Shown here piece after piece: positions 1 to 64,000 of a stretch of DNA of 64,000 nucleotides; position 1 is the first letter of the stretch; every line of letters begins with the position of its first letter. Made by a program: the position numbers and the translations under genes. Where the stretch lies: the NCBI GenBank assembly GCA_017436865.1, contig JAFSCH010000017.1, positions 1 through 64,000 of the forward strand, written 5' to 3'. This DNA comes from Lachnospiraceae bacterium. Its GTDB lineage: Bacteria; Bacillota; Clostridia; Lachnospirales; Lachnospiraceae. The notes below the pieces were generated by a model, which was not told the origin of the DNA, did no database searches, and saw only the letters and a program-made list of their open reading frames with translations.

Positions 1-123
1 GCCATGCCGCCACTCGCAACAGAGTTGCTCGTTGATACGGCGTTCGCCGTATTGTTCCGTGTCTAAAGTTGCGCTTGTGTGAGCAAGCTCCCACCGAGCA
101 ATTTAGCCACAGAACAGCATGGC
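1..123. other. Multi-hairpin inverted-repeat element of unknown identity
   Basis: No gene is seen here. The stretch is dense in inverted repeats. GCCATGC at 1-7 pairs with GCATGGC at 117-123. GCAAC/GTTGC pairs at 16-20 and 24-28. ATACGGCG/CGCCGTAT pairs at 35-42 and 45-52 around a TT loop. CTAAAGTTGC at 63-72 pairs with GCAATTTAG at 99-106 apart from one bulged G, and encloses GCTTG/CAAGC (73-77, 84-88). Together these could fold as one multibranched RNA closed by the outer stem, 53 bases upstream of the first gene. It has no poly-T tail, so it does not look like a plain terminator. It could be a leader RNA, a palindromic mobile repeat or the 3' end of something cut by the window edge. The folding was done by eye. 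Confidence 0.55.
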
Positions 124-176
124 TCACTAAACTCAAATTTAAGAAACGATTAGTAAAAATAGAATAGAGGATAATT

Positions 177-1232
177 ATGTTTGTAATACGTGCAGATGGT
201 AATTCTGAAATTGGAATGGGGCATGTTATGAGATGTCTTTCTATAGCAGATGCTGTAAAAGAACAAGCAGTAGAGCCAATATTTGTGACAGCTTGTAAAG
301 AATGTGTTTCTATGATAGAGCAGAGAGGGTTTCAAACGAGATTGCTTACAACCGATTATAGAGATATGTTGTCTGAGATGCCACAATTGGGGAACCTTTT
401 GGAAAAAGAGAAAAAAGAGTTAGAAAAACATATTTTATTAGTGGACAGCTATCAGGTAAGTGATGAATATTATAGAGAATTGAAGAAACTAGGATATGTT
501 GTATGTTTAGAAGATATGGGGCAGCCGTATCCGGTAAATTTACTGATTAATTACAACATCTATGGTGAAAAACTTGCATCAAAATACGAAGCAGATAACG
601 AAAATAAGCCAGAAAAGATGCTGTTAGGCGTATCTTATATGCCGTTAAGACAGGAGTTCCTAACGGATATTGACTATACTTTAAAAGATAAAGTAACAGA
701 TGTTATGATAACCACAGGTGGAAGCGACCCATTCTTTGCAGCAAAGGCATTTGTGGATGCATTTCTTGCAGATAAGTTGTTGCAGGAAGAAAAGATTAGA
801 TATCATATTATTAGTGGTCCATTTAACAGTCATGCTGAAGAACTCAAGGAGTTATATGCAAGTCATCCGAGAGTAGTAGTTCATGAGAATGTGAAAAGCA
901 TGAAAGAAATTATGCGCCAGTGTGATGTGGTTCTTACTGCAACGGGAAGTACGATTTATGAAGTGAGTGCTCTTGGTATTCCGATGTTAGTTTTCTATTT
1001 TGCAGAAAATCAAAGACGGGGTGCTGAGGAAATAGGAAACAAAACAAGTGTTATTAATTGTGGCGACTTTTCCAAAGAATTAGAGGAAACAGTAAATAAG
1101 GCGTTAGAAACGCTGCAAAGATGTGTTGCAGATAAGAGTTATCGCGAGCAGTTGTATCAGGATGAGAAGCAGTTAGTTGATGGTAAGGGAGCAACAAGGA
1201 TTGCAATAACACTATTGGAAAATATGCAATAA
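177..1232 (+). CDS. pseG: PseG-type UDP-sugar hydrolase
   Basis: The 351-residue protein looks like UDP-2,4-diacetamido-2,4,6-trideoxy-beta-L-altropyranose hydrolase, which removes UDP from the C1 position in the pseudaminic acid pathway (cytosolic). The N-terminus carries the family signature RADGNSEIGMGHVMRCLS. His16 in GMGH corresponds to the catalytic His of Campylobacter PseG. A GT-B-like fold is expected, and the C-terminal half has the nucleotide-binding style stretch LTATGSTIYEVSALGIP. It is longer than the roughly 270-residue Campylobacter enzyme. An AGAGGA ribosome site precedes ATG 177. The other Pse genes (PseB, C, H, I, F) are not in the window and may lie upstream. Related hydrolases act in other nonulosonic acid pathways, so the exact sugar is uncertain. 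Confidence 0.85.
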   Translation: MFVIRADGNSEIGMGHVMRCLSIADAVKEQAVEPIFVTACKECVSMIEQRGFQTRLLTTDYRDMLSEMPQLGNLLEKEKKELEKHILLVDSYQVSDEYYRELKKLGYVVCLEDMGQPYPVNLLINYNIYGEKLASKYEADNENKPEKMLLGVSYMPLRQEFLTDIDYTLKDKVTDVMITTGGSDPFFAAKAFVDAFLADKLLQEEKIRYHIISGPFNSHAEELKELYASHPRVVVHENVKSMKEIMRQCDVVLTATGSTIYEVSALGIPMLVFYFAENQRRGAEEIGNKTSVINCGDFSKELEETVNKALETLQRCVADKSYREQLYQDEKQLVDGKGATRIAITLLENMQ

Positions 1233-1298
1233 ACAGAAGGGAATATTTTGTTTTAAAGCATAAACGATGCGTTAGAAAGTGAAGGGAGATGTATCATC

Positions 1299-2387
1299 AT
1301 AAAGAAAGAAAGAGTAAAAAACTACGAAATATTGAGAATTTTGGCAATGCTGATGATTGTCTGCCTGCACTATTTAAGTAAAGGTGGAGCGCTTGCAAAT
1401 CCAACAGGAGAACTTACAGCGGTTGGTTGTACAGCATGGTTGATAGAAGCTTTTTGTCTGTCGGCTGTGAACGTGTATGTTTTGATAAGTGGCTATTTTG
1501 GAATTGGAGATAGTGTTAATTTAGACATTACATCCCAAATAGAAGTACGCGATATTTTTAAACGAACATTTCGTGTCTACTTGCAGGTGTGGTTTTATTC
1601 TGTCGTAATCGGTCTGATTTTTTTAGTAACCGGTCAACAAAGCTTTGATGTTTATACGGTATTCATGTATCTGTTTCCTTTTTCTACAGAGCATTACTGG
1701 TTTGCAACAGCATATTTGCTGCTAACCCTTTTTATGCCGTTTTTAAATGCTGGATTTGACAGAATGGAAAAACGTGCAATTCAAGGAGTGCTCTTTTGCA
1801 TGTTATTTGTATTTTCTATTGCAAAAACTATGTTACCAATGCAGCTTCCGTGGGATCATAAAGGGTATGATGTGTTATGGTTTGTTTTTCTGTATCTTAC
1901 AGGTGCTTATATTCGAAGATATGGTGTTAAGTGGATTACCAATCGTGTAAAAGCAGTAATCTTATATGTTGGATGTACATGTATTATTTTTGTGAGCATG
2001 TTATTGATAAGATTTTTATATCATAAAACAGGGAGTTTAGAGGATTTTGTAAGTTATGGATATTCTTATAATTTCTTTTTCGCATACCTTGCTTCAGTTG
2101 GATTGTTTTTGGCGTTTAAGCCAAGAGAAGGAGGACAACAGAAGGTATGTAGCTCCTTTTTACAGACGATTTCGGGTGCGACCTTTGGGGTATATTTGAT
2201 TCATGAACATGTGAATCTGCGATACTTGTGGCCAACCTGGTTTCAAAGTGCCCAATTTGCAACAGATTCCATTTCTATACTTATATTGCATATGTTGGTA
2301 ACGGTTGTTATGGTGTATATAACATGTTCTGTAATTGAAATCATAAGAAATAAGATTTTCAGTGGAATGACAATAAAGAGAAGATAG
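1299..2387 (+). CDS. Acyltransferase family 3 membrane protein (O-acetyltransferase-like)
   Basis: Integral membrane acyltransferase of the OafA/Acyl_transf_3 type, likely to O-acylate a glycan at the membrane. It shows the family opening EILRILAMLMIVCLH with the conserved His, many hydrophobic segments and a C-terminal GATFGVYLIHEH motif. The start is odd. In this frame there is no ATG, GTG or TTG between the stop at 1254 and TTG 1332, and TTG 1332 has no ribosome site and would remove the KNYEILR lead. A GGGAG site at 1284-1288 instead points to ATA 1299 (or ATC 1296), giving about 362 residues. ATG 1289 is out of frame, so a frameshift is an alternative explanation. It is the second gene of the unit, after pseG. 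Confidence 0.8.
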   Translation: MKKERVKNYEILRILAMLMIVCLHYLSKGGALANPTGELTAVGCTAWLIEAFCLSAVNVYVLISGYFGIGDSVNLDITSQIEVRDIFKRTFRVYLQVWFYSVVIGLIFLVTGQQSFDVYTVFMYLFPFSTEHYWFATAYLLLTLFMPFLNAGFDRMEKRAIQGVLFCMLFVFSIAKTMLPMQLPWDHKGYDVLWFVFLYLTGAYIRRYGVKWITNRVKAVILYVGCTCIIFVSMLLIRFLYHKTGSLEDFVSYGYSYNFFFAYLASVGLFLAFKPREGGQQKVCSSFLQTISGATFGVYLIHEHVNLRYLWPTWFQSAQFATDSISILILHMLVTVVMVYITCSVIEIIRNKIFSGMTIKRR

Positions 2388-2455
2388 AGTATTCGTTGAT
2401 AGATTTGGGTGAGAAAATCCAAAAGGTAGCTATTTGGTGAAAGGCATAAAGAAGA

Positions 2456-4243
2456 ATGACACATCAGAAAAATGAAACAAAGAAAGAAAAAATAACAAAT
2501 GTTATAGCGATAATCGTTCTATTATTATATCCTTTAAGAAAGGTTACTATCGGCTTGGATCTTATGGATGCAGGTTATGCATTAGGTAATTATCTTTTTT
2601 TTGATACGATGAATGAAACATGGAAGTTAGCGACATACCTTTCTAACGTTTTAGGGGTATTGTTCATGAAACTTCCTTTTGGCGATACCTGGGTAGGAAT
2701 GAATGTGTATACTAGTTTATTGGTTGGAATGACAGCATCAGCTTCTTATGGTTTTCTTTTAAAACAAAAAATAGGAAAACCATGGATTCTATTTCTTGGT
2801 GAATTGGTAGCTTTGTCACTTTGCTGGTCTCCGTCGGTGATTTTGTATCAGTATTTGGGATATATTTTTATGACAATTGCATCGATGCTTTTGTATGTTG
2901 CATTGGTGAGAGAAAAAAGGGCATACTTTGTTATTGCCGGAATGATTCTAGGAGCTGCGGTGACGGTGCGAATGCCAAACATCACGTATATGGCGCTCAT
3001 TCTTCCGGTCTGGTTCTTTGCGTGGTTAAATCGTAAGGATAAGAAAGAGAAAAACAAGTGGTTTTCCAAACTCTTAGGGCAGACAGGGTATTGTGTTTTG
3101 GGTTATGCGATAGGATTGTTACTTCCAATTGGTTACATTTGTATCCGATATGGAATAGGAGCATATCCGGCTATGATTTCTGCATACTTTGGCATGACAG
3201 ATACAGCAACGGACTATAAACCTACTTCCATGGTTACGGCTATGTTTGAGGATTATATAGTGTACGGTGTCTGGTTGCTATTATTTATCCTATATCTAGT
3301 GGCGGGCCTGGTGCTTGTGTATGTTGCAAAAGACCGTTTTCAAAAGACAAAGAAAGTATTATTTGTGACAGGAATGGCGGTATTGCTTCGTTTGTGCTAT
3401 GGAAGAGGAATGTTTGATTTTGACTATACGACATACTTTTCTATGTATAAGTGGTTAACTGTTTTTCTGTTGGTTTCCATACTATCATCAATCTGGTTGT
3501 TATGGAGCAAACGAGTGGAAAAAGAGCATAAGCTGTGGGCAGTATTCATGCTTGTAATTATCTTTGTTACACCGCTTGGTGGCAATAATGGACTATATTA
3601 TATTATCAATAATCTGTTTTTGGTTGCACCCATTACACTGGCAATCCTGTGGTACTATCTTTCTGATAAAAAGTTGTTTTCAACAAAAGAAAATGGTGCA
3701 ATGATACAGTTTGTTTGTAAGAGTATGATGCTATTTCTATGTACTTGTGTGACGATACAGAGTATTCTTTTTGGAGCTGATTTTGTTTTCCACGATGCGC
3801 CACAAAAAGGAGAAAGTTATACACAGGTGCAGATACAGGGGTCACAATCCACAAAAGGATTATATACAACGGTGGATAAAGCAGAAGAATTGAACAAGCT
3901 TGGTGGATATCTAACAGAGAATGATTTGCTAAAAAAAGAAGTTATTTTATATGGTGATATTCCTGCTATTTCTTATATATATGATTTAGAGTCAGCAATA
4001 TATTCAACATGGGTAGATTTAGCATCGAATTCTTTAGAAACATTGGAAAATGAGCTTGTGAGTACAAGATTAAAGGAGAGCAAACCGCTTGTTATTATGA
4101 GTTCACAAGCAGCTTTGCGTATGACACAGGAAACTGAGCGGCAAGCAGATAAAAAGTTGGATGCAATTTATCAGTTCATAACGGATATGAAGTATGACAA
4201 TACTTATAGTTCGGAGCAGTTTTATGTATATGAGGCACCATAG
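2456..4243 (+). CDS. Polytopic membrane protein, GT-C-like
   Basis: A 595-residue protein with many hydrophobic helices through about residue 430 and a soluble C-terminal domain of about 150 residues. The acidic motif GLDLMDAGYALGNY lies in the first external loop, the place where GT-C glycosyltransferases carry a catalytic Asp. I do not recognise a named family. By layout and neighbours it may be a polyprenyl-phosphate-sugar dependent glycosyltransferase, or a glycan-modifying membrane protein. It sits between the acyltransferase and the WecE gene. The short upstream gap has no clear promoter. The GT-C assignment is inference from topology and one motif. Confidence 0.6.
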   Translation: MTHQKNETKKEKITNVIAIIVLLLYPLRKVTIGLDLMDAGYALGNYLFFDTMNETWKLATYLSNVLGVLFMKLPFGDTWVGMNVYTSLLVGMTASASYGFLLKQKIGKPWILFLGELVALSLCWSPSVILYQYLGYIFMTIASMLLYVALVREKRAYFVIAGMILGAAVTVRMPNITYMALILPVWFFAWLNRKDKKEKNKWFSKLLGQTGYCVLGYAIGLLLPIGYICIRYGIGAYPAMISAYFGMTDTATDYKPTSMVTAMFEDYIVYGVWLLLFILYLVAGLVLVYVAKDRFQKTKKVLFVTGMAVLLRLCYGRGMFDFDYTTYFSMYKWLTVFLLVSILSSIWLLWSKRVEKEHKLWAVFMLVIIFVTPLGGNNGLYYIINNLFLVAPITLAILWYYLSDKKLFSTKENGAMIQFVCKSMMLFLCTCVTIQSILFGADFVFHDAPQKGESYTQVQIQGSQSTKGLYTTVDKAEELNKLGGYLTENDLLKKEVILYGDIPAISYIYDLESAIYSTWVDLASNSLETLENELVSTRLKESKPLVIMSSQAALRMTQETERQADKKLDAIYQFITDMKYDNTYSSEQFYVYEAP

Positions 4244-4246
4244 TTA

Positions 4247-4275
4247 TTGCCAAATAAGCTATAATTGTGTAAGAT
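4247..4275 (+). promoter_or_regulatory. Possible sigma-A promoter upstream of wecE
   Basis: TTGCCA (4247-4252), a 17-base spacer and TAAGAT (4270-4275) resemble a vegetative promoter in the 86-base gap before wecE. The -10 box matches the consensus at only four of six positions, and the gap has no terminator, so this would be an internal promoter at most. Confidence 0.3.
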
Positions 4276-4329
4276 GAACAGTGACAATAAAGGTGGACAT
4301 TTTATAAGAAAACAATGGGAGTCTTGAAT

Positions 4330-5460
4330 ATGATAAATTTTAATATTCCCCCATTTACTGGGAGAGAAATGGAATATATACGTCAGGCTGTAGAGAATCA
4401 GAAAATCTGCGGAGACGGTGAGTTTACAAAAAAATGCAATGAATGGATAGAGCAAAAGACAGGAACAGCAAAGTGCTTATTAACAACCTCTTGTACACAT
4501 GCGACAGAGCTTACTGCGTTGTTGGCTGATATTAAGGAAGGGGATGAGGTAATTATGCCATCCTATACCTTTGTATCGACAGCAGATGCTTTTGTGCTCC
4601 GTGGTGCAAAGGTCGTATTTGTGGACATCAGACCTGATACGATGAATATAGATGAGAGATTAATCGAAGATGCGATTACAGAGCGTACCAAAGCCATTGT
4701 TCCTGTTCATTATGCAGGTGTTTCCTGTGAAATGGATACCATTATGGATATTGCAAAACGTCATAATCTGTTGGTGATTGAAGATGCTGCACAAGGAATT
4801 ATGGCAAGTTATAAGGGAAAGGCACTTGGTGCGATTGGAGATATGGGTTGCTTTTCTTTCCATGAGACTAAGAATTTTAGTATGGGTGAAGGTGGAGCAC
4901 TTCTGTTACAGGATGAGAAATATATAGAAGATGCAGAGATTTTTCGAGAAAAGGGAACAGATCGTTCTAAGTACTATCGAGGTCAGGTAGATAAATACAG
5001 ATGGATGAATTATGGTTCCTCATATCTTCCTAGTGATATGAACGCTGCATATTTGTGGGCACAGCTTGAACTGGCAGATGAAATGACAAATGACCGACTA
5101 GCTAGATGGCATCAGTATAATGACTTATTGCAGCCATTAAAGGAACGAGGGATTTTGGAACTTCCAACGATTCCTGAGGGGTGTGTACACAATGCTCATA
5201 TGTATTATGCAAAGGCAACGGATTTGCAGGAAAGAACAGCATTGATTGATTTCTTAAAAGAAAACGGAATCCTGTCTGTATTTCATTATGTCCCCCTTCA
5301 TTCGGCACCTGCGGGATTGAAATTCGGCAGATTCCATGGAGAGGATAAGTATACGACAAAAGAAAGTGAACGCTTATTCCGACTTCCTATGTATTACCGA
5401 TTAAAAGAAGAAGAAGTAGATTATATTGTGAGTAAAGTGAAGGAGTTCTACCACGTATGA
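4330..5460 (+). CDS. wecE: dTDP-4-amino-4,6-dideoxygalactose transaminase (WecE/RffA type)
   Basis: PLP-dependent DegT-family sugar aminotransferase of 376 residues. It should convert dTDP-4-keto-6-deoxy-D-glucose to dTDP-4-amino-4,6-dideoxy-D-galactose. The N-terminus FNIPPFTGREMEYIRQA followed by CGDGEFTKKC is characteristic of WecE. The PLP lysine is Lys181 in HETKNFSMGEGG, the same number as in E. coli WecE. EDAAQG near residue 151 holds the PLP-pyridine Asp. ATG 4330 is chosen because GGGAG at 4317-4321 lies eight bases before it; ATG 4315 has no good site. The dTDP-glucose synthesis genes are absent from the window. A WecD-like acetylation could be supplied by the GNAT domain encoded two genes downstream (inference). 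Confidence 0.9.
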   Translation: MINFNIPPFTGREMEYIRQAVENQKICGDGEFTKKCNEWIEQKTGTAKCLLTTSCTHATELTALLADIKEGDEVIMPSYTFVSTADAFVLRGAKVVFVDIRPDTMNIDERLIEDAITERTKAIVPVHYAGVSCEMDTIMDIAKRHNLLVIEDAAQGIMASYKGKALGAIGDMGCFSFHETKNFSMGEGGALLLQDEKYIEDAEIFREKGTDRSKYYRGQVDKYRWMNYGSSYLPSDMNAAYLWAQLELADEMTNDRLARWHQYNDLLQPLKERGILELPTIPEGCVHNAHMYYAKATDLQERTALIDFLKENGILSVFHYVPLHSAPAGLKFGRFHGEDKYTTKESERLFRLPMYYRLKEEEVDYIVSKVKEFYHV

Positions 5461-7265
5461 TGGAGAGCCTGAAAAAGCTGTTTGTTAGTCGATTAGGAAA
5501 GATACTTCTGTTCACGATATTTTTAATAATTGGCCTAACAGCAGCATATGATTTTTATTATGATTTGAATGATGACACAACGATAAAGGATATTATTTCA
5601 GGGGCTTACACAGGAAATCCGAGTGGTTATAGCGTTCAGATGTTGTTTCCGTTAAGTTTTTGTATATCCTTATGTTACCGAGCCATTCCCGGAATTCCCT
5701 GGTATGGCTTGTTTTTGTGCGTATGCCAATTTGGTGCATGGATGCTGATTGCATGGCGAGTGACAGGCATGGTAAAGAAACAATGGCAGCAGCTTGCGGC
5801 ACTTTTCTTTGAAACAGCTATCTTTTTAGGTTTGCTTATCAGACAACTTGTGATTGTGCAGTATAGTGTGACAAGTGGTATTTGTATGGCTACTGCAATT
5901 TTACTTTATCTGACAGGTGAAGAGAAGGAATCGCCAAGGCAGTATTTAAAACAAAATGTAGTATCCATTCTTTTGGTTGTTCTTTCTTTTATGATTAGAA
6001 CGGAAATGTGTGTTATGTTTCTGCCATTTTTACTTTTATCAGGGCTTGGTAAGTGGATGTCGCAGGAAAAGATATTTACTGTGCAAAATGTGAAACGCTA
6101 TTTGTACCTGATAGGATCAGCTCTTTTGGTAATGATAGTCGTTTTGGCAATTGATAAGCTCAGCATAACAGCATCTTCAGAACGCGAAGCATGGCAGTCT
6201 TTTCGAAGCTTCTTTGATGAAAGGACAAGTCTGTATGACTTTTATGGACTTCCTTCTTATGAGGAGAATATTGCATTTTATGAGGAAATTGGTCTTTCAG
6301 AAGAATCGTATACATTATTACAAAATTATAATTTTTCGTTAGATGAGTCCATAGATGAGCATTTGCTAGAAGAAATGGTGCAGTATCAAGAGAAGATGGC
6401 AAAAACAGGACAGGGGCTTAGTGTGACAGCAGGCTTTATTAGTAAAAACAGCATATCGGAAGCTCTATGGCTTTATAAAGAACAGCTGATACATGCGAAA
6501 AGTGGTGTGTATGCATATATGCTACTTGCAGGTTATATATCTTTTGTGTTGCTGGCTGGGGGAAGAAAAAAAAGTGGTTGCTATTGGAAAATGGTATTCT
6601 TGTTGGTTATTCGTAGCATTTTGTGGATATATTTATTTATGGTAGATAGAGCTTTGGACAGAATTACGTGTCCATTGTTGGTTACAGAGTTTATGGTATT
6701 GCTTGGTTGGATTATTCAGGAAAGCATGCAGGCAAAGCCTAAGGCTAAAAATTTTGTATTTATAAAGCTGGAAGCAGTTGTAGCCTATAGTTTGCTTGGT
6801 GTATGCGCTTTGCTTGCATTATATATGAATACACAGAAGTTACAGGCTGAATATGAGGCAAAAGAACGTGTAAATCCAAGATGGGAAGCGTTGCTTGCAT
6901 ATTGTGCAGAACGTGAAGATGCATATTATGTAGTAGATGTTTATTCGTCGACGTCCTATGAGGGTATTTCCTATTCTGAAAAGATTTATAAAAATGTGGA
7001 TAATACCTACCGCAATTTTGATATCTGTGGAGGATGGCTTTCAAAGAGTCCGTTGATGTATGAAAAACTTGAAAAAATGCAGATTGCGACTTTGGAAGAA
7101 GCACTTGCAGCAAAAGAAAATGTATATTTTGTTGCGACGCCGGACAAGGATTTGTCATGGCTTGTGGATTATTATGGCTATAAAGGAAAAAAGGTAAGTC
7201 CACAAAAAGTGGATACGATATATGATAAAGAAACAGAGTGCTTTGTAGTATATCATTTGCGATAA
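5457..7265 (+). CDS. Polytopic membrane protein, GT-C-like
   Basis: A 602-residue membrane protein. After a first helix it has an acidic loop with NDDTTIKDIISGAYTGNP, then many hydrophobic segments, and a soluble C-terminal region of about 130 residues. The loop acidic pair resembles the catalytic region of GT-C enzymes, which use polyprenyl-phosphate sugars outside the membrane, but I do not recognise the family. The start ATG 5457 overlaps the wecE stop (ATGA); ATG 5460 follows directly, and AAGGAG lies upstream inside wecE. The overlap implies translational coupling with wecE. It may transfer the 4-amino sugar or work with the GT2 of the next gene (inference). Confidence 0.6.
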   Translation: MMESLKKLFVSRLGKILLFTIFLIIGLTAAYDFYYDLNDDTTIKDIISGAYTGNPSGYSVQMLFPLSFCISLCYRAIPGIPWYGLFLCVCQFGAWMLIAWRVTGMVKKQWQQLAALFFETAIFLGLLIRQLVIVQYSVTSGICMATAILLYLTGEEKESPRQYLKQNVVSILLVVLSFMIRTEMCVMFLPFLLLSGLGKWMSQEKIFTVQNVKRYLYLIGSALLVMIVVLAIDKLSITASSEREAWQSFRSFFDERTSLYDFYGLPSYEENIAFYEEIGLSEESYTLLQNYNFSLDESIDEHLLEEMVQYQEKMAKTGQGLSVTAGFISKNSISEALWLYKEQLIHAKSGVYAYMLLAGYISFVLLAGGRKKSGCYWKMVFLLVIRSILWIYLFMVDRALDRITCPLLVTEFMVLLGWIIQESMQAKPKAKNFVFIKLEAVVAYSLLGVCALLALYMNTQKLQAEYEAKERVNPRWEALLAYCAEREDAYYVVDVYSSTSYEGISYSEKIYKNVDNTYRNFDICGGWLSKSPLMYEKLEKMQIATLEEALAAKENVYFVATPDKDLSWLVDYYGYKGKKVSPQKVDTIYDKETECFVVYHLR

Positions 7266-7338
7266 AATACATGACGAAGGTAATTGTGAAGGCACGAAAT
7301 AATTATCAGAAGAGAAAGATACAGAAAGGTGTAAAGGC

Positions 7339-8841
7339 ATGGAACAGGTACAACAGGATTTGAGAATAGAGGGGAGCTGTATTTATCTACGCCCCATTAC
7401 AATAGAAGATACAGAGTCTGTAGTTCGTTGGAGAAATGATAAAAAAGTGGTAGAAAACTTTATCTATCGTAAGAACATTAGTAAAGAGGAGCATCTGAGC
7501 TGGTTTCACAATAAAGTGAAAACAGGAGAGGTGATTCAATTTATTATCTGTGACAAAAAGACGGATAAAGCATTAGGTTCTATCTATTTACAGAATTTTA
7601 ATGAAGAGAGTCGACAGGCAGAGGAAGGCATTTTCTTAGGGGAAGACGAAGCGTATGGAAGAGGAATCGGAACAGAAGCTGCTGCACTTGTACTAAAATA
7701 TGCCTTTGAGGATTTGAAGCTTCATAAGCTTACAGCAAGAGTGTTAAGCTATAACCAGGGAAGCAGAAGAATGCATGAAAAAGCAGGATATGTGATGGAG
7801 TCATATCTTAAGGATGAGCTTTATTTAGATGGAAAATATGAAGATTTGATTTTCTACGGAGCAATGAATCCGGCAGAATTGCCAAAGAATCAGGAGAAAA
7901 TGAAAAAGGTTAGCTTTATTATTCCGTGTTATCGCAGTGAAAAGACATTAGAAGGTGTCATTACAGAAATTCGAGATACAATGCAAAGCTTGACTGTATA
8001 TGAGTATGATATTTTCCTAATTAATGATTGCTCACCGGATGACACCTTTTCTGTGATTCGTAAACTTTGCAATCAGTATGATAATATTACAGGAATTAGT
8101 CTTGCAAAGAATTTTGGACAGCATGCGGCGCTTATGGCAGGCCTTCGTAAGTCTGATGGTGACATTGTGGTGTGTCTGGATGATGACGGACAGACTCCAG
8201 CCAATGAGGTAGGCAAGCTACTTGCTGGCATTGAGGAAGGCAGTGACGTTGTTTATGCACAATATGACTCAAAGAAGCATAGTGCATTCCGTAATTTTGG
8301 TAGTTGGATGAACGACATGATGACAAGGGTCATGCTTGGGAAACCGAAGGATTTGCATATAACAAGTTATTTTGCAGCAAAACGTTTTGTGGTAGAGAGC
8401 ATGCTTGCTTATGAGAAAAGCTATCCGTATGTAATTGGACTTGTGCTTCGTGCAACGAAAAATATTACGAATGTTGCGGTTAATCATAGAAGCCGTGAGA
8501 TTGGGGCATCCGGTTATACGATGAAAAAGCTTTTAGGGTTGTGGTTTAATGGTTTTACTGCATTTTCCATCCTGCCACTTCGGATTGCAACCGTAGTAGG
8601 TAGTACCTGCGCCGGTGTAGGATTTTTGTATGGAATTTATACGATTATTAAGCGCTTGGTAAATCCGGCAGTGCCAATGGGCTTTAGTGCACTCATGTCG
8701 GCAATTGTTTTCTTTGGTGGTATGATGATGCTTATGTTGGGGTTAGTAGGAGAATATGTTGGTAGAATTTATATCAGTATTAATAATTCACCTCAGTATG
8801 TGATTCGAGAGGAAATAGGGCATACATCGCCAAGGGACTAA
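7339..8841 (+). CDS. Fusion: GNAT N-acetyltransferase plus ArnC/GtrB-like GT2
   Basis: Two enzymes in one 500-residue chain. Residues about 10-178 are a RimJ/RimL-type GNAT: LRPITIEDTESVVRWRND, the acetyl-CoA loop YGRGIGTEA at 106-114, and LHKLTARVLSYNQGSRRMHEKAGY. Residues about 190-500 are a GT2 of the polyprenyl-phosphate sugar transferase type: VSFIIPCYRSEKTL, LINDCSPDD, an intact Asp281-x-Asp283 (CLDDDGQTP), and two C-terminal membrane helices ending in GLVGEYVGRIYI. The GNAT half may acetylate the WecE product, as WecD does in enterobacterial common antigen, and the GT2 half may then load the sugar on polyprenyl phosphate. That coupling is inference; the domain order is seen directly. 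Confidence 0.85.
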   Translation: MEQVQQDLRIEGSCIYLRPITIEDTESVVRWRNDKKVVENFIYRKNISKEEHLSWFHNKVKTGEVIQFIICDKKTDKALGSIYLQNFNEESRQAEEGIFLGEDEAYGRGIGTEAAALVLKYAFEDLKLHKLTARVLSYNQGSRRMHEKAGYVMESYLKDELYLDGKYEDLIFYGAMNPAELPKNQEKMKKVSFIIPCYRSEKTLEGVITEIRDTMQSLTVYEYDIFLINDCSPDDTFSVIRKLCNQYDNITGISLAKNFGQHAALMAGLRKSDGDIVVCLDDDGQTPANEVGKLLAGIEEGSDVVYAQYDSKKHSAFRNFGSWMNDMMTRVMLGKPKDLHITSYFAAKRFVVESMLAYEKSYPYVIGLVLRATKNITNVAVNHRSREIGASGYTMKKLLGLWFNGFTAFSILPLRIATVVGSTCAGVGFLYGIYTIIKRLVNPAVPMGFSALMSAIVFFGGMMMLMLGLVGEYVGRIYISINNSPQYVIREEIGHTSPRD

Positions 8842-8911
8842 GGTTGTATTACCTAAATGATTGTGCTATACTACGATAGGCAAAAAAGAACGAAAGGAGA
8901 AGGTTATTGCG

Positions 8912-11413
8912 TTGAATCCTAAGGAAGCGTTACAGCATGCGATTCATGATACCGAGCATGTAAGAAGAAATACCATAATTCAAATTGTAATAGCCACGCT
9001 TGCGTTCCTTTTGTTATGTTGTGTCTGGCCATTCGGGTTAGTACAGCGGCACACAGAGTCTGTTCAGCAGGCTTTTTCGCATGTAAATGAGATGCAAGGA
9101 GAAAGCTTTTCAGATACAGATAAAAAGTTGCAGGCCATTCGTTTTACGGGGAAGCATATCTATCAAATGATGGTTTATCTTTCTTGTCAGGAAGGATACA
9201 ATGCAAATCAGGACTATGTGTTGTTTCGATTGTATGATGATGGATTTTCCTGCGTTTATGAGGAAACACAAGGCTTTGGACTCCTTGAAAAAAGAAGAGG
9301 TTTTCTAGCTACTCCAGACATGGATGTGGATACCGGCAGAGATTATTATTATGAAGTGATTGTACCGGAGCAGGCAGTGGGAAGTCTTTTGGTACCAGTG
9401 GCTGATCGGACAAGCCTTGCACAGGAAGAGAATCAGATTCTTTATGTAGATGGTATTTATCGTGAAGATATTTCGTTGGTAACAGATTTTGATTATACAA
9501 AAAAACTTACCGTATTTCATGTAATAGGCTATGATTTACTGATTTTGATGATAGCAGTTTTGAGTTATGTTGGAGTTATCTGGTGTTTATACACGTTTGA
9601 AGAATATTTGGAACAGGCAGGCTATTATGGAAAGCGAGTGTTGACTGTTTTGGTAGCATTAGCAACAATTGGATTTTTTGCTTTTGCGGTTATCTTAAAC
9701 GGCTTTGGCGGAGAAATTGCAGACAGGGTTGTGTATACCATTGCTTCTGTAACAGCGCTTGCTTGGTTTTGGTGTGCAGTATGGATGGAAGGCAGAGGTA
9801 GAAGGGTTACTAAGCTTAGTGCAGACAGACAGGTTTCTTTAATTTGGCGTAACTATATTCAAACGGTTAGCTTCGCACTACTGTTTTATGCGCTTTGTCA
9901 GTATGTAAATGCAGACAGAGAATATTATCACTTTACCAATACCAGATGGATGTTACTTTTCCTTGGAATTGCTTTTTTGATGATCTATACCGAAAAAGAG
10001 TTATGCAATTATATGAGCGGAATATGGTTGGTGATTGGACTTATTGGTTCTGTTATTTATTGCAATGGTATAGAAGGTGAACAGGAATACTATCTTGCAA
10101 AGCTAGCGGCAGGAGTGGTGGTTGTCTGGGGGCTAGTGATCATTCATCTGCTCAGACATATTAAAAAAGATTTTTGGAAGACAATAGACTGGCCAACTTT
10201 TGTGATATGGTTCGTTTTTCTTGTGTTTATGTGGGTTAATCGCTTTGATAAAGTGTGGGTATTTGTTGCAATATTACCATTTCTCACCTTGTTATTTATG
10301 AATCTAAACGCTGGAGGAAAGAGTCGTTTGCTGAAAAACTTCACAAATGGAATTTTGCTAAGTTTTGGCTTTGTAATGCTGTTTTGTCTTATGCATAGAC
10401 CATATCATTATTGGATGCGATACCGTTATAATGGAATCTTCCATACCGTGGCGTGTACCGGTATGTATCTTGTGGTAGTATCAGGAGCGATCGTTGGAAA
10501 GTTGTATGGAAAGTGGAAAGATGGCAAAAAACTGTTGCAGAGTGGTAGGACAGAGCTGTTTTTGCTTGCAGCGGTAGTAACAAATATTCTGTTGTCAATG
10601 TCAAGGACTGCAATACTGACTTTTGTGGTAAATGTGATATTGGTAGTGCTATTGGCGGCTGTATCTTATCGAAAAGAATGGAAACAGATTTTGAAAGAGC
10701 TATGTCTTGTAGGGGCAGTGATTGCTATTAGCTTTCCTTTGATGTATTCTATCATCAGAGTTGTTCCGGCGGTTGTAAATGAACCGGTTCGATATGAGAT
10801 AGAACCGCAGGATAGATATTTTATGATCTATGAAGGTGACAAGGTTAATTCTGATAAATATATGACGATAAGACGTTATTTTGAAGTGTTTTCCGGTAGA
10901 TTCGACTCGGGAGAAGATGCACGTAGTAATAGCGACAAAGAGGATACCTTGCTTTTGGCATACATAGGCAAGGGGGCATTACCAGTAGATTACTCAGCTG
11001 TTGAGGCAGATAGCGAAGCACCAGCCCAGCAAACCGATATGTCAAATGGACGTTTTGATATTTTTAAGGATTATATAAAGAATATTACCTTTAAAGGACA
11101 TGAAAAAATGGCGCTTGAGAAGGAGGGATATTCGCATACACATGCACATAATTCCTATATCCAGGTTGCTTATGATTTTGGAATGATTGCGGGAATCGCA
11201 TTTTTAGCGTTATGTGCATTAACGTTGTGGAAAGCGATGATGCTTGCTTTTCATTATGGAAAGAATTACAGCATTTATTTTGTACCGTTTTCTTTGATTG
11301 TGGTATTTGGTTTTATTAGCTTAACAGAGTGGGCATTTCATCCATGTATTCCGGCGGGATTTGCATTTTTATTTGTGCAGATGCTACTCATGCAGAAACC
11401 ATGGAAGAAGTAG
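8912..11413 (+). CDS. O-antigen ligase/polymerase family membrane protein (Wzy/WaaL-like)
   Basis: An 833-residue polytopic protein. The C-terminal third carries SRTAILTFVV and the THAHNSYIQVAYDFG motif near residue 742, typical of the Wzy_C/O-antigen ligase family, whose members polymerise or transfer lipid-linked glycans outside the membrane. It is much larger than a usual 400-450 residue ligase: an external N-terminal domain of about 180 residues follows the first helix, and a long loop precedes the HAHNSY motif. TTG 8912 is taken as the start, with AGAAGG at 8898-8903 eight bases upstream. A TTG at 8861 is also in frame but lacks a site. Polymerase and ligase activities cannot be told apart from sequence. 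Confidence 0.8.
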   Translation: MNPKEALQHAIHDTEHVRRNTIIQIVIATLAFLLLCCVWPFGLVQRHTESVQQAFSHVNEMQGESFSDTDKKLQAIRFTGKHIYQMMVYLSCQEGYNANQDYVLFRLYDDGFSCVYEETQGFGLLEKRRGFLATPDMDVDTGRDYYYEVIVPEQAVGSLLVPVADRTSLAQEENQILYVDGIYREDISLVTDFDYTKKLTVFHVIGYDLLILMIAVLSYVGVIWCLYTFEEYLEQAGYYGKRVLTVLVALATIGFFAFAVILNGFGGEIADRVVYTIASVTALAWFWCAVWMEGRGRRVTKLSADRQVSLIWRNYIQTVSFALLFYALCQYVNADREYYHFTNTRWMLLFLGIAFLMIYTEKELCNYMSGIWLVIGLIGSVIYCNGIEGEQEYYLAKLAAGVVVVWGLVIIHLLRHIKKDFWKTIDWPTFVIWFVFLVFMWVNRFDKVWVFVAILPFLTLLFMNLNAGGKSRLLKNFTNGILLSFGFVMLFCLMHRPYHYWMRYRYNGIFHTVACTGMYLVVVSGAIVGKLYGKWKDGKKLLQSGRTELFLLAAVVTNILLSMSRTAILTFVVNVILVVLLAAVSYRKEWKQILKELCLVGAVIAISFPLMYSIIRVVPAVVNEPVRYEIEPQDRYFMIYEGDKVNSDKYMTIRRYFEVFSGRFDSGEDARSNSDKEDTLLLAYIGKGALPVDYSAVEADSEAPAQQTDMSNGRFDIFKDYIKNITFKGHEKMALEKEGYSHTHAHNSYIQVAYDFGMIAGIAFLALCALTLWKAMMLAFHYGKNYSIYFVPFSLIVVFGFISLTEWAFHPCIPAGFAFLFVQMLLMQKPWKK

Positions 11414-11424
11414 AAGGAGTAATT

Positions 11425-13290
11425 ATGAAACTGTTGTATCAAATGAATAAACAATTAATACACAGAAGAATCGTGTTGGTATTAATAGATATTATGATGG
11501 TCTGCATAGCAAGCATAGCGCCATTGTGGTTTCGATTTGCGATTGAGAGTGAAATGATTCCTAAGATATATTTGAATGCGGCATGGAATACGATCGTAGT
11601 CAATATAATTGTAACATTAATTGTATTCTATATATTTAGGTTATATCATAGTCTGTGGGCATTTGCAGGAACAGCGGAGGCGCAGAATATTGTGGCAGCG
11701 TGTTCTTTATGTGCAGTATTGAATTTTTGTACTTTTCAAATCATGAGACTTCCGATTCCAAGAAGTTACTATTTTATCTATGCTATGGTTTTGACCGTAA
11801 TTACGACTGCGGTACGTTTTTCTTATCGTATTCTTCGGGGAATCAAGCATAAGCAGAAGAATAAGAAAAATGAAATCAAGGTTATGGTGATTGGTGCCGG
11901 AGAAGCAGCAAATACCGTAATCAAAGAGATTGTAAATAGTAATTACAGTACGATGACCATTAAGTGTATTATTGATGATAATGCGATGAAATGGGGACGT
12001 TTTATTCAGGGCATCAAGATTGTTGGCGGACGTAATAAGATTGTGGAATATGCAGCATTTTATGGTGTAGATGAGATTATTATTGCAATTCCGTCTGCAA
12101 GCAGAGCAACGATGAAGGAGTTGGTAGAGATTTGTCAGGAGACAAATTGTAAGCTAAGAACGTTGCCTGGTATTTATCAGCTTGTAAATGGTGAAGTAAA
12201 TGTAAGTAAGCTTCGTGATGTAGATGTCGAGGATTTATTAGGTAGAGATCCGATTAAGGTTGATCTTGATTCTATCATGAACTATGTAAGGGATAAGGTT
12301 GTATTGGTTACCGGTGGTGGTGGTTCCATTGGTAGTGAGCTTTGTAGACAGATAGCAGGTCATAATCCAAAACAGCTTATTATCGTAGATATTTATGAAA
12401 ACAATGCTTATGATATTCAACAGGAATTGAAATATAAACATCCATATCTGGATTTGGTTGTATTGATTGCATCTGTGCGGAATACCAATCGAATGAATAG
12501 TATTATGGAAGAGTATCATCCGGATATTGTGTATCATGCAGCAGCACATAAGCATGTGCCACTGATGGAGGAGAGTCCGAATGAAGCGATTAAGAATAAC
12601 GTCTTTGGTACATGGAAGACTGCGCAGGCAGCAGTACAGAATGGTGTTAAAAAGTTTGTTATGATTTCAACGGATAAGGCGGTAAATCCTACTAATATTA
12701 TGGGTGCTTCCAAGCGTATTTGTGAAATGATTATTCAGACCTATAATAGACATTATGATACAGAATTTGTGGCAGTTCGTTTTGGTAATGTACTTGGTAG
12801 TAATGGAAGTGTCATTCCTTTATTTAAGAGACAGATTTTAGAGGGAGGACCGGTAACGGTTACTCATCCCGATATTATTCGTTATTTTATGACCATCCCG
12901 GAGGCAGTATCTCTCGTATTGCAGGCAGGCGTTTATGCCAAGGGCGGTGAGATTTTTGTTCTTGATATGGGGGAACCGGTCAGAATTCTTGATTTGGCTA
13001 AGAATTTAATTCGTCTATCCGGTTACAAGGTGGACGAAGATATCAAGATTGAATTCACAGGACTTCGTCCTGGTGAGAAGCTTTATGAAGAGCTTCTGAT
13101 GAATGAAGAAGGACTTACGGATACAGAGAATAAACTGATTCATATTGGAAAGCCGATTGTGTTTGATGAAACAAAGTTTTTTGTACAGCTCAATGAGTTG
13201 AAAAAGGAAGTAGAAAAGGAATGTTCCGATGTCAGACCACTGATAAAGGAAATTGTTCCAACTTATGTACCACGTAAGAAATCAATGTAA
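11425..13290 (+). CDS. pglF: UDP-GlcNAc 4,6-dehydratase, PglF/WbpM/CapD family
   Basis: A 621-residue membrane-anchored dehydratase. Residues 1-140 contain about four transmembrane helices. A first Rossmann-like domain begins at IKVMVIGAGEAA (about 151). The catalytic extended SDR domain begins with the NAD loop TGGGGSIGS (296-304) and has ISTDKAVNPTNIMGASK (414-430). The TDK triad variant replaces the usual Tyr, as in PglF and WbpM. It should make UDP-2-acetamido-2,6-dideoxy-4-keto-glucose for the adjacent aminotransferase. The start is ATG 11425 after AAGGAG; an upstream in-frame ATG at 11329 would lie inside the previous gene. It heads a Pgl-like block (dehydratase, aminotransferase, phosphosugar transferase). 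Confidence 0.9.
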   Translation: MKLLYQMNKQLIHRRIVLVLIDIMMVCIASIAPLWFRFAIESEMIPKIYLNAAWNTIVVNIIVTLIVFYIFRLYHSLWAFAGTAEAQNIVAACSLCAVLNFCTFQIMRLPIPRSYYFIYAMVLTVITTAVRFSYRILRGIKHKQKNKKNEIKVMVIGAGEAANTVIKEIVNSNYSTMTIKCIIDDNAMKWGRFIQGIKIVGGRNKIVEYAAFYGVDEIIIAIPSASRATMKELVEICQETNCKLRTLPGIYQLVNGEVNVSKLRDVDVEDLLGRDPIKVDLDSIMNYVRDKVVLVTGGGGSIGSELCRQIAGHNPKQLIIVDIYENNAYDIQQELKYKHPYLDLVVLIASVRNTNRMNSIMEEYHPDIVYHAAAHKHVPLMEESPNEAIKNNVFGTWKTAQAAVQNGVKKFVMISTDKAVNPTNIMGASKRICEMIIQTYNRHYDTEFVAVRFGNVLGSNGSVIPLFKRQILEGGPVTVTHPDIIRYFMTIPEAVSLVLQAGVYAKGGEIFVLDMGEPVRILDLAKNLIRLSGYKVDEDIKIEFTGLRPGEKLYEELLMNEEGLTDTENKLIHIGKPIVFDETKFFVQLNELKKEVEKECSDVRPLIKEIVPTYVPRKKSM

Positions 13291-13306
13291 ATGGAGGAAA
13301 ACAGCA

Positions 13307-14443
13307 ATGGCAGAGCAAAAGAAGAGAATCTATTTATCTTGTCCAACGATGCATGGAGAAGAGCAGAAGTTTGTTCAGGAAGCATTTGATACGAATTGGG
13401 TAGCGCCACTTGGACCAAATGTAACAAAGTTTGAAGAAGAAATGGCGGCTTATACAGGATGCGGGCACGCGGCGGCATTAAGCGCAGGTACAGCGGCGAT
13501 TCATTTAGCAATCAAGCTTCTTGGAATTAAGCAGGATGATGTGGTATTTGTATCGTCTCTTACTTTTTCTGCGACCTGTAATCCGATTTGCTATGAAAAG
13601 GCAAAGCCAGTATTTATTGATTCAGAACCTGATACATGGAATATGTCTCCGAAGGCATTAAGAAAGGCTTTCGAGAAGTATCCGAATCCAAAGGCAGTAA
13701 TTGTGGTTCATTTGTACGGAACACCGGCAAAATTAGATGAGATTATGGAAATCTGTGCAGAGCATAATGTGCCATTGATTGAAGATGCGGCAGAATCCTT
13801 AGGCTCTACCTATAAAGGTCAGATGACAGGTACCTTTGGACGTATCGGTATCTATTCCTTTAATGGAAATAAGATTATCACGACTTCAGGTGGTGGTATG
13901 ATGGTGTCTAAGGAAGAGGCGTTGACCAAAGAGGCAACCAACCTTGCGACACAGGCAAGAGATGCAGCAAGACATTATCAGCATTCTAAGATTGGTTATA
14001 ACTACAGAATGAGTAATGTTGTTGCAGGTATTGGACGAGGACAGCTCTTACATATGGAGGAGCATAAGAGTATAAAGAATGCGATTTATAAGCAGTATAC
14101 GGATGCTTTTTCAGATATGGAGGATATTTCCATGAATCCGATGAATCCGGATGGTGATGCCAATAACTGGTTAAGCTGTATCCTGTTAAAAGAAGGCTGT
14201 AAGGTAACACCAAATCAGATTATGGATGCTTTGGAAGCAGAGAATATTGAGTCCAGACCAATCTGGAAGCCAATGAATCTGCAGCCGGTATTTGCTGACT
14301 GTGATTTTTTCAATCACAATGATGAAGGAATCAGTGTGGGTGAAGACATCTTTAACAGAGGTGTGTGTATGCCAAGTGATATTAAAAATACACCAGAGGA
14401 TATGGAACTGATTATCCAGACAGTTCGTAAGCTTTTTGTGTAA
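13307..14443 (+). CDS. pglE: PglE-type UDP-4-amino-sugar aminotransferase (DegT family)
   Basis: A 378-residue PLP enzyme that should aminate the 4-keto product of the preceding dehydratase to give UDP-4-amino-4,6-dideoxy-GlcNAc. IYLSCPTMHGEEQKFVQEAF and NWVAPLGPNV at the N-terminus are typical of the PglE/EpsN group. EDAAESLGSTYKG carries the cofactor Asp, and the PLP lysine is Lys189 in SFNGNKIITTSGGG. ATG 13307 follows a GGAGG site ten bases upstream; the longer in-frame version starting at 13253 would overlap pglF. It is the second of three different DegT aminotransferases in the window, each probably specific for a different sugar. Confidence 0.9.
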   Translation: MAEQKKRIYLSCPTMHGEEQKFVQEAFDTNWVAPLGPNVTKFEEEMAAYTGCGHAAALSAGTAAIHLAIKLLGIKQDDVVFVSSLTFSATCNPICYEKAKPVFIDSEPDTWNMSPKALRKAFEKYPNPKAVIVVHLYGTPAKLDEIMEICAEHNVPLIEDAAESLGSTYKGQMTGTFGRIGIYSFNGNKIITTSGGGMMVSKEEALTKEATNLATQARDAARHYQHSKIGYNYRMSNVVAGIGRGQLLHMEEHKSIKNAIYKQYTDAFSDMEDISMNPMNPDGDANNWLSCILLKEGCKVTPNQIMDALEAENIESRPIWKPMNLQPVFADCDFFNHNDEGISVGEDIFNRGVCMPSDIKNTPEDMELIIQTVRKLFV

Positions 14444-14463
14444 GAGAAGGGATAGGGAAACCT

Positions 14464-15120
14464 ATGTATCGTAAGTATATAAAGAGATTGTTAGATATTG
14501 TGATTTCATTGACAGCACTTGTTGTATTGAGTCCGATTTTACTCGTTGTGGCGATTTTAGTGCGCTGTAAGCTTGGTTCACCGGTTATTTTTCATCAACA
14601 AAGACCGGGGTATAATGAGGAGATTTTCAAGCTGTGTAAATTTCGTACAATGACAGATGAAAGAGATGAGAACGGGGAACTGTTACCGGATGCGGTGAGA
14701 CTCACAAAGTTTGGAAGAATGCTTCGTGCAACAAGTCTGGATGAATTGCCGGAGCTTTGGAATATTTTAAAGGGCGATATGAGTTTAATCGGTCCAAGAC
14801 CACTACTTGTAAGTTATTTACCTTATTACACAAAGGAAGAGAAGCTTCGTCATACAGTAAGACCGGGACTTACGGGATTAGCACAAGTCAGTGGAAGAAA
14901 CCTTCTTGACTGGGATAAACGGTTTGCGACAGATGTGGAATATGTCAGAAACCTGACGTTTGCAATGGATGTGAAAATTTTCTTTCTCACGATAAAGAAG
15001 GTATTTGTACGTGAAAATATTGAAGTAGATACCAATCAGGTAGAAGGAAATTTTGCGGAAATCAGAAAAGCAAAGATGGAAGCTGCCGATCAGCACAAAG
15101 AGGGGCAGGAAGCGAATTAA
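14464..15120 (+). CDS. pglC: PglC-type polyprenyl phosphate phosphosugar transferase
   Basis: A 218-residue monotopic phosphoglycosyl transferase that starts the lipid-linked glycan by moving a phospho-amino sugar (diNAcBac or a relative) to polyprenyl phosphate. The single N-terminal re-entrant helix has the Ser23-Pro24 break, and the catalytic Asp93-Glu94 dyad is in SLDELPELWN, numbering that coincides with Campylobacter PglC. KFRTM, GDMSLIGPRP and VRPGLTGLAQVSGR are the other family motifs. It is the minimal-length type, without the extra helices of WcaJ. It lies directly after the PglE gene. The C-terminal tail (about 190-218) is extra and charged. Confidence 0.92.
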   Translation: MYRKYIKRLLDIVISLTALVVLSPILLVVAILVRCKLGSPVIFHQQRPGYNEEIFKLCKFRTMTDERDENGELLPDAVRLTKFGRMLRATSLDELPELWNILKGDMSLIGPRPLLVSYLPYYTKEEKLRHTVRPGLTGLAQVSGRNLLDWDKRFATDVEYVRNLTFAMDVKIFFLTIKKVFVRENIEVDTNQVEGNFAEIRKAKMEAADQHKEGQEAN

Positions 15121-15137
15121 GAAAGAAGAGGTAAACT

Positions 15138-16112
15138 ATGAATCTGTTGATTTTAAGCTGTGGTACAAGAGATAAGGTAGTACAGTACTTTAAAAAAGCA
15201 TTCGGAGGCGAAGGAAAGGTAATCTGTACAGATTGTAGTCCTTATGCACCAGCATTGTATGAAGCTGATGTTCATTATATTGTACCGAGAATCACAGAAC
15301 CAGGATATATCGATACTATTTTTGATATTTGTCGTAAGGAAAATATCACAGGAGTGTTGTCTTTGATTGATCCGGAGCTTTCCCTGATTGCAAAGCATGA
15401 AGAGGATTTTCAAAAGCTCGGTGTCACAGTGATTGAATCCTCTTATGAACTGTGTGAGAGAACACTGAATAAGTGGGAAATGTATTGCTGGATGAAAGAG
15501 CATGGTTATGCATGTGCAAAGTCATATATTACTTTGGAGTCTTTCTATGAGGATTTAGATAAGGGAGAAGTTTCTTTTCCGGTGTTTGTGAAGCCAATGA
15601 AGGGAAGTGCAAGTTTGCATATTTCTAAGGCAGAAGACAAGGAAACGGTGGAATTACTGTTTTCTCATGGCGAACAAATGATGATTCAGGAATTTATGAC
15701 TGGACAGGAAATCGGTGCAGATGTGTATATTGACTTGATTAGTAACGAGATCGTTTCCATTTTTACCAAGAAGAAGCTGGTTATGCGTGCAGGAGAAACA
15801 GATAAGGCAATTTCTTTCCGTGATGAAAAACTTTTTATGGAAATAGAGAAGTTTGTGCAAGAAAATGGTTTCCGTGGACAGATTGATATTGATATTTTTG
15901 AACAGAATGGAACTTATTATTTTTCAGAGGTAAATCCAAGATTTGGTGGAGGTTATCCTCATGCATATGAATGTGGGGCAGACCATATGACTTTGATAAA
16001 GAACAACCTTGCGGGCGTGGCTAATCGGAAGCAGGTTGGCAGTTACGCAGTGAATAAGGTTATGATGAAGTATAATGAAGTTATGCTGGTTGATGGCATA
16101 GATCATCCATAA
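15138..16112 (+). CDS. ATP-grasp family ligase
   Basis: A 324-residue protein with the ATP-grasp layout of carbamoyl-phosphate-synthase-like ligases. The N-terminal pre-ATP-grasp domain begins NLLILSCGTRDKVVQYF. Then follow PVFVKPMKGSASLHI (ATP-binding lysine), MIQEFMTGQEIGADVY, and the metal-binding EVNPRFGGGYPHAYECG. It is placed immediately after PglF/E/C genes, where Campylobacter and Bacillus eps clusters carry the acetyltransferase PglD/EpsM. No hexapeptide acetyltransferase is present here. It may join a carboxylate such as an amino acid to the 4-amino group of the sugar (inference). The real substrate is unknown; ATP-grasp enzymes form amide or thioester bonds to many acceptors. Confidence 0.85.
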   Translation: MNLLILSCGTRDKVVQYFKKAFGGEGKVICTDCSPYAPALYEADVHYIVPRITEPGYIDTIFDICRKENITGVLSLIDPELSLIAKHEEDFQKLGVTVIESSYELCERTLNKWEMYCWMKEHGYACAKSYITLESFYEDLDKGEVSFPVFVKPMKGSASLHISKAEDKETVELLFSHGEQMMIQEFMTGQEIGADVYIDLISNEIVSIFTKKKLVMRAGETDKAISFRDEKLFMEIEKFVQENGFRGQIDIDIFEQNGTYYFSEVNPRFGGGYPHAYECGADHMTLIKNNLAGVANRKQVGSYAVNKVMMKYNEVMLVDGIDHP

Positions 16113-16128
16113 ACGGAAGGACAAACGT

Positions 16129-17217
16129 ATGAAAAAGGTATTAATCCTTGCAAATTCAGCAAGTGGATTATATGATTTTAGAAATGAATTGCTGTTGAAG
16201 CTGTTAGAGAGGTATGAGGTACATGTAAGTCTTCCGGATGCGGAGAAAGTACCGCAGCTTGCTATAGAAGGATGTCAGATACATCATACTCCGATTGATA
16301 GGCGTGGAGTAAATCCGGTTAAGGATATGAGCTTATTGTTTTCCTATTGGAAATTAATAAGTAAGATAAAGCCTGATGTGGTTCTGACCTATACGATTAA
16401 ACCAAATATTTATGGCAATCTGTGTTGTAGATTAAAACGAATTCCATATATTGCGAATATTACAGGGCTTGGCTCGGTATTTGAAAATGGTGGCATGGTT
16501 CAAAAGATAGTAGTTCTTTTGTATAAGCTTTCATTAAAAAAAGCTTCCTGTATTTTCTTTCAAAATAAGAAAAATCAAGAAATCTTTGAACAGCATGGCA
16601 TCTATGGAAAAAAGGCAAGGTTGGTGCCGGGTTCAGGAGTAAATCTTGACAGACACACGTTTGAGGAATATTCTTCTAAAGAGGAGAAAATGATATTCCT
16701 ATATGTTGGAAGAGTCATGAAGGAGAAGGGAATCGAGGAGCTTCTCTATGCAGCGAAGGTTCTTTGTGAGGAAAATCATCAGGTAATCTTCCGATTGGTA
16801 GGTAATTATGAGGAAGATTATAAGGACATAGTGGAACAGTATGAAAAGCAAGGAATTTTGGAACTGATAGGATATCAGAAAGAGATACACCCCTATTATA
16901 AAGAGGCTGCAGCAGTGTTGATGCCAAGCTATCATGAAGGTATGTCAAATGTAATCCTAGAAGCAAGTGCGACTGGAAGACCGGTTTTGGCATCGAATAT
17001 TCCAGGATGTCAGGAGGGCTTTGAGGATGGCATTACAGGATTTGGGTTTCCGCCAAGAGATAAAGAAGCGTTATTGGAAGCGCTTAGAAAGTTCGTGAAG
17101 CTTTCTGAGGATGAAAGAGCGCAGATGGGCAAAAACGCTAGAGCAAAGATGGAACGCGAATTTGACCGTAAACAGGTAGTGAACGCCTATGTGGAAGAGA
17201 TTAAGGGAATAAAATAG
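16129..17217 (+). CDS. GT4 glycosyltransferase, PglA-like
   Basis: A 362-residue retaining GT-B glycosyltransferase. The N-terminal domain has KVLILANSASGLYDFRNELL and TYTIKPNIYGNL, and ITGLGSVFENGG, a combination typical of PglA-like enzymes that add the second sugar (GalNAc-type) to an undecaprenyl-diphosphate amino sugar. The C-terminal GT4 domain has YVGRVMKEKGIEELL and the donor-binding MPSYHEGMSNVILEASATGRPVLAS. Its place after PglC supports a second-step role; the donor is not shown by sequence. The gene begins just after CATAAACGGAA (16108-16118), the same word found in the loops of the downstream hairpin elements. Confidence 0.85.
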   Translation: MKKVLILANSASGLYDFRNELLLKLLERYEVHVSLPDAEKVPQLAIEGCQIHHTPIDRRGVNPVKDMSLLFSYWKLISKIKPDVVLTYTIKPNIYGNLCCRLKRIPYIANITGLGSVFENGGMVQKIVVLLYKLSLKKASCIFFQNKKNQEIFEQHGIYGKKARLVPGSGVNLDRHTFEEYSSKEEKMIFLYVGRVMKEKGIEELLYAAKVLCEENHQVIFRLVGNYEEDYKDIVEQYEKQGILELIGYQKEIHPYYKEAAAVLMPSYHEGMSNVILEASATGRPVLASNIPGCQEGFEDGITGFGFPPRDKEALLEALRKFVKLSEDERAQMGKNARAKMEREFDRKQVVNAYVEEIKGIK

Positions 17218-17222
17218 TAAGC

Positions 17223-17285
17223 AAATCATAGAAAGAACATGATTTACAAATAAAGGAAACATAGAGTATAGTGCAAATGCTATAC
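17223..17285 (+). other. Two small hairpins in the gap before the dehydrogenase gene
   Basis: AAATCAT (17223-17229) pairs with ATGATTT (17239-17245), and GTATAG (17266-17271) pairs with CTATAC (17280-17285). Neither is followed by a T-run, so they are not standard terminators. The paired arrangement resembles, without sequence identity, the double-hairpin elements at later junctions. The ribosome site AGGAG follows. Confidence 0.4.
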
Positions 17286-17302
17286 GCAGATAGGAGAAAA
17301 AT

Positions 17303-18619
17303 ATGAGCTTATATCAGGATATTGTAGAAGGAAAAGAGAAAGTATCGTTAGTAGGACTTGGTTATGTAGGTATGCCAATCGCAGTTGCGTTTGCAAGAAA
17401 GATTCAGGTTGTAGGATTTGACTTAAATGCGGCAAAGATTGATTTGTACAAGTCAGGAATTGATCCGACAAATGAGGTTGGTGATGAAGTAATCAAGAAT
17501 ACAACCGTAGAATTTACAGCAGATCCGACCAAATTAAAGGAAGCAAAGTTCCATATCGTAGCAGTTCCAACACCGGTTAATGATGATCATACACCGGATT
17601 TGACACCAGTAGAGGGTGCGAGCAGACTCTTAGGACAGAATTTGACCAAGGGCTCTATTGTTGTTTTTGAATCTACGGTATATCCTGGTGTAACAGAAGA
17701 TATCTGTGTTCCAATCTTAGAGAAGGAATCTGGACTTAAGTGTGGTGTGGATTTTAAGATTGGTTATTCTCCAGAGCGAATTAATCCTGGTGATAAGGTA
17801 CACAGATTAGAGACAATTACAAAGATTGTATCTGGTATGGACGAAGAAACATTAGAAGAAGTAGCAAAGGTGTACGAGCTTGTTGTAGAAGCGGGAGTAT
17901 ATCGTGCAGAGAGCATCAAGGTTGCAGAGGCTGCAAAGGTTATCGAAAACAGCCAGCGTGATATTAACATTGCATTTATGAATGAGTTATCCATTATTTT
18001 TAATAAGATGGGGATTGATACCAAGGCAGTTCTTGCGGCAGCAGGAACAAAGTGGAACTTCCTTCCATTCCAGCCGGGACTAGTGGGTGGACATTGTATC
18101 GGTGTTGATCCATACTACTTAACCTATAAAGCAGAACAGTTAGGTTATCATTCACAGATTATCCTTTCCGGTCGTCGTATCAATGATGATATGGGTAAAT
18201 ATGTTGCAGAGAATTTAGTAAAGAATTTAATCAAGGCGGATATTCCGGTTAAGGGAGCAAAGGTTGCTATCTTAGGATTTACCTTTAAGGAGAATTGTCC
18301 TGATACTAGAAATACGAAGATTATTGATATTTACAAGGAGCTTCAGGAGTATGGCATTACTGCAGTTGTAACGGATGATGACGCAGATGCACAAGAAGCT
18401 AAGAGATTGTATGGTATTGAATTCGTTCCAATGACAGAGATTAAGGATTGTGATGCGGTTGTTCTTGCAGTTGCACATGAGTCTTACAAGAAGTTGGAAA
18501 TGAAGGATATGGATGCATTATATGCAACAAAGAATAAAACAAAGGTATTAACAGATCTTAAGGGCATCTTAGATAAGAAGGCATATCAGGATGCAGGATA
18601 TCTTTATTGGAGGCTATAA
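17303..18619 (+). CDS. tviB: UDP-N-acetylhexosamine 6-dehydrogenase (TviB/WbpO type)
   Basis: A 438-residue nucleotide-sugar dehydrogenase that oxidises C6 of UDP-HexNAc to a uronic acid in two NAD-dependent steps. The NAD loop is VGLGYVGMP (17-25). Catalytic Cys265 lies in LVGGHCIGVDPYYLTYKA, and KVAEAAKVIENSQRDINIA holds the conserved helix with catalytic Lys and Asn. The sequence is of the Vi-antigen TviB/WbpO type rather than UDP-glucose dehydrogenase. Together with the WbpP-like epimerase two genes downstream it should give UDP-GalNAcA. An AGGAG site precedes ATG 17303. The stop codon is followed at once by a double-hairpin element. Confidence 0.88.
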   Translation: MSLYQDIVEGKEKVSLVGLGYVGMPIAVAFARKIQVVGFDLNAAKIDLYKSGIDPTNEVGDEVIKNTTVEFTADPTKLKEAKFHIVAVPTPVNDDHTPDLTPVEGASRLLGQNLTKGSIVVFESTVYPGVTEDICVPILEKESGLKCGVDFKIGYSPERINPGDKVHRLETITKIVSGMDEETLEEVAKVYELVVEAGVYRAESIKVAEAAKVIENSQRDINIAFMNELSIIFNKMGIDTKAVLAAAGTKWNFLPFQPGLVGGHCIGVDPYYLTYKAEQLGYHSQIILSGRRINDDMGKYVAENLVKNLIKADIPVKGAKVAILGFTFKENCPDTRNTKIIDIYKELQEYGITAVVTDDDADAQEAKRLYGIEFVPMTEIKDCDAVVLAVAHESYKKLEMKDMDALYATKNKTKVLTDLKGILDKKAYQDAGYLYWRL

Positions 18620-18682
18620 ATTGCAAAATCCATAGACGGAAGATTTTGCAATTAGCAAATTTGTGCAAAGGCACAAATTTGC
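18620..18682 (+). repeat. Double-hairpin intergenic element, copy 1
   Basis: It begins at the base after the TAA stop. Hairpin I: ATTGCAAAATC (18620-18630) pairs perfectly with GATTTTGCAAT (18642-18652) around the loop CATAGACGGAA. Hairpin II: GCAAATTTGTGC (18655-18666) pairs perfectly with GCACAAATTTGC (18671-18682) around AAAG. No T-run follows either stem. Related copies occur at 23038 and 30713, with different but still paired hairpin I stems. Confidence 0.8.
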
Positions 18683-18696
18683 ATGTGTAGAAAGTT

Positions 18697-20109
18697 ATGG
18701 TAAAAATGCGAAATAGAATAACGGATATATCGATATTTATTGTTTTTATGGCTTTTTTTGGCTTTTTGTTGATTACTGGAGAGCCTTTATATTTGGGAGA
18801 TAGCTTTCAGCATGAGATGCAGTTTGTGACAAGAGAGCCGGTGTATGCTCTGTTGATACAGTTCTTACGTTGGGTTTCACCAGAACACCACTATTGGTTT
18901 ATAATCATAGTACAAAATATTCTTGCAGTAGTAACCAATACTATTTTTATGTGTGTAGTGCTTAGAGAATGGAAGCTAAAGTGGCCTGTGCTAGTTTTAT
19001 TTGTGGCAATTTTGTTGTCGCCACATATTTTAACACCGATTGCTTCTGCTTCCGGAATGGTTATTACGAATTCGTTGCTTTCAGAAGGCATAGCTTATTC
19101 GCTATATTTGTTTTATGTTCTGTATATCTTGAAAGCAATATGGAGAATGGAGAGTGTTGGAAAAGACAGTATGCTTGCTTTTTTCTGGGCAGTCTTTATG
19201 TCTTTGGTACGTGGACAGTTTATGATACTGATTCTGGTATGGTTTTTGGCAATGGCACTAATCGCCTTTCTGCAGAAGCGTTGGAAGCAAATAGTTGTGT
19301 TTGTAGTAATGCTGGCAATTGCATTTGTGGGACGTGGTCTTATTGTGAAGACTTACAATTTCTGTGAGCAAGGATTGTTTGTAGATACGGCATCAGGGAA
19401 AGCAATGTCGATTGCAAACGTGCTGTATGTGGCAGATAGGGAAGACGGAGAAGCAATCGAAGAGGAAGGCTTGCGAGCTGCTTATTATGAAATCTTTGAT
19501 AGGGCTTATGCGGATGGAATGAATTACCAATTTTCACCGGATGGATTACTTGCAAGAGCAGCACATCATGAAGATTGCCATGATAGTTTGAACTTTGATT
19601 ATTTCGCAGTGGTAGCCAAAGAGTATGTCACGGAGACTACAGGTATTACCGTAGAAGACTATCAGCGTATGATGGTAGAAGTAGATAAGGTTGCGTCTTC
19701 GTTGATGGCAGAGCTTTTACCACAGGTATTATTAAGATATCTATATAATTATATTGCTATGGTCATGATGGGATTGATTAGAAGTGTTGCATTTCTTCAC
19801 CCAATTTTTAATTGGTATTCATTTGCAATCTATCTCATAGCAGTCATACTTATGATATATGTATGGATGAAGAAACCATGCTCTAAGGCAGCACCGTTTA
19901 TGGCATTGGTATTATTAATGATTATGGGAAATGTAGCGGGAACATCTCTGATGATTCAGTGCATTTCCAGATATATGTTATACAATCTGCCACTATTTTA
20001 TATGGCAGGATTCCTCTTGCTGATTGACTGTTTTGATATATACAACAGCAAAAGGCATGAAAAGGATAAAAAGTTACTAGAACGAAGTGACGGGAAGGAA
20101 GAAAAGTAA
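18697..20109 (+). CDS. Polytopic membrane protein, paralogue A (GT-C-like)
   Basis: A 470-residue protein with about ten hydrophobic segments and a soluble insert around residues 230-330. A paralogue is encoded at 25177. Both share a REPVYALL/REPGYCSFL-type motif in the first loop, a S/TEGIAYSL motif, an R-G/K-Q motif after the next helix, the helix pair around HPIFNWY/HPVLNWG, and a RYMLYN(L/T)PLFY ending. The first-loop acidic motif LGDSFQHEMQFVTREP is compatible with a GT-C glycosyltransferase but I do not recognise a named family. It lies between the two enzymes of the GalNAcA pathway, which suggests a role with that sugar (inference). ATG 18697 is used; ATG 18706 is possible. Confidence 0.65.
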   Translation: MVKMRNRITDISIFIVFMAFFGFLLITGEPLYLGDSFQHEMQFVTREPVYALLIQFLRWVSPEHHYWFIIIVQNILAVVTNTIFMCVVLREWKLKWPVLVLFVAILLSPHILTPIASASGMVITNSLLSEGIAYSLYLFYVLYILKAIWRMESVGKDSMLAFFWAVFMSLVRGQFMILILVWFLAMALIAFLQKRWKQIVVFVVMLAIAFVGRGLIVKTYNFCEQGLFVDTASGKAMSIANVLYVADREDGEAIEEEGLRAAYYEIFDRAYADGMNYQFSPDGLLARAAHHEDCHDSLNFDYFAVVAKEYVTETTGITVEDYQRMMVEVDKVASSLMAELLPQVLLRYLYNYIAMVMMGLIRSVAFLHPIFNWYSFAIYLIAVILMIYVWMKKPCSKAAPFMALVLLMIMGNVAGTSLMIQCISRYMLYNLPLFYMAGFLLLIDCFDIYNSKRHEKDKKLLERSDGKEEK

Positions 20110-21083
20110 TGGGATTTAGAGAATTAAGATTTCCGGAAAACAGTGTTTTCCTTGTAACAGGTGGAGCTGGTTTTATCGGTTCTAACCTTTGTGAAGCTTT
20201 AACAGATATGGGCTATCAGGTAAGATGTTTGGATGACCTTTCTACTGGTCATGAAGAAAATGTCAAGATGCTGATGGACAGACCAAATTATACGTTTATC
20301 AAGGGAGATATCAAGGATTTAGATACCTGTATGAAGGCGTGTGAAGGTGTTGATTATGTTATGAATCAGGCTGCATGGGGATCTGTTCCAAGAAGTATTG
20401 AGATGCCTTTATTCTATGAACAGAATAATATTATGGGTACTCTCAACATGATGGAAGCAGCAAGACAGCAGGGCGTTAAGAAGTTTGTTTATGCGTCTAG
20501 TTCTTCTGTTTATGGAGATCATCCTGTACTTCCAAAGAAGGAAGGACAAGAAGGTAATCTGCTCTCTCCATATGCGTTAACAAAACGAGTAGATGAGGAA
20601 TATGGAAAGCTTTACAAGAAGCTTTATGGTCTTGATACTTACGGTCTTCGCTACTTTAATGTATTCGGACGTCGTCAGGATCCAAACGGTGCTTATGCGG
20701 CTGTTATTCCAAAGTTTATTAAGCAGCTTTTAGATGGAGAGGTTCCTACGATTAACGGTGATGGTAAGCAGTCTAGAGACTTTACTTATATCGATAACGT
20801 AATCGAGGCAAATATGAGAGCATGTCTTGCATCTAGTGATGCGGCTGGAGAGGCATTCAACATTGCTTACGGTGGAAGAGAATATTTGATAGATATTTAC
20901 TACAACCTTTGCAAGGCTCTTGGTAAGGATGTAGAGCCAAACTTTGGACCGGATAGAGCAGGAGACATCAAGCATTCCAATGCGGATATTTCAAAGGCAA
21001 GAGAGTTGCTTGGATATGATCCGGATTATGACTTTGAAAAGGGTATTGCCCTTGCCATTGAATGGTACAAGGCAAATCTCTAA
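20109..21083 (+). CDS. wbpP: UDP-GlcNAc/UDP-GlcNAcA C4-epimerase (WbpP/TviC type)
   Basis: A 324-residue extended short-chain dehydrogenase/reductase that interconverts gluco and galacto forms of UDP-HexNAc or its uronate. The NAD loop is TGGAGFIGSN (17-26), the catalytic pair Tyr155-x3-Lys159 is in SPYALTKR, and SSSSVYGD supplies the Ser. The sequence QAAWGSVPRSIEMP and RYFNVFGRRQDPNGAYAAVIP match the WbpP/TviC group rather than GalE. With the TviB-like dehydrogenase it gives the UDP-GalNAcA route. Its ATG shares one base with the preceding stop (TAATG), so the two are probably coupled in translation. Confidence 0.9.
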   Translation: MGFRELRFPENSVFLVTGGAGFIGSNLCEALTDMGYQVRCLDDLSTGHEENVKMLMDRPNYTFIKGDIKDLDTCMKACEGVDYVMNQAAWGSVPRSIEMPLFYEQNNIMGTLNMMEAARQQGVKKFVYASSSSVYGDHPVLPKKEGQEGNLLSPYALTKRVDEEYGKLYKKLYGLDTYGLRYFNVFGRRQDPNGAYAAVIPKFIKQLLDGEVPTINGDGKQSRDFTYIDNVIEANMRACLASSDAAGEAFNIAYGGREYLIDIYYNLCKALGKDVEPNFGPDRAGDIKHSNADISKARELLGYDPDYDFEKGIALAIEWYKANL

Positions 21084-21104
21084 TCAATAACTTTGGAGAA
21101 TGAA

Positions 21105-21851
21105 ATGAACATTTCAATAAGAATGGATGATATTACACCTGATATGGATTGGGCAAAGTTCCTTAGATTTAAGGAACTTTGTGATCTGTATCAGGTCAAA
21201 CCGCTTATAGGGGTAGTTCCCGAAAATCAAGATGCCATGCTTCACATTGACGAGGAAAGAGATGATTTTTGGGAATGTTTATTACAGCTGGAAAAAGAAG
21301 GCTGGGTAATTGCTCAGCACGGTTACACTCATATTTATAGTACGAAGAAAAAGGGCTGTTTTCCGTTAAATGCTATTTCAGAGTATGCAGGAAAGCCCTA
21401 TGAGGAGCAGTTAGCAAATTTAAAAAAGGGCAAGCAAATTTTAGAAAGTCACGGCATTTATACCGATATTTTTATGGCACCGGCCCATTCCTATGATAAG
21501 AATACGTTGAAAGCACTAAAAGAAGCTGGATTTAGAAAGATGACAGATGGCTTTGGTGACAGACCGTATGAATGGAAGGGATTAACCTTTTATCCGATTT
21601 CTTTCAAACAAAGTAATAGCTTGAAGCAGGAAAGAGGTTATACTACCTTTGTGATTCATGCAAATACTATGAATGATAAGGATTTTGAGCGGTATGAAAA
21701 GCTCTTTGCTGAGCATAAGGACAAGTTGATTTCTTATCAGGATTATTTAAAGGTCAACACAGAAAAAAGAGGAGTTATAGGTAGAGTAAAGGAATACCTT
21801 ATGGCAATCAGTAAGTATGTGTTGGTAAGAGTGAATAGTTTGAGAAAGTAG
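21105..21851 (+). CDS. DUF2334/polysaccharide deacetylase-like protein
   Basis: A 248-residue protein with the NodB-like deacetylase signatures in shortened form: RMDDITPDMDW (the Asp pair), AQHGYTHIY (metal-binding His-x3-His) and FMAPAHSYDKNTLKALKEAG. It probably removes an N-acetyl or other acyl group from a sugar, perhaps on a lipid-linked intermediate, in the cytosol since no signal peptide is seen. ATG 21105 is preferred because GGAG at 21095-21098 lies six bases upstream; a TTG at 21093 overlaps that site. It is followed by a GT4 gene and a FemAB-like gene, forming a three-gene group. Substrate unknown. Confidence 0.8.
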   Translation: MNISIRMDDITPDMDWAKFLRFKELCDLYQVKPLIGVVPENQDAMLHIDEERDDFWECLLQLEKEGWVIAQHGYTHIYSTKKKGCFPLNAISEYAGKPYEEQLANLKKGKQILESHGIYTDIFMAPAHSYDKNTLKALKEAGFRKMTDGFGDRPYEWKGLTFYPISFKQSNSLKQERGYTTFVIHANTMNDKDFERYEKLFAEHKDKLISYQDYLKVNTEKRGVIGRVKEYLMAISKYVLVRVNSLRK

Positions 21852-21863
21852 ATGGAGACGAAA

Positions 21864-23054
21864 ATGAGCAATCAGAAAACAAACAATCCAATCCGAGTTT
21901 TGCATGTGCTGGGAACAACCAATCTTGGCGGTGCAGAAAGTAGAATTATGGAGCTGTATCGTTGCATGGATCGCAGTAAGGTACAGTTTGATTTTCTGGT
22001 GCATACCGATAAAGAAGGACATTATAGCAAGGAAATAAGAGAGCTTGGTGGGCATATATACAGTCTGCCACGCTTTCAGGTTATAAACCTTGCAGAATAT
22101 AAAAAAGCAATTAGATGCTTCTTTGCAGAACATAGGGAATTTGTAGCGATACAGGGACATATGACAAGTACGGCATCCATTTATTTGCCGATTGCAAAGA
22201 AAGCCAATCCGACCATTGTAACCATTGCACATGCTAGAAGTGCAGGTGTAGACAAAGGGCTAAAAGGATATGTAACGAAATTACTTAGAAGCTCTTTAAA
22301 ACATAAAACGGATTATTGTTTTACCTGTTCTAAGGAGGCAGGAGAGGCTGTTTTCGGCAAGGACTGGGTAAGAAAAGGAAAGGTCATTACCATACCAAAT
22401 GCCATTGATGTGAATCGTTTTCAATATAACGAAGCAGTACGAAAGGAAATAAGAGCGGAGCTTGGTATTCAGGATAAGTTCGTCATAGGTCACGTAGGAA
22501 GATTTGGTTTTATGAAGAATCATACGTATCTCGTTGATGTATTTGCTGAACTGTGTAAGCAAAGAGAGGATATGGCTCTTGTATTGATTGGTAAGGGCGA
22601 AGAAGAAGAGAATATACACAAAAAGTTGAAGAAGCTTGGAACAGAGCTGTTTGGTGATGAGCAGGCGTTGGAGAGTAAGGTACGGTTCTTAGGCAATAGA
22701 TTCGATGTAGAACGTTATTATCAGGCATTTGACTATTTTGTATTTCCATCGACCTTTGAAGGGCTTCCTGGAAGTGTTGCAGAGGCTCAGGCAGCAGGAC
22801 TTCATTGTCTGATTTCCGATAAGATTACAAGAGAGGTTGCACTTACAGAGCTTGTAACCTATCGAAGCATTGAGGAAGAACCAAGGCTCTGGGCAGAGGA
22901 AATCCTACAAAATGCTCAAAATGCATTCATTCGCAAGGATATGAGAGAAGCTATTGCACAAAAGGGCTTTGATGTAAATACACAGGCGGTATTGATGGAG
23001 AAATTCTATCGTACAGGGAAGAATCCGCCAGGGAGCAATGTGAAAAATCCATAA
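21864..23054 (+). CDS. GT4 glycosyltransferase (EpsF-like)
   Basis: A 396-residue retaining GT-B enzyme. The N-terminal domain has RVLHVLGTTNLGGAESRIMELYR and FLVHTDKEGHYSKEI, typical of EpsF-like capsule and exopolysaccharide glycosyltransferases. The C-terminal half has IGHVGRFGFMKNH and FPSTFEGLPGSVAEAQAAGL (donor binding). ATG 21864 is chosen, with GGAG at 21854-21857; the earlier in-frame ATG 21852 overlaps that site. The last codons and stop form the 5' arm and loop of the downstream double-hairpin element, so its extreme C-terminus (GSNVKNP) is partly shaped by that repeat. Sugar specificity unknown. Confidence 0.85.
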   Translation: MSNQKTNNPIRVLHVLGTTNLGGAESRIMELYRCMDRSKVQFDFLVHTDKEGHYSKEIRELGGHIYSLPRFQVINLAEYKKAIRCFFAEHREFVAIQGHMTSTASIYLPIAKKANPTIVTIAHARSAGVDKGLKGYVTKLLRSSLKHKTDYCFTCSKEAGEAVFGKDWVRKGKVITIPNAIDVNRFQYNEAVRKEIRAELGIQDKFVIGHVGRFGFMKNHTYLVDVFAELCKQREDMALVLIGKGEEEENIHKKLKKLGTELFGDEQALESKVRFLGNRFDVERYYQAFDYFVFPSTFEGLPGSVAEAQAAGLHCLISDKITREVALTELVTYRSIEEEPRLWAEEILQNAQNAFIRKDMREAIAQKGFDVNTQAVLMEKFYRTGKNPPGSNVKNP

Positions 23055-23097
23055 ACGGCAGATTTTTCACATGACGAATTTGTGTAACACAAATTCG
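23038..23097 (+). repeat. Double-hairpin intergenic element, copy 2
   Basis: Hairpin I: ATGTGAAAAATC (23038-23049) pairs perfectly with GATTTTTCACAT (23061-23072) around the 11-base loop CATAAACGGCA, nearly the same loop as copy 1. The TAA stop of the upstream gene (23052-23054) lies inside this loop. Hairpin II: CGAATTTGTGT (23075-23085) pairs with ACACAAATTCG (23087-23097). The stem sequence of hairpin I differs from copy 1 on both arms while pairing is kept. Confidence 0.78.
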
Positions 23098-23125
23098 CAG
23101 AGTTGTGAAAGGCAAGGTTAATAAT

Positions 23126-23911
23126 ATGATAGATGTCATGTATCAAAAGAAATTTCTTAAAATAAATCAGATTTGGTATCCGGGAAAGGTTACCATTTCC
23201 GAACTTCTCGGACAAAAGAGAAAGGCAGACATTCTCTTTGTTCATGGGGTGAAGAAAGAAGAAACAAAAGGTAGCTTTCGAGGCTGGCAGGAATATCATA
23301 CCTGTATGAATGATATTACAATGTCAGAGGAAGATATGCTTACCAATATTAACAAAGCAGTAAAATATCAATTTCGTCGTAGTGAAAAGGATGGAATTGA
23401 GATAAGATTCTATACTAAGGCAGATATTGAGGCAGATAGAAGTTTACTTAATACCTTTGCAGATATTTATGAGAGAATGTATCAGTCCAAGGGTTCCGAT
23501 ACCAAGCTTAACACAACAGCGATAGACCGTTATCTGGAGGCGGATTCGATTATTTTTTCCGCAGTATTACATGAGGGCGAGATTATCGTATTCCATTCCT
23601 ACATTTGTGATGAAACGGATGCAAGATTATTGCATTCTGCATCTTGTTTCCGTGAAGAAAGTGCTGACCAGTCTATGATTGGACGTGCGAACAAGCGTTT
23701 ACATTGGGAAGATATGAAATATTTTAAAGAAAAAGGACTTGTACGCTATGATTGGGGCGGAATCTCTGATTTTGAGAATCCAAATGGTATCGATGAGTTT
23801 AAGCTCAAGTTCGGCGGCGACAAGATCACATATTACAATGTGTTTACTGGCAATTCCTTGTTAGGAAAGCTTGCAGTTACAGCAATGAAACTGTTAAAGA
23901 GAGTAAACTAA
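23126..23911 (+). CDS. FemAB/GNAT-like acyltransferase
   Basis: A 261-residue protein of the FemAB-like branch of the GNAT superfamily. Supporting features are the central KYQFRRSEKDGIEIRF, the turn region ESADQSMIGRANKRLHWEDM and the hallmark YDWGGISDFENPNGIDEFK near residue 210, seen in peptidoglycan-bridge and exopolysaccharide aminoacyl/acyl transferases. It probably moves an acyl or aminoacyl group to an amino group of the glycan or its precursor; the donor is unknown. ATG 23126 is preferred, with AAGG eight bases upstream; an in-frame GTG at 23105 lies next to hairpin II of copy 2. It follows the deacetylase-like and GT4 genes, suggesting deacetylation then re-acylation (inference). Confidence 0.75.
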   Translation: MIDVMYQKKFLKINQIWYPGKVTISELLGQKRKADILFVHGVKKEETKGSFRGWQEYHTCMNDITMSEEDMLTNINKAVKYQFRRSEKDGIEIRFYTKADIEADRSLLNTFADIYERMYQSKGSDTKLNTTAIDRYLEADSIIFSAVLHEGEIIVFHSYICDETDARLLHSASCFREESADQSMIGRANKRLHWEDMKYFKEKGLVRYDWGGISDFENPNGIDEFKLKFGGDKITYYNVFTGNSLLGKLAVTAMKLLKRVN

Positions 23912-23946
23912 TTCAGAATTGCAATGCCAAGAAAGGATTAAGTAGC

Positions 23947-25131
23947 ATGCCTGATATGACTAAAAAAACAAAAATTATGTTGATTGTTCCGATGCTGGAC
24001 CAAGGCGGGTTAGAACGTGTATGTGCTTTGACGGCACAGCTTCTAAAAACTGCATATGAGGTACATCTTGTCGTATTCAACACAGAAGGCATGATTTATG
24101 ATGTATCAGGAGTACATCTGATTGATTTACAGCTAGGAGCGGTTCCGGGGAAGGTAGGCAAGATTCTGAATGTCTTGAAGCGTGTAAAGAGAGTAAAACA
24201 GCTGAAAAAAGAGCTGGATATTCAGATAAGCTATAGCTTTGGGCAAACAGCAAATATTGTTAATGTTCTTTCTAAGGTTAACGATGTTACATGGGCAGGA
24301 ATTCGAGGATATGGAGCGTTAGAAGACAAACAGGAGATGCGCTTTGTTTGTAAAAGGGCAGACAGAATGGTTAGTTGTACTAAGGTGATGGAAGCAGATA
24401 TTGCAGCAGGATTCAAGGTGAAATCTTCTGCAACTTTATACAATCCTTGCAATCTGGAAGAAATCAAACAATTTGCTAAGGAAGAGATACTGCCGGAGTT
24501 TGAAGCGTTTTTGCAAAGACCAGGAAAAACAGTGGTTTCCATGGGAAGAGCTCATGATGTAAAGGGTTTCTGGCATTTAATGAAGAGTATTTCTTTGATA
24601 AGGCAGAAGAAACACGATGTAAAGCTTATGCTAATTGGAGCAGGCGATTTTGATGAATATAAAGAACTTGCGAAGAAACTCCATATGGAGCAGGATGTAC
24701 TTTTTACAGGCGTGCAGAAAAATCCGTTTGCGTTACTGACAAGAGCGGATGTGTATGCACTGACATCGGACAGTGAAGGCTTTCCGAATGCTTTGATTGA
24801 AGCTATGGCTTGCGGACTTCCATGTGTCAGTGTAAATTGTAAGACAGGACCGGCGGAGATTTTGCAGGATGATTATCAGAAAAGTGAAAATCAAAATAAA
24901 GTATATCATGGAGATTATGGGGTGCTGACGCCGATTTTAAAAGGTGCAAAGAATTTGAATCCTGATGAAATAACAGAGGAAGAGAAAGTCTTTGCAGAAG
25001 AATTGGAAATGCTGTTAATAGATGACAACATGCGGGCAGGGTATCAGAATAAGGCAGTGAAAAGAGCAGCTGATTTCGGGATGGAAGCGTATGTGAAGGA
25101 AATAGAGAGATTAATAGCAGAAGATACGTAG
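23947..25131 (+). CDS. GT4 glycosyltransferase
   Basis: A 394-residue GT-B glycosyltransferase. KIMLIVPMLDQGGLERVCALTA at the N-terminus, split over the acceptor domain, and ALTSDSEGFPNALIEAMACG in the donor domain identify the family. A VSMGRAHDVKGFWHLMKS segment is the start of the C-terminal Rossmann domain. An insertion around residues 310-345, rich in polar residues, separates the donor motif from the end helix. ATG 23947 is preceded by AAAGGA; ATG 23956 is also possible. It lies between the FemAB-like gene and paralogue B. Donor and acceptor unknown. Confidence 0.85.
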   Translation: MPDMTKKTKIMLIVPMLDQGGLERVCALTAQLLKTAYEVHLVVFNTEGMIYDVSGVHLIDLQLGAVPGKVGKILNVLKRVKRVKQLKKELDIQISYSFGQTANIVNVLSKVNDVTWAGIRGYGALEDKQEMRFVCKRADRMVSCTKVMEADIAAGFKVKSSATLYNPCNLEEIKQFAKEEILPEFEAFLQRPGKTVVSMGRAHDVKGFWHLMKSISLIRQKKHDVKLMLIGAGDFDEYKELAKKLHMEQDVLFTGVQKNPFALLTRADVYALTSDSEGFPNALIEAMACGLPCVSVNCKTGPAEILQDDYQKSENQNKVYHGDYGVLTPILKGAKNLNPDEITEEEKVFAEELEMLLIDDNMRAGYQNKAVKRAADFGMEAYVKEIERLIAEDT

Positions 25132-25176
25132 GAAATAGGCTTGTAAAGATAGAATGATGTTGAAGAGGAGAGACCT

Positions 25177-26562
25177 TTGAAGGAGCATGGTGTTTTAAGG
25201 GATAAGAAAAAAGCAATATGGGTTGGTGTTTTTATCATAAGTGCAGTATTTTATCTGCTATGGTATCTACAGGATGGAATTATTCTGACGGAGGATGCGC
25301 CATCCTATATCAATATGACGAGTGATAGAGAGCCGGGCTATTGTAGCTTTTTATGGATTTTAAGAGTAATATTTGGTACGAATATTTATTTACACGTAGC
25401 AGTGATTTTACAATGTTTGATAGCAGCGCTTGCGGCTACAGCATTAACATACAGCTTGAAAAAGAGATTTGAGTTAAACTGGCTTATATCAATAGGAATT
25501 TTGGTGATTCAATATGGCATAACATTATTGAATCGTTTTGTTGCACAGCGCAGATACAGCTATTTTAACAGCATTGAAACAGAAGGAATCGCCTATTCCT
25601 TGTGGGTGTTTTTCTTTTTGTCTTTGCTTGGCATTTTATATGATAAGAATAAGAAAAGCATTTTGACAGCGGCAATTTGGGCAGTTGTTTTGATTTCCAT
25701 TCGAAAGCAAATGCTAGTTACATTGCCACTGATTTTTTTATGCATTCTATATGTTCGCTTTATGGATAAGAGAAAATGGTATCTTGTTTTGGCAGAAGCG
25801 ATTCTGGTCGTGGTGTTGAGTTATGTGGGTGTTGTGTTTGTAGATTGTAGCTATAACCTTGTAAGTAGAGGTGTATTTGAGCAACACACAGGAGATTCCA
25901 GCTTTATTCTGGGAACAGAGATTTACCTTGCAGATGTAGAAATGGCAGATGCGATGGAAGATGAACAGCATAAAGAAATCTTTCTGGAAATCATGCGACG
26001 CGCAGATGAGAAGCAGTATAACCTTGCGTATGCAGGAAAGGGCTGGCATAATATAGAAGACCATTATAGTCTTTCTTATGACAGAATTAAGTTTGATATT
26101 GTAAATGTGGTGGTAAGAGAATATCAGGAGAAAAATGGAATTCCGCAGGAGCAATGGGAAGAGTATTATCATGAGGTTGCAGGAACCTTGATGAAAGAAC
26201 TGTTGCCTGAAAGCATTCCTAATCTGATTAAGCTGTTTTTCTGTAATGTGATTCATGGAATGATTACAACGGTATTAAAGGTTCATCCGGTATTAAACTG
26301 GGGAGCATTGTTTCTATATGTGGCATATATCAGTGTATTTGTATTCCTCTGCCGAAAGCAGTCGTATAAAATGGTATCAGCAAGTGCATTACCATTTGCG
26401 GCGATTACGTTGATTTCGATTTTGGGAACGGTAGGTCTGACATCCATTACTATTTATTGTCAGATGCGATATATGTTGTATAATACACCGTTGTTTTATC
26501 AAGCGGGATTGATTATGCTGGTAGAAGGATGGAAGATTTTTGAGAGTAAAAAGGAGCAATAG
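25177..26562 (+). CDS. Polytopic membrane protein, paralogue B (GT-C-like)
   Basis: A 461-residue membrane protein, a diverged copy of the protein encoded at 18697. Shared landmarks in the same order are an acidic first loop (LTEDAPSYINMTSDREPGY), TEGIAYSLW, an Arg/Lys-Gln motif, a soluble insert at about 230-310 with acidic repeats, KVHPVLNWG, and RYMLYNTPLFYQAG near the end. The start is TTG 25177, supported by GAGGAG six bases upstream. By position between a GT4 and the CapI epimerase it may handle a second sugar donor, as paralogue A may handle GalNAcA (inference). I do not recognise a named family. Confidence 0.65.
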   Translation: MKEHGVLRDKKKAIWVGVFIISAVFYLLWYLQDGIILTEDAPSYINMTSDREPGYCSFLWILRVIFGTNIYLHVAVILQCLIAALAATALTYSLKKRFELNWLISIGILVIQYGITLLNRFVAQRRYSYFNSIETEGIAYSLWVFFFLSLLGILYDKNKKSILTAAIWAVVLISIRKQMLVTLPLIFLCILYVRFMDKRKWYLVLAEAILVVVLSYVGVVFVDCSYNLVSRGVFEQHTGDSSFILGTEIYLADVEMADAMEDEQHKEIFLEIMRRADEKQYNLAYAGKGWHNIEDHYSLSYDRIKFDIVNVVVREYQEKNGIPQEQWEEYYHEVAGTLMKELLPESIPNLIKLFFCNVIHGMITTVLKVHPVLNWGALFLYVAYISVFVFLCRKQSYKMVSASALPFAAITLISILGTVGLTSITIYCQMRYMLYNTPLFYQAGLIMLVEGWKIFESKKEQ

Positions 26563-26582
26563 CAAAAAAGAGGGTGCAAGAA

Positions 26583-27623
26583 ATGGTTAACTATAATGTT
26601 GATTTAAAAGGAAAAACGGTGCTCATTACGGGGGCAGCAGGATTTATTGGTTCAAATCTTGTAAAGTGTCTCATGGAGATGAATCAAGATATTACGATTA
26701 TTGGTTTGGATAATGTGAATGATTATTATGAGGTTGCATTGAAGGAAGCAAGATTGGCAGAATTGAGGCAATATACCAAGTTTACCTTTATTAAGGGAAA
26801 TATCGCTGATAAAGGTTTGGTAGAGTCTGTTTTTGAAAAATATAAGCCACAACTGGTTGTAAATCTTGCTGCACAGGCAGGAGTCAGATACTCAATTACT
26901 AATCCGGATGCCTATATAGAAGCTAATATTATGGGATTTTACAATATTCTAGAATGCTGTCGCCATAATCCGGTAGAACATCTCGTATATGCAAGTTCAT
27001 CCAGCGTATATGGAATGAATAAAAAAATACCTTATTCAACAGAGGATAAGGTAGATATGCCGGTATCGTTGTATGCAGCAACAAAGAAATCCAATGAGTT
27101 GATGGCACATGCGTATTCCAAATTGTATGATATTCCATCTACGGGATTAAGATTTTTCACGGTATATGGTCCGGCAGGACGTCCGGATATGGCATATTTT
27201 GGCTTTACGAATAAATTAAGAGCAGGAGAAAAGATTCAGATTTTCAATTATGGCAACTGTAAACGTGATTTTACGTATATTGATGATATTGTAACCGGTG
27301 TTGTAAAGGTTATGCAAAAGGCACCGGATGCAAACGCGGATGGTGTAAAATATAAGGTTTATAACATTGGGAACAACCAGCCGGAGAATTTATTGGATTT
27401 TGTAGATATTCTTCAGCAGGAATTGATTCGTGCAGGTGTATTGGAAGCAGATTATGATTTTGAAGCACACAAGGAACTGGTTCCTATGCAACCAGGCGAT
27501 GTAGAAATGACGTATGCAGATGTCGATGATTTAATCAGAAATTTTGGATTCAAGCCGGAGACAAGTTTAAGAGATGGTCTGCGGGCATTTGCAGAGTGGT
27601 ATAAAGCGTATTATATGCAATAG
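26583..27623 (+). CDS. capI: UDP-glucuronate 4-epimerase (CapI type)
   Basis: A 346-residue extended SDR. The NAD loop is TGAAGFIGSN (16-25). GLDNVNDYYEVALKEARL and NLAAQAGVRYSITNP are characteristic of UDP-glucuronate 4-epimerases of the CapI group; catalytic Tyr164-x3-Lys168 is in SLYAATKKS, and FFTVYGPAGRPDMAYF follows. It should supply UDP-galacturonic acid from UDP-GlcA; the UDP-glucose dehydrogenase needed for UDP-GlcA is not in the window. ATG 26583 is chosen, with GAGGG eight bases upstream; GTG 26574 overlaps that site. It lies close to two AsnB-like amidotransferases that could act on uronic acids (inference). Confidence 0.9.
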   Translation: MVNYNVDLKGKTVLITGAAGFIGSNLVKCLMEMNQDITIIGLDNVNDYYEVALKEARLAELRQYTKFTFIKGNIADKGLVESVFEKYKPQLVVNLAAQAGVRYSITNPDAYIEANIMGFYNILECCRHNPVEHLVYASSSSVYGMNKKIPYSTEDKVDMPVSLYAATKKSNELMAHAYSKLYDIPSTGLRFFTVYGPAGRPDMAYFGFTNKLRAGEKIQIFNYGNCKRDFTYIDDIVTGVVKVMQKAPDANADGVKYKVYNIGNNQPENLLDFVDILQQELIRAGVLEADYDFEAHKELVPMQPGDVEMTYADVDDLIRNFGFKPETSLRDGLRAFAEWYKAYYMQ

Positions 27624-27668
27624 AGAAGCGGTATGTATAGAAAACGCGTGTGCCTGTAGGAGGAGTAT

Positions 27669-28766
27669 ATGAAGAGAATTGTATTTCATTTGAATTGTCT
27701 CGAGCGAGGGGGAGCAGAGCGTGTGGTGACGAATCTCTCCGGGCAGTTCGCGGAACATGGTTATGAAGTATATATTGCAACAGAATGGCAGGGAGAAGAT
27801 GAATATGAGATAAATCCCAAGGTAAAGAGAGTGCATGTTGGATTAACAGAGAAACAGGCTGAAAAGGGAAGACCAGCTATGTTCTTGGCAAGGATTATGA
27901 ATCTGAGAAAATTTTTAAAAGAAGTAAAGCCTGATGTAGTGATTGCGTTTGCAAGAAAGGCAAATTACCGGGCACTTACGGCAACGATTGGGACTAAGAT
28001 TCCGGTATTGATATCAGTCAGAATTAATCCGATAGGTTACTATGATTTTCTTTCGGACAAAATACAGATTCCACTCTTATTTCCGAGGGCAGCAGGATGT
28101 GTATTTCAAACACCCGATCAGAGAGATTTTTTTCCTGAGTTCATACGGAAAAAGTCAAAGATTATTCTAAATCCAATAAGTACTAAATTTATTGGGAATC
28201 CGATACCTGAAAAACGGGAAAAAACTGTGGTGCATTCAGGACGTTTGGTGGATTTTAAAAATCAACCAATGCTGATTCGTGCTTTTGCAAAGGTTCATGA
28301 GAAACATCCGGAATATGTTTTAAAGATATTTGGTCCTGATTCATTCGATGGAACCAAGGAAAAGCTTGAGGCGCTTATCAAGGAGATGCATGCTGGTGAC
28401 TATGTAAAGCTTATGGGCGGAAGTGATCAGTTGGAAAAGGATATGATAAATGGAGCTGTTGCAGCGTTTTCATCTGATTATGAAGGGATGCCGAATGCAA
28501 TGCTTGAGGCAATGGCATTAGGACTTCCAGTTGTTGCCACGGATTGTCCGCCAGGCGGGCCGAGGATGGTAATTACACAGGAAGAAAATGGTTTACTTGT
28601 TCCGGTTGGAGACGAGGAAGCACTTGCGGTAGCAGTAAACAGACTGATTGAAGAGCCGGAATTTGCTAAAAAGCTTGGTGAAAATGCATCCCAAATCGGT
28701 GAAAAAGCGGGAGCAGAGATGATTTTCAAGGAATGGGAGAGTTATGTCCTTGAAGTATGTAAATAA
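27669..28766 (+). CDS. GT4 glycosyltransferase (PglH/PglJ-like), copy 1
   Basis: A 365-residue GT-B enzyme beginning KRIVFHLNCLERGGAERVV, with VHSGRLVDFKNQPMLIRAF and SSDYEGMPNAMLEAMALGLP plus ATDCPPGGPRMVI in the donor domain, a set typical of GalNAc-type transferases that act late in Pgl-like pathways. It is closely similar to the protein encoded at 30782, with the intervening asnB-like gene between them. GGAGG precedes ATG 27669. The pair probably arose by duplication and each may add one residue of the repeat unit (inference). Confidence 0.86.
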   Translation: MKRIVFHLNCLERGGAERVVTNLSGQFAEHGYEVYIATEWQGEDEYEINPKVKRVHVGLTEKQAEKGRPAMFLARIMNLRKFLKEVKPDVVIAFARKANYRALTATIGTKIPVLISVRINPIGYYDFLSDKIQIPLLFPRAAGCVFQTPDQRDFFPEFIRKKSKIILNPISTKFIGNPIPEKREKTVVHSGRLVDFKNQPMLIRAFAKVHEKHPEYVLKIFGPDSFDGTKEKLEALIKEMHAGDYVKLMGGSDQLEKDMINGAVAAFSSDYEGMPNAMLEAMALGLPVVATDCPPGGPRMVITQEENGLLVPVGDEEALAVAVNRLIEEPEFAKKLGENASQIGEKAGAEMIFKEWESYVLEVCK

Positions 28767-28829
28767 ATGGTAACGAAAAAAGTGCGAAATTGCTACTACA
28801 AATGTGATAAAAATAAGGAGGCGTAGACC

Positions 28830-30713
28830 ATGTGCGGAATATGCGGATTTATCTCGAAAAGAAGTATCACTCTTGACCAGTTAAAGGCGATGAATGATAC
28901 GATGTATCATAGAGGTCCGAATGACAGTGGAGAAGAAATATTTGAGGCGAAGGAAGGCTACTGTGTGGGGATGGCACAGAGACGTCTTTCTATCCTTGAT
29001 TTGTCTATGCTAGGACATCAGCCGATGCATTCGGCAAATGAGAGATTGGTAATCTCTTATAATGGAGAAATCTATAATTTTTTGGAATTAAGAGAAGAAT
29101 TGAGAGACTATCCATTTAAATCGCATTGTGATACAGAGGTTATCCTTGCAGCGTATTTAAAATGGGGAATATCCTGTATTGACCGATTTCAAGGAATGTT
29201 TGCTATTTCCTTGTATGATCGAGAGACAAATGAATTATATTTAGTAAGAGATAGAATTGGAAAGAAGCCATTGTATTACTGGCAAAAAGAGGATGGGCTT
29301 GTTTATGCTTCGGAATTAAAGCCGATTATGGCACATCCTGACTTTCCAAAGCAGATAAGAAAAGACGTTATAAAGCGCTATATGTTCCAACAGTGCATCA
29401 ATGAGCCGGATTCTATCTTTGAGAATGTTTATAAGGTTGAGCCGGGCGGAATTGTAAGATTCTCGGTACAGACCGGCAAGACGGATAAGTGGAAGTACTG
29501 GGATATTGCAGAGGTGTATTGTCGTAAGAAGGCAGAGCCTGTGGGAAGCTATGAGGAAGCCAAGGAAGAGTTGAAGAACATTCTGCGAGATTCTGTAAAG
29601 AAGAGAATGATTGCAGATGTTCCACTTGGAACCTTTTTAAGTGGTGGATATGATTCCTCATTGGTAACAGCTCTTGCACAGGAAGCAAGCTCTGAACCGG
29701 TGAAAACCTATTCTATTGGTTTTAATGAAGAGAAATATAACGAGGCAAAGTATGCCAAGGAAGTGGCCAATTACTTAGGAACAAAGCATACAGAAACCTA
29801 TATCGATGAAAAGACGATGTTTGGTCTGGTGGAAAGCATTCCTAAGTATTATGATGAGCCATTTGCAGACAGTTCGCAGATTCCTTCTATGTTGGTATCT
29901 GACCTTGCAAGCCGTGATGTAACGGTTGTGCTCTCTGGTGACGGTGGAGATGAGTTCTTCTGTGGTTACAATATCTATGATAGTGTAGCAAAGGCACAGA
30001 AGCTTGATGTATTAGGCCAACTGACGTATGGTGTATGCAATTTGCCACCTTTTAAGCAGATGAAGCTGATGGAGAAGCTACCGTTTGCAGTGCAGGTAGT
30101 AGCAGGCAATCATGATAAAACAACAAAGACACAGATTGGCGGAAGTTCTTATATTAGAGCGATTGATAAAATGTTGCCGGAGAGTGGTGTGCCATTTAAG
30201 TATCCAATAGAGCAAAAATATGGAGAAAAGAACTGGCAGGAGCGTCGTATGCTTCTGGATGAAGAGACCTATCTGCCAGGTGATATCCTCTGTAAGGTAG
30301 ACAGAGCTTCGATGAAGTATTCCATTGAATCTAGATGTCCAATTTTGGATGTAAATGTGATGGAATATTCTTACAGACTTCCGCATTCATATAAGTATGC
30401 CAATGGTGTAAAGAAACGGATTTTAAAGGATATAACCTATGATTATATTCCTAAGGAGCTGCTAGACAGGCCAAAGGTTGGTTTTGGTGTACCACTCGAT
30501 AAGTGGATGCGAGGACCATTGAAGGAACGGCTTGTAGATATGTGCAGTGTGGAATATTTGAAAAAGCAGGATATTTTTAATGCGGAATATGTGAATCGTT
30601 TTATTCACGAGTATTTAAGGACTGGAGATAAGGGACCGGCAACCGGTTCTAATTTCTCGAAGACGGCATGGTCTTTCTTCGCGTTCCAGTTATGGTATCA
30701 GACATATATGTAA
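28830..30713 (+). CDS. asnB: AsnB-like glutamine amidotransferase, copy 1
   Basis: A 627-residue protein with two domains. The N-terminal class II glutaminase has Cys2 (MCGICGF), RRLSILDLSMLGHQPM and NGEIYN; the C-terminal synthetase domain has the pyrophosphate loop SGGYDSS near residue 271 and VLSGDGGDEFFCGY. The family makes asparagine from aspartate, but homologues in polysaccharide clusters (WbpS type) are thought to amidate uronic acids. Two copies lying beside UDP-GalNAcA and UDP-GalA genes favour the latter here (inference). A strong AAGGAGG precedes ATG 28830. Its stop codon overlaps the start of double-hairpin copy 3. Confidence 0.88.
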   Translation: MCGICGFISKRSITLDQLKAMNDTMYHRGPNDSGEEIFEAKEGYCVGMAQRRLSILDLSMLGHQPMHSANERLVISYNGEIYNFLELREELRDYPFKSHCDTEVILAAYLKWGISCIDRFQGMFAISLYDRETNELYLVRDRIGKKPLYYWQKEDGLVYASELKPIMAHPDFPKQIRKDVIKRYMFQQCINEPDSIFENVYKVEPGGIVRFSVQTGKTDKWKYWDIAEVYCRKKAEPVGSYEEAKEELKNILRDSVKKRMIADVPLGTFLSGGYDSSLVTALAQEASSEPVKTYSIGFNEEKYNEAKYAKEVANYLGTKHTETYIDEKTMFGLVESIPKYYDEPFADSSQIPSMLVSDLASRDVTVVLSGDGGDEFFCGYNIYDSVAKAQKLDVLGQLTYGVCNLPPFKQMKLMEKLPFAVQVVAGNHDKTTKTQIGGSSYIRAIDKMLPESGVPFKYPIEQKYGEKNWQERRMLLDEETYLPGDILCKVDRASMKYSIESRCPILDVNVMEYSYRLPHSYKYANGVKKRILKDITYDYIPKELLDRPKVGFGVPLDKWMRGPLKERLVDMCSVEYLKKQDIFNAEYVNRFIHEYLRTGDKGPATGSNFSKTAWSFFAFQLWYQTYM

Positions 30714-30763
30714 TGCGAAAATAATATTTTCGCATGCAAATTTGTGCAGTGGCACAAATTCGC
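30713..30763 (+). repeat. Double-hairpin intergenic element, copy 3
   Basis: Hairpin I: ATGCGAAAATA (30713-30723) pairs perfectly with TATTTTCGCAT (30725-30735); the CATAAACGG-type loop of the other copies is missing here. Hairpin II: GCAAATTTGTGC (30736-30747) pairs with GCACAAATTCGC (30752-30763), one mismatch, loop AGTG. Hairpin II is nearly identical to copy 1. The element starts at the last base of the asnB-like stop and ends just before the next ribosome site AAGGAG. Confidence 0.78.
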
Positions 30764-30781
30764 AGGTTAAGGAGAATATGA

Positions 30782-31873
30782 ATGAAAAGAATAGCACTAT
30801 TTATCAGTTCCCTTCAAAAAGGGGGCTCAGAACGTGTTATGGTGAATTTGGCAGAATATCTTCATAAGAATCATTATGATGTTATTCTGGTAACACAATA
30901 TAAAAAAGAAGTGGAATATGATTTATCACCTGAGATTCGAAGAGTATATTCAGAGCCTGAGGAGCATGAGCTACAGGGAGGACGTATTCACAATTTCTTA
31001 GCAAGATTTATGAAGCTTCGTAGTATTTGGAAGGCGTATAAGCCGGATGTGATATTGTCTTTTTTAGGTAAAAATAATCTGATGGCAATTGCAACCGCTG
31101 CCTTCTTGCCATGTAACGTAGCGGTGTCAGTACGTGGGGAACCAACCATGGAATATGAAGGAAAATTTATGCAGGCTATTGCAAAATTAACTTTTCGCTT
31201 TGCAGATGGGATTGTTCTTCAGACGAAACAGGCAAGAGAGTTCTTTCCCAAGGGAGTTCGTAAGAAGGCGGTAATTCTTCCGAACCCAATGAATCCGATT
31301 TTCCTGGAAAAACGATATACCGGAGAAAGAGAGGATGTCATTGTTGCAGCCGGAAGGCTTGACGAGAACAAGAATCATGCGATGCTCATTCATGCGTTTG
31401 CCAAAATTGCAGAAGAATATCCGACTACGAATCTAGTTATCTATGGTGAAGGAGAAAACAGAGAAAAACTCGAAACATTAATTGCAGAAAAAGGTTTAAC
31501 AGAACGAATCTCTATGCCGGGAAGTGTGACGGATATTGCGGATCGAATTTGCAAAGCAAGAATTTTTACTCTTACTTCAAATACAGAAGGAATGCCGAAT
31601 TCAGTAATGGAGGCAATGGCACTTGGAATACCGGTTGTATCAACCGATTGTCCATGTGGAGGACCTGCTACCTTGATAGAAGATGGTGTGAATGGTTTAC
31701 TCGTTCCGGTTGGTGATGCTTTTGCGTTATCCGATGCGTTTAGAAAAATTTTATCCGATGCAGAATTTGCGAAAAAAATAGGAGAAAACGCTCATGATAT
31801 TGCAAAAAAAATGAAACCTGAAGAAGTAAATAGAAAATGGGAAGAGTATTTGGGGAAAATTGCAAAAAAATAA
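30782..31873 (+). CDS. GT4 glycosyltransferase (PglH/PglJ-like), copy 2
   Basis: A 363-residue GT-B glycosyltransferase, paralogous to the one encoded at 27669. It starts KRIALFISSLQKGGSERVM and has VAAGRLDENKNHAMLIHAF and SNTEGMPNSVMEAMALGIP followed by STDCPCGGPATLIEDG. AAGGAG lies seven bases before ATG 30782; ATG 30778 is out of frame. It is the last gene of the first transcription unit: an intrinsic terminator begins seven bases after its stop. Substrate not determinable from sequence. Confidence 0.86.
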   Translation: MKRIALFISSLQKGGSERVMVNLAEYLHKNHYDVILVTQYKKEVEYDLSPEIRRVYSEPEEHELQGGRIHNFLARFMKLRSIWKAYKPDVILSFLGKNNLMAIATAAFLPCNVAVSVRGEPTMEYEGKFMQAIAKLTFRFADGIVLQTKQAREFFPKGVRKKAVILPNPMNPIFLEKRYTGEREDVIVAAGRLDENKNHAMLIHAFAKIAEEYPTTNLVIYGEGENREKLETLIAEKGLTERISMPGSVTDIADRICKARIFTLTSNTEGMPNSVMEAMALGIPVVSTDCPCGGPATLIEDGVNGLLVPVGDAFALSDAFRKILSDAEFAKKIGENAHDIAKKMKPEEVNRKWEEYLGKIAKK

Positions 31874-31880
31874 ACAATTT

Positions 31881-31906
31881 AAAAGGCCACAAAGGTGGTC
31901 TTTTTT
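31881..31906 (+). terminator. Rho-independent terminator
   Basis: AAAAGGCCAC (31881-31890), loop AAAG, then GTGGTCTTTT (31895-31904) make a ten-pair stem with one G-T pair, running into a TTTTTT tract. It directly follows the last gene of the upstream unit and separates it from the promoter at 31940. Confidence 0.9.
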
Positions 31907-31939
31907 GTATTTAGAAACGCGGATAGGATGAGGGAAACA

Positions 31940-31968
31940 TTGAAAGTAAAGGGCAATTATGTTATTAT
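31940..31968 (+). promoter_or_regulatory. Sigma-A-type promoter for the second transcription unit
   Basis: TTGAAA (31940-31945), exactly 17 bases, then TATTAT (31963-31968), about 75 bases ahead of the next start codon and after the terminator. Both boxes match the vegetative consensus at five of six positions. A second weaker candidate lies further downstream (TTGTGT at 31981 with a TATAC region near 32006). Confidence 0.65.
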
Positions 31969-32044
31969 CTAATGATGGTATTGTGTATATGAACATAAAT
32001 AATGTTATACAATTTATAGTTTCAAAGACGGGAGAGTGTCAGGC

Positions 32045-33928
32045 ATGTGTGGGATTGCTGGATTTTGTAATCATCCTAAGAATTGGAAAGAAAATATAGA
32101 GAAAATGAATACAAGAATGTATCATCGTGGACCGGATGCAGGAGATATCTGGGCAAATGAAGATGCAAGTGTTGTGTTAGGACATAGAAGACTATCGATT
32201 GTGGATTTATCAGAGAATGGTTCACAGCCGATGCATTCTGCATCCGGAAGATATGTATGTGTATTTAATGGTGAAATATATAATTATAAGACCATAAAGG
32301 ACAAGCTTCTTGCAGAGAAGAAGGTAACAGCATTTAGAAGTACGTCCGATACAGAAGTGTTGTTAGAGGCATTTGAAGCGTATGGAGTCAGAGAAACCTT
32401 AGCGATGTGCAAGGGCATGTTTGCGATTGCGTTATTGGATAAGAAGACAGGAAAGCTGACATTGATGCGTGATCGTATCGGTGAAAAACCACTTTATTAT
32501 GGGTTTGTAAATAATAGCTTTGTATTTGCATCAGACTTAGGCAGTATTGCAGCGTTAGAAGATTTTCATAATGAGATAGATACCAAGGTGCTGCAGATCT
32601 ATTTTATTCATGGCTATATTCCGGCACCATATTCTATTTACCAGAATATCTATAAGCTGGACGCAGGGTGTATGCTGGAAATTGATGCACCATATAAAGA
32701 GTTGAAGATTAGTGAATACTGGTCAGTCAGAGAGGCTGCTAAGTATGGACAGGCGAATCCATTTAAAGGAAGTCGCCAAGAAGCAGCAGATGAGCTGGAA
32801 AGATTATTAAAAGCATCCATCAAAGATCAAATGGTAGCTGATGTTCCGGTTGGAGCATTCTTATCAGCAGGAATTGATAGTAGTACGATTGTAGCACTGA
32901 TGCAGGCGCAGTCTAGCCAAAAGGTTCGTAGCTTTACGATAGGAATGAATGACCCGAAGTATAATGAGGCAACCTATGCAAAGGATATAGCAAATCATTT
33001 GGGGACAGAGCATACAGAGCTGTATATTACAGAAGAGGATGCAAAGGCTGTGATTCCTAAATTGTCTTATATGTTTGCAGAGCCGTTTGCAGACTCTTCG
33101 CAGATACCGACTTATTTGGTAAGTAAGATGACAAGAGAGCATGTAACGGTTTCTCTAAGTGGGGATGGTGGAGACGAGCTGTTTTGTGGCTATATGACTT
33201 ACCCATCCATTGATAGAATCTGGGGTAAGATGAAAGGCTTCCCGTATGGAATACGAAAGCTTTGTAGTGAGTTGGTGCTTCATTGTCCGGTTGGAAAAAA
33301 CAATCAACTTTTACAGACCAAGGCATATTTGTTAGGGGCAAAGAGTGCAGAGCATTTATACGAGCTTTCCAATGCGCAGGAGGCGGCAAACCTTGATATT
33401 GCATTGGAAAAAGAGGCACATTCTTATAAGCATAATGAGATGCCTTATGGAGAGCTTACAGATACCAGAAACAGTATTATGCTCATGGATATGGAAGTAT
33501 ACCATCCTGACGATATTCTGGTAAAGGTAGATAGAACAGCGATGGCAGTTTCGCTGGAAACCAGAGTTCCTATGCTGGATAAAGACGTGGTCGAATTTGC
33601 ATGGACAATTCCGATGGAATATAAGAAACAGGGTGAGGAAGGTAAGCTCGTCTTAAAGGATGTGCTGTATCGTTATGTGCCAAAGGAAATGATGGATAGA
33701 CCAAAGAAAGGCTTTTCTATTCCGATTATGAAATGGCTCAAGGAGTCGGAATTGCGTGCTTGGGCGGAGAGTTTAATTGATAGAAAGACCTTGGAGCAGC
33801 AAGGCATCTTGAATCCGGATGTAGTATGGAGAATCTGGAAGGATTATGTGGAAAATGATAATTGGCGAATTCAGATTTGGTATATTTTGATGTTCCAGAG
33901 TTGGATGTGTGAGATTTATCATAGATAG
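32045..33928 (+). CDS. asnB: AsnB-like glutamine amidotransferase, copy 2
   Basis: A 627-residue class II amidotransferase, first gene after the promoter. The start is fixed by chemistry: ATG 32045 puts the nucleophile at Cys2 (MCGIAGF), whereas GTG 32036 would leave it internal. Glutaminase motifs are HRRLSIVDLSENGSQPM and NGEIYNY. The synthetase domain has PVGAFLSAGIDSST, a pyrophosphate loop with Ala in place of the second-position Gly of copy 1, and SLSGDGGDELFCGY. GGGAG at 32030-32034 is the ribosome site. A role in amidating uronic acids rather than aspartate is inferred from context. It is clearly diverged from copy 1, so it probably has a different acceptor. Confidence 0.88.
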   Translation: MCGIAGFCNHPKNWKENIEKMNTRMYHRGPDAGDIWANEDASVVLGHRRLSIVDLSENGSQPMHSASGRYVCVFNGEIYNYKTIKDKLLAEKKVTAFRSTSDTEVLLEAFEAYGVRETLAMCKGMFAIALLDKKTGKLTLMRDRIGEKPLYYGFVNNSFVFASDLGSIAALEDFHNEIDTKVLQIYFIHGYIPAPYSIYQNIYKLDAGCMLEIDAPYKELKISEYWSVREAAKYGQANPFKGSRQEAADELERLLKASIKDQMVADVPVGAFLSAGIDSSTIVALMQAQSSQKVRSFTIGMNDPKYNEATYAKDIANHLGTEHTELYITEEDAKAVIPKLSYMFAEPFADSSQIPTYLVSKMTREHVTVSLSGDGGDELFCGYMTYPSIDRIWGKMKGFPYGIRKLCSELVLHCPVGKNNQLLQTKAYLLGAKSAEHLYELSNAQEAANLDIALEKEAHSYKHNEMPYGELTDTRNSIMLMDMEVYHPDDILVKVDRTAMAVSLETRVPMLDKDVVEFAWTIPMEYKKQGEEGKLVLKDVLYRYVPKEMMDRPKKGFSIPIMKWLKESELRAWAESLIDRKTLEQQGILNPDVVWRIWKDYVENDNWRIQIWYILMFQSWMCEIYHR

Positions 33929-33942
33929 AGGATTAAGGAAGA

Positions 33943-35541
33943 ATGAGATTAAAAGATAAGTGGAATTTGCCGGAATGGCTTACAGCAGGGCTTGTTTTTG
34001 TATATTACTGGATTATGGCATTGTTTCGGCTGATGGATGCCCCCATTTGGCAAGATGAGACCATGGAATTCTATTGTTCGATTCCGGTAAAGGGTGCGAT
34101 TCAGGGAATAACACAATACGAGACGATGTATCAGAGAATGGCAAATATCCAGCAGCAACCCCCATTATATAACTGGGTCATGTGTCTGTGGCTACAGATT
34201 AGTGAGGATGGCTGGTGGTATCGCTTTTCCAGTGTTGTTATGGTATTTGTAGCAGTGGTCGGATTGTATCTCGTTATGAAGAAGCTGTGCGATCGCTTTA
34301 CAGCTACGTTATCGGTATTTGTATTTTCTAGTATCTATATATTGATGTATTATGTCAAAGAGGCGTCGGAATACAGTATGCTGATTATGTTGTTGATTTG
34401 GACAGTGTATCTGTATCTTCATATCTTGGAGAAAGTAACTATCAAAAGAGTACTTGGATTTGCTGTCATGTGCGTAGTAAATATTTACACACATTATGGA
34501 GCGGCATTTGTTATGGTCCCGATGGCAGTTCAGTTGTTGTTTTATTATATGAGACAGAAAGACTGGAAAGCTTTTAAGACATCGTTGGTATCTTATGTAG
34601 TTGCTGGGGTAGGCGCAGGAGTACCGCTTATCTTGCTCTTTTTAATACCGCAGTCTAAAAATCCCGTATCTACGATGGGAATTGAAAAGCCGCTTGAAAT
34701 AACAGGGAATAACATTATCTTAGATTTTTTTGACAGTATGATGTGGGTATTGCGTTGGTGTATGCTTGATTATGATAGAGACTGGGACAAGCTGACCTGG
34801 GCAATTTGGATTCTTTTGTTTGCATTACTAATCATAGGTATCATTACGTATCGTTGTACCAAACGGAAAGAATTAAAGATGTTTATCAATTGCAATATTG
34901 GTATTTATCTGATTTATTACGTGTTAACAACCTTGAATTTCTATGCGTATGGTTGGTTTGGTAACCGCTACAATTTATTCATTTTACCGATGTGGTTTAT
35001 TCTCATTGTTGTCATTCTACATGAATTTTTAAGAATACTTGCAGAGAGTGGAAAGGCATGGATACGCAAAATTGTACCGGTTATGCAAGTAGGAGTGATT
35101 CTTGCGGCATTATTATTTAGCAGTTATGGTGTGAAGCGAATCAATGACCATTGGATGAAGATGGATTTGAGAACAGTTGCTTCGACATGGTATGAGCGGG
35201 AAGGATATCAAATCCCTACTTATGTAAACTTCCATCAGCGTTATCCGTTTGTGTACTATTTTACACATGATGATGCGTATACAGAGGATAAGTGGGAGAA
35301 TGTATATTGTAGCCAGAATTTGGAATCCTTAAGCTATTCTGATGAGGAATGGATAGAATTTTTACAGACAGAGGTTTATCCGAATGGATTACCAGAGAAG
35401 CTTTATGTGGTTTCCGGTCAAGTAGATACCATTGCTAGAGCGTTGGAAAACTATGGTTATACGATAGAGGAGCTGGTAGACACCACAGCAGAGCTGTTAT
35501 TGCTAACAGCACCGGAAGAAGGAATAAAAAGAGCAGAGTAA
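33943..35541 (+). CDS. GT39/PMT_2-like membrane glycosyltransferase
   Basis: A 532-residue polytopic protein. The first external loop has DAPIWQDETMEFY with the conserved acidic pair, followed by QQPPLYNWVMCLWLQ, the PPLY signature of PMT_2/ArnT-like GT-C enzymes, then about ten more hydrophobic segments and a soluble C-terminal region of about 130 residues. These enzymes take sugars from polyprenyl phosphate on the outer face of the membrane. Acceptor and donor are unknown. It lies 14 bases after the AsnB-like gene. Confidence 0.75.
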   Translation: MRLKDKWNLPEWLTAGLVFVYYWIMALFRLMDAPIWQDETMEFYCSIPVKGAIQGITQYETMYQRMANIQQQPPLYNWVMCLWLQISEDGWWYRFSSVVMVFVAVVGLYLVMKKLCDRFTATLSVFVFSSIYILMYYVKEASEYSMLIMLLIWTVYLYLHILEKVTIKRVLGFAVMCVVNIYTHYGAAFVMVPMAVQLLFYYMRQKDWKAFKTSLVSYVVAGVGAGVPLILLFLIPQSKNPVSTMGIEKPLEITGNNIILDFFDSMMWVLRWCMLDYDRDWDKLTWAIWILLFALLIIGIITYRCTKRKELKMFINCNIGIYLIYYVLTTLNFYAYGWFGNRYNLFILPMWFILIVVILHEFLRILAESGKAWIRKIVPVMQVGVILAALLFSSYGVKRINDHWMKMDLRTVASTWYEREGYQIPTYVNFHQRYPFVYYFTHDDAYTEDKWENVYCSQNLESLSYSDEEWIEFLQTEVYPNGLPEKLYVVSGQVDTIARALENYGYTIEELVDTTAELLLLTAPEEGIKRAE

Positions 35542-35560
35542 AGAAAAAGAGGTAACCTTT

Positions 35561-36457
35561 ATGGTCATCATACATGTTATGGGTGGACTTGGAAATCAGC
35601 TATATCAATATGCGATGTATGAGAAATTGAAGAGCATGGGAAGAGAGGTAAAGCTTGATTTCTATGCTTATACAGAAGCTATAGGCGAGGAACGGGAGTG
35701 GCGTAAGCTTGAATTGCCCCGTTTTGAAGGTCTAGAGTATGAAGTCTGCACAAAGGAAGAACGAACGAGATTGTTGGATAACAGTATGACGTTTGCAAAT
35801 AGAATACGAAGAAAGCTTTTGGGAAGACAGGACAAGACTTTCCAGGAGAAAAGTAATTATATGCCCGAACTTTTTGAAAAAGATGAAATATATCTTTATG
35901 GTTTTTGGGATTGTGAGAAGTATTATGAGGATAGAATATCTGCGCTTCAGAGAAAACTAATCTTTCCACAGAGTAGCAATCCTAAGAATCATGAGTGTAT
36001 GGAACAGATGAAGCGGGAGCAGGCAGTCAGTGTTCATATTCGTAGGACGGATTATTTGGCCGTAGCTGACGGAAAACGCTATATGGGAATCTGCACAGAT
36101 GATTATTATGCGAGTGCCATGCGATTTATCAGAGAAAGAGTAGAAAACCCTGTGTTTTATATCTTTTCGGATGATGTTTCGTATGTGCGTGAGCATTATC
36201 AGGGAGAGGATATCCGTATTGTGGATTGGAATACGGGAGAGGACAGCCTCTTTGATATGCAGCTCATGAGCAAGTGCAAGCATAATATTTGTGCAAACTC
36301 GACATTTAGCTTTTGGGGAGCGAGGTTGAATCAGAATCAGCATAAGCTTATGATTCGACCATTGCGGCATGATAACTATGAGAGTATAACAGCCAGTCAG
36401 ATGCATGAGAATTGGCCGGGCTGGATATTAATAGATGCAGAAGGAAAGATTTGTTGA
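35561..36457 (+). CDS. GT11 family alpha-1,2-fucosyltransferase-like
   Basis: A 298-residue inverting glycosyltransferase. HVMGGLGNQLYQYAMYEKL at the N-terminus and VSVHIRRTDYL near residue 155 are the GT11 motifs (the second binds GDP-fucose), followed by FSDDVSYVREHY and CANSTFSFWGARLN. It should add fucose or a related deoxyhexose; GDP-fucose synthesis genes are not in the window. AGAGGTAA precedes ATG 35561. The stop shares one base with the next start. Confidence 0.88.
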   Translation: MVIIHVMGGLGNQLYQYAMYEKLKSMGREVKLDFYAYTEAIGEEREWRKLELPRFEGLEYEVCTKEERTRLLDNSMTFANRIRRKLLGRQDKTFQEKSNYMPELFEKDEIYLYGFWDCEKYYEDRISALQRKLIFPQSSNPKNHECMEQMKREQAVSVHIRRTDYLAVADGKRYMGICTDDYYASAMRFIRERVENPVFYIFSDDVSYVREHYQGEDIRIVDWNTGEDSLFDMQLMSKCKHNICANSTFSFWGARLNQNQHKLMIRPLRHDNYESITASQMHENWPGWILIDAEGKIC

Positions 36458-37479
36458 TGATACAGCAGAAGGATTTGATATCCGTTATTGTTCCGGTGTA
36501 CAACATGGAGCAGTATTTGGAACGATGTATGAATTCTATATGGCAGCAGACCTATACGAATTTGGAGATTATTTTAGTGGATGATGGTTCCACAGACCAT
36601 TCACCGCAGATGTGTGACGAGTATGCAACAAAAGACCAGAGAATCAAGGTTATACACAAGCAAAATGGTGGTTTGTCAGATGCGAGAAATGCAGGACTTG
36701 CGATTGCAGGTGGTGCATATATCGGTTATGTGGACAGTGATGACTGGATAGAGCCCGAAATGTATGAAAAAATGTATCAGGCATGTGTGGAACATCATGC
36801 TCAGGTTGCAGTATGCCGTTATGCTCAGGTATATAAAGACCATGTGGTACAAGGTGGAACGGGTAAAGTGACAGCCTTTGAAAAGGAAGAGTTATTACGG
36901 GCTTATATAGGCGATTGTGATGATTATATCATCTATAATTCGGTGTGGAGCAAGCTATATGCGAGAGAAATCGTAGATGGTGTACAATTTCCAAAAGGAA
37001 AGAATTCAGAGGATATTATGTATACCACCAAGGCATTTTGCAAGGCGGACAGAGGTGTCTATATAGATCAATGCTTATATAACTATGTTCTTGACCGCGA
37101 TGGAAGTATCATGAACGTAAAGCGCGGTGAAAGAATGTTTCAGGATGAGCTTCCTTTTTGGAGAGAGCATATTTCTCATATTAGACATAATGTTTCTAAG
37201 GAATTGGGAGACTACGCAGCATATTACTATTATCGCAGACTGCTATTTTATTACATGGACTGGATGAAGGAAGATAAACAGTCTCGCGGAGATTATGCGA
37301 AGCGGATTGCAGACGAGTTAAAGGAGAATCGACAGGAGATTCTGAGAGTATACAGTCAGGAGTTTGTTGCAACAGGTGACCGTGCCAGAATGAAGCTGGC
37401 GTTGGTGAGCCCGGAACTGTATAGCCATGTAACAAAGGGGTATGAGAAGATAATTATTCCATTGAGGAATAGAAGCTAA
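36457..37479 (+). CDS. GT2 glycosyltransferase
   Basis: A 340-residue GT-A enzyme: VIVPVYNMEQYLERCMNSI, LVDDGSTDHSPQMCDEY, KQNGGLSDARNAGL and the metal-binding YVDSDDWIEPEMYEKMY near residue 92, as in EpsJ-like capsule transferases. A C-terminal helical region of about 130 residues may face the membrane. The start is taken as ATG 36457, which overlaps the upstream TGA (TGATG), preceded by AAGGAAAG; an in-frame ATG at 36412 lies inside the GT11 gene. Sugar unknown. Confidence 0.86.
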   Translation: MIQQKDLISVIVPVYNMEQYLERCMNSIWQQTYTNLEIILVDDGSTDHSPQMCDEYATKDQRIKVIHKQNGGLSDARNAGLAIAGGAYIGYVDSDDWIEPEMYEKMYQACVEHHAQVAVCRYAQVYKDHVVQGGTGKVTAFEKEELLRAYIGDCDDYIIYNSVWSKLYAREIVDGVQFPKGKNSEDIMYTTKAFCKADRGVYIDQCLYNYVLDRDGSIMNVKRGERMFQDELPFWREHISHIRHNVSKELGDYAAYYYYRRLLFYYMDWMKEDKQSRGDYAKRIADELKENRQEILRVYSQEFVATGDRARMKLALVSPELYSHVTKGYEKIIIPLRNRS

Positions 37480-37494
37480 ACCAAAGGAGCAAGT

Positions 37495-38964
37495 ATGCTT
37501 TTCAATTCTTATATTTTTATATTTTTATTTTTACCAGTAGTTCTGTTAGGGTACTATGGATTGCATTATGCAAAACTGCATAAGCTTGCATTGATGTTTT
37601 TGACAGGTATGTCTATGTGGTTTTGTGCATATACAGGTCTAGGAAATTTAACGGTTTTGCTCGTTAATATTTTCGTTAATTTTATACTTGTGGAGATGAT
37701 AGCAAGAGTGCAGGCGAAGCAAGGAAGAAAAGTGATTCTGTTCGTGGGGCTTTTATGGAATATAGGTATCCTGTTTTATTATAAGTACTTTAATTTCTTT
37801 GCAGGGAATATCAACGAGATATTTGAATCAGATATCACTTTATTAGATTTGGCTTTGCCATTGGGAATTAGCTTTTATGTATTTCAGCAATTGGCATATT
37901 TGATTGACTCTTATAGAGGAGATTGTGAGAAATACGGATTTTTGGAATTTGCAGCATATAGCATGTTTTTTCCAAAGCTGATACAGGGACCACTTGTGGG
38001 ACATGTGGAATTGATTGCGCAGTTACGTGATGAAGCAAATCATACGTTGAATTATAAGAATCTATCTAAGGGAATCTATGCATTTGCGTTAGGACTTGCT
38101 AAAAAGGTACTACTAGCAGATACCTTAGCGAAAATAGTAGCTATTGGTTATCGAGATATACCATTGTTGAATACACCAAGTGCATTCCTTGTTATGGTGT
38201 GCTATTCACTTCAGTTATATTTTGACTTTAGCGGCTATTGTGATATGGCTTATGGAATTGGTTTGTTTTTTCATGTGGAGCTTCCATTTAATTTTAATTC
38301 GCCATACAAAGCTACTTCGATTATGGATTTCTGGGATCGTTGGCATATAACCTTGACGAAATTCTTTACAAAGTATGTTTATATACCATTAGGCGGAAAT
38401 CGGAGGGGAACCATCAGAACATATGTCAATGTATGGCTTGTGTTTTTGATTAGTGGTTTGTGGCATGGTGCGAACTGGACCTTTGTTTTGTGGGGAGCGA
38501 TACATGGGCTTTTTAGTGTGATAGAGAGATTTAAGCTGAGCAAAGCTGTTATGGCAAGGATTCCAAATGCTGTCAAAATGGTAGTTACTTTTATTCTGGT
38601 TACCTTTTTATGGAGTTTGTTCCGTGCAGAGTCTGTGACACAGGCAATGGAGTTGTGGAATCGATTATTCCATGCAGGTTGGGGAGAAATCTATGCGCCA
38701 TTAACGGAGGCATTTCATGATTTGATAGAATTAAAGTTATTGTATCGTCTAGGCTTAAGCAGTATGATGACTGCTTATCCGAGCGTGTTATTGTTGATAT
38801 TTATCATTATGGCACTTCTTGCATGTATTTTTATGAAGAATACACAGGAGAAGGTTTTGAGCATGAAGCTATCGGATAAAAAGATAGTAGTTATTGTAGT
38901 ATTGATGGTGTGGAGTATTTTGTCTTTATCAGAGGTTAGTGAATTCTTGTATGTTAATTTTTAG
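37495..38964 (+). CDS. MBOAT family O-acyltransferase (AlgI-like)
   Basis: A 489-residue polytopic protein with the AlgI/DltB layout. FFPKLIQGPLVGH, SLQLYFDFSGYCDMAYGIG, LPFNFNSPYKATSIMDFWDRWH and the catalytic His in ISGLWHGANWTFVLWG (about residue 323) are all present. The protein passes an acyl group, usually acetyl, across the membrane for glycan O-acylation. The next gene encodes a single-helix SGNH-like partner, as AlgI pairs with AlgJ/AlgX, which supports surface O-acetylation of a glycan. AAAGGAG precedes ATG 37495. Confidence 0.92.
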   Translation: MLFNSYIFIFLFLPVVLLGYYGLHYAKLHKLALMFLTGMSMWFCAYTGLGNLTVLLVNIFVNFILVEMIARVQAKQGRKVILFVGLLWNIGILFYYKYFNFFAGNINEIFESDITLLDLALPLGISFYVFQQLAYLIDSYRGDCEKYGFLEFAAYSMFFPKLIQGPLVGHVELIAQLRDEANHTLNYKNLSKGIYAFALGLAKKVLLADTLAKIVAIGYRDIPLLNTPSAFLVMVCYSLQLYFDFSGYCDMAYGIGLFFHVELPFNFNSPYKATSIMDFWDRWHITLTKFFTKYVYIPLGGNRRGTIRTYVNVWLVFLISGLWHGANWTFVLWGAIHGLFSVIERFKLSKAVMARIPNAVKMVVTFILVTFLWSLFRAESVTQAMELWNRLFHAGWGEIYAPLTEAFHDLIELKLLYRLGLSSMMTAYPSVLLLIFIIMALLACIFMKNTQEKVLSMKLSDKKIVVIVVLMVWSILSLSEVSEFLYVNF

Positions 38965-38977
38965 TAGGGACGGGACG

Positions 38978-40033
38978 ATGAATCAAGAAAAGAAATGGTT
39001 TAAAAAGTGCATAGTGTGTCTGCTTGGGGCGATTTTTCTTGTGTTTGCGATGGTATACGTGTTTGACCCATATTTCCATTTTCACAAACCGTTTTCCTTT
39101 ATATCATATAGGTTATATGATGAACGCTATACGAATGACGGGATATCAAGACATTTTGATTATAATGCTATTGTGACAGGAACCTCTATGGCGCAGAATT
39201 TTAAGCCGACAGAGGTAGACGCTTTGTTTGGAACGAAGTCTGTAAAGGAGACGTTTTCCGGAGCTGGATATAAGGAACTATCGGAGAATCTAGAAAGAGC
39301 ATTGCAGAGGAATTCAAACTTGAAAACCATTATTTGGACAATGGATTATAGTGCATTAATAAGGGATAAGGACTGGACGCAGTATGAAGGATATCCGACT
39401 TATCTATATGATGATAATCCATGGAATGATGTGTCTTATGTGTTTAATAAATCTGTACTCTATCATGGTGTGCTTCCGAATATGGCACGAACCTTGCTAG
39501 GACAACCCAGTACAACGATGGATGAGTATTCATCATGGAACAAAGAGACAGGGTTAGAATATATCATGCAAAGCTATGATCGTTGGGAAGTTAAGGCGGA
39601 GATGATATCGGGCTTAACAGAAGAAGAGAAGCAGATGGTTACAGAAAATGTAAAGGTGAATTTTGTGGATATGGTAAATAAGTATCCGGATACTACCTTT
39701 TATATTTTTTATACACCATATAGTATTTATTATTGGGATTTTCTGAATCAGGAAGGTATGATGCAGATGCAGTTTGATGCGGAGCAGATTGCTACAGAGT
39801 TGTTATTAGAGTGTCCGAATGTCAGGTTATTTAACTTTTATGACCAATATGATGTCATTACGAATGCAAACAATTATCGAGACAAGGAGCATTATTCGCC
39901 AGAAATCAATACAAAAATTCTAGAGTGGATGGCTTCGGGAGTTGGACTGGTAACCAAGGAAAACTATTTGGAGAGATTGGAAATAGAAAAAGAATACTAT
40001 CTGAATTACGATTATGAGAGTATTTTTAGATAA
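38978..40033 (+). CDS. AlgJ/AlgX-like SGNH-type acyltransfer partner
   Basis: A 351-residue protein with one N-terminal membrane helix (about 10-30) and an extracytoplasmic domain. IVTGTSMAQNFKP (GTS at 68-70) is the nucleophile block and YRDKEHYSPEINTKI near residue 300 is the Asp-x-x-His block of SGNH-type acyltransferases working with MBOAT proteins. It should move the acyl group delivered by the preceding MBOAT protein onto the glycan. ATG 38978 is chosen, behind GGGACGGG; the in-frame GTG 38939 lies inside the MBOAT gene. Confidence 0.8.
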   Translation: MNQEKKWFKKCIVCLLGAIFLVFAMVYVFDPYFHFHKPFSFISYRLYDERYTNDGISRHFDYNAIVTGTSMAQNFKPTEVDALFGTKSVKETFSGAGYKELSENLERALQRNSNLKTIIWTMDYSALIRDKDWTQYEGYPTYLYDDNPWNDVSYVFNKSVLYHGVLPNMARTLLGQPSTTMDEYSSWNKETGLEYIMQSYDRWEVKAEMISGLTEEEKQMVTENVKVNFVDMVNKYPDTTFYIFYTPYSIYYWDFLNQEGMMQMQFDAEQIATELLLECPNVRLFNFYDQYDVITNANNYRDKEHYSPEINTKILEWMASGVGLVTKENYLERLEIEKEYYLNYDYESIFR

Positions 40034-40065
40034 AAACATGCGAAGGCGAAAGGAGCAGAAATGCA

Positions 40066-41811
40066 ATGAAGGATATTGTAAAGAAACTGCGTTATATATT
40101 GGATAGAAAACAGAAGATTAACATCTGCTTTTTGGGTGTTATGATTTTGGTAGGGGGATTATTGGAGACATTAAATGTATCAGCAATTCTTCCGGTTGTG
40201 TATGTCATTATAGACCCAGTACAGGCGCAGGAAAATAAATATATTAGAATGGTCATGGACTTTATTGGAATCGAGGATGTAAGTAGTCTTGTGATACCGT
40301 TTTTAAGTATTTTGATTGTTATGTATATTCTAAAAAATGCGTTTCTGTTATTGCTTGCAAGTGAACAGAATAAATTTATTTCATACAATAGAAATAAGCT
40401 AATTAGCCAGGTACTTAGAGAATTCTTAAACAGACCGTACGAGTTTTATTTGGATGCAGATATTCCTACCGTTTTTCGTTTGACAGACAGTGATATTCCG
40501 AATGTATTTAATATCTTGATGGCTTTAATTTCACTTGTTTCCGAGGCGGTTGTATTTTCCTTTATTTGTGTTCTGTTGCTTGTGACAGACTGGAAGCTTG
40601 TTGTATTTATGGTAGTCATATTCGGTATCATGTCGTTGTTGCTATTTAAGATTATCAAGCCTAAAATGTCAGCACTTGGTGCTAAGAATCAGGCGATTCA
40701 GTCAAGAATTGCGAAGTGGAGAATTCAGGCAATCTATGGAATTAAGGATGTAAAGGTACTTCATAGAGAAGCTTTCTTTGCAGACAATTACGAAGGCAGT
40801 GGCAAGATTGGAGCCGCGTATAGTAAGAAGCATGCGGTAATGAATAACATTCCAAGACTGTTAATTGAAACAGTATTTATGACAAGCATTCTTCTCTATA
40901 TTATGTACTATATTGTGGCTGGAAATGATATTGCAACATTAGTGCCGATGTTATCCGCTTTTGCAGTGGCAGCAATGAGATTATTACCTAGCGTAAACCG
41001 CATCAATACGTATCTGACAGATGTTTCCTATTTCAGACCATGTCTTGATTATGTGTATGAAAATATGAATATCAGTGAGATAAGCAGAAGAAATAACCAG
41101 ACATTATTACCAGTAGACGAGAAAAAGTCTATGAAACTTACGAATAAAATCGAGCTTAAGGATATTGTATATGCATATCCGAATACGGATAAATTTATTT
41201 TTGATCATGCTCACATGGAGGTGCCATGCGGTAAGTCCGTAGGTATTATGGGGCCGTCTGGTGCTGGTAAGTCTACGATTGTAGATATCCTGCTTGGTTT
41301 ATTGAAGGTGCAGGAAGGTGCCATTACTTGCGATGGCGACAATATTTTTGACAATTATCCGGCTTGGCTTGCTCAGATAGGTTATATCCCACAGTCTATC
41401 TATCTGGTAGATGAACCGATTCGAAATAACATTGCCTTTGGTATTGCGGATGAAGAAATTGACGATGAGAGAATCTGGCAAGTATTAGAGGAAGCACAGT
41501 TAAAAGACTTTATTAAGACCCTACCAGAAGGTTTAGACACAACCATAGGTGATCGAGGTGTAAGACTTTCGGGAGGGCAAAGACAGCGTCTTGGTATTGC
41601 AAGAGCATTGTATCATAATCCTGAGATTTTGGTATTTGATGAAGCGACCTCTGCTCTTGATAATGAGACAGAACAAGCTGTTATGGATGCGATTAATAGC
41701 TTCCATGGAAAGAAGACGATGGTTATTATTGCACATAGATTGAATACGATTGAGAAATGTGACATCATCTATAAGGTTGATGGTGGAAAGATTGTAGAGA
41801 CGAAATTGTAG
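40066..41811 (+). CDS. pglK: ABC transporter, lipid-linked oligosaccharide flippase (PglK-like)
   Basis: A 581-residue half-transporter with six-helix membrane domain (about 15-340) and ATPase domain. Walker A is GPSGAGKST near 396, the signature is LSGGQRQR near 503, and Walker B with switch is EILVFDEATSALD followed by IIAHRLNT. LETLNVSAILPVVYVI in the first helix pair is typical of PglK and other flippases of undecaprenyl-diphosphate oligosaccharides. It is the only clear flippase in the window; no Wzx was seen. With PglF/E/C/A-like genes in the first unit it completes most of a Pgl-type assembly line, though no PglB oligosaccharyltransferase is present here. Confidence 0.88.
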   Translation: MKDIVKKLRYILDRKQKINICFLGVMILVGGLLETLNVSAILPVVYVIIDPVQAQENKYIRMVMDFIGIEDVSSLVIPFLSILIVMYILKNAFLLLLASEQNKFISYNRNKLISQVLREFLNRPYEFYLDADIPTVFRLTDSDIPNVFNILMALISLVSEAVVFSFICVLLLVTDWKLVVFMVVIFGIMSLLLFKIIKPKMSALGAKNQAIQSRIAKWRIQAIYGIKDVKVLHREAFFADNYEGSGKIGAAYSKKHAVMNNIPRLLIETVFMTSILLYIMYYIVAGNDIATLVPMLSAFAVAAMRLLPSVNRINTYLTDVSYFRPCLDYVYENMNISEISRRNNQTLLPVDEKKSMKLTNKIELKDIVYAYPNTDKFIFDHAHMEVPCGKSVGIMGPSGAGKSTIVDILLGLLKVQEGAITCDGDNIFDNYPAWLAQIGYIPQSIYLVDEPIRNNIAFGIADEEIDDERIWQVLEEAQLKDFIKTLPEGLDTTIGDRGVRLSGGQRQRLGIARALYHNPEILVFDEATSALDNETEQAVMDAINSFHGKKTMVIIAHRLNTIEKCDIIYKVDGGKIVETKL

Positions 41812-41824
41812 AGTGGAGATAAAG

Positions 41825-43993
41825 ATGTCTGAATTAATTATGCTAGTAATGATACTACTTTTATCTATTTTTGGTGGAACGGTTGCTACGATAATTTTAT
41901 TTGGGAAAAGTGAAAAAAGAGATACTCGAATCAAAATGATTCTGACATGGATATTAAATTGCTATTTTGAGTTTTGGATATTAAATTGTTTTCGATTTGT
42001 TTTACTAAAAGGGAATATAATTCTTTCATATGCTCAGGATGGATTTGTCCTTTTTTTTGATATTATATTGATGATTGGCAGTATATTCATTTTATATTAC
42101 TGTTATAAGGCGAAAAAAAGAAAAAGCAGTTTGTTTGAAGTAATAAGTATTATATGTTTGGTGATATATTATATAGTGGTATTATTATTGGGTATTTTAC
42201 GATACGAAAATGTGAATGCTGCTATATATGATGTGCTGTTGCCAAAAAGCCATTTATTTGGAGGTGTGATTTTATTTGTATGTCAATATATGATGACATA
42301 TACAAATAATTCAAGTAAATCAGAGATAAAAGTAGCGGTTGCTGTTTTAAGCTTATTCATTGTAACAGTATTTATTTATCCGGGTATGGAAACATATCTT
42401 ACTAATGTGGATGAATTTTCTTTTTCGTTAAAGCAAATTTGGTATTGGTATATTTTATTCATTCTTTTGGTTTCAGTTGGAGTAAGTATTATATATTTCT
42501 TGTTTATGGGAAAATTAAAAGAAATATTTCTATTTATGTTATGGAGTTTTTCTATCTGCGCTTATATACAAGGTATGTTTTTGAATGGCAAGTTGTTTTT
42601 AATGGATGGAAAAGAAGCAGAATGGAGTGTGGGATTTAAGCTTGGTAATTTTATGATATGGGTATTACTTTTAGGAGTATTATATTTTGCATATAGATTA
42701 ATAAGTGCTAAGCGAAAAGAGTTATTGGTATATTCATCAGCGGTTTTGTGTATTATGCAGTTAGTGGCTGGAATTTCGTTAATTCCTAGTTGTCTTAGTC
42801 AAGAAAGCAAAGGACTGAGTACAAATGATTATTTATCTACCGAGGGGTTGTATGAAGTGGCCAAAGAAGAAAATATAATCATGTTCGTGTTGGATACATA
42901 TGATGTGGATTATGTTAATGAAATTCTTACTCAGAAACCAGATTTTTTAGAGCCGTTAAATGGATTTACTTATTTTCCGGATACGGTATCACAATTCTCT
43001 CGTACATTTCCATCAGTACCTTATATGTTGACAGAAGAATTGCATTTTTATGAAAAGCCACTAAATGAATATGTGGATGAAGCGTTTGAAAAATGTTCTT
43101 TTTGGGAGCAGATGAAAGAGCAGGGATATCAATTATATTTCTTTGAAGAAGATGAAAATTATATTGGTGAATCTATTAGAGTGATAGCTGGTAATTATGC
43201 AAAAGAAGGTCATGTGATAAAAGAGAGAATTTCTTTCAAAGGATGTGCCGAAGCAATAGTAAGAATTAATAATTATAGAATTCTTCCATATGCATTAAAA
43301 GAATATTATATGTATACATCAGGAATAATCAGCGATTTGGTAGTGAAGGAAAGAGAATGGGATATGCCTGCATTTGTGGCTAATGATATTGAAGTTTTTG
43401 AACAATTTAAAAAAAATAAGCTTCAGATTTCAGATGAAAGTAAGGCGTTGAGATTTATTCATTTAAATGGCGCACATGCACCTTATACGATGGCGGAAGA
43501 TGGAACAAAAGCAGAGGAAGGAACAATAAGTCCTATTTCACAATATATAGGCAGTATGAATTTAGTGTATAATTATTTAGAGATGTTACAACAACTAGGA
43601 GTGTATGAAAATTCTACAATTGTTATTACAGCAGACCATGGAGAGAATTATGTAACAACGCATTTAGAACAAAATACAAATCCCATTTTGTTTATAAAAC
43701 CGGCTGGTGCAGATTTGGAAAAGGAACTGATAGTGTCAGATGTGTATGCATCACAAAATGATATAATTCCAACGCTTTCCGGCATGTATGAAATCGAATA
43801 TGCCAAAGATTGGGGAATAAACCTCTTTTTAGCTCAGGATGCAGATAAGAGTAGAGTACGTTATCACTATTATACAGTAGTTGAGAATGGAATACAGACA
43901 AAAGCTAGGACTTATGAGATAAATGGGAGTTCGCTTGATTTTAACAATTGGAACGCAACGGATGAATATCATGAATTTGGCGAATATTATTAG
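41825..43993 (+). CDS. Sulfatase-fold membrane enzyme (phosphoglycerol/phosphoethanolamine-transferase-like)
   Basis: A 722-residue protein with N-terminal membrane helices (about 1-330) and an extracytoplasmic alkaline-phosphatase/sulfatase-fold domain. The domain begins at NIIMFVLDTYDVDYVNE (about 350), has FSRTFPSVPYML (candidate Thr nucleophile) near 390, HLNGAHAPYT, and the metal-binding TADHGENYVTTH near 602. Such enzymes add or remove phosphoglycerol or phosphoethanolamine groups; which group is unknown. ATG 41825 follows GGAG by six bases. The gene is conspicuously AT-rich: 17 and 14 G+C in the 60-base lines at 42001 and 42121, against 27 at 40801 in the flippase gene, a sign of separate acquisition. 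Confidence 0.8.
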   Translation: MSELIMLVMILLLSIFGGTVATIILFGKSEKRDTRIKMILTWILNCYFEFWILNCFRFVLLKGNIILSYAQDGFVLFFDIILMIGSIFILYYCYKAKKRKSSLFEVISIICLVIYYIVVLLLGILRYENVNAAIYDVLLPKSHLFGGVILFVCQYMMTYTNNSSKSEIKVAVAVLSLFIVTVFIYPGMETYLTNVDEFSFSLKQIWYWYILFILLVSVGVSIIYFLFMGKLKEIFLFMLWSFSICAYIQGMFLNGKLFLMDGKEAEWSVGFKLGNFMIWVLLLGVLYFAYRLISAKRKELLVYSSAVLCIMQLVAGISLIPSCLSQESKGLSTNDYLSTEGLYEVAKEENIIMFVLDTYDVDYVNEILTQKPDFLEPLNGFTYFPDTVSQFSRTFPSVPYMLTEELHFYEKPLNEYVDEAFEKCSFWEQMKEQGYQLYFFEEDENYIGESIRVIAGNYAKEGHVIKERISFKGCAEAIVRINNYRILPYALKEYYMYTSGIISDLVVKEREWDMPAFVANDIEVFEQFKKNKLQISDESKALRFIHLNGAHAPYTMAEDGTKAEEGTISPISQYIGSMNLVYNYLEMLQQLGVYENSTIVITADHGENYVTTHLEQNTNPILFIKPAGADLEKELIVSDVYASQNDIIPTLSGMYEIEYAKDWGINLFLAQDADKSRVRYHYYTVVENGIQTKARTYEINGSSLDFNNWNATDEYHEFGEYY

Positions 43994-44013
43994 ATAGAAA
44001 GTAGGGTGAAGTT

Positions 44014-45048
44014 GTGTCAGACAATAAAATCTTAGCAACAGAATTATTAAAAGGACAGGGCTTGGGAAACCAGCTGTTCTGTTATATTGCAATCAGATGT
44101 CTGGCAGAGGAGAAAGGCTGGGATTTCAGTATTTTAAATCGTGAAATCTTAGCCAACAACATTCACAGTAACAAAGGCATGTATTTTATGGATCTGGACT
44201 GTGGATTAGACCTTGCCAAAGATGATTTTAAGAATACTTATCATGAGAAGGAAGACAGAATCTATTTAGGGAATTCGAATCATGATATCGAGCATGGTTG
44301 TTATATTACGGGGGCTGATGAGAAGCTTTTAGAATTGGATGAAACAACACTTATATACGGTAATTTACAGGATGAATCTTATTTTGGAAAATATCGTGAA
44401 CAGATAAAGGAATGGATGAAGGTAAAGCCAGAGTATGATAATTATAAGTATTCGATAGAGAATTTGTGCATTATCAACATTCGCGGTGGTGAGTATACCA
44501 GTAATCCGGAACTGTTCCTTAGAAGAAAGTACTGGCTGGATGCCATGAAGGTTATGAAGGCGAAACGCGCAGATATGCAATTCCTGGTAATAACGGATGA
44601 TATAGAGGCTGCCAGAAGGATTCTACCTGGGGTTCCAGCAGCTCATTTTGATTTAGCAGGTGACTATACGGTAATAAAAAATGCGCATTATTTAATATTG
44701 TCGAATTCTACTTTTGCATTCTTTCCAGCATTTACCAGTGAAACGGTGAAGTATGTAATAGCACCAAAATACTGGGCAAGACATAATGTGTCTGATGGCT
44801 ATTGGGCATCAGAGCAGAATATTTATTCTGGCTTTACCTATATGGATAGAAAAGGAAAGCTCTTTACTGCAGAGGAATGTCGTAAGGAACTGGAGGAATA
44901 TAAGAAGAATTCAAAGAACTATCAAAGAATCGGAGAAAAATTAAGTGGTATCGAGTTAACCACAGCAAGATATCATGCCAAATATCTGATATACAAGGAT
45001 TTGTTTATTAGAATGTTACGTTCGCTAAAGCGTAGAATGGGAATTTAG
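44014..45048 (+). CDS. GT11-like glycosyltransferase, divergent
   Basis: A 344-residue protein with the GT11 opening LLKGQGLGNQLFCYIAIRCL, but the central motif reads IINIRGGEYTSNPELFLRR in place of the HxRRxDY of the upstream GT11 protein. NAHYLILSNSTFAFFPAF matches the C-terminal block. It may use a donor other than GDP-fucose. The start is GTG 44014 with AGGGTGAAG upstream. The C-terminal 60 residues are basic. It follows the AT-rich sulfatase-like gene, and base composition returns to that of the rest of the cluster. Confidence 0.75.
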   Translation: MSDNKILATELLKGQGLGNQLFCYIAIRCLAEEKGWDFSILNREILANNIHSNKGMYFMDLDCGLDLAKDDFKNTYHEKEDRIYLGNSNHDIEHGCYITGADEKLLELDETTLIYGNLQDESYFGKYREQIKEWMKVKPEYDNYKYSIENLCIINIRGGEYTSNPELFLRRKYWLDAMKVMKAKRADMQFLVITDDIEAARRILPGVPAAHFDLAGDYTVIKNAHYLILSNSTFAFFPAFTSETVKYVIAPKYWARHNVSDGYWASEQNIYSGFTYMDRKGKLFTAEECRKELEEYKKNSKNYQRIGEKLSGIELTTARYHAKYLIYKDLFIRMLRSLKRRMGI

Positions 45049-45066
45049 AAGGAGGAGGCGCAGGCT

Positions 45067-46644
45067 ATGGGGTATTACTTGAATCCAACGACGAAAGGTT
45101 TTCAAGACAGTCTTAATTCAGAGATCTATGTTGATAAAACAGGACTTATTGAGCAGTTGAATCGTTTGATTAATACAGAACAAAGATATGTCTGTGTCAG
45201 CCGACCGAGAAGATTTGGAAAATCAATGGCAATTAAAATGCTGTCAGCTTATTATAATGTGGAAAGTAATGCAAATGAGTTATTTAAAGATCTAAAAATT
45301 GGTGAGGCTCAGAGCTATAAGAAGCATTTGAATCAATATGATGTGATTCGTATCAATATGACTGAATTTATGAGTGATAGTAAAAGTATGGATGAGTTGG
45401 TCGCATTAATAGAGGAATCCATACTTTGGGAATTATTGGAAAGATATTCAGAAATACGTTTTTTTAACCCAAAGAGCCTGAATAGAACAATGACTGACAT
45501 ATATCGGAAGTTGAATACATCTTTTATTATTCTGGTAGACGAATGGGACTGTATCTTCCGTGAATACAAGGACAAAAAGGAAGAACAGGGAAAATACCTT
45601 GATTTTCTGCGTAATTGGCTGAAAGATAAAGAATATATTGCACTTGCCTATATGACAGGAATCCTACCAATCAAGAAATACGGGACACATTCAGCCTTGA
45701 ATATGTTTACAGAATATTCTATGACAAATGCAGGAACGCTTGCAGGATATTTTGGTTTTCAAGAAGAGGAAGTAAGAGAGCTATGTGAGCGATATCAGAT
45801 GAGTTTTGAAGATACCAAGACATGGTATGATGGTTATCATCTAGGCAAAGTTGAGTCTATCTATAATCCGAGGTCAGTTGTGGGAGCTATGCTTGCAAAT
45901 ACTTTTGATACTTATTGGAATCAGACAGAGACCTTTGAAGCATTACGCACATACATTGATATGAATTATGATGGCTTGAAGGATGCTATTATTAAAATGC
46001 TTGCTGGGGAGCAGGTACAGATAGATGTAAGAAGCTTTGTGAATGATATGACGACGTTCCATAGTTATGAAGATGTGTTGACGTTGCTTGTACATTTAGG
46101 ATATCTTGCATATGATAGGGAAAAGGAAGCAGTGTATATTCCAAACAAAGAGATTTCCAAAGAATTTATTACGGCAATCAGGAATACTTCATGGGGGGAA
46201 ATCATTCGTTCTGTAAGAGAGTCAGAAACTTTGCTAAAAAGTGTATGGACAATGGATACAGAAACGGTTGCGAAGGGCGTGGAAAAAGCCCATTATGAGA
46301 CTTCTATTTTGACATACAATGATGAGAATGCTTTAAGTTATACGATATCTTTAGCATTTTATGCGGCAAGAGAGTATTATACAATATTTCGTGAGCTACC
46401 AACGGGAAAGGGCTATGCAGATATCGTGTTTATTCCAAAATCGAAAGCAGCGGATAAACCGGCAATGGTTATCGAGTTAAAATATGATAAAAGCGTGCAG
46501 GGAGCAATTGCACAGATAAAAGATAAGCGATATACAGAGAGCTTATCGGCATATCGTGGAAACTTGCTTTTGGTTGGAATTAATTATGATAAAGAAGCGA
46601 AAAAGCATGAATGTATGATAGAACAGGTAGAGGTTAACGAGTAA
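45067..46644 (+). CDS. AAA-ATPase-like protein with C-terminal PD-(D/E)XK domain (DUF1703 type)
   Basis: A 525-residue protein. Residues about 1-330 are the AAA-ATPase_like domain: YVDKTGLIEQLN, a modified Walker A SRPRRFGKSM (45-54) and Walker B SFIILVDEWD near 157. The C-terminal region is a PD-(D/E)XK-type nuclease fold: GKGYADIVFIP and MVIELKYDKSVQGAIAQI, with the acidic residue, Glu-x-Lys and downstream Gln. This widespread family has no settled function; nucleic-acid or defence-related roles have been proposed for PD-(D/E)XK proteins of this type. Nothing links it to glycan chemistry, yet it is in the operon with GGAGGAGG 10 bases before its start and an 18-base gap. Confidence 0.85.
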   Translation: MGYYLNPTTKGFQDSLNSEIYVDKTGLIEQLNRLINTEQRYVCVSRPRRFGKSMAIKMLSAYYNVESNANELFKDLKIGEAQSYKKHLNQYDVIRINMTEFMSDSKSMDELVALIEESILWELLERYSEIRFFNPKSLNRTMTDIYRKLNTSFIILVDEWDCIFREYKDKKEEQGKYLDFLRNWLKDKEYIALAYMTGILPIKKYGTHSALNMFTEYSMTNAGTLAGYFGFQEEEVRELCERYQMSFEDTKTWYDGYHLGKVESIYNPRSVVGAMLANTFDTYWNQTETFEALRTYIDMNYDGLKDAIIKMLAGEQVQIDVRSFVNDMTTFHSYEDVLTLLVHLGYLAYDREKEAVYIPNKEISKEFITAIRNTSWGEIIRSVRESETLLKSVWTMDTETVAKGVEKAHYETSILTYNDENALSYTISLAFYAAREYYTIFRELPTGKGYADIVFIPKSKAADKPAMVIELKYDKSVQGAIAQIKDKRYTESLSAYRGNLLLVGINYDKEAKKHECMIEQVEVNE

Positions 46645-46680
46645 ATATAATACGATTAGTAAGAGGAATTGATTAATAGA

Positions 46681-47439
46681 ATGAAAACAAAGATAGAAAA
46701 GCTACAGCTTCCACAGGTAACACTGGTAGCTATGACGAGTGTAAACGTAAAGGCAACGATTCAGGCAATGGAATACAGTATGCGTGGTATAGATTTTGGA
46801 GATGTGGTATTAATCACACATAAAAAGCCATTAGGTTTGCCAAAGTCCATACGCTACAGTCATACGAGCAAGCTGACGAATATAGATGATTTTAATTATA
46901 AGATGGTATATGAACTCGGTGACCACATTAAGACAGATTATGCATTGATTGTGCATGCAGATGGCTTTGTCGTACATCCGGAAATGTGGCGAGATGAGTT
47001 CCTTGACTATGATTATATTGGGGCTCCGTGGCCATTGCCTAAGGAGGGGGACACGACCACTTATCGTGATATTTATGGTAATATTTGTCGTGTAGGTAAC
47101 AGCGCAGGAATTCGTAGTAAAAGACTCATGGATTTCCCAAAGAAAGCGAATGTTCCATGGGAAGGTGAATATGCATATGGAAAGATGTGGTTCTATGAGG
47201 ATGGTTTCATCTGTTGTAAAATAAGACATCTGCTAGAAGCAGAAGGGATGCGCATAGCACCACTTGAAGTGGCAAAGTATTACAGCCATGAACAGATGAT
47301 ACCTGAGGTGCAGGGGATTATGCCATTTGCTTTTCATAAGTGGGAGGGAACGAATGCCCAGTACCCGAACTTTATTAAACCAACGATAAAAGAAAAAGCA
47401 AAGGCATTAGCACGGAAGATATTAAGAAGAAATTCGTAG
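46681..47439 (+). CDS. DUF5672 family protein, putative glycosyltransferase
   Basis: A 252-residue protein matching the DUF5672 family: VTLVAMTSVNVKATIQAM, FGDVVLITHKKP, TDYALIVHADGFVVHPEMW (DxD-like HADG), FLDYDYIGAPWPLP and FYEDGFICCKIRHLLEAEG. The family occurs in glycan clusters and looks like a GT-A glycosyltransferase; the donor is unknown. ATG 46681 is used, though AGAGG lies 14 bases upstream, longer than usual; TTG 46669 is too close to that site, so ATT 46672 cannot be excluded. It lies between the two AAA-ATPase/nuclease genes. Confidence 0.8.
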   Translation: MKTKIEKLQLPQVTLVAMTSVNVKATIQAMEYSMRGIDFGDVVLITHKKPLGLPKSIRYSHTSKLTNIDDFNYKMVYELGDHIKTDYALIVHADGFVVHPEMWRDEFLDYDYIGAPWPLPKEGDTTTYRDIYGNICRVGNSAGIRSKRLMDFPKKANVPWEGEYAYGKMWFYEDGFICCKIRHLLEAEGMRIAPLEVAKYYSHEQMIPEVQGIMPFAFHKWEGTNAQYPNFIKPTIKEKAKALARKILRRNS

Positions 47440-47455
47440 AAAGGAAAGTCATTGC

Positions 47456-49033
47456 ATGGAGAAAAGGTTTAACATAACAGGCTGTTGTTATCCGGATAAA
47501 CATTATATGGTTGATATTAGTGAAAAACTGATAGAAATCAAAAGACTTGTTGATAAAGGCGAGTATTTTATTATTAATAAGGCAAGACAGTATGGAAAGA
47601 CAACAACATTAAAAATGCTTCGCACTTATTTGGGTAGCTCATATGTTATTTTATCACTTGATTTCCAAAGTATTGGAGCAGGGGATTTTCAAGATGAATA
47701 CCGATTCTCTAAAGTGTTGGCAGAGATGCTACTACAGACAGTCCGCTTTCATGGAAAAATGAGTGGTTATCAGATGGAAGCTAGTGCTTTGGACGGATTA
47801 CAGAGGATAGCGCTACAGGAAAATGAAAAGGTTGGTTTGCGTGGATTATTGATGGCATTAAACCAATTGTGTGAAAATACACCAAAGCCGGTTGTTTTAA
47901 TGGTTGATGAGGTAGACAGTGCATCGAATAATCAGGTTTTTCTTGATTTCCTTGGCATTCTTAGAAATGCTTATATGAATAGAGAGGAAGTAGCAAGCCT
48001 GCAGTCGGTTATTCTGGCAGGGGTGTATGATATTAAGAACTTAAAGCATCGCATAAGATCGGATGAGCAGCACAAATATAACAGCCCTTGGAATATTGCA
48101 GCAGATTTCAAGGTAGATATGAGCTTCCGCATTCAGGATATTAGAGGCATGCTGGAAAACTATAAAACAGATAAATGTATAGAGATGGATGTACAGAAGT
48201 GTGCAGAGCTTATTCATGCTTATACATCAGGATATCCTTATCTGGTATCCTATATTTGTAAATTAGTGGATGAGGAACAGCAACTTACATGGGATAAGGA
48301 AGGCATATTGAAGGCTGTAAATATTGTTGTAAAAGGTCCCAATACTTTGTATGATGATATGATTAAGCATGTCACAGAATATAGGGAGCTATATGATATG
48401 TTAAGCAATATTCTGTTTGGGGGAGAGTACTATCCTTATCAGGTTTATGATTTAGCTGTTGATATTGGAAGTATGTTTGGCTTTATTATAGATAGAAATG
48501 GTGAGGTTGCGATTGCAAATCGTATTTTTGAGACACAGCTTTATAATTTTTTCCTAGCAGTAGAGCGGAAGGAAAATAACAAAGCAGGTGATGCATTGCC
48601 GGACAGAAATCAGTTTATTAAGTCAGGGAAGCTTGATATGGATATGGTTATGCAGAAGTTTTTTGAGTATTATGAAAGCCTGTCAGAGCCAGAGGATGAA
48701 GCATTTGTAGAGAAGTGTGGAAGAAAACTATTTCTGTTGTATTTACGTCCGATTATCAATGGGACAGGGAATTATTATATAGAAGATCAGAGTAGGACTA
48801 AGTATCGCACAGATGTTGTAGTAGATTACAAAGGAGAGCAGTATATAATAGAGCTGAAAATCTGGCGAGGGGAGGAATATAATCGTCGAGGTGAAGAACA
48901 GCTATTCTCGTATTTGGATGCATATGGACAAAAAAGAGGATATTTACTTAGCTTTTGTTTTCAGTCCAATAAGGCTAGAGGAATGAATGAGATAAAATGT
49001 GGGGATAAAACTATTTTAGAAGTAGTAGTATAG
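47456..49033 (+). CDS. AAA-ATPase with C-terminal PD-(D/E)XK domain, second type
   Basis: A 525-residue protein of the same general design as the one encoded at 45067, but with little sequence in common. It has Walker A KARQYGKTTTLKML (42-55), Walker B PVVLMVDEVDSASNN near 150, FVDMSF-like and SGYPYLVSYICKLVDEE ATPase lid motifs, then a C-terminal nuclease-type core YRTDVVVDYKGEQYIIELK (about 449-467) with Asp and Glu-x-Lys, and EEQLFSYLDAYGQKRGYLL downstream. Function unknown. It is placed 16 bases after the DUF5672 gene. Two such proteins, one GT apart inside a glycan operon, are unusual. Confidence 0.82.
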   Translation: MEKRFNITGCCYPDKHYMVDISEKLIEIKRLVDKGEYFIINKARQYGKTTTLKMLRTYLGSSYVILSLDFQSIGAGDFQDEYRFSKVLAEMLLQTVRFHGKMSGYQMEASALDGLQRIALQENEKVGLRGLLMALNQLCENTPKPVVLMVDEVDSASNNQVFLDFLGILRNAYMNREEVASLQSVILAGVYDIKNLKHRIRSDEQHKYNSPWNIAADFKVDMSFRIQDIRGMLENYKTDKCIEMDVQKCAELIHAYTSGYPYLVSYICKLVDEEQQLTWDKEGILKAVNIVVKGPNTLYDDMIKHVTEYRELYDMLSNILFGGEYYPYQVYDLAVDIGSMFGFIIDRNGEVAIANRIFETQLYNFFLAVERKENNKAGDALPDRNQFIKSGKLDMDMVMQKFFEYYESLSEPEDEAFVEKCGRKLFLLYLRPIINGTGNYYIEDQSRTKYRTDVVVDYKGEQYIIELKIWRGEEYNRRGEEQLFSYLDAYGQKRGYLLSFCFQSNKARGMNEIKCGDKTILEVVV

Positions 49034-49046
49034 GCAGGAGTAGCGT

Positions 49047-49997
49047 ATGATATACGATTGTTTTCAATTTTTTAATGAATTAGATATGTTGAAAATCAGA
49101 CTCAATGTAATGAGTCCGATTGTTGATAAATTTGTGATCAGCGAAGCGACAGAGACCTTTTCAGGACTGAAAAAGCCTCTTTATTATGAAGAGAACAAGG
49201 AAATGTTTGCAGAGTTTGCAGACAAGATTATACATGTGGTTGTAGATGATACACCGGAAGGGTACACCCATGACCGTGACACGTTCCAAAAGAATGCGGT
49301 AACGAGAGGGTTAAAAGACTGTACGGATGAGGATATCATTATCTTTAGCGATTTGGACGAGATTCCAAATCCCGAGAAAATCAAGGAGATATTAAAGGAT
49401 TTTCAAGAGGATAAGATTTATCATTTTGCACAAAGATTGTTCTATTGCTATTTGAATATGGAAGAGGTATCTGGCAATCTGTTGTCTTACGCTGGAGAAT
49501 TTGAAGGTGTAGAGCGAAAGAAATGGATAGGCTCTAAAATGTGCAGTTATAAGCTTCTTCGTGAGCAGAATTTACAGCTTGGAGAGCTTCGCTTCCCGGA
49601 GCGTAAGGAAATTGGCATCCGCGTTGAGGACGGCGGATGGCACTTTGGCTACATGGGGGGACATGGCGAGAAGGACATCAAGAAGCGCGTGCAGGAGAAG
49701 GTAATCTCAGCAGCACATCAGGAGTATAATTCCAAGCATGTTCTAAATCAGGTAACAGACCAGATAAAGGATGGAAAGGATATTTTCGGTAGAGATGCGA
49801 AATTTATTCGTTGTGAGATTGATGAGAGCTTTCCAGTCTATGTTCGAGAGCATCAAGATGAGCTCTCTTATCTGATTATGCAGGAAGAGAAAGAAGCAGA
49901 GAAGAGACTGCGACATATAAAAGTGACATGCCGAAATGCATGTCATAAGGTTGAGGTTGGGCTAAAGCGAATTGTGAAGAAACTGATAGGTAGATAG
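49047..49997 (+). CDS. GT17-like glycosyltransferase
   Basis: A 316-residue protein of the GT17 (MGAT3-like) family: MIYDCFQFFNELDMLKIRLN, KFVISEATETFSG, DRDTFQKNAVTRGL, the metal-binding IIIFSDLDEIPNP near residue 103, and GGWHFGYMGG near residue 195. Bacterial members add N-acetylglucosamine-type residues; the exact sugar is inference. AGGAG precedes ATG 49047. The gene follows the second AAA-ATPase gene by 13 bases. Confidence 0.85.
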   Translation: MIYDCFQFFNELDMLKIRLNVMSPIVDKFVISEATETFSGLKKPLYYEENKEMFAEFADKIIHVVVDDTPEGYTHDRDTFQKNAVTRGLKDCTDEDIIIFSDLDEIPNPEKIKEILKDFQEDKIYHFAQRLFYCYLNMEEVSGNLLSYAGEFEGVERKKWIGSKMCSYKLLREQNLQLGELRFPERKEIGIRVEDGGWHFGYMGGHGEKDIKKRVQEKVISAAHQEYNSKHVLNQVTDQIKDGKDIFGRDAKFIRCEIDESFPVYVREHQDELSYLIMQEEKEAEKRLRHIKVTCRNACHKVEVGLKRIVKKLIGR

Positions 49998-50006
49998 GAG
50001 CAGAGT

Positions 50007-50951
50007 ATGCCAAAGGTATCTATATGTGTTCCTACATATAACAATGCAGATGAAGTAAAACATCTGCTAGAATCCATATATGAACAGGAATACAAAGATT
50101 TTGAAGTAAATATATCGGATGATTCCACAAATGATGAAATTGCCATGGTGGTAAAGGGGTATCAAGAGCAGTATGGAGAGGAACAGATACGATATGTCCA
50201 TAATGAGAAACGATTAGGACACATTATTAACTGGAATGCCCCAATAAGGATGGCAACCGGAGAGTACATTAAAATCATGTTTAGTGATGACTGGTTTGCA
50301 GATTCTAAGAGTCTTGGTAAGTTTGTAAGTATGTTGGATGAGAATCCTGAGGCAATGCTCGCGTTTTGTGGAAGCAGGCAGGTTATGCTGGATGGGCAGA
50401 ATGCAGAAGGCGTGAAGCATGTAGCAGAGGAAAATGTAAAGGATTCTTATGACAGATATGCTTCGGATGAGTTTATTGACAGATTACAGCAGGACTATAG
50501 AAATCTGTTCCTTGGAAATGAGATAGGAACACCAAGTGCCAGCATTTATCGTAGAGGAACGGAACTTTCCATGTTTGATGAGCAGAGTAACTGGGCATCG
50601 GACATGTTTTTGTATTTTGAACTTTTGAAAAAAAGTGAGAAGTTTACCTATACCAAAGCTCCACTCATTTGCGTAGGTGTTCACGAAAATCAGTATACAG
50701 AAACCTTTTCAGAGAAAGACGAGCGAATTTACAATGACTATCGTTATATGTATACAAAGTATCAGTTACAGGATAGTGAGAATTGTAGAGGATATTTTAC
50801 AGAACAGTTTATTATTAAGTATCATAAGGGCTTGCAGGAGGCAAAGGCTTTAGGAATTAGCTCTAGACTGTACTGGAAGAAATGGCTTGCGGAGCAGAAG
50901 GAAACAGTAACATGTTTTGTAAATGCGCGTTTAAAGCGGATTAGTAAATGA
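50007..50951 (+). CDS. GT2 glycosyltransferase
   Basis: A 314-residue GT-A enzyme with VSICVPTYNNADEVKHLL, ISDDSTNDEIAMV, LGHIINWNAPIRMATGEYI and the metal-binding MFSDDWFADS near residue 93. GTPSASIYRRG and NWASDMFLYFELL complete the family pattern. AGGAG precedes ATG 50007. Donor and acceptor are not visible from the sequence. The next gene starts nine bases after its stop. Confidence 0.85.
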   Translation: MPKVSICVPTYNNADEVKHLLESIYEQEYKDFEVNISDDSTNDEIAMVVKGYQEQYGEEQIRYVHNEKRLGHIINWNAPIRMATGEYIKIMFSDDWFADSKSLGKFVSMLDENPEAMLAFCGSRQVMLDGQNAEGVKHVAEENVKDSYDRYASDEFIDRLQQDYRNLFLGNEIGTPSASIYRRGTELSMFDEQSNWASDMFLYFELLKKSEKFTYTKAPLICVGVHENQYTETFSEKDERIYNDYRYMYTKYQLQDSENCRGYFTEQFIIKYHKGLQEAKALGISSRLYWKKWLAEQKETVTCFVNARLKRISK

Positions 50952-50960
50952 TAAGAGAAG

Positions 50961-52715
50961 ATGAACATGAAAAACAAGAAGTGTCTATTACTATATATTA
51001 TTTTTATCATAGCAGCATCGATTCCACTTATGAATGATTTTCTCATTCGGGGACATGATATCTATTTTCATCTGATGCGTATCGAAGGACTTGCCCAAGG
51101 GATACAAAACGGGCAATTTCCAGTAAAGATTCAGCCGGTATGGTATGATGACTATGGCTACGCGGTGTCTGTGTTTTATGGTGATTTATTTGTATATTTG
51201 GCAGCGTTTTTGAGATTGCTTGGTTTTTCCTTACAGAATGCGTATAAAGGCTATCTTGTGTTTTGTAACATGGCGACGTTAATGATAGCAGGCTATAGCT
51301 TTGGGAAAATATTTCGAAATCCATATATAGGAGCATTTGGTGGTTTCTTGTATAGTATGTCTGCCTACCGCTTAGTGAATCTCTATACAAGAGGAGCTGT
51401 AGGCGAATATACCGGAATGATGTTTCTGCCTTTACTCATATATGCATGTGTATTGCTTCTGGATGAAGAGAAGAAAAAAGAGAATCTGAAAAAAGGATCT
51501 GTTATTCTTGGAGTTAGCATGGCATGCATTTTGCAGAGTCATATTTTGACAGCAGAGATTGTATGTATGGTACTTGCAGGTGTTGTGATTCTGTATGCGA
51601 AGCGAGTATTTTGTAAGGAAGTATTGTTGGCAGGGATTAAGGCAGTTGCTATTGCACTGGTACTGAGTGCATGGTTCTTGGTTCCTTTTCTTGATTATAT
51701 GCTCTGTGGAGAGTTTAATATAAATAGCATTCGCAACAATGACCTTTTGATTCAACGTCAAGGAGTCTTTCTAACACAAGTATTTGCCATGTTTGATAAT
51801 GCAATTGGCCAAAGTCTTGATTTGAGTGCAGGAACACAGGGAGATTTTGCACAGGGAGTAGGACTCGGACTTATGCTGGCAATTCCTGCGTTACTCGTAT
51901 TGTTCTTCATGGGATATCAGAAAAAGGAAGAAAAGAAAAACCAGAGATTAGCTGTGACAGCGGCATTTGTTTCCCTTGTTATGGTAGGTATGAGTACGAT
52001 TTATTTTCCATGGGATACGTTGTGTAGAATGGCAAAAATTTTTCAATATATTATTGTGAAGATACAGTTCCCTTGGCGATTTACCGGTGTTGCGACAGCG
52101 GTATTGGCATTGCTTTGGTGCGCCGTGGTGTTTTATATCTGGAAGCAATATGGTCAGAAAAAAGCAATCGTATTGGTAGCAGGCGTTGTTTTGGTGATGT
52201 CTTTGTCAGCAGGACATTTTATGGTGGATTTGCTGAATCGAGGACAGAGGATACAGATACATTCTGTTACAGATATGGACAGCTTTGTAGCATCCGGAGA
52301 GGAATATCTTCTAGTAAATACTGTGTTGGATGATTTAAAGCAGGAGAATTTGCTTCATGCTAAGGATATAGAAGTTTCCGACTACATAAAGGCGGGAACA
52401 ACGATAACATTCCATGCTAAGAATGCAGCAGAGCGTGCTGGAAGAATGGAGTTGCCACTTTTGTATTATGAAGGTTATCGTGCGATAGCAACAAGAGAAG
52501 ATGGAACGAATATTCCACTAGAAATATCAGCAGGACAGAACAATGTGGTAAGCATAGAACTGGAAGCAGGTATGGATTGTGACGTTAGAATAGAATTTTG
52601 TGAACCATGGTATTGGAGAATGGCGGAGATGTTTTCTGCCATATCGTTAGTGATAGTAATTTGGTATGGTTATAGTCAGGGAGGAACGACGTGGAAGCGA
52701 AAGCAAAAAGAATAG
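50961..52715 (+). CDS. YfhO/GT-C-like polytopic membrane protein
   Basis: A 584-residue protein with about a dozen hydrophobic segments. The first loop has RGHDIYFHLMRIEGLAQGI, the HDxxFHxxR signature of a GT-C-like membrane family often annotated as 6-pyruvoyl-tetrahydropterin-synthase-related, and later GAVGEYTGMMFLPLL and QFPWRFTGVAT. A soluble domain follows around 440-560. It probably transfers a polyprenyl-linked sugar outside the membrane. Either ATG 50961 or ATG 50967 may be the start. The next gene overlaps it by 25 bases, so translation is probably coupled. Confidence 0.72.
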   Translation: MNMKNKKCLLLYIIFIIAASIPLMNDFLIRGHDIYFHLMRIEGLAQGIQNGQFPVKIQPVWYDDYGYAVSVFYGDLFVYLAAFLRLLGFSLQNAYKGYLVFCNMATLMIAGYSFGKIFRNPYIGAFGGFLYSMSAYRLVNLYTRGAVGEYTGMMFLPLLIYACVLLLDEEKKKENLKKGSVILGVSMACILQSHILTAEIVCMVLAGVVILYAKRVFCKEVLLAGIKAVAIALVLSAWFLVPFLDYMLCGEFNINSIRNNDLLIQRQGVFLTQVFAMFDNAIGQSLDLSAGTQGDFAQGVGLGLMLAIPALLVLFFMGYQKKEEKKNQRLAVTAAFVSLVMVGMSTIYFPWDTLCRMAKIFQYIIVKIQFPWRFTGVATAVLALLWCAVVFYIWKQYGQKKAIVLVAGVVLVMSLSAGHFMVDLLNRGQRIQIHSVTDMDSFVASGEEYLLVNTVLDDLKQENLLHAKDIEVSDYIKAGTTITFHAKNAAERAGRMELPLLYYEGYRAIATREDGTNIPLEISAGQNNVVSIELEAGMDCDVRIEFCEPWYWRMAEMFSAISLVIVIWYGYSQGGTTWKRKQKE

Positions 52716-53857
52716 GCGAGATTTGCTTTTGGATTGCATTATTCATAGAGCTTATTATCGTGATTGTTGATAAAAGTGCATATTTGAACCCGTATGAAAG
52801 TCAGTTATTTCGTATCACCTTTTTGTTATTCGGAATCAAGCTGATAACGACAAAATATACCATGAAGGAATGGATTTGTATCGCTATTGTTGGAGTGATT
52901 GCGGCATGTTCTTACTTTATCAACGAGAAGGATGAGGCAGTACGTTCTGTTGTATTCATTGCTTCCTGCAAAGGGATATCATTAAATAAAAATATCAAGG
53001 TTATCTTCTATGTTACTATGATAGGCTGTATGGCATTAATTTTGCTGTCGGTGACAGGTATTTTTGGTGCAATGTCAGTAACAGCGGACTATGGAAGAGA
53101 AGCGATAGAGACAAGATATACACTTGGAATGGGACATCCGAATGCATTGCATTGTATGATTTGGATGGTGATTACCTTGGCGATGTATGCCTATGATAGC
53201 TCCATGAAGTGGTACCACTATTTGTTGTGTATGATCATTAACATAGCTACCTATCTGTTAACCAATTCGAATACAGGTATGATGCTTGCTACAGTGATGA
53301 TTTTGGGAGTTGTTGTATTGCATTATATTCCGCTGTTGCAGAAGGCATCATGGGTGTATGTTGCGGGCGCAATGGTTGTTATTGCATGCATAGGATTTTC
53401 GGTATATGGAGCTTATGCAGGGAATGGCTGGAATGACAGTAATACCTTCATGTATAAGCTGGATAAAGTGTTAAATGGACGTTATGAGTATTGCTACAAG
53501 GTAGAGGCAGCGAGACTTTCCAATTGGAAGATTTTCGCAGCGCCAGAGAACACAGAGTATTTTGACGCAGGATTTGTAAGGGCATTTTATTGGTATGGTA
53601 TTATTCCCGGAATCTTATATGGATTGATGCATATATATCTAATCTGGCAAAGCTTCAAGCATAAGGATTATGTGTTGTTGGTTATGGTTGTTGCATTTGC
53701 TGTTTATCATTTGATGGAGGCACATTTTGTGTCGGTATATTTACTTAGAAATTATTTACTAGTATGCATGGGATATTATTGGTATCAGCCATTTATGGAA
53801 TATCAGGAATCAGCAGGGTACTTTTGGCAGATAAAGAAACTCTTAGGAAAGGCATAG
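52691..53857 (+). CDS. Wzy-like polysaccharide polymerase
   Basis: A 388-residue protein with about ten membrane helices and a periplasmic-type loop near residues 240-300. GMGHPNALHCMIWMV, LLTNSNTGMMLATVMIL and a late FYWYGIIPGILYGLMHIYL resemble the O-antigen polymerase group, where conserved His/Asn and Arg residues lie in such positions. It would join repeat units outside the membrane. The start is GTG 52691, inside the upstream gene, with GGAGG eight bases before. It is the second polymerase-like protein in the window, after the large one at 8912. Wzy proteins diverge strongly, so the call rests on topology and a few motifs. Confidence 0.7.
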   Translation: MEAKAKRIGEICFWIALFIELIIVIVDKSAYLNPYESQLFRITFLLFGIKLITTKYTMKEWICIAIVGVIAACSYFINEKDEAVRSVVFIASCKGISLNKNIKVIFYVTMIGCMALILLSVTGIFGAMSVTADYGREAIETRYTLGMGHPNALHCMIWMVITLAMYAYDSSMKWYHYLLCMIINIATYLLTNSNTGMMLATVMILGVVVLHYIPLLQKASWVYVAGAMVVIACIGFSVYGAYAGNGWNDSNTFMYKLDKVLNGRYEYCYKVEAARLSNWKIFAAPENTEYFDAGFVRAFYWYGIIPGILYGLMHIYLIWQSFKHKDYVLLVMVVAFAVYHLMEAHFVSVYLLRNYLLVCMGYYWYQPFMEYQESAGYFWQIKKLLGKA

Positions 53858-53860
53858 AGC

Positions 53861-54679
53861 ATGAAGTTAGTAAGTGTTGTAGTTTTATCCTATCGTTCGG
53901 CAGAAACGATGATAGAAACCTTGGACAGTATTAAGAGTCAAACATATCCGAATATTGAACTCATTATTACGGACGATTGTTCACCGGATGAATCAGTGGA
54001 GGTAGCAAAACGTTGGATTGATGCAAATCAAGGATGTCTGACGGCAATAAAGCTTGTTACAGCAGAACAGAATACGGGTATTCCGGGGAATATTAACAGA
54101 GCCTTAGAGCAGGCAACAGGAGACTACCTAAAACTGATAGCAGCAGATGACTATATGACAGAAGATGCCATTCAGGAATATGTTTCTTTTTGTGAGCAGA
54201 ATCCTAAAGCGATTCCGATTGCAAAAGTGCATCTTTTTGCGGATGAGGAAGCAGATTTTAGCGACGTGCAGGGATATTGTGACCGATGCTATGCATTTGC
54301 CAAAAAGGATTATAAAGAACAGTATGAAATGTTATTAATGCAGAATCGCATTGTAGCACCATCTGGTTCGTTTTATCCGATGCAGCTTATCAGGGAATGT
54401 GGTGGATATGATGAACATTATCGCTGGTTCGAGGATTATCCAATGAACTTAAAGGTTATGCATAAGGGGTATCGTTGCGGATTGATTGATAAAGAGTTAG
54501 TATATTATAGAATGTCTGCAAAGTCGATTACCTCATCTCAGCAGCTACGATTGAAGAAAACAGAGATGACGCTGTTCTTCCGACAGAAGTTCTGGTATAT
54601 GTGGGAAGCAGGTATGGGCTGGGAAGCAGTGAAGCAGATGAAGTATTGGATTAAAATAGCGAGGATGAAGGAAGCATAA
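53861..54679 (+). CDS. GT2 glycosyltransferase
   Basis: A 272-residue GT-A enzyme: VSVVVLSYRSAETMIETLDS, IITDDCSPDESVEVAKRW, NTGIPGNINRALEQATGDYL and the metal-binding LIAADDYMTEDA near residue 95. APSGSFYPMQLIRECGGYDE and WFEDYPMNLKVMHKGY cover the acceptor region. It begins three bases after the Wzy-like stop, with GGAAAGG inside that gene. Specificity unknown. Confidence 0.86.
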   Translation: MKLVSVVVLSYRSAETMIETLDSIKSQTYPNIELIITDDCSPDESVEVAKRWIDANQGCLTAIKLVTAEQNTGIPGNINRALEQATGDYLKLIAADDYMTEDAIQEYVSFCEQNPKAIPIAKVHLFADEEADFSDVQGYCDRCYAFAKKDYKEQYEMLLMQNRIVAPSGSFYPMQLIRECGGYDEHYRWFEDYPMNLKVMHKGYRCGLIDKELVYYRMSAKSITSSQQLRLKKTEMTLFFRQKFWYMWEAGMGWEAVKQMKYWIKIARMKEA

Positions 54680-54682
54680 TCT

Positions 54683-55849
54683 ATGAATATTGTAATTATT
54701 CCAGCGTTTTTTCAAACTAAGAACAGACCTACTCTTGGAAGTTTTTTCCTTGATCAGGCAAAAGCATTAAAAAGAGCAGGACATCAGGTGAGTATTTTAT
54801 ATTGTGATACTTATTCAGTGAAATGCATACAAGAATGGGTGCGCTATGAAGAAGATAGTGTATCTCAGATAAAGGGCATACAAATATATCGTAGCAAGTG
54901 TTTTTGTCCGTTAAAACATGGTATAGAAGGACATAAAGAAGCGTTTGCTAAAGGTATCGAAAAGCTTTGGAGTAAATATATGAAGAAGGAAAGCGTGGAT
55001 ATTATCCACGCTCATTGTTGTGTCTGGGCTGGCTATGCAGCAAGGAAGCTTTCAGAGAAAACAAAGATTCCTTATGTAGTTACCGAGCATGCAACGCTTT
55101 TTCAGCTACATAAGAATGAAATCAGCGTGACGAATAATGCTGTTATTGCAGAGGTGTTTCAAAAGGCAGCAAAGGTTATCTGTGTTAGTAGAGCCTTTGC
55201 AAAGCTGTTGGATGATTATACATCAAATATCGAAGTGATTGGAAATGTTGTGGATTGTGAGCAGTTTCAAGTAAAGGAGACGAACAAAGAAGCGGTTCGG
55301 CTTTTAACCGTCTGTTATATGGAAGAAGAAGCTCAATTGTACAAAAAAGGAATGGATATTCTGATTAAAGCATGGGCGAAAGTGTCTGCAAAGTATCCAC
55401 AGGCAAAACTAATCATTGGTGGTGGTGGAAAATCATTAGAAAAAGTAGTAGAATGGACGAGGGAATATCAGGTTACAGAAAAAGTAGAGTTTCTAGGGGC
55501 ATTAACTAGACAACAGGTAGTAGAACAGATGCAGATGTGTGACTGCTTCGTGTTGCCAAGCCGATATGAAACGTTTGGAGTGGTATATATCGAAGCAATG
55601 GCTTGTGGAAAGCCTGTAATCGCGGTTGCAAACGGTGGTCCGGATGATTTTGTCCATGAATTCAACGGCATACTGATTCAGCCAGAGCAGGAAGAAGAAC
55701 TGGTGCAGGCGTTAGATAAGATGATAACAGCTATTGAAAAAAAGGACGCTACCTATCAGCCGGAGCGAATAGCAGCTTATGTGGAAGAGAAGTTTTCCTA
55801 TAGAGCGATTGCAGAACAGTTGGAAAAAGTATATCAAAATATATTATAA
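54683..55849 (+). CDS. GT4 glycosyltransferase
   Basis: A 388-residue GT-B enzyme. The acceptor domain has IPAFFQTKNRPTLGSFFLDQ and IIHAHCCVWAGYAARKL with PYVVTEHATLF; the donor domain has KLIIGGGGKSLEKVVEWT and VLPSRYETFGVVYIEAMACG followed by VANGGPDDFV. It is closely packed with the GT2 genes on both sides (3 and 12 bases). Donor not determinable. Confidence 0.87.
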   Translation: MNIVIIPAFFQTKNRPTLGSFFLDQAKALKRAGHQVSILYCDTYSVKCIQEWVRYEEDSVSQIKGIQIYRSKCFCPLKHGIEGHKEAFAKGIEKLWSKYMKKESVDIIHAHCCVWAGYAARKLSEKTKIPYVVTEHATLFQLHKNEISVTNNAVIAEVFQKAAKVICVSRAFAKLLDDYTSNIEVIGNVVDCEQFQVKETNKEAVRLLTVCYMEEEAQLYKKGMDILIKAWAKVSAKYPQAKLIIGGGGKSLEKVVEWTREYQVTEKVEFLGALTRQQVVEQMQMCDCFVLPSRYETFGVVYIEAMACGKPVIAVANGGPDDFVHEFNGILIQPEQEEELVQALDKMITAIEKKDATYQPERIAAYVEEKFSYRAIAEQLEKVYQNIL

Positions 55850-55861
55850 GGAAGAACGAAC

Positions 55862-56590
55862 ATGCAGGAAATCTTAGTATCCGTGTTAACACCGTGCTAT
55901 AATAGTGCAAAAACAATAGAAAAAACATTAGAGTGCATCGAAAAGCAGACCTATCAAAATATTGAGTATATCATTGTGGACGGTGGTTCGACCGATGATA
56001 CACGAAACATCATAGAAAAGCATCGGAGTAGATTGCCGGAGCGATTTACTCTTATTTCAGAGAAGGATAATGGAATCTATGATGCCATGAATAAGGGAAT
56101 CGGACTTGCGAGTGGTGAACTGATTGGCATTGTAAATAGTGATGATTGGTATGAGGCGGATACGATAGAGCAGATTGTAAAGCATTATCAAGGAAATGCA
56201 AAGGAAGTTGTATACGGTATGCAACGTACCTTTCTAAATGGTAAGGAGAAAGCAACCTTCATCTATCATCATGATTTTTTACCGGAGCAGATGATTACGC
56301 ATCCGACTTGTTTTGTGACAAAGGAAGCATATCAGGAGCTTGGTGTGTTTGACTTGAAGTATCGGTCTGCGGCTGATTATGACCTCATGTTACGCTTTTA
56401 TGAATCAAAAAAAGTAACATTTACACCTGTTTACCGAGTATTGTCTAATTTTCAGCTTGGCGGTATGTCGAGCAGTCAGGTGGGAGTTCGGGAGAATGCC
56501 ACGATACGATATGAAAGAGGGTTCATGTCGAAGAAGAAATATCGTTTTGTCATGATAAAGAGCAGAATTTATGAGTGGCTTCATGGTTAA
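55862..56590 (+). CDS. GT2 glycosyltransferase (WcaA-like)
   Basis: A 242-residue GT-A enzyme, shorter than its neighbours: VSVLTPCYNSAKTIEKTLEC, IIVDGGSTDDTRNIIEKH, KDNGIYDAMNKGIGLASGEL and the metal-binding IVNSDDWYEADT near residue 92, then MITHPTCFVTKEAYQELG and SAADYDLMLRF. These are the motifs of the WcaA/colanic-acid type branch. AAGGAAG precedes ATG 55862. Sugar unknown. Confidence 0.86.
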   Translation: MQEILVSVLTPCYNSAKTIEKTLECIEKQTYQNIEYIIVDGGSTDDTRNIIEKHRSRLPERFTLISEKDNGIYDAMNKGIGLASGELIGIVNSDDWYEADTIEQIVKHYQGNAKEVVYGMQRTFLNGKEKATFIYHHDFLPEQMITHPTCFVTKEAYQELGVFDLKYRSAADYDLMLRFYESKKVTFTPVYRVLSNFQLGGMSSSQVGVRENATIRYERGFMSKKKYRFVMIKSRIYEWLHG

Positions 56591-56628
56591 TAAGAAATTG
56601 ATAGTTGTTTAGTAGTATAAGGGATATT

Positions 56629-57753
56629 ATGGATAAGAAACTAAGAATAGCAGTAATTTCATTGAATACAGAAGAAAAGAATCTCAGTCAATATTATAAT
56701 TCACAGGCGGAAGGGTTAGCGAAGGCATTTGCAAGAGCTGGTCATGATGCGATTGTATATCATTTGATTCCTGATTTAGAGCAGGAAGTCGAGATTGTAC
56801 AGAAAAGTGGGATTACCGCAGAATATCATAAATGTAAGCACATGGGAAAGCATGCCTTTCCTGACTATAATAAGTTAGATAAGGAAAGAGATTGTTATAT
56901 TACCGCATCGGATAATTATATTGCATTAAGAAGCTTTGCTAAGTGGTGTAAGAAGAATCAGATACTATGTTTACCATATATTGGTGTGGTACGAAGCAAT
57001 AACGCTTCGCCTTGGAAGAAAAAACTAGTTGACATGTTGTGTAATAACGTACCATATTATAAGAAGAATCCTACCATAGTAAAGACACCCGCTTTGGCAG
57101 AATATTTGAACAGCTACGGTGCAGGAGATAATGTACACGTTGTTCCTGTGGGACTGGACACAGAGCTATTAAAACAGGATTATGCGGATTATCCAGTAGA
57201 AGAGTTAAAAAAGAACTGGGGATATACCAAGGATGATAAAGTGATTTTATTCGTCGGACGTATGACAGCAGAGAAACAGCCTGTTAAAATGATAGAGATT
57301 TTCCAAAAGCTTTACAACAAGGATACAAACTATCGATTGCTGATGGTAGGACAGGGAGAATTACTTGAGGAAGTAGAGCAGGAGATTAATAAAAAAGAGC
57401 TTAACACTGTTGTGAAAATTCATAAGAAGGTTCCTAATGATAGAATGTGGGAACTGTATCGCTTAGCAGAGTGTTATGTAAACCTGAATACGCATGAGAT
57501 ATTTGGAATGGCTATTTTGGAAGCGATGTATTATGAAAATGTGGTAGTTGCATTAAGAGCACCGGGACCGGAGCTGATTATTGAAAATGAAAGCATGGGA
57601 TATCTTTGTGAGGATGAAGAAAGTCTTATTCAGCGAGTGTTGACAGCTGACAAGAATGTCTTAGGAAAGTATGCTCATAAAAGCATTGAAGAATGCTTTT
57701 TGTGGAAAAAGTCAGCAGAGAAGATGGATGAGATTATACAGAAATATAGATAA
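56629..57753 (+). CDS. GT4 glycosyltransferase
   Basis: A 374-residue GT-B enzyme. [21 protein letters not shown] opens the acceptor domain; [21 protein letters not shown] starts the donor domain, and [21 protein letters not shown] is the donor-binding region (the usual E-x7-E spacing is kept). ATG 56629 is chosen, with AAGGG five bases upstream; a TTG at 56605 is in frame but lacks a site. It precedes the FdtB-like gene by 21 bases. Confidence 0.84.
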
Positions 57754-57774
57754 ACGCAGAAAGGTAAAAGGAAA

Positions 57775-58866
57775 ATGCAGATAAAATGTAATGTACTAGA
57801 CAGACAATTTCAGATGTACCAACAGGAATATGAAGAAGCAGCTCTGCGTGTACTTCGTTCAGGGTGGTATATTCTTGGAAATGAAGTAAAGCAGTTTGAA
57901 GAAGAATTTGCAGCATACACAGGAAGAAAATACTGTGTAGGACTCAATTCTGGTTTGGATGCACTCATTATGTCAGTGCGTGCACTTGGAATTGGAGAGG
58001 GCGATGAAGTCATTGTTCAGGCCAATACTTATATTGCAACCGTACTAGGCATTACAGAAAATGGAGCTACACCAGTGTTCGTAGAACCAGATGAGTACTT
58101 TAACCTTGATGCAGAGAGAATAGAAGCAGCGATTACAGATAAGACAAAAGCGATTATGGTAGTTCATCTATATGGACAAGCTAGCAATATGAATCGTATT
58201 GTAGAGATTGCAAACCAATACCATCTTCCCATTATTGAGGACTGTGCACAGTCTCATGGTGCATGCTTTGATGGAAAAATGACCGGAACATTTGGTGTTT
58301 CTGGTTGTTTTAGCTTCTATCCGACTAAGAATTTAGGTGCTTTTGGAGATGCAGGTGCTATTGTAACAGATGATAAAGAATTTGCAGACAGGATTCGTAT
58401 GATGCGTAATTATGGCAGCAGGATTAAGTATGTAAATGAGATAGAAGGAATCAATTCCAGACTAGATGAGATGCAGGCAGCATTGTTGCGAGTGAAGTTA
58501 ACTCATATGCAGGAATTGAACGATGAGAGAAAGGTATTAGGAGAACGCTACACCAAGGGAATACACAATGATAAGCTTATTAAACCGGAAATTAGAGAAC
58601 AAGCAGATAGTGTATTTCATCAATACGTTATTCGTTGCTCAGAAAGAGAGAAGCTTCAAAAATATTTAGAAGAACAAGGAATTCAGACACAGATTCATTA
58701 TCCAATACCACCGCATCTAGCAGAGTGCTATCAGCAGATGGGGTATAAGGTGGGAGATTATCCAATTACGGAACAGTATGCAAATGAAGTATTGAGTTTG
58801 CCGCTTTATACAGGAATGACTTTGGAAGAGCAGGATTATGTGATTGAGAAGTTGAATGAGTTTTGA
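57775..58866 (+). CDS. fdtB: dTDP-3-amino-3,6-dideoxyhexose transaminase (FdtB/QdtB type)
   Basis: A 363-residue DegT-family PLP aminotransferase. LDRQFQMYQQEYEEAALRVL and RSGWYILGNEVKQFEEEFA are typical of the FdtB/QdtB group; GLNSGLDALIMSVRALGIG, EDCAQSHGACFDG (cofactor Asp) and the PLP Lys185 in SFYPTKNLGAFGDAG follow. It should aminate the 3-keto sugar made by an FdtA-type isomerase, which is encoded two genes downstream, giving dTDP-3-amino-3,6-dideoxy-galactose or -glucose. It is the third DegT aminotransferase of the window. Confidence 0.9.
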   Translation: MQIKCNVLDRQFQMYQQEYEEAALRVLRSGWYILGNEVKQFEEEFAAYTGRKYCVGLNSGLDALIMSVRALGIGEGDEVIVQANTYIATVLGITENGATPVFVEPDEYFNLDAERIEAAITDKTKAIMVVHLYGQASNMNRIVEIANQYHLPIIEDCAQSHGACFDGKMTGTFGVSGCFSFYPTKNLGAFGDAGAIVTDDKEFADRIRMMRNYGSRIKYVNEIEGINSRLDEMQAALLRVKLTHMQELNDERKVLGERYTKGIHNDKLIKPEIREQADSVFHQYVIRCSEREKLQKYLEEQGIQTQIHYPIPPHLAECYQQMGYKVGDYPITEQYANEVLSLPLYTGMTLEEQDYVIEKLNEF

Positions 58867-58897
58867 TAATGAAGAAATAAAGGGTGGTATATAGCTA

Positions 58898-59938
58898 ATG
58901 ACGGGGAAAACAAAAGAGAAAATATATTTAAAATGGCTTGATGCAGCAAAGGGAATAGCGATACTCGCAGTACTTGTTGATCATTTAGGTGGAATATTAT
59001 ATTCGAATACAATGATATCTGTGTGTTCTTATTTTTCAGTGACAGTTTTCGTGTTTTTAGCGGGCATAACTTCATATTATTCAAGTGAAAGACACAAAGA
59101 AGATGATAGTAAGAACGAGATAATAAGAAAAGTAAAAGGTATATTTATACCTTATATTATTGCTACAGGTGTATATCAAGTAGTGATAAATAGGAGGTTT
59201 GATTTATTTGATTGTTTGTCTCATATAATCAAATTTAACAGTACGCCACCGTTTTATTTTGTTGTATTTTACATTCAGTTGATGATAATTAGTCCGTATA
59301 TATATAGATTAATAAATCATTGGAAAACGAAAATTGCCCATGGAATAATACTCGTTTTGACCATTATAATCTCGATAATATGTATAAGATATACATTTAT
59401 TCTAGATGTATGGGGAGGCGGAAAATATTTATTTGGAGGAAGTTATTTATTTGTATTTTTACTTGGTGAGATGTCAGCTCATTATGGACTTCCTTTACAG
59501 AAGAAAAGAAATGTTGTAAAAACTATAATGGCAGTCGGTGCAGTAATTATATGTATGATATGGCTGGGACTGTATCGATTTAAACTGGATAATATTATAA
59601 AAGAACCATTTGGTGAAGGAGTGAATCCCCCTGGTGTGACATTGATGCTTTACGGCGGATGTATAGTTATAGCATTACAGTATATTTTCTCGTATATTGA
59701 AATTAGTAAGAGTATAGTATTGAGAGTCATTTATGATAATTTGTCTTTTATAGGGAATTATTCATTATATATATTCTTGTATCATAAGGTAGTATTGGAC
59801 TATTTTCTGATTCGTATTAATATTTCGAATGTGTGGATGAAAAGAGTTATATATATAGTTGCTATGATAGGAATTCCAATTTTAATAAAGAAAGTTGTAG
59901 ATAAAATATACATGCAAATGAAAGAGGTAAAGATATGA
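58898..59938 (+). CDS. Acyltransferase family 3 membrane protein
   Basis: A 346-residue polytopic protein with the family start KWLDAAKGIAILAVLVDHLGG (conserved His), TVFVFLAGITSYYS, and a C-terminal SFIGNYSLYIFLYHKVV, and about ten hydrophobic segments. It would O-acylate a sugar, probably using acetyl-CoA from the cytosol. The gene is inserted between fdtB and fdtA and is AT-rich: 14 G+C in the 60-base line at 59341. Its stop overlaps the fdtA start. It is the second protein of this family in the window; the first (at 1299) is not close in sequence. Confidence 0.82.
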   Translation: MTGKTKEKIYLKWLDAAKGIAILAVLVDHLGGILYSNTMISVCSYFSVTVFVFLAGITSYYSSERHKEDDSKNEIIRKVKGIFIPYIIATGVYQVVINRRFDLFDCLSHIIKFNSTPPFYFVVFYIQLMIISPYIYRLINHWKTKIAHGIILVLTIIISIICIRYTFILDVWGGGKYLFGGSYLFVFLLGEMSAHYGLPLQKKRNVVKTIMAVGAVIICMIWLGLYRFKLDNIIKEPFGEGVNPPGVTLMLYGGCIVIALQYIFSYIEISKSIVLRVIYDNLSFIGNYSLYIFLYHKVVLDYFLIRINISNVWMKRVIYIVAMIGIPILIKKVVDKIYMQMKEVKI

Positions 59939-60351
59939 TAAATAAGTGTAAATTATTGTCCTTTGATGAAAAAGGGGATGTGCGTGGTCATTTGGTTATT
60001 ATTGAGGGGAAAAAGGATATTCCATTTGATATAAAGCGAGTATTTTATATCTATGGTTCTGATAAAGATGTAATACGTGGCAGACATGCCAATTTTAATT
60101 CAGAATTTGTCTTGATTAATGTAGCCGGAACATCTAAGGTAAAAGTAGATGATGGAACAAATCAGAAAGTATTCAACTTGGACAGACCACATATCGGAAT
60201 CTATCTGCCTAAGCTTGTATGGAAGGATATGTATGACTTTTCGGAGGATTCTGTATTGTTAGTGCTTGCAAGTGAGCACTATGATGCGAATGAATATATT
60301 AGAGATTATGATGAGTATCTTGAAGTAATAAAAGAATATAAAAAGAATTAG
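59935..60351 (+). CDS. fdtA: dTDP-4-keto-6-deoxyglucose 3,4-ketoisomerase (FdtA/QdtA-like cupin)
   Basis: A 138-residue cupin of the FdtA/WxcM-like family: LLSFDEKGDVRGHLVIIEG, IPFDIKRVFYIYGS, GIYLPKLVWKDMYDFSEDSVLLVLAS. Family enzymes move the keto group from C4 to C3 of dTDP-4-keto-6-deoxyglucose, providing the substrate of FdtB. The active-site stretch reads RGRHANFNSEFVLINV: His51 is kept, but position 53, a second His (RGxHAH) in the Aneurinibacillus enzyme, is Asn. The length is normal. ATG 59935 overlaps the acyltransferase stop (ATGA), implying coupling. Confidence 0.85.
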   Translation: MINKCKLLSFDEKGDVRGHLVIIEGKKDIPFDIKRVFYIYGSDKDVIRGRHANFNSEFVLINVAGTSKVKVDDGTNQKVFNLDRPHIGIYLPKLVWKDMYDFSEDSVLLVLASEHYDANEYIRDYDEYLEVIKEYKKN

Positions 60352-60394
60352 AAGATGTTTGGACATTGAGAATAGTATGGAAGGTGGATGCTTT

Positions 60395-61807
60395 GTGTTA
60401 AAGTATGATAAAAAAGTTTTATATATAACGATAGGTGTTTTGTTATTTTTTCCAATAATTTTATTTTCCCTATACTTATATGAGGATATATGTCTAACGA
60501 CAATGCACGGATTAACAGTATGGTATACAATATTTGATGGATATTCGTTATGTGATTTTTATGCAATACCATATCCTTTAAATACAAATCCAGCATATGC
60601 ATATTATGACTTTTTTATTTATATTATTTTTGCTATATGGAATATTCCGCTGTTTGTTTTTGAAAAGATAACAAATGTAAGTTTTATGGATCATTACATT
60701 ACTCGTTTATATGCCAAAACAATTATATTGTTTTTTCTTGTATTAGCATCCGTACAGGTAAAAAAATTAACGATGAAGGTTTGTAATGATGAAAATAAAT
60801 CAAATTGGTCAGTATTTGTATTTATTTTTTCAATAACTGTATTTCAAACAATATTTGTTATAGGTGGATATGATATTATATCTGTTTTTTTTACATTAGT
60901 TGGTATAAATTCATACCTTGATAAAAAGAATAAAAAATTTGTTGTTTCGTTTGCTTGTGCGATTGCATGTAAAATGTTTGCAGCATGGATATTTATTCCA
61001 TTGGTATTACTGAGAAAAAAGAAGATAAGCCATATTTTTCTTTATGGTATTGGTGGAATTAGTGTTATTGCTATACCTAAAGTGATTTTTAAAATACATA
61101 CATTAGTTAACGGCAAATTAACAGCATTTTCAGAGTTTGGACCAGGTGAAGTGTCAAACATGGATTTAATCAATGATTTTCTGTGGAGTGGAGAGGCTCC
61201 GATTACGATTCCGTCAATTCCATTGTTATTCTTTTGCTATTTTATTATATGGGTATGGTGTTGGTTTGAAAAAGAAGAGAGGAAGAATGCAGAAGTTGTG
61301 TATATTTCATTGATTAGTATAGCCGTGTTTTTTCTTACAGCGAATACATATCCTTATTGGTTAATTTTGGTGTCACCATATATTGCGGTACTAATATGCT
61401 ATAATTGGACAGAGGTTTCTAAAACACTTTTTTTGGAGGCGTGTTTTGGAATAGGATATATTTTCACAAAAGTATTTTCAAGTCCTCAGTGTTATCACTA
61501 TAATTTGATTGTGCAGATGCTAAAAAATGAGGAGTTTTCCATGGATTTCTATTATATAGGGCTGTATAATATTTTGAATAAACTTGCAAATTTAATGAGT
61601 ATAACATCTGATAGTTTCAGAACTTTAGCTAGGAGTGTTTATGGTGCTTCATTTATATTACTTATATATTATTTGAGACCTAAATTAGAGAGCAAAGATG
61701 ATATTTTGATAGACAATAAAAAATATTTTTACTGGAAAGCTGCTTGTTGTATTTTTGTTTCGTGTATTCCGGTGTTAGGCTTTGTTATTAGAAAGGTAAT
61801 ATATTAA
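60395..61807 (+). CDS. GT-C-like polytopic membrane protein
   Basis: A 470-residue protein with about ten hydrophobic segments. LYEDICLTTMHGLTVWYTIFDG near the start carries an acidic residue in the first external loop, and YPLNTNPAYAYYDFFIYII follows, a layout seen in GT-C proteins of three-component (Gtr-type) glycosylation systems. The next gene encodes a GtrB-like GT2, supporting that pairing. GTG 60395 is chosen because AAGGTGG lies seven bases upstream; TTG 60359 is in frame but less supported. The gene is strongly AT-rich (12 G+C in the 60-base line at 60421). Substrate unknown. Confidence 0.65.
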   Translation: MLKYDKKVLYITIGVLLFFPIILFSLYLYEDICLTTMHGLTVWYTIFDGYSLCDFYAIPYPLNTNPAYAYYDFFIYIIFAIWNIPLFVFEKITNVSFMDHYITRLYAKTIILFFLVLASVQVKKLTMKVCNDENKSNWSVFVFIFSITVFQTIFVIGGYDIISVFFTLVGINSYLDKKNKKFVVSFACAIACKMFAAWIFIPLVLLRKKKISHIFLYGIGGISVIAIPKVIFKIHTLVNGKLTAFSEFGPGEVSNMDLINDFLWSGEAPITIPSIPLLFFCYFIIWVWCWFEKEERKNAEVVYISLISIAVFFLTANTYPYWLILVSPYIAVLICYNWTEVSKTLFLEACFGIGYIFTKVFSSPQCYHYNLIVQMLKNEEFSMDFYYIGLYNILNKLANLMSITSDSFRTLARSVYGASFILLIYYLRPKLESKDDILIDNKKYFYWKAACCIFVSCIPVLGFVIRKVIY

Positions 61808-61830
61808 AAGTTAGGAGATTGTAGAAAAGG

Positions 61831-62751
61831 ATGAAGCCTTCAATAGTAGTTCCAGTTTATTATAATGCGGATAGCTTGGAAGATATGTATCATGATTTAA
61901 AAGAAAGGGTACTGACAAAATTAGAGTGTGAATATGAATTGATTTTTGTAAATGATGGATCTGGTGATGAGAGTTATCAGGTTATGAAAAAGCTAAAGGA
62001 ACAGGATGACAATATAAGGAATTTTAGTTTATCTAGAAACTTTGGCTCGCATGCGGCAATATTGTGTGGCTTAGAGCATATAACAGGAGATTGTGCTGTT
62101 GTAAAGGCAGCAGATATGCAGGAACCTAGCGAATTGATTTTAGATATGCTTGAAAGTTGGAAAAAGGGAAATAATGTTGTATTGGCGGTAAGGCAGGAAA
62201 GAAATGAAAGCTTAAAGCAGAAATATTTTGCTAATTTATACTATACATTAGTTCGGAAAATGGCATTGTCTAATATGCCGGAGGCAGGATTTGATATTTA
62301 TTTAGTTGATAAAAAAGTAGTTAACGTGTTAAGCGCACTGGACGAGAAAAATAGTTCTTTAGCTTGTCAAATATTATGGTCAGGATTTAAAACAGACATG
62401 GTTCCATATGTAAGATTGGCTAGACAAGTAGGAAAGAGTCGCTGGACATTAGCAAAAAAGCTTCGCCTTGTTATGGATACATTATTTAGTTTTTCTACAG
62501 TACCAATAAAGGCAGTGACTACGATAGGAATATTTTCTTTCTGTGGTGCTATTATTTGGGCGATTGTAGAAATTGTATTTAAATTGATGGGAATGATAGA
62601 TGTTAATGGATGGACAACACTATTTATTTTCAACTTGTTTAGCTTTGGTGTTATTATGTTGACTTTAGGTATCCTTGGTGAATATTTGTGGAGAACCTTT
62701 GATGCATCAAGAAATCGTCCGCCATATATAGTCGAGGATGACGATAAATAA
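61831..62751 (+). CDS. GtrB/ArnC-like polyprenyl-phosphate glycosyltransferase (variant DxD)
   Basis: A 306-residue GT2 with two C-terminal membrane helices: IVVPVYYNADSLEDMY, LIFVNDGSGDESYQVM, SLSRNFGSHAAILCGLEHI and GILGEYLWRTFDASRNRPPY match GtrB/ArnC enzymes that load a sugar onto polyprenyl phosphate. The metal site usually reads DADLQDP; here it is AADMQEP (93-99), so the first Asp is Ala while Asp95 stays. This may be a subfamily trait or reduced activity. It lies 23 bases after the GT-C-like gene and probably supplies its donor. Compare the intact DDD motif in the fusion protein at 7339. Confidence 0.82.
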   Translation: MKPSIVVPVYYNADSLEDMYHDLKERVLTKLECEYELIFVNDGSGDESYQVMKKLKEQDDNIRNFSLSRNFGSHAAILCGLEHITGDCAVVKAADMQEPSELILDMLESWKKGNNVVLAVRQERNESLKQKYFANLYYTLVRKMALSNMPEAGFDIYLVDKKVVNVLSALDEKNSSLACQILWSGFKTDMVPYVRLARQVGKSRWTLAKKLRLVMDTLFSFSTVPIKAVTTIGIFSFCGAIIWAIVEIVFKLMGMIDVNGWTTLFIFNLFSFGVIMLTLGILGEYLWRTFDASRNRPPYIVEDDDK

Positions 62752-62767
62752 TCAATGAGAGGAATAT

Positions 62768-63259
62768 ATGTTACGCAGATTAGAAAAAAAGGATGCACCA
62801 TTCATGCTAGAGTGGATGCATGATGAGGATATTACCGCAGGCTTTCAGCGACCATTCATGGAGACAACATTAGAAGAAGTGTTGGCTTTTATTGAGAACA
62901 GCTTTGATGAGGAAAATCAAAATTTTGCGTTTGTGAATGAGCAGGATGAATATATGGGAACCATCAGTTTGAAGCATATTTGTCATGTGAATGATAAGGC
63001 AGAATATGCAGTTGTTGCAAGAAAGTGTGCACAAGGGACTGGAGTAACTAAGACGGCAACGGAGGAATTATTAAGATATGCCTTCGAAGAACTTGGTTTA
63101 CATAAAATATACCTAAGTGTATTAGAAGAGAATATAAGAGCGCAGAAGTTTTATGAGAAATGTGGCTTTGTCAAAGAAGGATTAGAAACCGATGCGGTGA
63201 AGATAAAGGGAAGATATCATAATCATATTTGGTATGGAATAGTTGAGAGGCACATATAG
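62768..63259 (+). CDS. GNAT acetyltransferase (RimJ/RimL-like)
   Basis: A 163-residue GNAT: LRRLEKKDAPFMLEWMHDED, YMGTISLKHI, KCAQGTGVTKTATEELLRYA (acetyl-CoA loop) and LHKIYLSVLEENIRAQKFYEKCGF. It resembles the N-terminal half of the fusion protein encoded at 7339 and other sugar N-acetyltransferases in glycan clusters. Because FdtA, FdtB and GtrB-like genes are close by, it may N-acetylate the 3-amino sugar; known FdtC/QdtC enzymes are not all of this fold, so this is inference. GAGGAA precedes ATG 62768. Confidence 0.82.
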   Translation: MLRRLEKKDAPFMLEWMHDEDITAGFQRPFMETTLEEVLAFIENSFDEENQNFAFVNEQDEYMGTISLKHICHVNDKAEYAVVARKCAQGTGVTKTATEELLRYAFEELGLHKIYLSVLEENIRAQKFYEKCGFVKEGLETDAVKIKGRYHNHIWYGIVERHI

Positions 63260-63292
63260 AAATCGTAAAAGTAATTAACGAAGGAGAAAGAT

Positions 63293-63730
63293 ATGGAAGA
63301 TAATTATAAGGATACCGTATATCGAATGAGTGATTCGGCAACAGTGCTTCATAAGAACAAAAAGTGGTTTAACACTTGCTATTTAGCAGGATATGTAGCA
63401 GAGTGTTATTGCAAGGAAATATTGCTTTTAGCAGAACAGGAAGGATATCACTTTCATAGTGCTGGTAGTGTAAGAAAGTTTAGCCATAAATTGGATAAAT
63501 TAAAGGATGAAGTCAATCTGATTGCTCTAGTGGCAGGTGTAGCATCTGCATACTGTATAGATGTGCAGAAGGAATGTCCAACAATATATGCTAATTGGAA
63601 TCCTAATAAGCGGTATCAGAGCAACAGCCATATGTTTAATCAGGAAGTTAATGCAGATAAAGTAATGAATGAAATGCAAAAATTGATGAAAAGTATTGTG
63701 CAAATGGAAATAGATGGGGTGCTGGTATGA
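63293..63730 (+). CDS. HEPN-like small protein
   Basis: A 145-residue, mostly helical protein. WFNTCYLAGYVAECYCKEILLLAEQEG resembles the first long helix of HEPN-domain proteins (split over residues 25-51), and SVRKFSHKLDKLKDEV has the His-x-Leu helix start, but the Arg-x3-His spacing is shorter than the Rx4-6H of ribonuclease HEPN toxins. Function unknown; it may be a binding module or part of a toxin-antitoxin or defence pair. GAAGGAG precedes ATG 63293. Its stop overlaps the next gene start (ATGA), so the two are coupled. No glycan-related motif. Confidence 0.6.
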   Translation: MEDNYKDTVYRMSDSATVLHKNKKWFNTCYLAGYVAECYCKEILLLAEQEGYHFHSAGSVRKFSHKLDKLKDEVNLIALVAGVASAYCIDVQKECPTIYANWNPNKRYQSNSHMFNQEVNADKVMNEMQKLMKSIVQMEIDGVLV

Positions 63731-64000
63731 TTCATTTTGATGAGGTAAAGGACAAGGTTATAGTATTTGTAAAAAAGACTAAGGAAGTAGATAATGAGTA
63801 TTATATTGTACGTGATGTGTATGGAAAGATATCTATCTATATTATCGGGGATACAGATATAGACAAATTGTATTTTGAACTTAAAGATGTGATTAGTGAA
63901 GCTTGGATCGGTCAGATAAGAATATTAGAAAAAGATTCTGTGTTGTTAGAGGAAATTATCTCTTGTAGTAAGGAAATAGAATCACAAATTTATTATAGTG
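63727..64000 (+). CDS. Unrecognised protein, cut by the window edge
   Basis: An open frame of 91 codons running off the window, starting at ATG 63727 that overlaps the HEPN-like stop. The visible part reads IHFDEVKDKVIVFVKKTKE, then alternating beta-type stretches (YYIVRDVYGKISIYIIGD) and a helix with LYFELKDVISEAWIGQI. I recognise no family. Its overlap with the HEPN-like gene suggests the two products act together. A partner of nucleotidyltransferase (MNT) type would be expected for a classical HEPN pair, but no GSxxxG-type motif is visible in the part seen. Confidence 0.6.
   Translation, partial: MIHFDEVKDKVIVFVKKTKEVDNEYYIVRDVYGKISIYIIGDTDIDKLYFELKDVISEAWIGQIRILEKDSVLLEEIISCSKEIESQIYYS

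What the first reader, a model, noticed from the sequence alone, without database searches (positions are those of the whole stretch)
18617..30767. Family of double-hairpin elements at gene junctions, with paired changes in the stems
Seen directly: three junctions (18620-18682, 23038-23097, 30713-30763) carry two consecutive hairpins right at the stop codon. Hairpin II is almost constant (GCAAATTTGTGC with its complement). Hairpin I keeps pairing although its stem sequence differs in each copy, and copies 1 and 2 share an 11-base loop (CATAGACGGAA, CATAAACGGCA). No T-run follows. Conserved loop, changing but paired stems and repeated position suggest a selected RNA structure rather than chance. 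Possible roles are mRNA processing or stability, or processive antitermination like the EAR element of Bacillus eps operons or the RNA hairpins used by LoaP; a short mobile palindrome is the main alternative.
Basis: partly seen in the sequence, partly recalled or inferred. Interest (0 to 1): 0.75.

Follow-up and report, generated by a model that had tools for sequence, protein, structure and literature searches.

The report
Jumping hairpin element at ribosome-binding sites
The double hairpins are copies of a small structured mobile DNA element of gut Lachnospiraceae that lands right behind the ribosome-binding site of genes, nearly always in the gene's direction, and in one subfamily duplicates that site on landing; what moves it is unknown.

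Summary
In detail: three double-hairpin copies at 18619-18699, 23038-23130 and 30713-30780, with paired changes in the stems. The proposed role (mRNA processing or LoaP/EAR-like antitermination) is not the best reading. The copies belong to an interspersed family: 47 model hits in the host genome (30 at E<=0.01), hits in 35 of 38 genus genomes and in 19 of 294 sampled genomes of the order, the host included. It is mobile: orthologous junctions in close relatives are empty, and in 24 of 108 copies with a classifiable R-type right end the 8 bp left of the element recur exactly at its right end (2.9 expected). The target is a Shine-Dalgarno-like motif, RGRGNNTA (49 of 168 junctions, background 0.2), which explains the sense orientation at operon junctions. 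A long form (about 125-135 nt, 10 genera) has three hairpins plus a covarying pseudoknot. No terminal inverted repeats, no Rfam family, no ORF-bearing copy among those examined. Neither RVT_1 nor Y1_Tnp occurs in all 12 carriers tested, so the mobiliser is unknown. The A-type subfamily, frequent in the host, shows the target but no duplication; the window copies show none either. I call it a new, SD-targeting variant of bacterial miniature mobile elements, nearest in kind to Yersinia YPAL.

The parts
18609..18618 (+). Shine-Dalgarno-like left flank GGAGGCTATA of copy 1, inside the end of the upstream UDP-sugar dehydrogenase gene (17303-18619)
   Evidence: ORF; Pfam; motif statistics for the family
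18619..18653 (+). copy 1, hairpin I (arms 18619-18630 and 18642-18653, loop CATAGACGGAA)
   Evidence: model R2 81.4 bits, E 4.2e-14 for 18618-18684 (this copy is in the model's training set)
18655..18682 (+). copy 1, hairpin II
18683..18699 (+). copy 1, tail with weak SD-like GAAAG up to the start codon of the next ORF (ATG 18697)
23030..23037 (+). Shine-Dalgarno-like left flank AGGGAGCA of copy 2
23038..23072 (+). copy 2, hairpin I; the stop codon of the upstream glycosyltransferase ORF (23052-23054) lies in its loop
   Evidence: R2 77.4 bits (in the training set)
23075..23097 (+). copy 2, hairpin II
23098..23130 (+). copy 2, A-type-like tail GTGAAAGGCAAGGTTAATAATATG ending at the ATG 23128-23130
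30713..30735 (+). copy 3, hairpin I (short-loop form); the upstream asparagine-synthase-like ORF stops at 30711-30713
   Evidence: R2 57.3 bits (in the training set)
30736..30763 (+). copy 3, hairpin II, with the recurrent A-C mismatch of the family
30764..30780 (+). copy 3, tail; GGAGAATA at 30771-30778 fits the target motif RGRGNNTA and runs into a start codon (ATG 30778; the ORF tool lists 30782)
   Evidence: motif

Best explanation
The three double hairpins are copies, probably old ones, of a non-coding, highly structured mobile element (about 70-95 bp here, about 125-135 bp in its long form in other genera). It inserts in the sense direction immediately behind Shine-Dalgarno-like motifs, target consensus RGRGNNTA. 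In the R-type subfamily the 8-bp target is duplicated, so that one SD stays on the left and another stands before the start codon; in the A-type subfamily, frequent in this host, the element brings its own constant tail. SHOWN: genome-wide family, insertion polymorphism, 8-bp duplication in R-type copies, SD-like target, covarying stems and pseudoknot, no terminal inverted repeats. INFERRED: the stems covary because the fold, as RNA or as single-stranded DNA, is needed for mobilisation rather than for regulating each host gene; copies then decay, and the tail is kept because it serves as a ribosome-binding site. NOT KNOWN: the enzyme that moves it.
For: Empty sites: mutL-miaA is filled in G000 and empty in G014 (91% identical MiaA), with target AGAGAATA and right copy AGGGATTA; of 30 loci fetched 29 could be read, and a full element stands only in G000 and G031. 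Of 15 further junctions of G000 (26 relative loci read in G014 and G021), nine lack the element in one relative or both: uvrC (single GGAGGATTA in G021), folD, pyk, cbiD, glk, cmk, rnfB, priA and the L053 gene; G014 keeps copies at folD, glk, priA, yhaM and the L057 gene. Target duplication: 12 of 150 copies have an identical 10-mer on both sides versus 0.53 expected from mismatched pairs; R-type copies 24 of 108 at 8/8 versus 2.9 expected, at most 11 in 2000 permutations; leaving out 31 left flanks that look like an older element's tail (possible tandem duplication), 16 of 77 versus 2.0, at most 9. Motif RGRGNNTA at 49 of 168 left junctions versus background mean 0.22, maximum 1. Recent activity: six copies identical over 67 nt at different contigs of G029, and the same body twice in G021 (places). 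Tandem insertions into older tails. Structure. Termini: 3.2 of 14 identities when inverted, about chance, 11 copies. Of 56 right ends in 7 genomes, 53 examined: 33 have the left end within 150 bases, 2 are at contig edges, 18 lack it; two P1-like strings farther upstream are not hairpins of the family.
Against: The three window copies show no recognisable target duplication, and the A-type subfamily shows none (0 of 36, 0.6 expected), so for these the target is inferred from the left flank alone; 85 of 229 copies had no classifiable right end and were left out, many of them from the host genome. 84 of 108 R-type copies lack an exact duplication. SD-only, sense-only location could partly be survivorship, although L211 has an exact duplication of the motif with no start codon behind it. 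G-U pairs are rare in the stems (15 of 1179 cells in P1), which does not tell RNA from DNA folding. No mobiliser was found. The pyk junction is empty in G014, the closer relative, while G021 has only a degenerate remnant, so loss as well as gain must occur. At folD the left SD expected from the empty site is missing in the filled copies. The empty-site readings were made by eye on alignments.
Confidence: 0.88

Rival explanations
1. A cis-acting regulatory RNA at operon junctions (processing, stability, processive antitermination like EAR or LoaP targets) conserved for host benefit.
For: Compensatory changes; sense orientation (150 of 163 copies have an ORF start downstream in sense, antisense control 59 of 163) and an ORF ending at the left end in 121 of 163 (antisense control 66 of 163); a junction judged to be glgC-glgD carries the element in 4 genomes with different stems.
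Against: Absent at orthologous junctions of close relatives; duplicated target sequence; unrelated downstream genes; erosion; no NusG/LoaP domain listed in the 40 window proteins scanned; no Rfam family.
Confidence: 0.06
2. A SINE-like retroposon: the element moves as RNA and is copied in by target-primed reverse transcription, the nicked SD priming on the SD that follows the element in its own transcript.
For: No inverted termini, constant 3' end, target duplication, RNA-like fold with pseudoknot, strand-specific target.
Against: RVT_1 not found in carriers G261, G265, G164, G312, G320, of which G261, G265 and G320 hold copies with exact 8-bp duplications. None of 18 right ends without P1 shows an exact right-hand 8-mer within 160 bases upstream, so they look like deletions, not 5' truncations.
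Confidence: 0.12
3. A REP/IS200-IS605-type element moved by a Y1 transposase.
For: TIR-less, palindromic, foot of hairpin I often preceded by TAG, stop codon sometimes supplied by the element, as described for REPs (passages of PMC3733652).
Against: Y1_Tnp absent in carriers G035, G317, G276, G261, G265, G164, G320; target duplication, which IS200/IS605 insertion is not known to make (recalled); no element in the four Y1 loci fetched of ten matches.
Confidence: 0.04
4. A classical MITE moved in trans by a DDE transposase.
For: Size, 8-bp duplication (a length several IS families make; recalled), copy number.
Against: No terminal inverted repeats; asymmetric target; no longer relative with the same ends among 53 right ends examined. 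DDE transposase families were not searched.
Confidence: 0.15

Closest known systems
YPAL / RU-2 of Yersinia (PMC2229807, section 11 and passages read)
   Same: Small (about 168 bp), inverted repeats internal, makes target duplications, recent mobility inferred from empty versus filled sites, intergenic.
   Different: YPAL duplications vary from 3 to 26 bp and targets lie at dyad symmetries; here R-type duplications are 8 bp at a Shine-Dalgarno motif, nearly always in sense orientation, with a pseudoknotted long form.
REP/GTAG palindromes with RAYT (PMC3733652, passages read)
   Same: Short palindromes next to genes, sometimes supplying a stop codon, many copies.
   Different: No Y1_Tnp in 7 of 12 carriers tested (the 13th genome, G026, carries no copy at E<=0.01); sense SD target; target duplication; multi-hairpin fold.
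BOX, RUP and SPRITE repeats of pneumococcus (PMC3049150, passages read)
   Same: Multi-hairpin interspersed repeats that proliferated in one clade.
   Different: BOX and RUP have TIRs similar to resident IS elements; the paper's one mention of Shine-Dalgarno is about ORFs formed by BOX, not about a target.
LoaP / EAR antitermination RNAs (recalled)
   Same: RNA hairpins in polysaccharide operons.
   Different: This family is genome-wide, before unrelated genes, insertion-polymorphic; no LoaP/NusG domain listed in the window proteins scanned.

Membership tests
MITE (TIR-type) | terminal inverted repeats | tested here: not met
   11 exact-duplication copies: mean 3.2 of 14 identities between left end and inverted right end, chance about 3.5
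MITE (TIR-type) | target site duplication | tested here: met
   R-type 24 of 108 versus 2.9 expected, 16 of 77 versus 2.0 without tail-like left flanks; A-type not met (0 of 36)
MITE (TIR-type) | related autonomous element with the same ends | tested here: inconclusive
   none among 53 right ends examined of 56 found in 7 genomes; other genomes not examined for this
YPAL-like elements | no TIR, internal inverted repeats, target duplication, empty/filled sites | tested here: met
YPAL-like elements | sequence homology to YPAL | not tested
   no YPAL sequence was fetched; compared by kind only
REP/RAYT | resident Y1 transposase (PF01797) in carriers | tested here: not met
   absent in G035, G317, G276, G261, G265, G164, G320; present in G000, G010, G272 (weak), G312, G089
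SINE-like retroposon | reverse transcriptase available in carriers | tested here: not met
   RVT_1 absent in G261, G265, G164, G312, G320; present in G000, G035, G010, G272, G317, G276, G089; past presence cannot be excluded
SINE-like retroposon | 5'-truncated insertions flanked by target duplications | tested here: not met
   0 of 18 right ends without P1 have the right-hand 8-mer within 160 bases upstream
Intrinsic terminator | T-run after the hairpin | tested here: not met
   none of the three copies is among the 10 terminator-like sites of 16000-33000
LoaP/EAR antiterminator RNA | NusG/LoaP paralogue with the cluster | tested here: inconclusive
   no NusG-type domain in 40 window proteins scanned; not all ORFs and not the whole genome
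Known Rfam family | match at gathering score | tested here: not met
   (whole window): 0 matches at gathering score; searches list only sub-threshold matches at the element, plus a T-box elsewhere in L188

The most novel reading that the evidence does not exclude
A bacterial counterpart of a SINE: a non-coding folded RNA that uses its own downstream Shine-Dalgarno sequence as the address, is copied into new sites by priming at SD motifs, and so spreads through operons in sense orientation while handing each target gene a ready-made ribosome-binding site. The reverse transcriptase or other polymerase would be supplied in trans or transiently.
Probability: 0.12. Interest if true: 0.95.

Novelty: new variant of a known kind. 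Interest (0 to 1): 0.74.

Why it matters
A mobile element whose address is the Shine-Dalgarno motif rewires translation initiation regions directly: it separates tightly coupled genes, leaves two SDs or a new one, inserts a stable fold at the stop codon and may later decay into a bare ribosome-binding site. That is a route by which selfish DNA writes intercistronic regions. I found no description of SD-targeted insertion in the listings and passages I saw (literature searches; open-access papers only, and several of these searches returned nothing or mostly off-topic papers). It also warns against reading repeated, covarying hairpins at gene junctions as host riboregulators without an empty-site test.

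Tried and rejected
Chance hairpins: rejected. Known RNA family: none. Regulatory RNA: see rivals. Terminator: no T-run and not in the scan. REP/RAYT: Y1 gene missing in 7 of 12 carriers. Retroposition: RVT_1 missing in 5 of 12 carriers; I first took copies with intact right but missing left part as 5' truncations, but 0 of 18 show a duplication, so they look like deletions. Start-stop mini-ORF (GTG-TGA at the left end): considered because the left SD is followed by GTGTGA in many copies, but the first bases change with their stem partners. DNA versus RNA folding by G-U versus A-C counts: P1 15 versus 7 of 1179 cells, not decisive. Longer autonomous copies: none among 53 right ends examined; no element in the 12 fetched RT or Y1 loci of 24 matches. 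A first tally of target duplication over 150 copies mixed two subfamilies; the split shows that only the R-type carries the signal. Tandem duplication of an element with its tail as the source of the flank identity: 31 of 108 R-type left flanks look like tails; the signal stays without them. The orientation test uses a crude ORF rule: its antisense control is high (59 of 163), and its 13 misses include copies with short genes behind them.
Full report
WHAT IS THERE. Copies 1 and 2 have hairpin I stems of 12 perfect pairs around an 11-base loop, copy 3 a short-loop hairpin I; hairpin II follows directly or after 1-2 bases. Model R2, which was trained on these copies among others, scores them 81.4, 77.4 and 57.3 bits; the next hit away from them in the 64 kb has 11.7 bits. 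The scanned genes mark a polysaccharide biosynthesis region: UDP-sugar dehydrogenase, epimerases, glycosyltransferases, two asparagine-synthase-like genes, a sugar transferase, O-acyltransferases (40 proteins).

A FAMILY, NOT THREE COPIES. The exact hairpin II half-site GCAAATTTGTGC occurs 17 times in the 4.2-Mb host genome, 0 for the reversed control. The hairpin I loop pattern occurs 33 times with up to 3 mismatches, 2 in the control; of the 30 loci fetched I kept 25 as carrying the hairpin. A covariance model from 22 host copies (R1) gives 47 hits at E<=1 and 30 at E<=0.01. R1 hits 33 of the 36 genus genomes searched and 1 of 24 from other families. A second model from 46 copies of many species (R2) hits 35 of 38 genus genomes at E<=0.01 and, with stricter filters and E<=0.001, 19 of 294 genomes of the order in 12 of 144 genera, host and genus included. 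One exact-pattern scan of named genomes gave 66 stretches, nearly all Lachnospiraceae, among them bacterium A4, COE1 and strain 526-35; two (L099, L139) lack the hairpin and are taken as chance. Equal contig lengths tie G010 to COE1 and G023 to A4.

ANATOMY. Short form (this genus and some others): hairpin P1, hairpin P2, tail with SD, about 70-95 bp. Long form (read in 13 genomes of 10 genera, one of them in a second family of the order): P1, P2, P3 with a bulged A (34 of 35 aligned copies), a small P4, mostly 123-135 bp, usually ending CGGAAT before the right SD. On 35 long copies P1-P3 pair in 95.9% of cells, 19 of 35 pairs change on both sides, covariation 0.358 against 0.102 in shuffles (0 of 500 as high); the weakest of the five measures, further pair types, is reached by 20 of 500 shuffles. 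The P2 loop pairs with the 3' end: mean helix 8.1 bp within copies against 5.4 for swapped copies, permutation maximum 6.9; 29 of 32 distinct loop/tail pairs reach 6 bp, as do 38% of swapped ones. In a mixed set of 101 copies P2 has a recurrent A-C mismatch (44 of 100 cells). No Rfam family fits.

THE TARGET IS A SHINE-DALGARNO MOTIF. Left of the element stands a purine run that reads as an SD, then TA (60 of 66 stretches used; 2 were chance hits, 4 lacked a recognised arm). RGRGNNTA ends exactly at the left boundary in 49 of 168 copies; at shifted positions the mean is 0.22 and the maximum 1. Within R-type copies (tail such as CGGAAT or CAAGAAT), the left 8 bp recur exactly at the right end in 24 of 108 copies against 2.9 expected from swapped pairs, at most 11 in 2000 permutations, and non-consensus letters are copied too (GGAGCTTA, AGAGGTCA, AGAGGGTA, GGAGATCA). 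Where the left flank is itself an older element's tail, tandem duplication could mimic this; without 31 such flanks, 16 of 77 remain against 2.0 expected, at most 9. A-type copies (tail ...AAAGG(AG)CATGGTTATTA, frequent in G000, G021 and G029) have the same kind of left flank but a constant right end and no duplication: 0 of 36. 85 of 229 distinct copies had no classifiable right end and were left out. The target is strand-specific, so insertions point the way the gene points: 150 of 163 copies have an ORF start downstream in sense, against 59 of 163 in a crude antisense control. Exceptions exist: L211 has an exact duplication (AGAGGGTA) but no start codon behind it; L086, L055, L058 and L175 are not before a gene start by this rule.

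EMPTY SITES. At mutL-miaA, G000 reads ...AAGAGAATA|element|AGGGATTA|ATATAATATG and G014 reads ...AAGAGAATAGTATAATATG. Of 35 genomes with a MiaA hit, 30 loci were fetched and 29 could be read; full elements stand in G000 and G031, tail-like remnants in G032 and G001 and perhaps G011, and I read none in the rest. Fifteen more junctions of G000 were compared with G014 and G021, 26 loci in all. uvrC in G021 is a clean empty site with one GGAGGATTA; uvrC in G014 also lacks the element. Others without it: pyk (G014); folD, cbiD, glk, cmk, rnfB, priA and the L053 gene (G021). Model R2 finds it in G014 at folD, glk, priA, yhaM and the L057 gene, and twice in tandem at yhaM in G021. relA, the glutaminyl-tRNA-synthetase-like gene and L050 in G014 are partial or deletion remnants; pyk, relA and argS in G021 and argS in G014 are degenerate and hard to read. 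At folD the left SD predicted by the empty site is absent from the filled copies, a result against a simple 8-bp duplication there.

HOW IT PROBABLY WORKS. Shown: precise insertion at SD motifs, duplication in one subfamily, structural constraint, decay. Recent activity is likely: six copies on different contigs of G029 are identical over 67 nt, and two copies of G021 share the same body. Inferred: the fold is what the mobilising machinery recognises, which explains covariation among active lineages although single copies are dispensable. After insertion the right-hand SD serves the downstream gene, so the hit is nearly harmless, and tails are retained as ribosome-binding sites after the hairpins are lost. 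The fold may still affect mRNA decay or ribosome recycling at the upstream stop codon; this was not testable here.

WHAT MOVES IT. Unknown. No inverted termini. Of 56 right ends found in 7 genomes, 53 were examined: 33 full, 18 without P1 within 150 bases, 2 at contig edges; the other three are the full copies L180-L182. In two of the 18 a P1-like string lies about 1 kb upstream, but it does not form the hairpin by its letters, so no ORF-bearing copy was seen. RVT_1 is absent from carriers G261, G265, G164, G312 and G320 and present in seven others; Y1_Tnp is absent from carriers G035, G317, G276, G261, G265, G164 and G320 and present in five. So neither class is a standing requirement. The 12 RT or Y1 loci fetched, of 24 matches, hold no element. 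DDE transposases were not searched.

COMPARISON. By kind this is closest to YPAL/RU-2 of Yersinia: internal palindromes, target duplications, empty sites (PMC2229807, section 11 and passages). A review of prokaryotic MITEs (PMC10969869) has no occurrence of ribosom-, Shine or start codon in its main text (passages only). In PMC11109978 the passages seen describe a repeat candidate with one long stem, not this one. I found no report of SD-targeted insertion in these searches; most subscription papers are not held.

VERDICT. Observation confirmed; interpretation shifted from host RNA regulator to SD-targeting structured mobile element. Confidence 0.88 in mobility and target, low on mechanism.

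Noticed in passing
window 2405-2460: GTGAGAAAATCC ... GTGAAAGGCATAAAG between two ORFs looks like a possible eroded copy of the element; not among the model hits.
   Followed up: partly
window 23052-23054: The stop codon of the upstream glycosyltransferase ORF lies in the loop of hairpin I, so the element supplies the C-terminus of that protein.
   Followed up: no
L175, L176, L177 (genome G261): Three copies with the same element letters sit inside a larger repeat whose outer parts (CAGGCATTTTCGAAACTCTT and its inverse in L175, similar in L176) look like a TIR-type MITE that captured the element.
   Followed up: partly
L095 366-426: Copy directly behind what looks like a tRNA 3' end, with no SD target and no gene start seen behind it.
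   Followed up: no
L188 344-564: T-box leader match (83.4 bits, below the gathering score of 93) upstream of a long-form copy in G089, so the element may sit between a T-box and its gene.
   Followed up: no
L069, L374-L378 (G029); L381, L382 (G021): Element bodies identical over 67 nt at different places of two species, A-type, most with a constant tail up to TTATTA or GATTA before the start codon: a recent burst of the subfamily without target duplication.
   Followed up: partly
L128, L143, L144, L145, L150: Hairpin II loops enlarged by extra sequence that looks like further inserted hairpins.
   Followed up: no
L071, L073, L074, L084: A junction judged glgC-glgD from sequence carries the element in four genomes with different P1 stems (GTGTG, GCACG), a candidate for long-term retention.
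   Followed up: no
A-type tails, e.g. L038: The tail contains an ATG in frame with, and four codons before, the expected start (ATG GTT ATT NNN ATG), so it might add residues to the protein's N-terminus.
   Followed up: no
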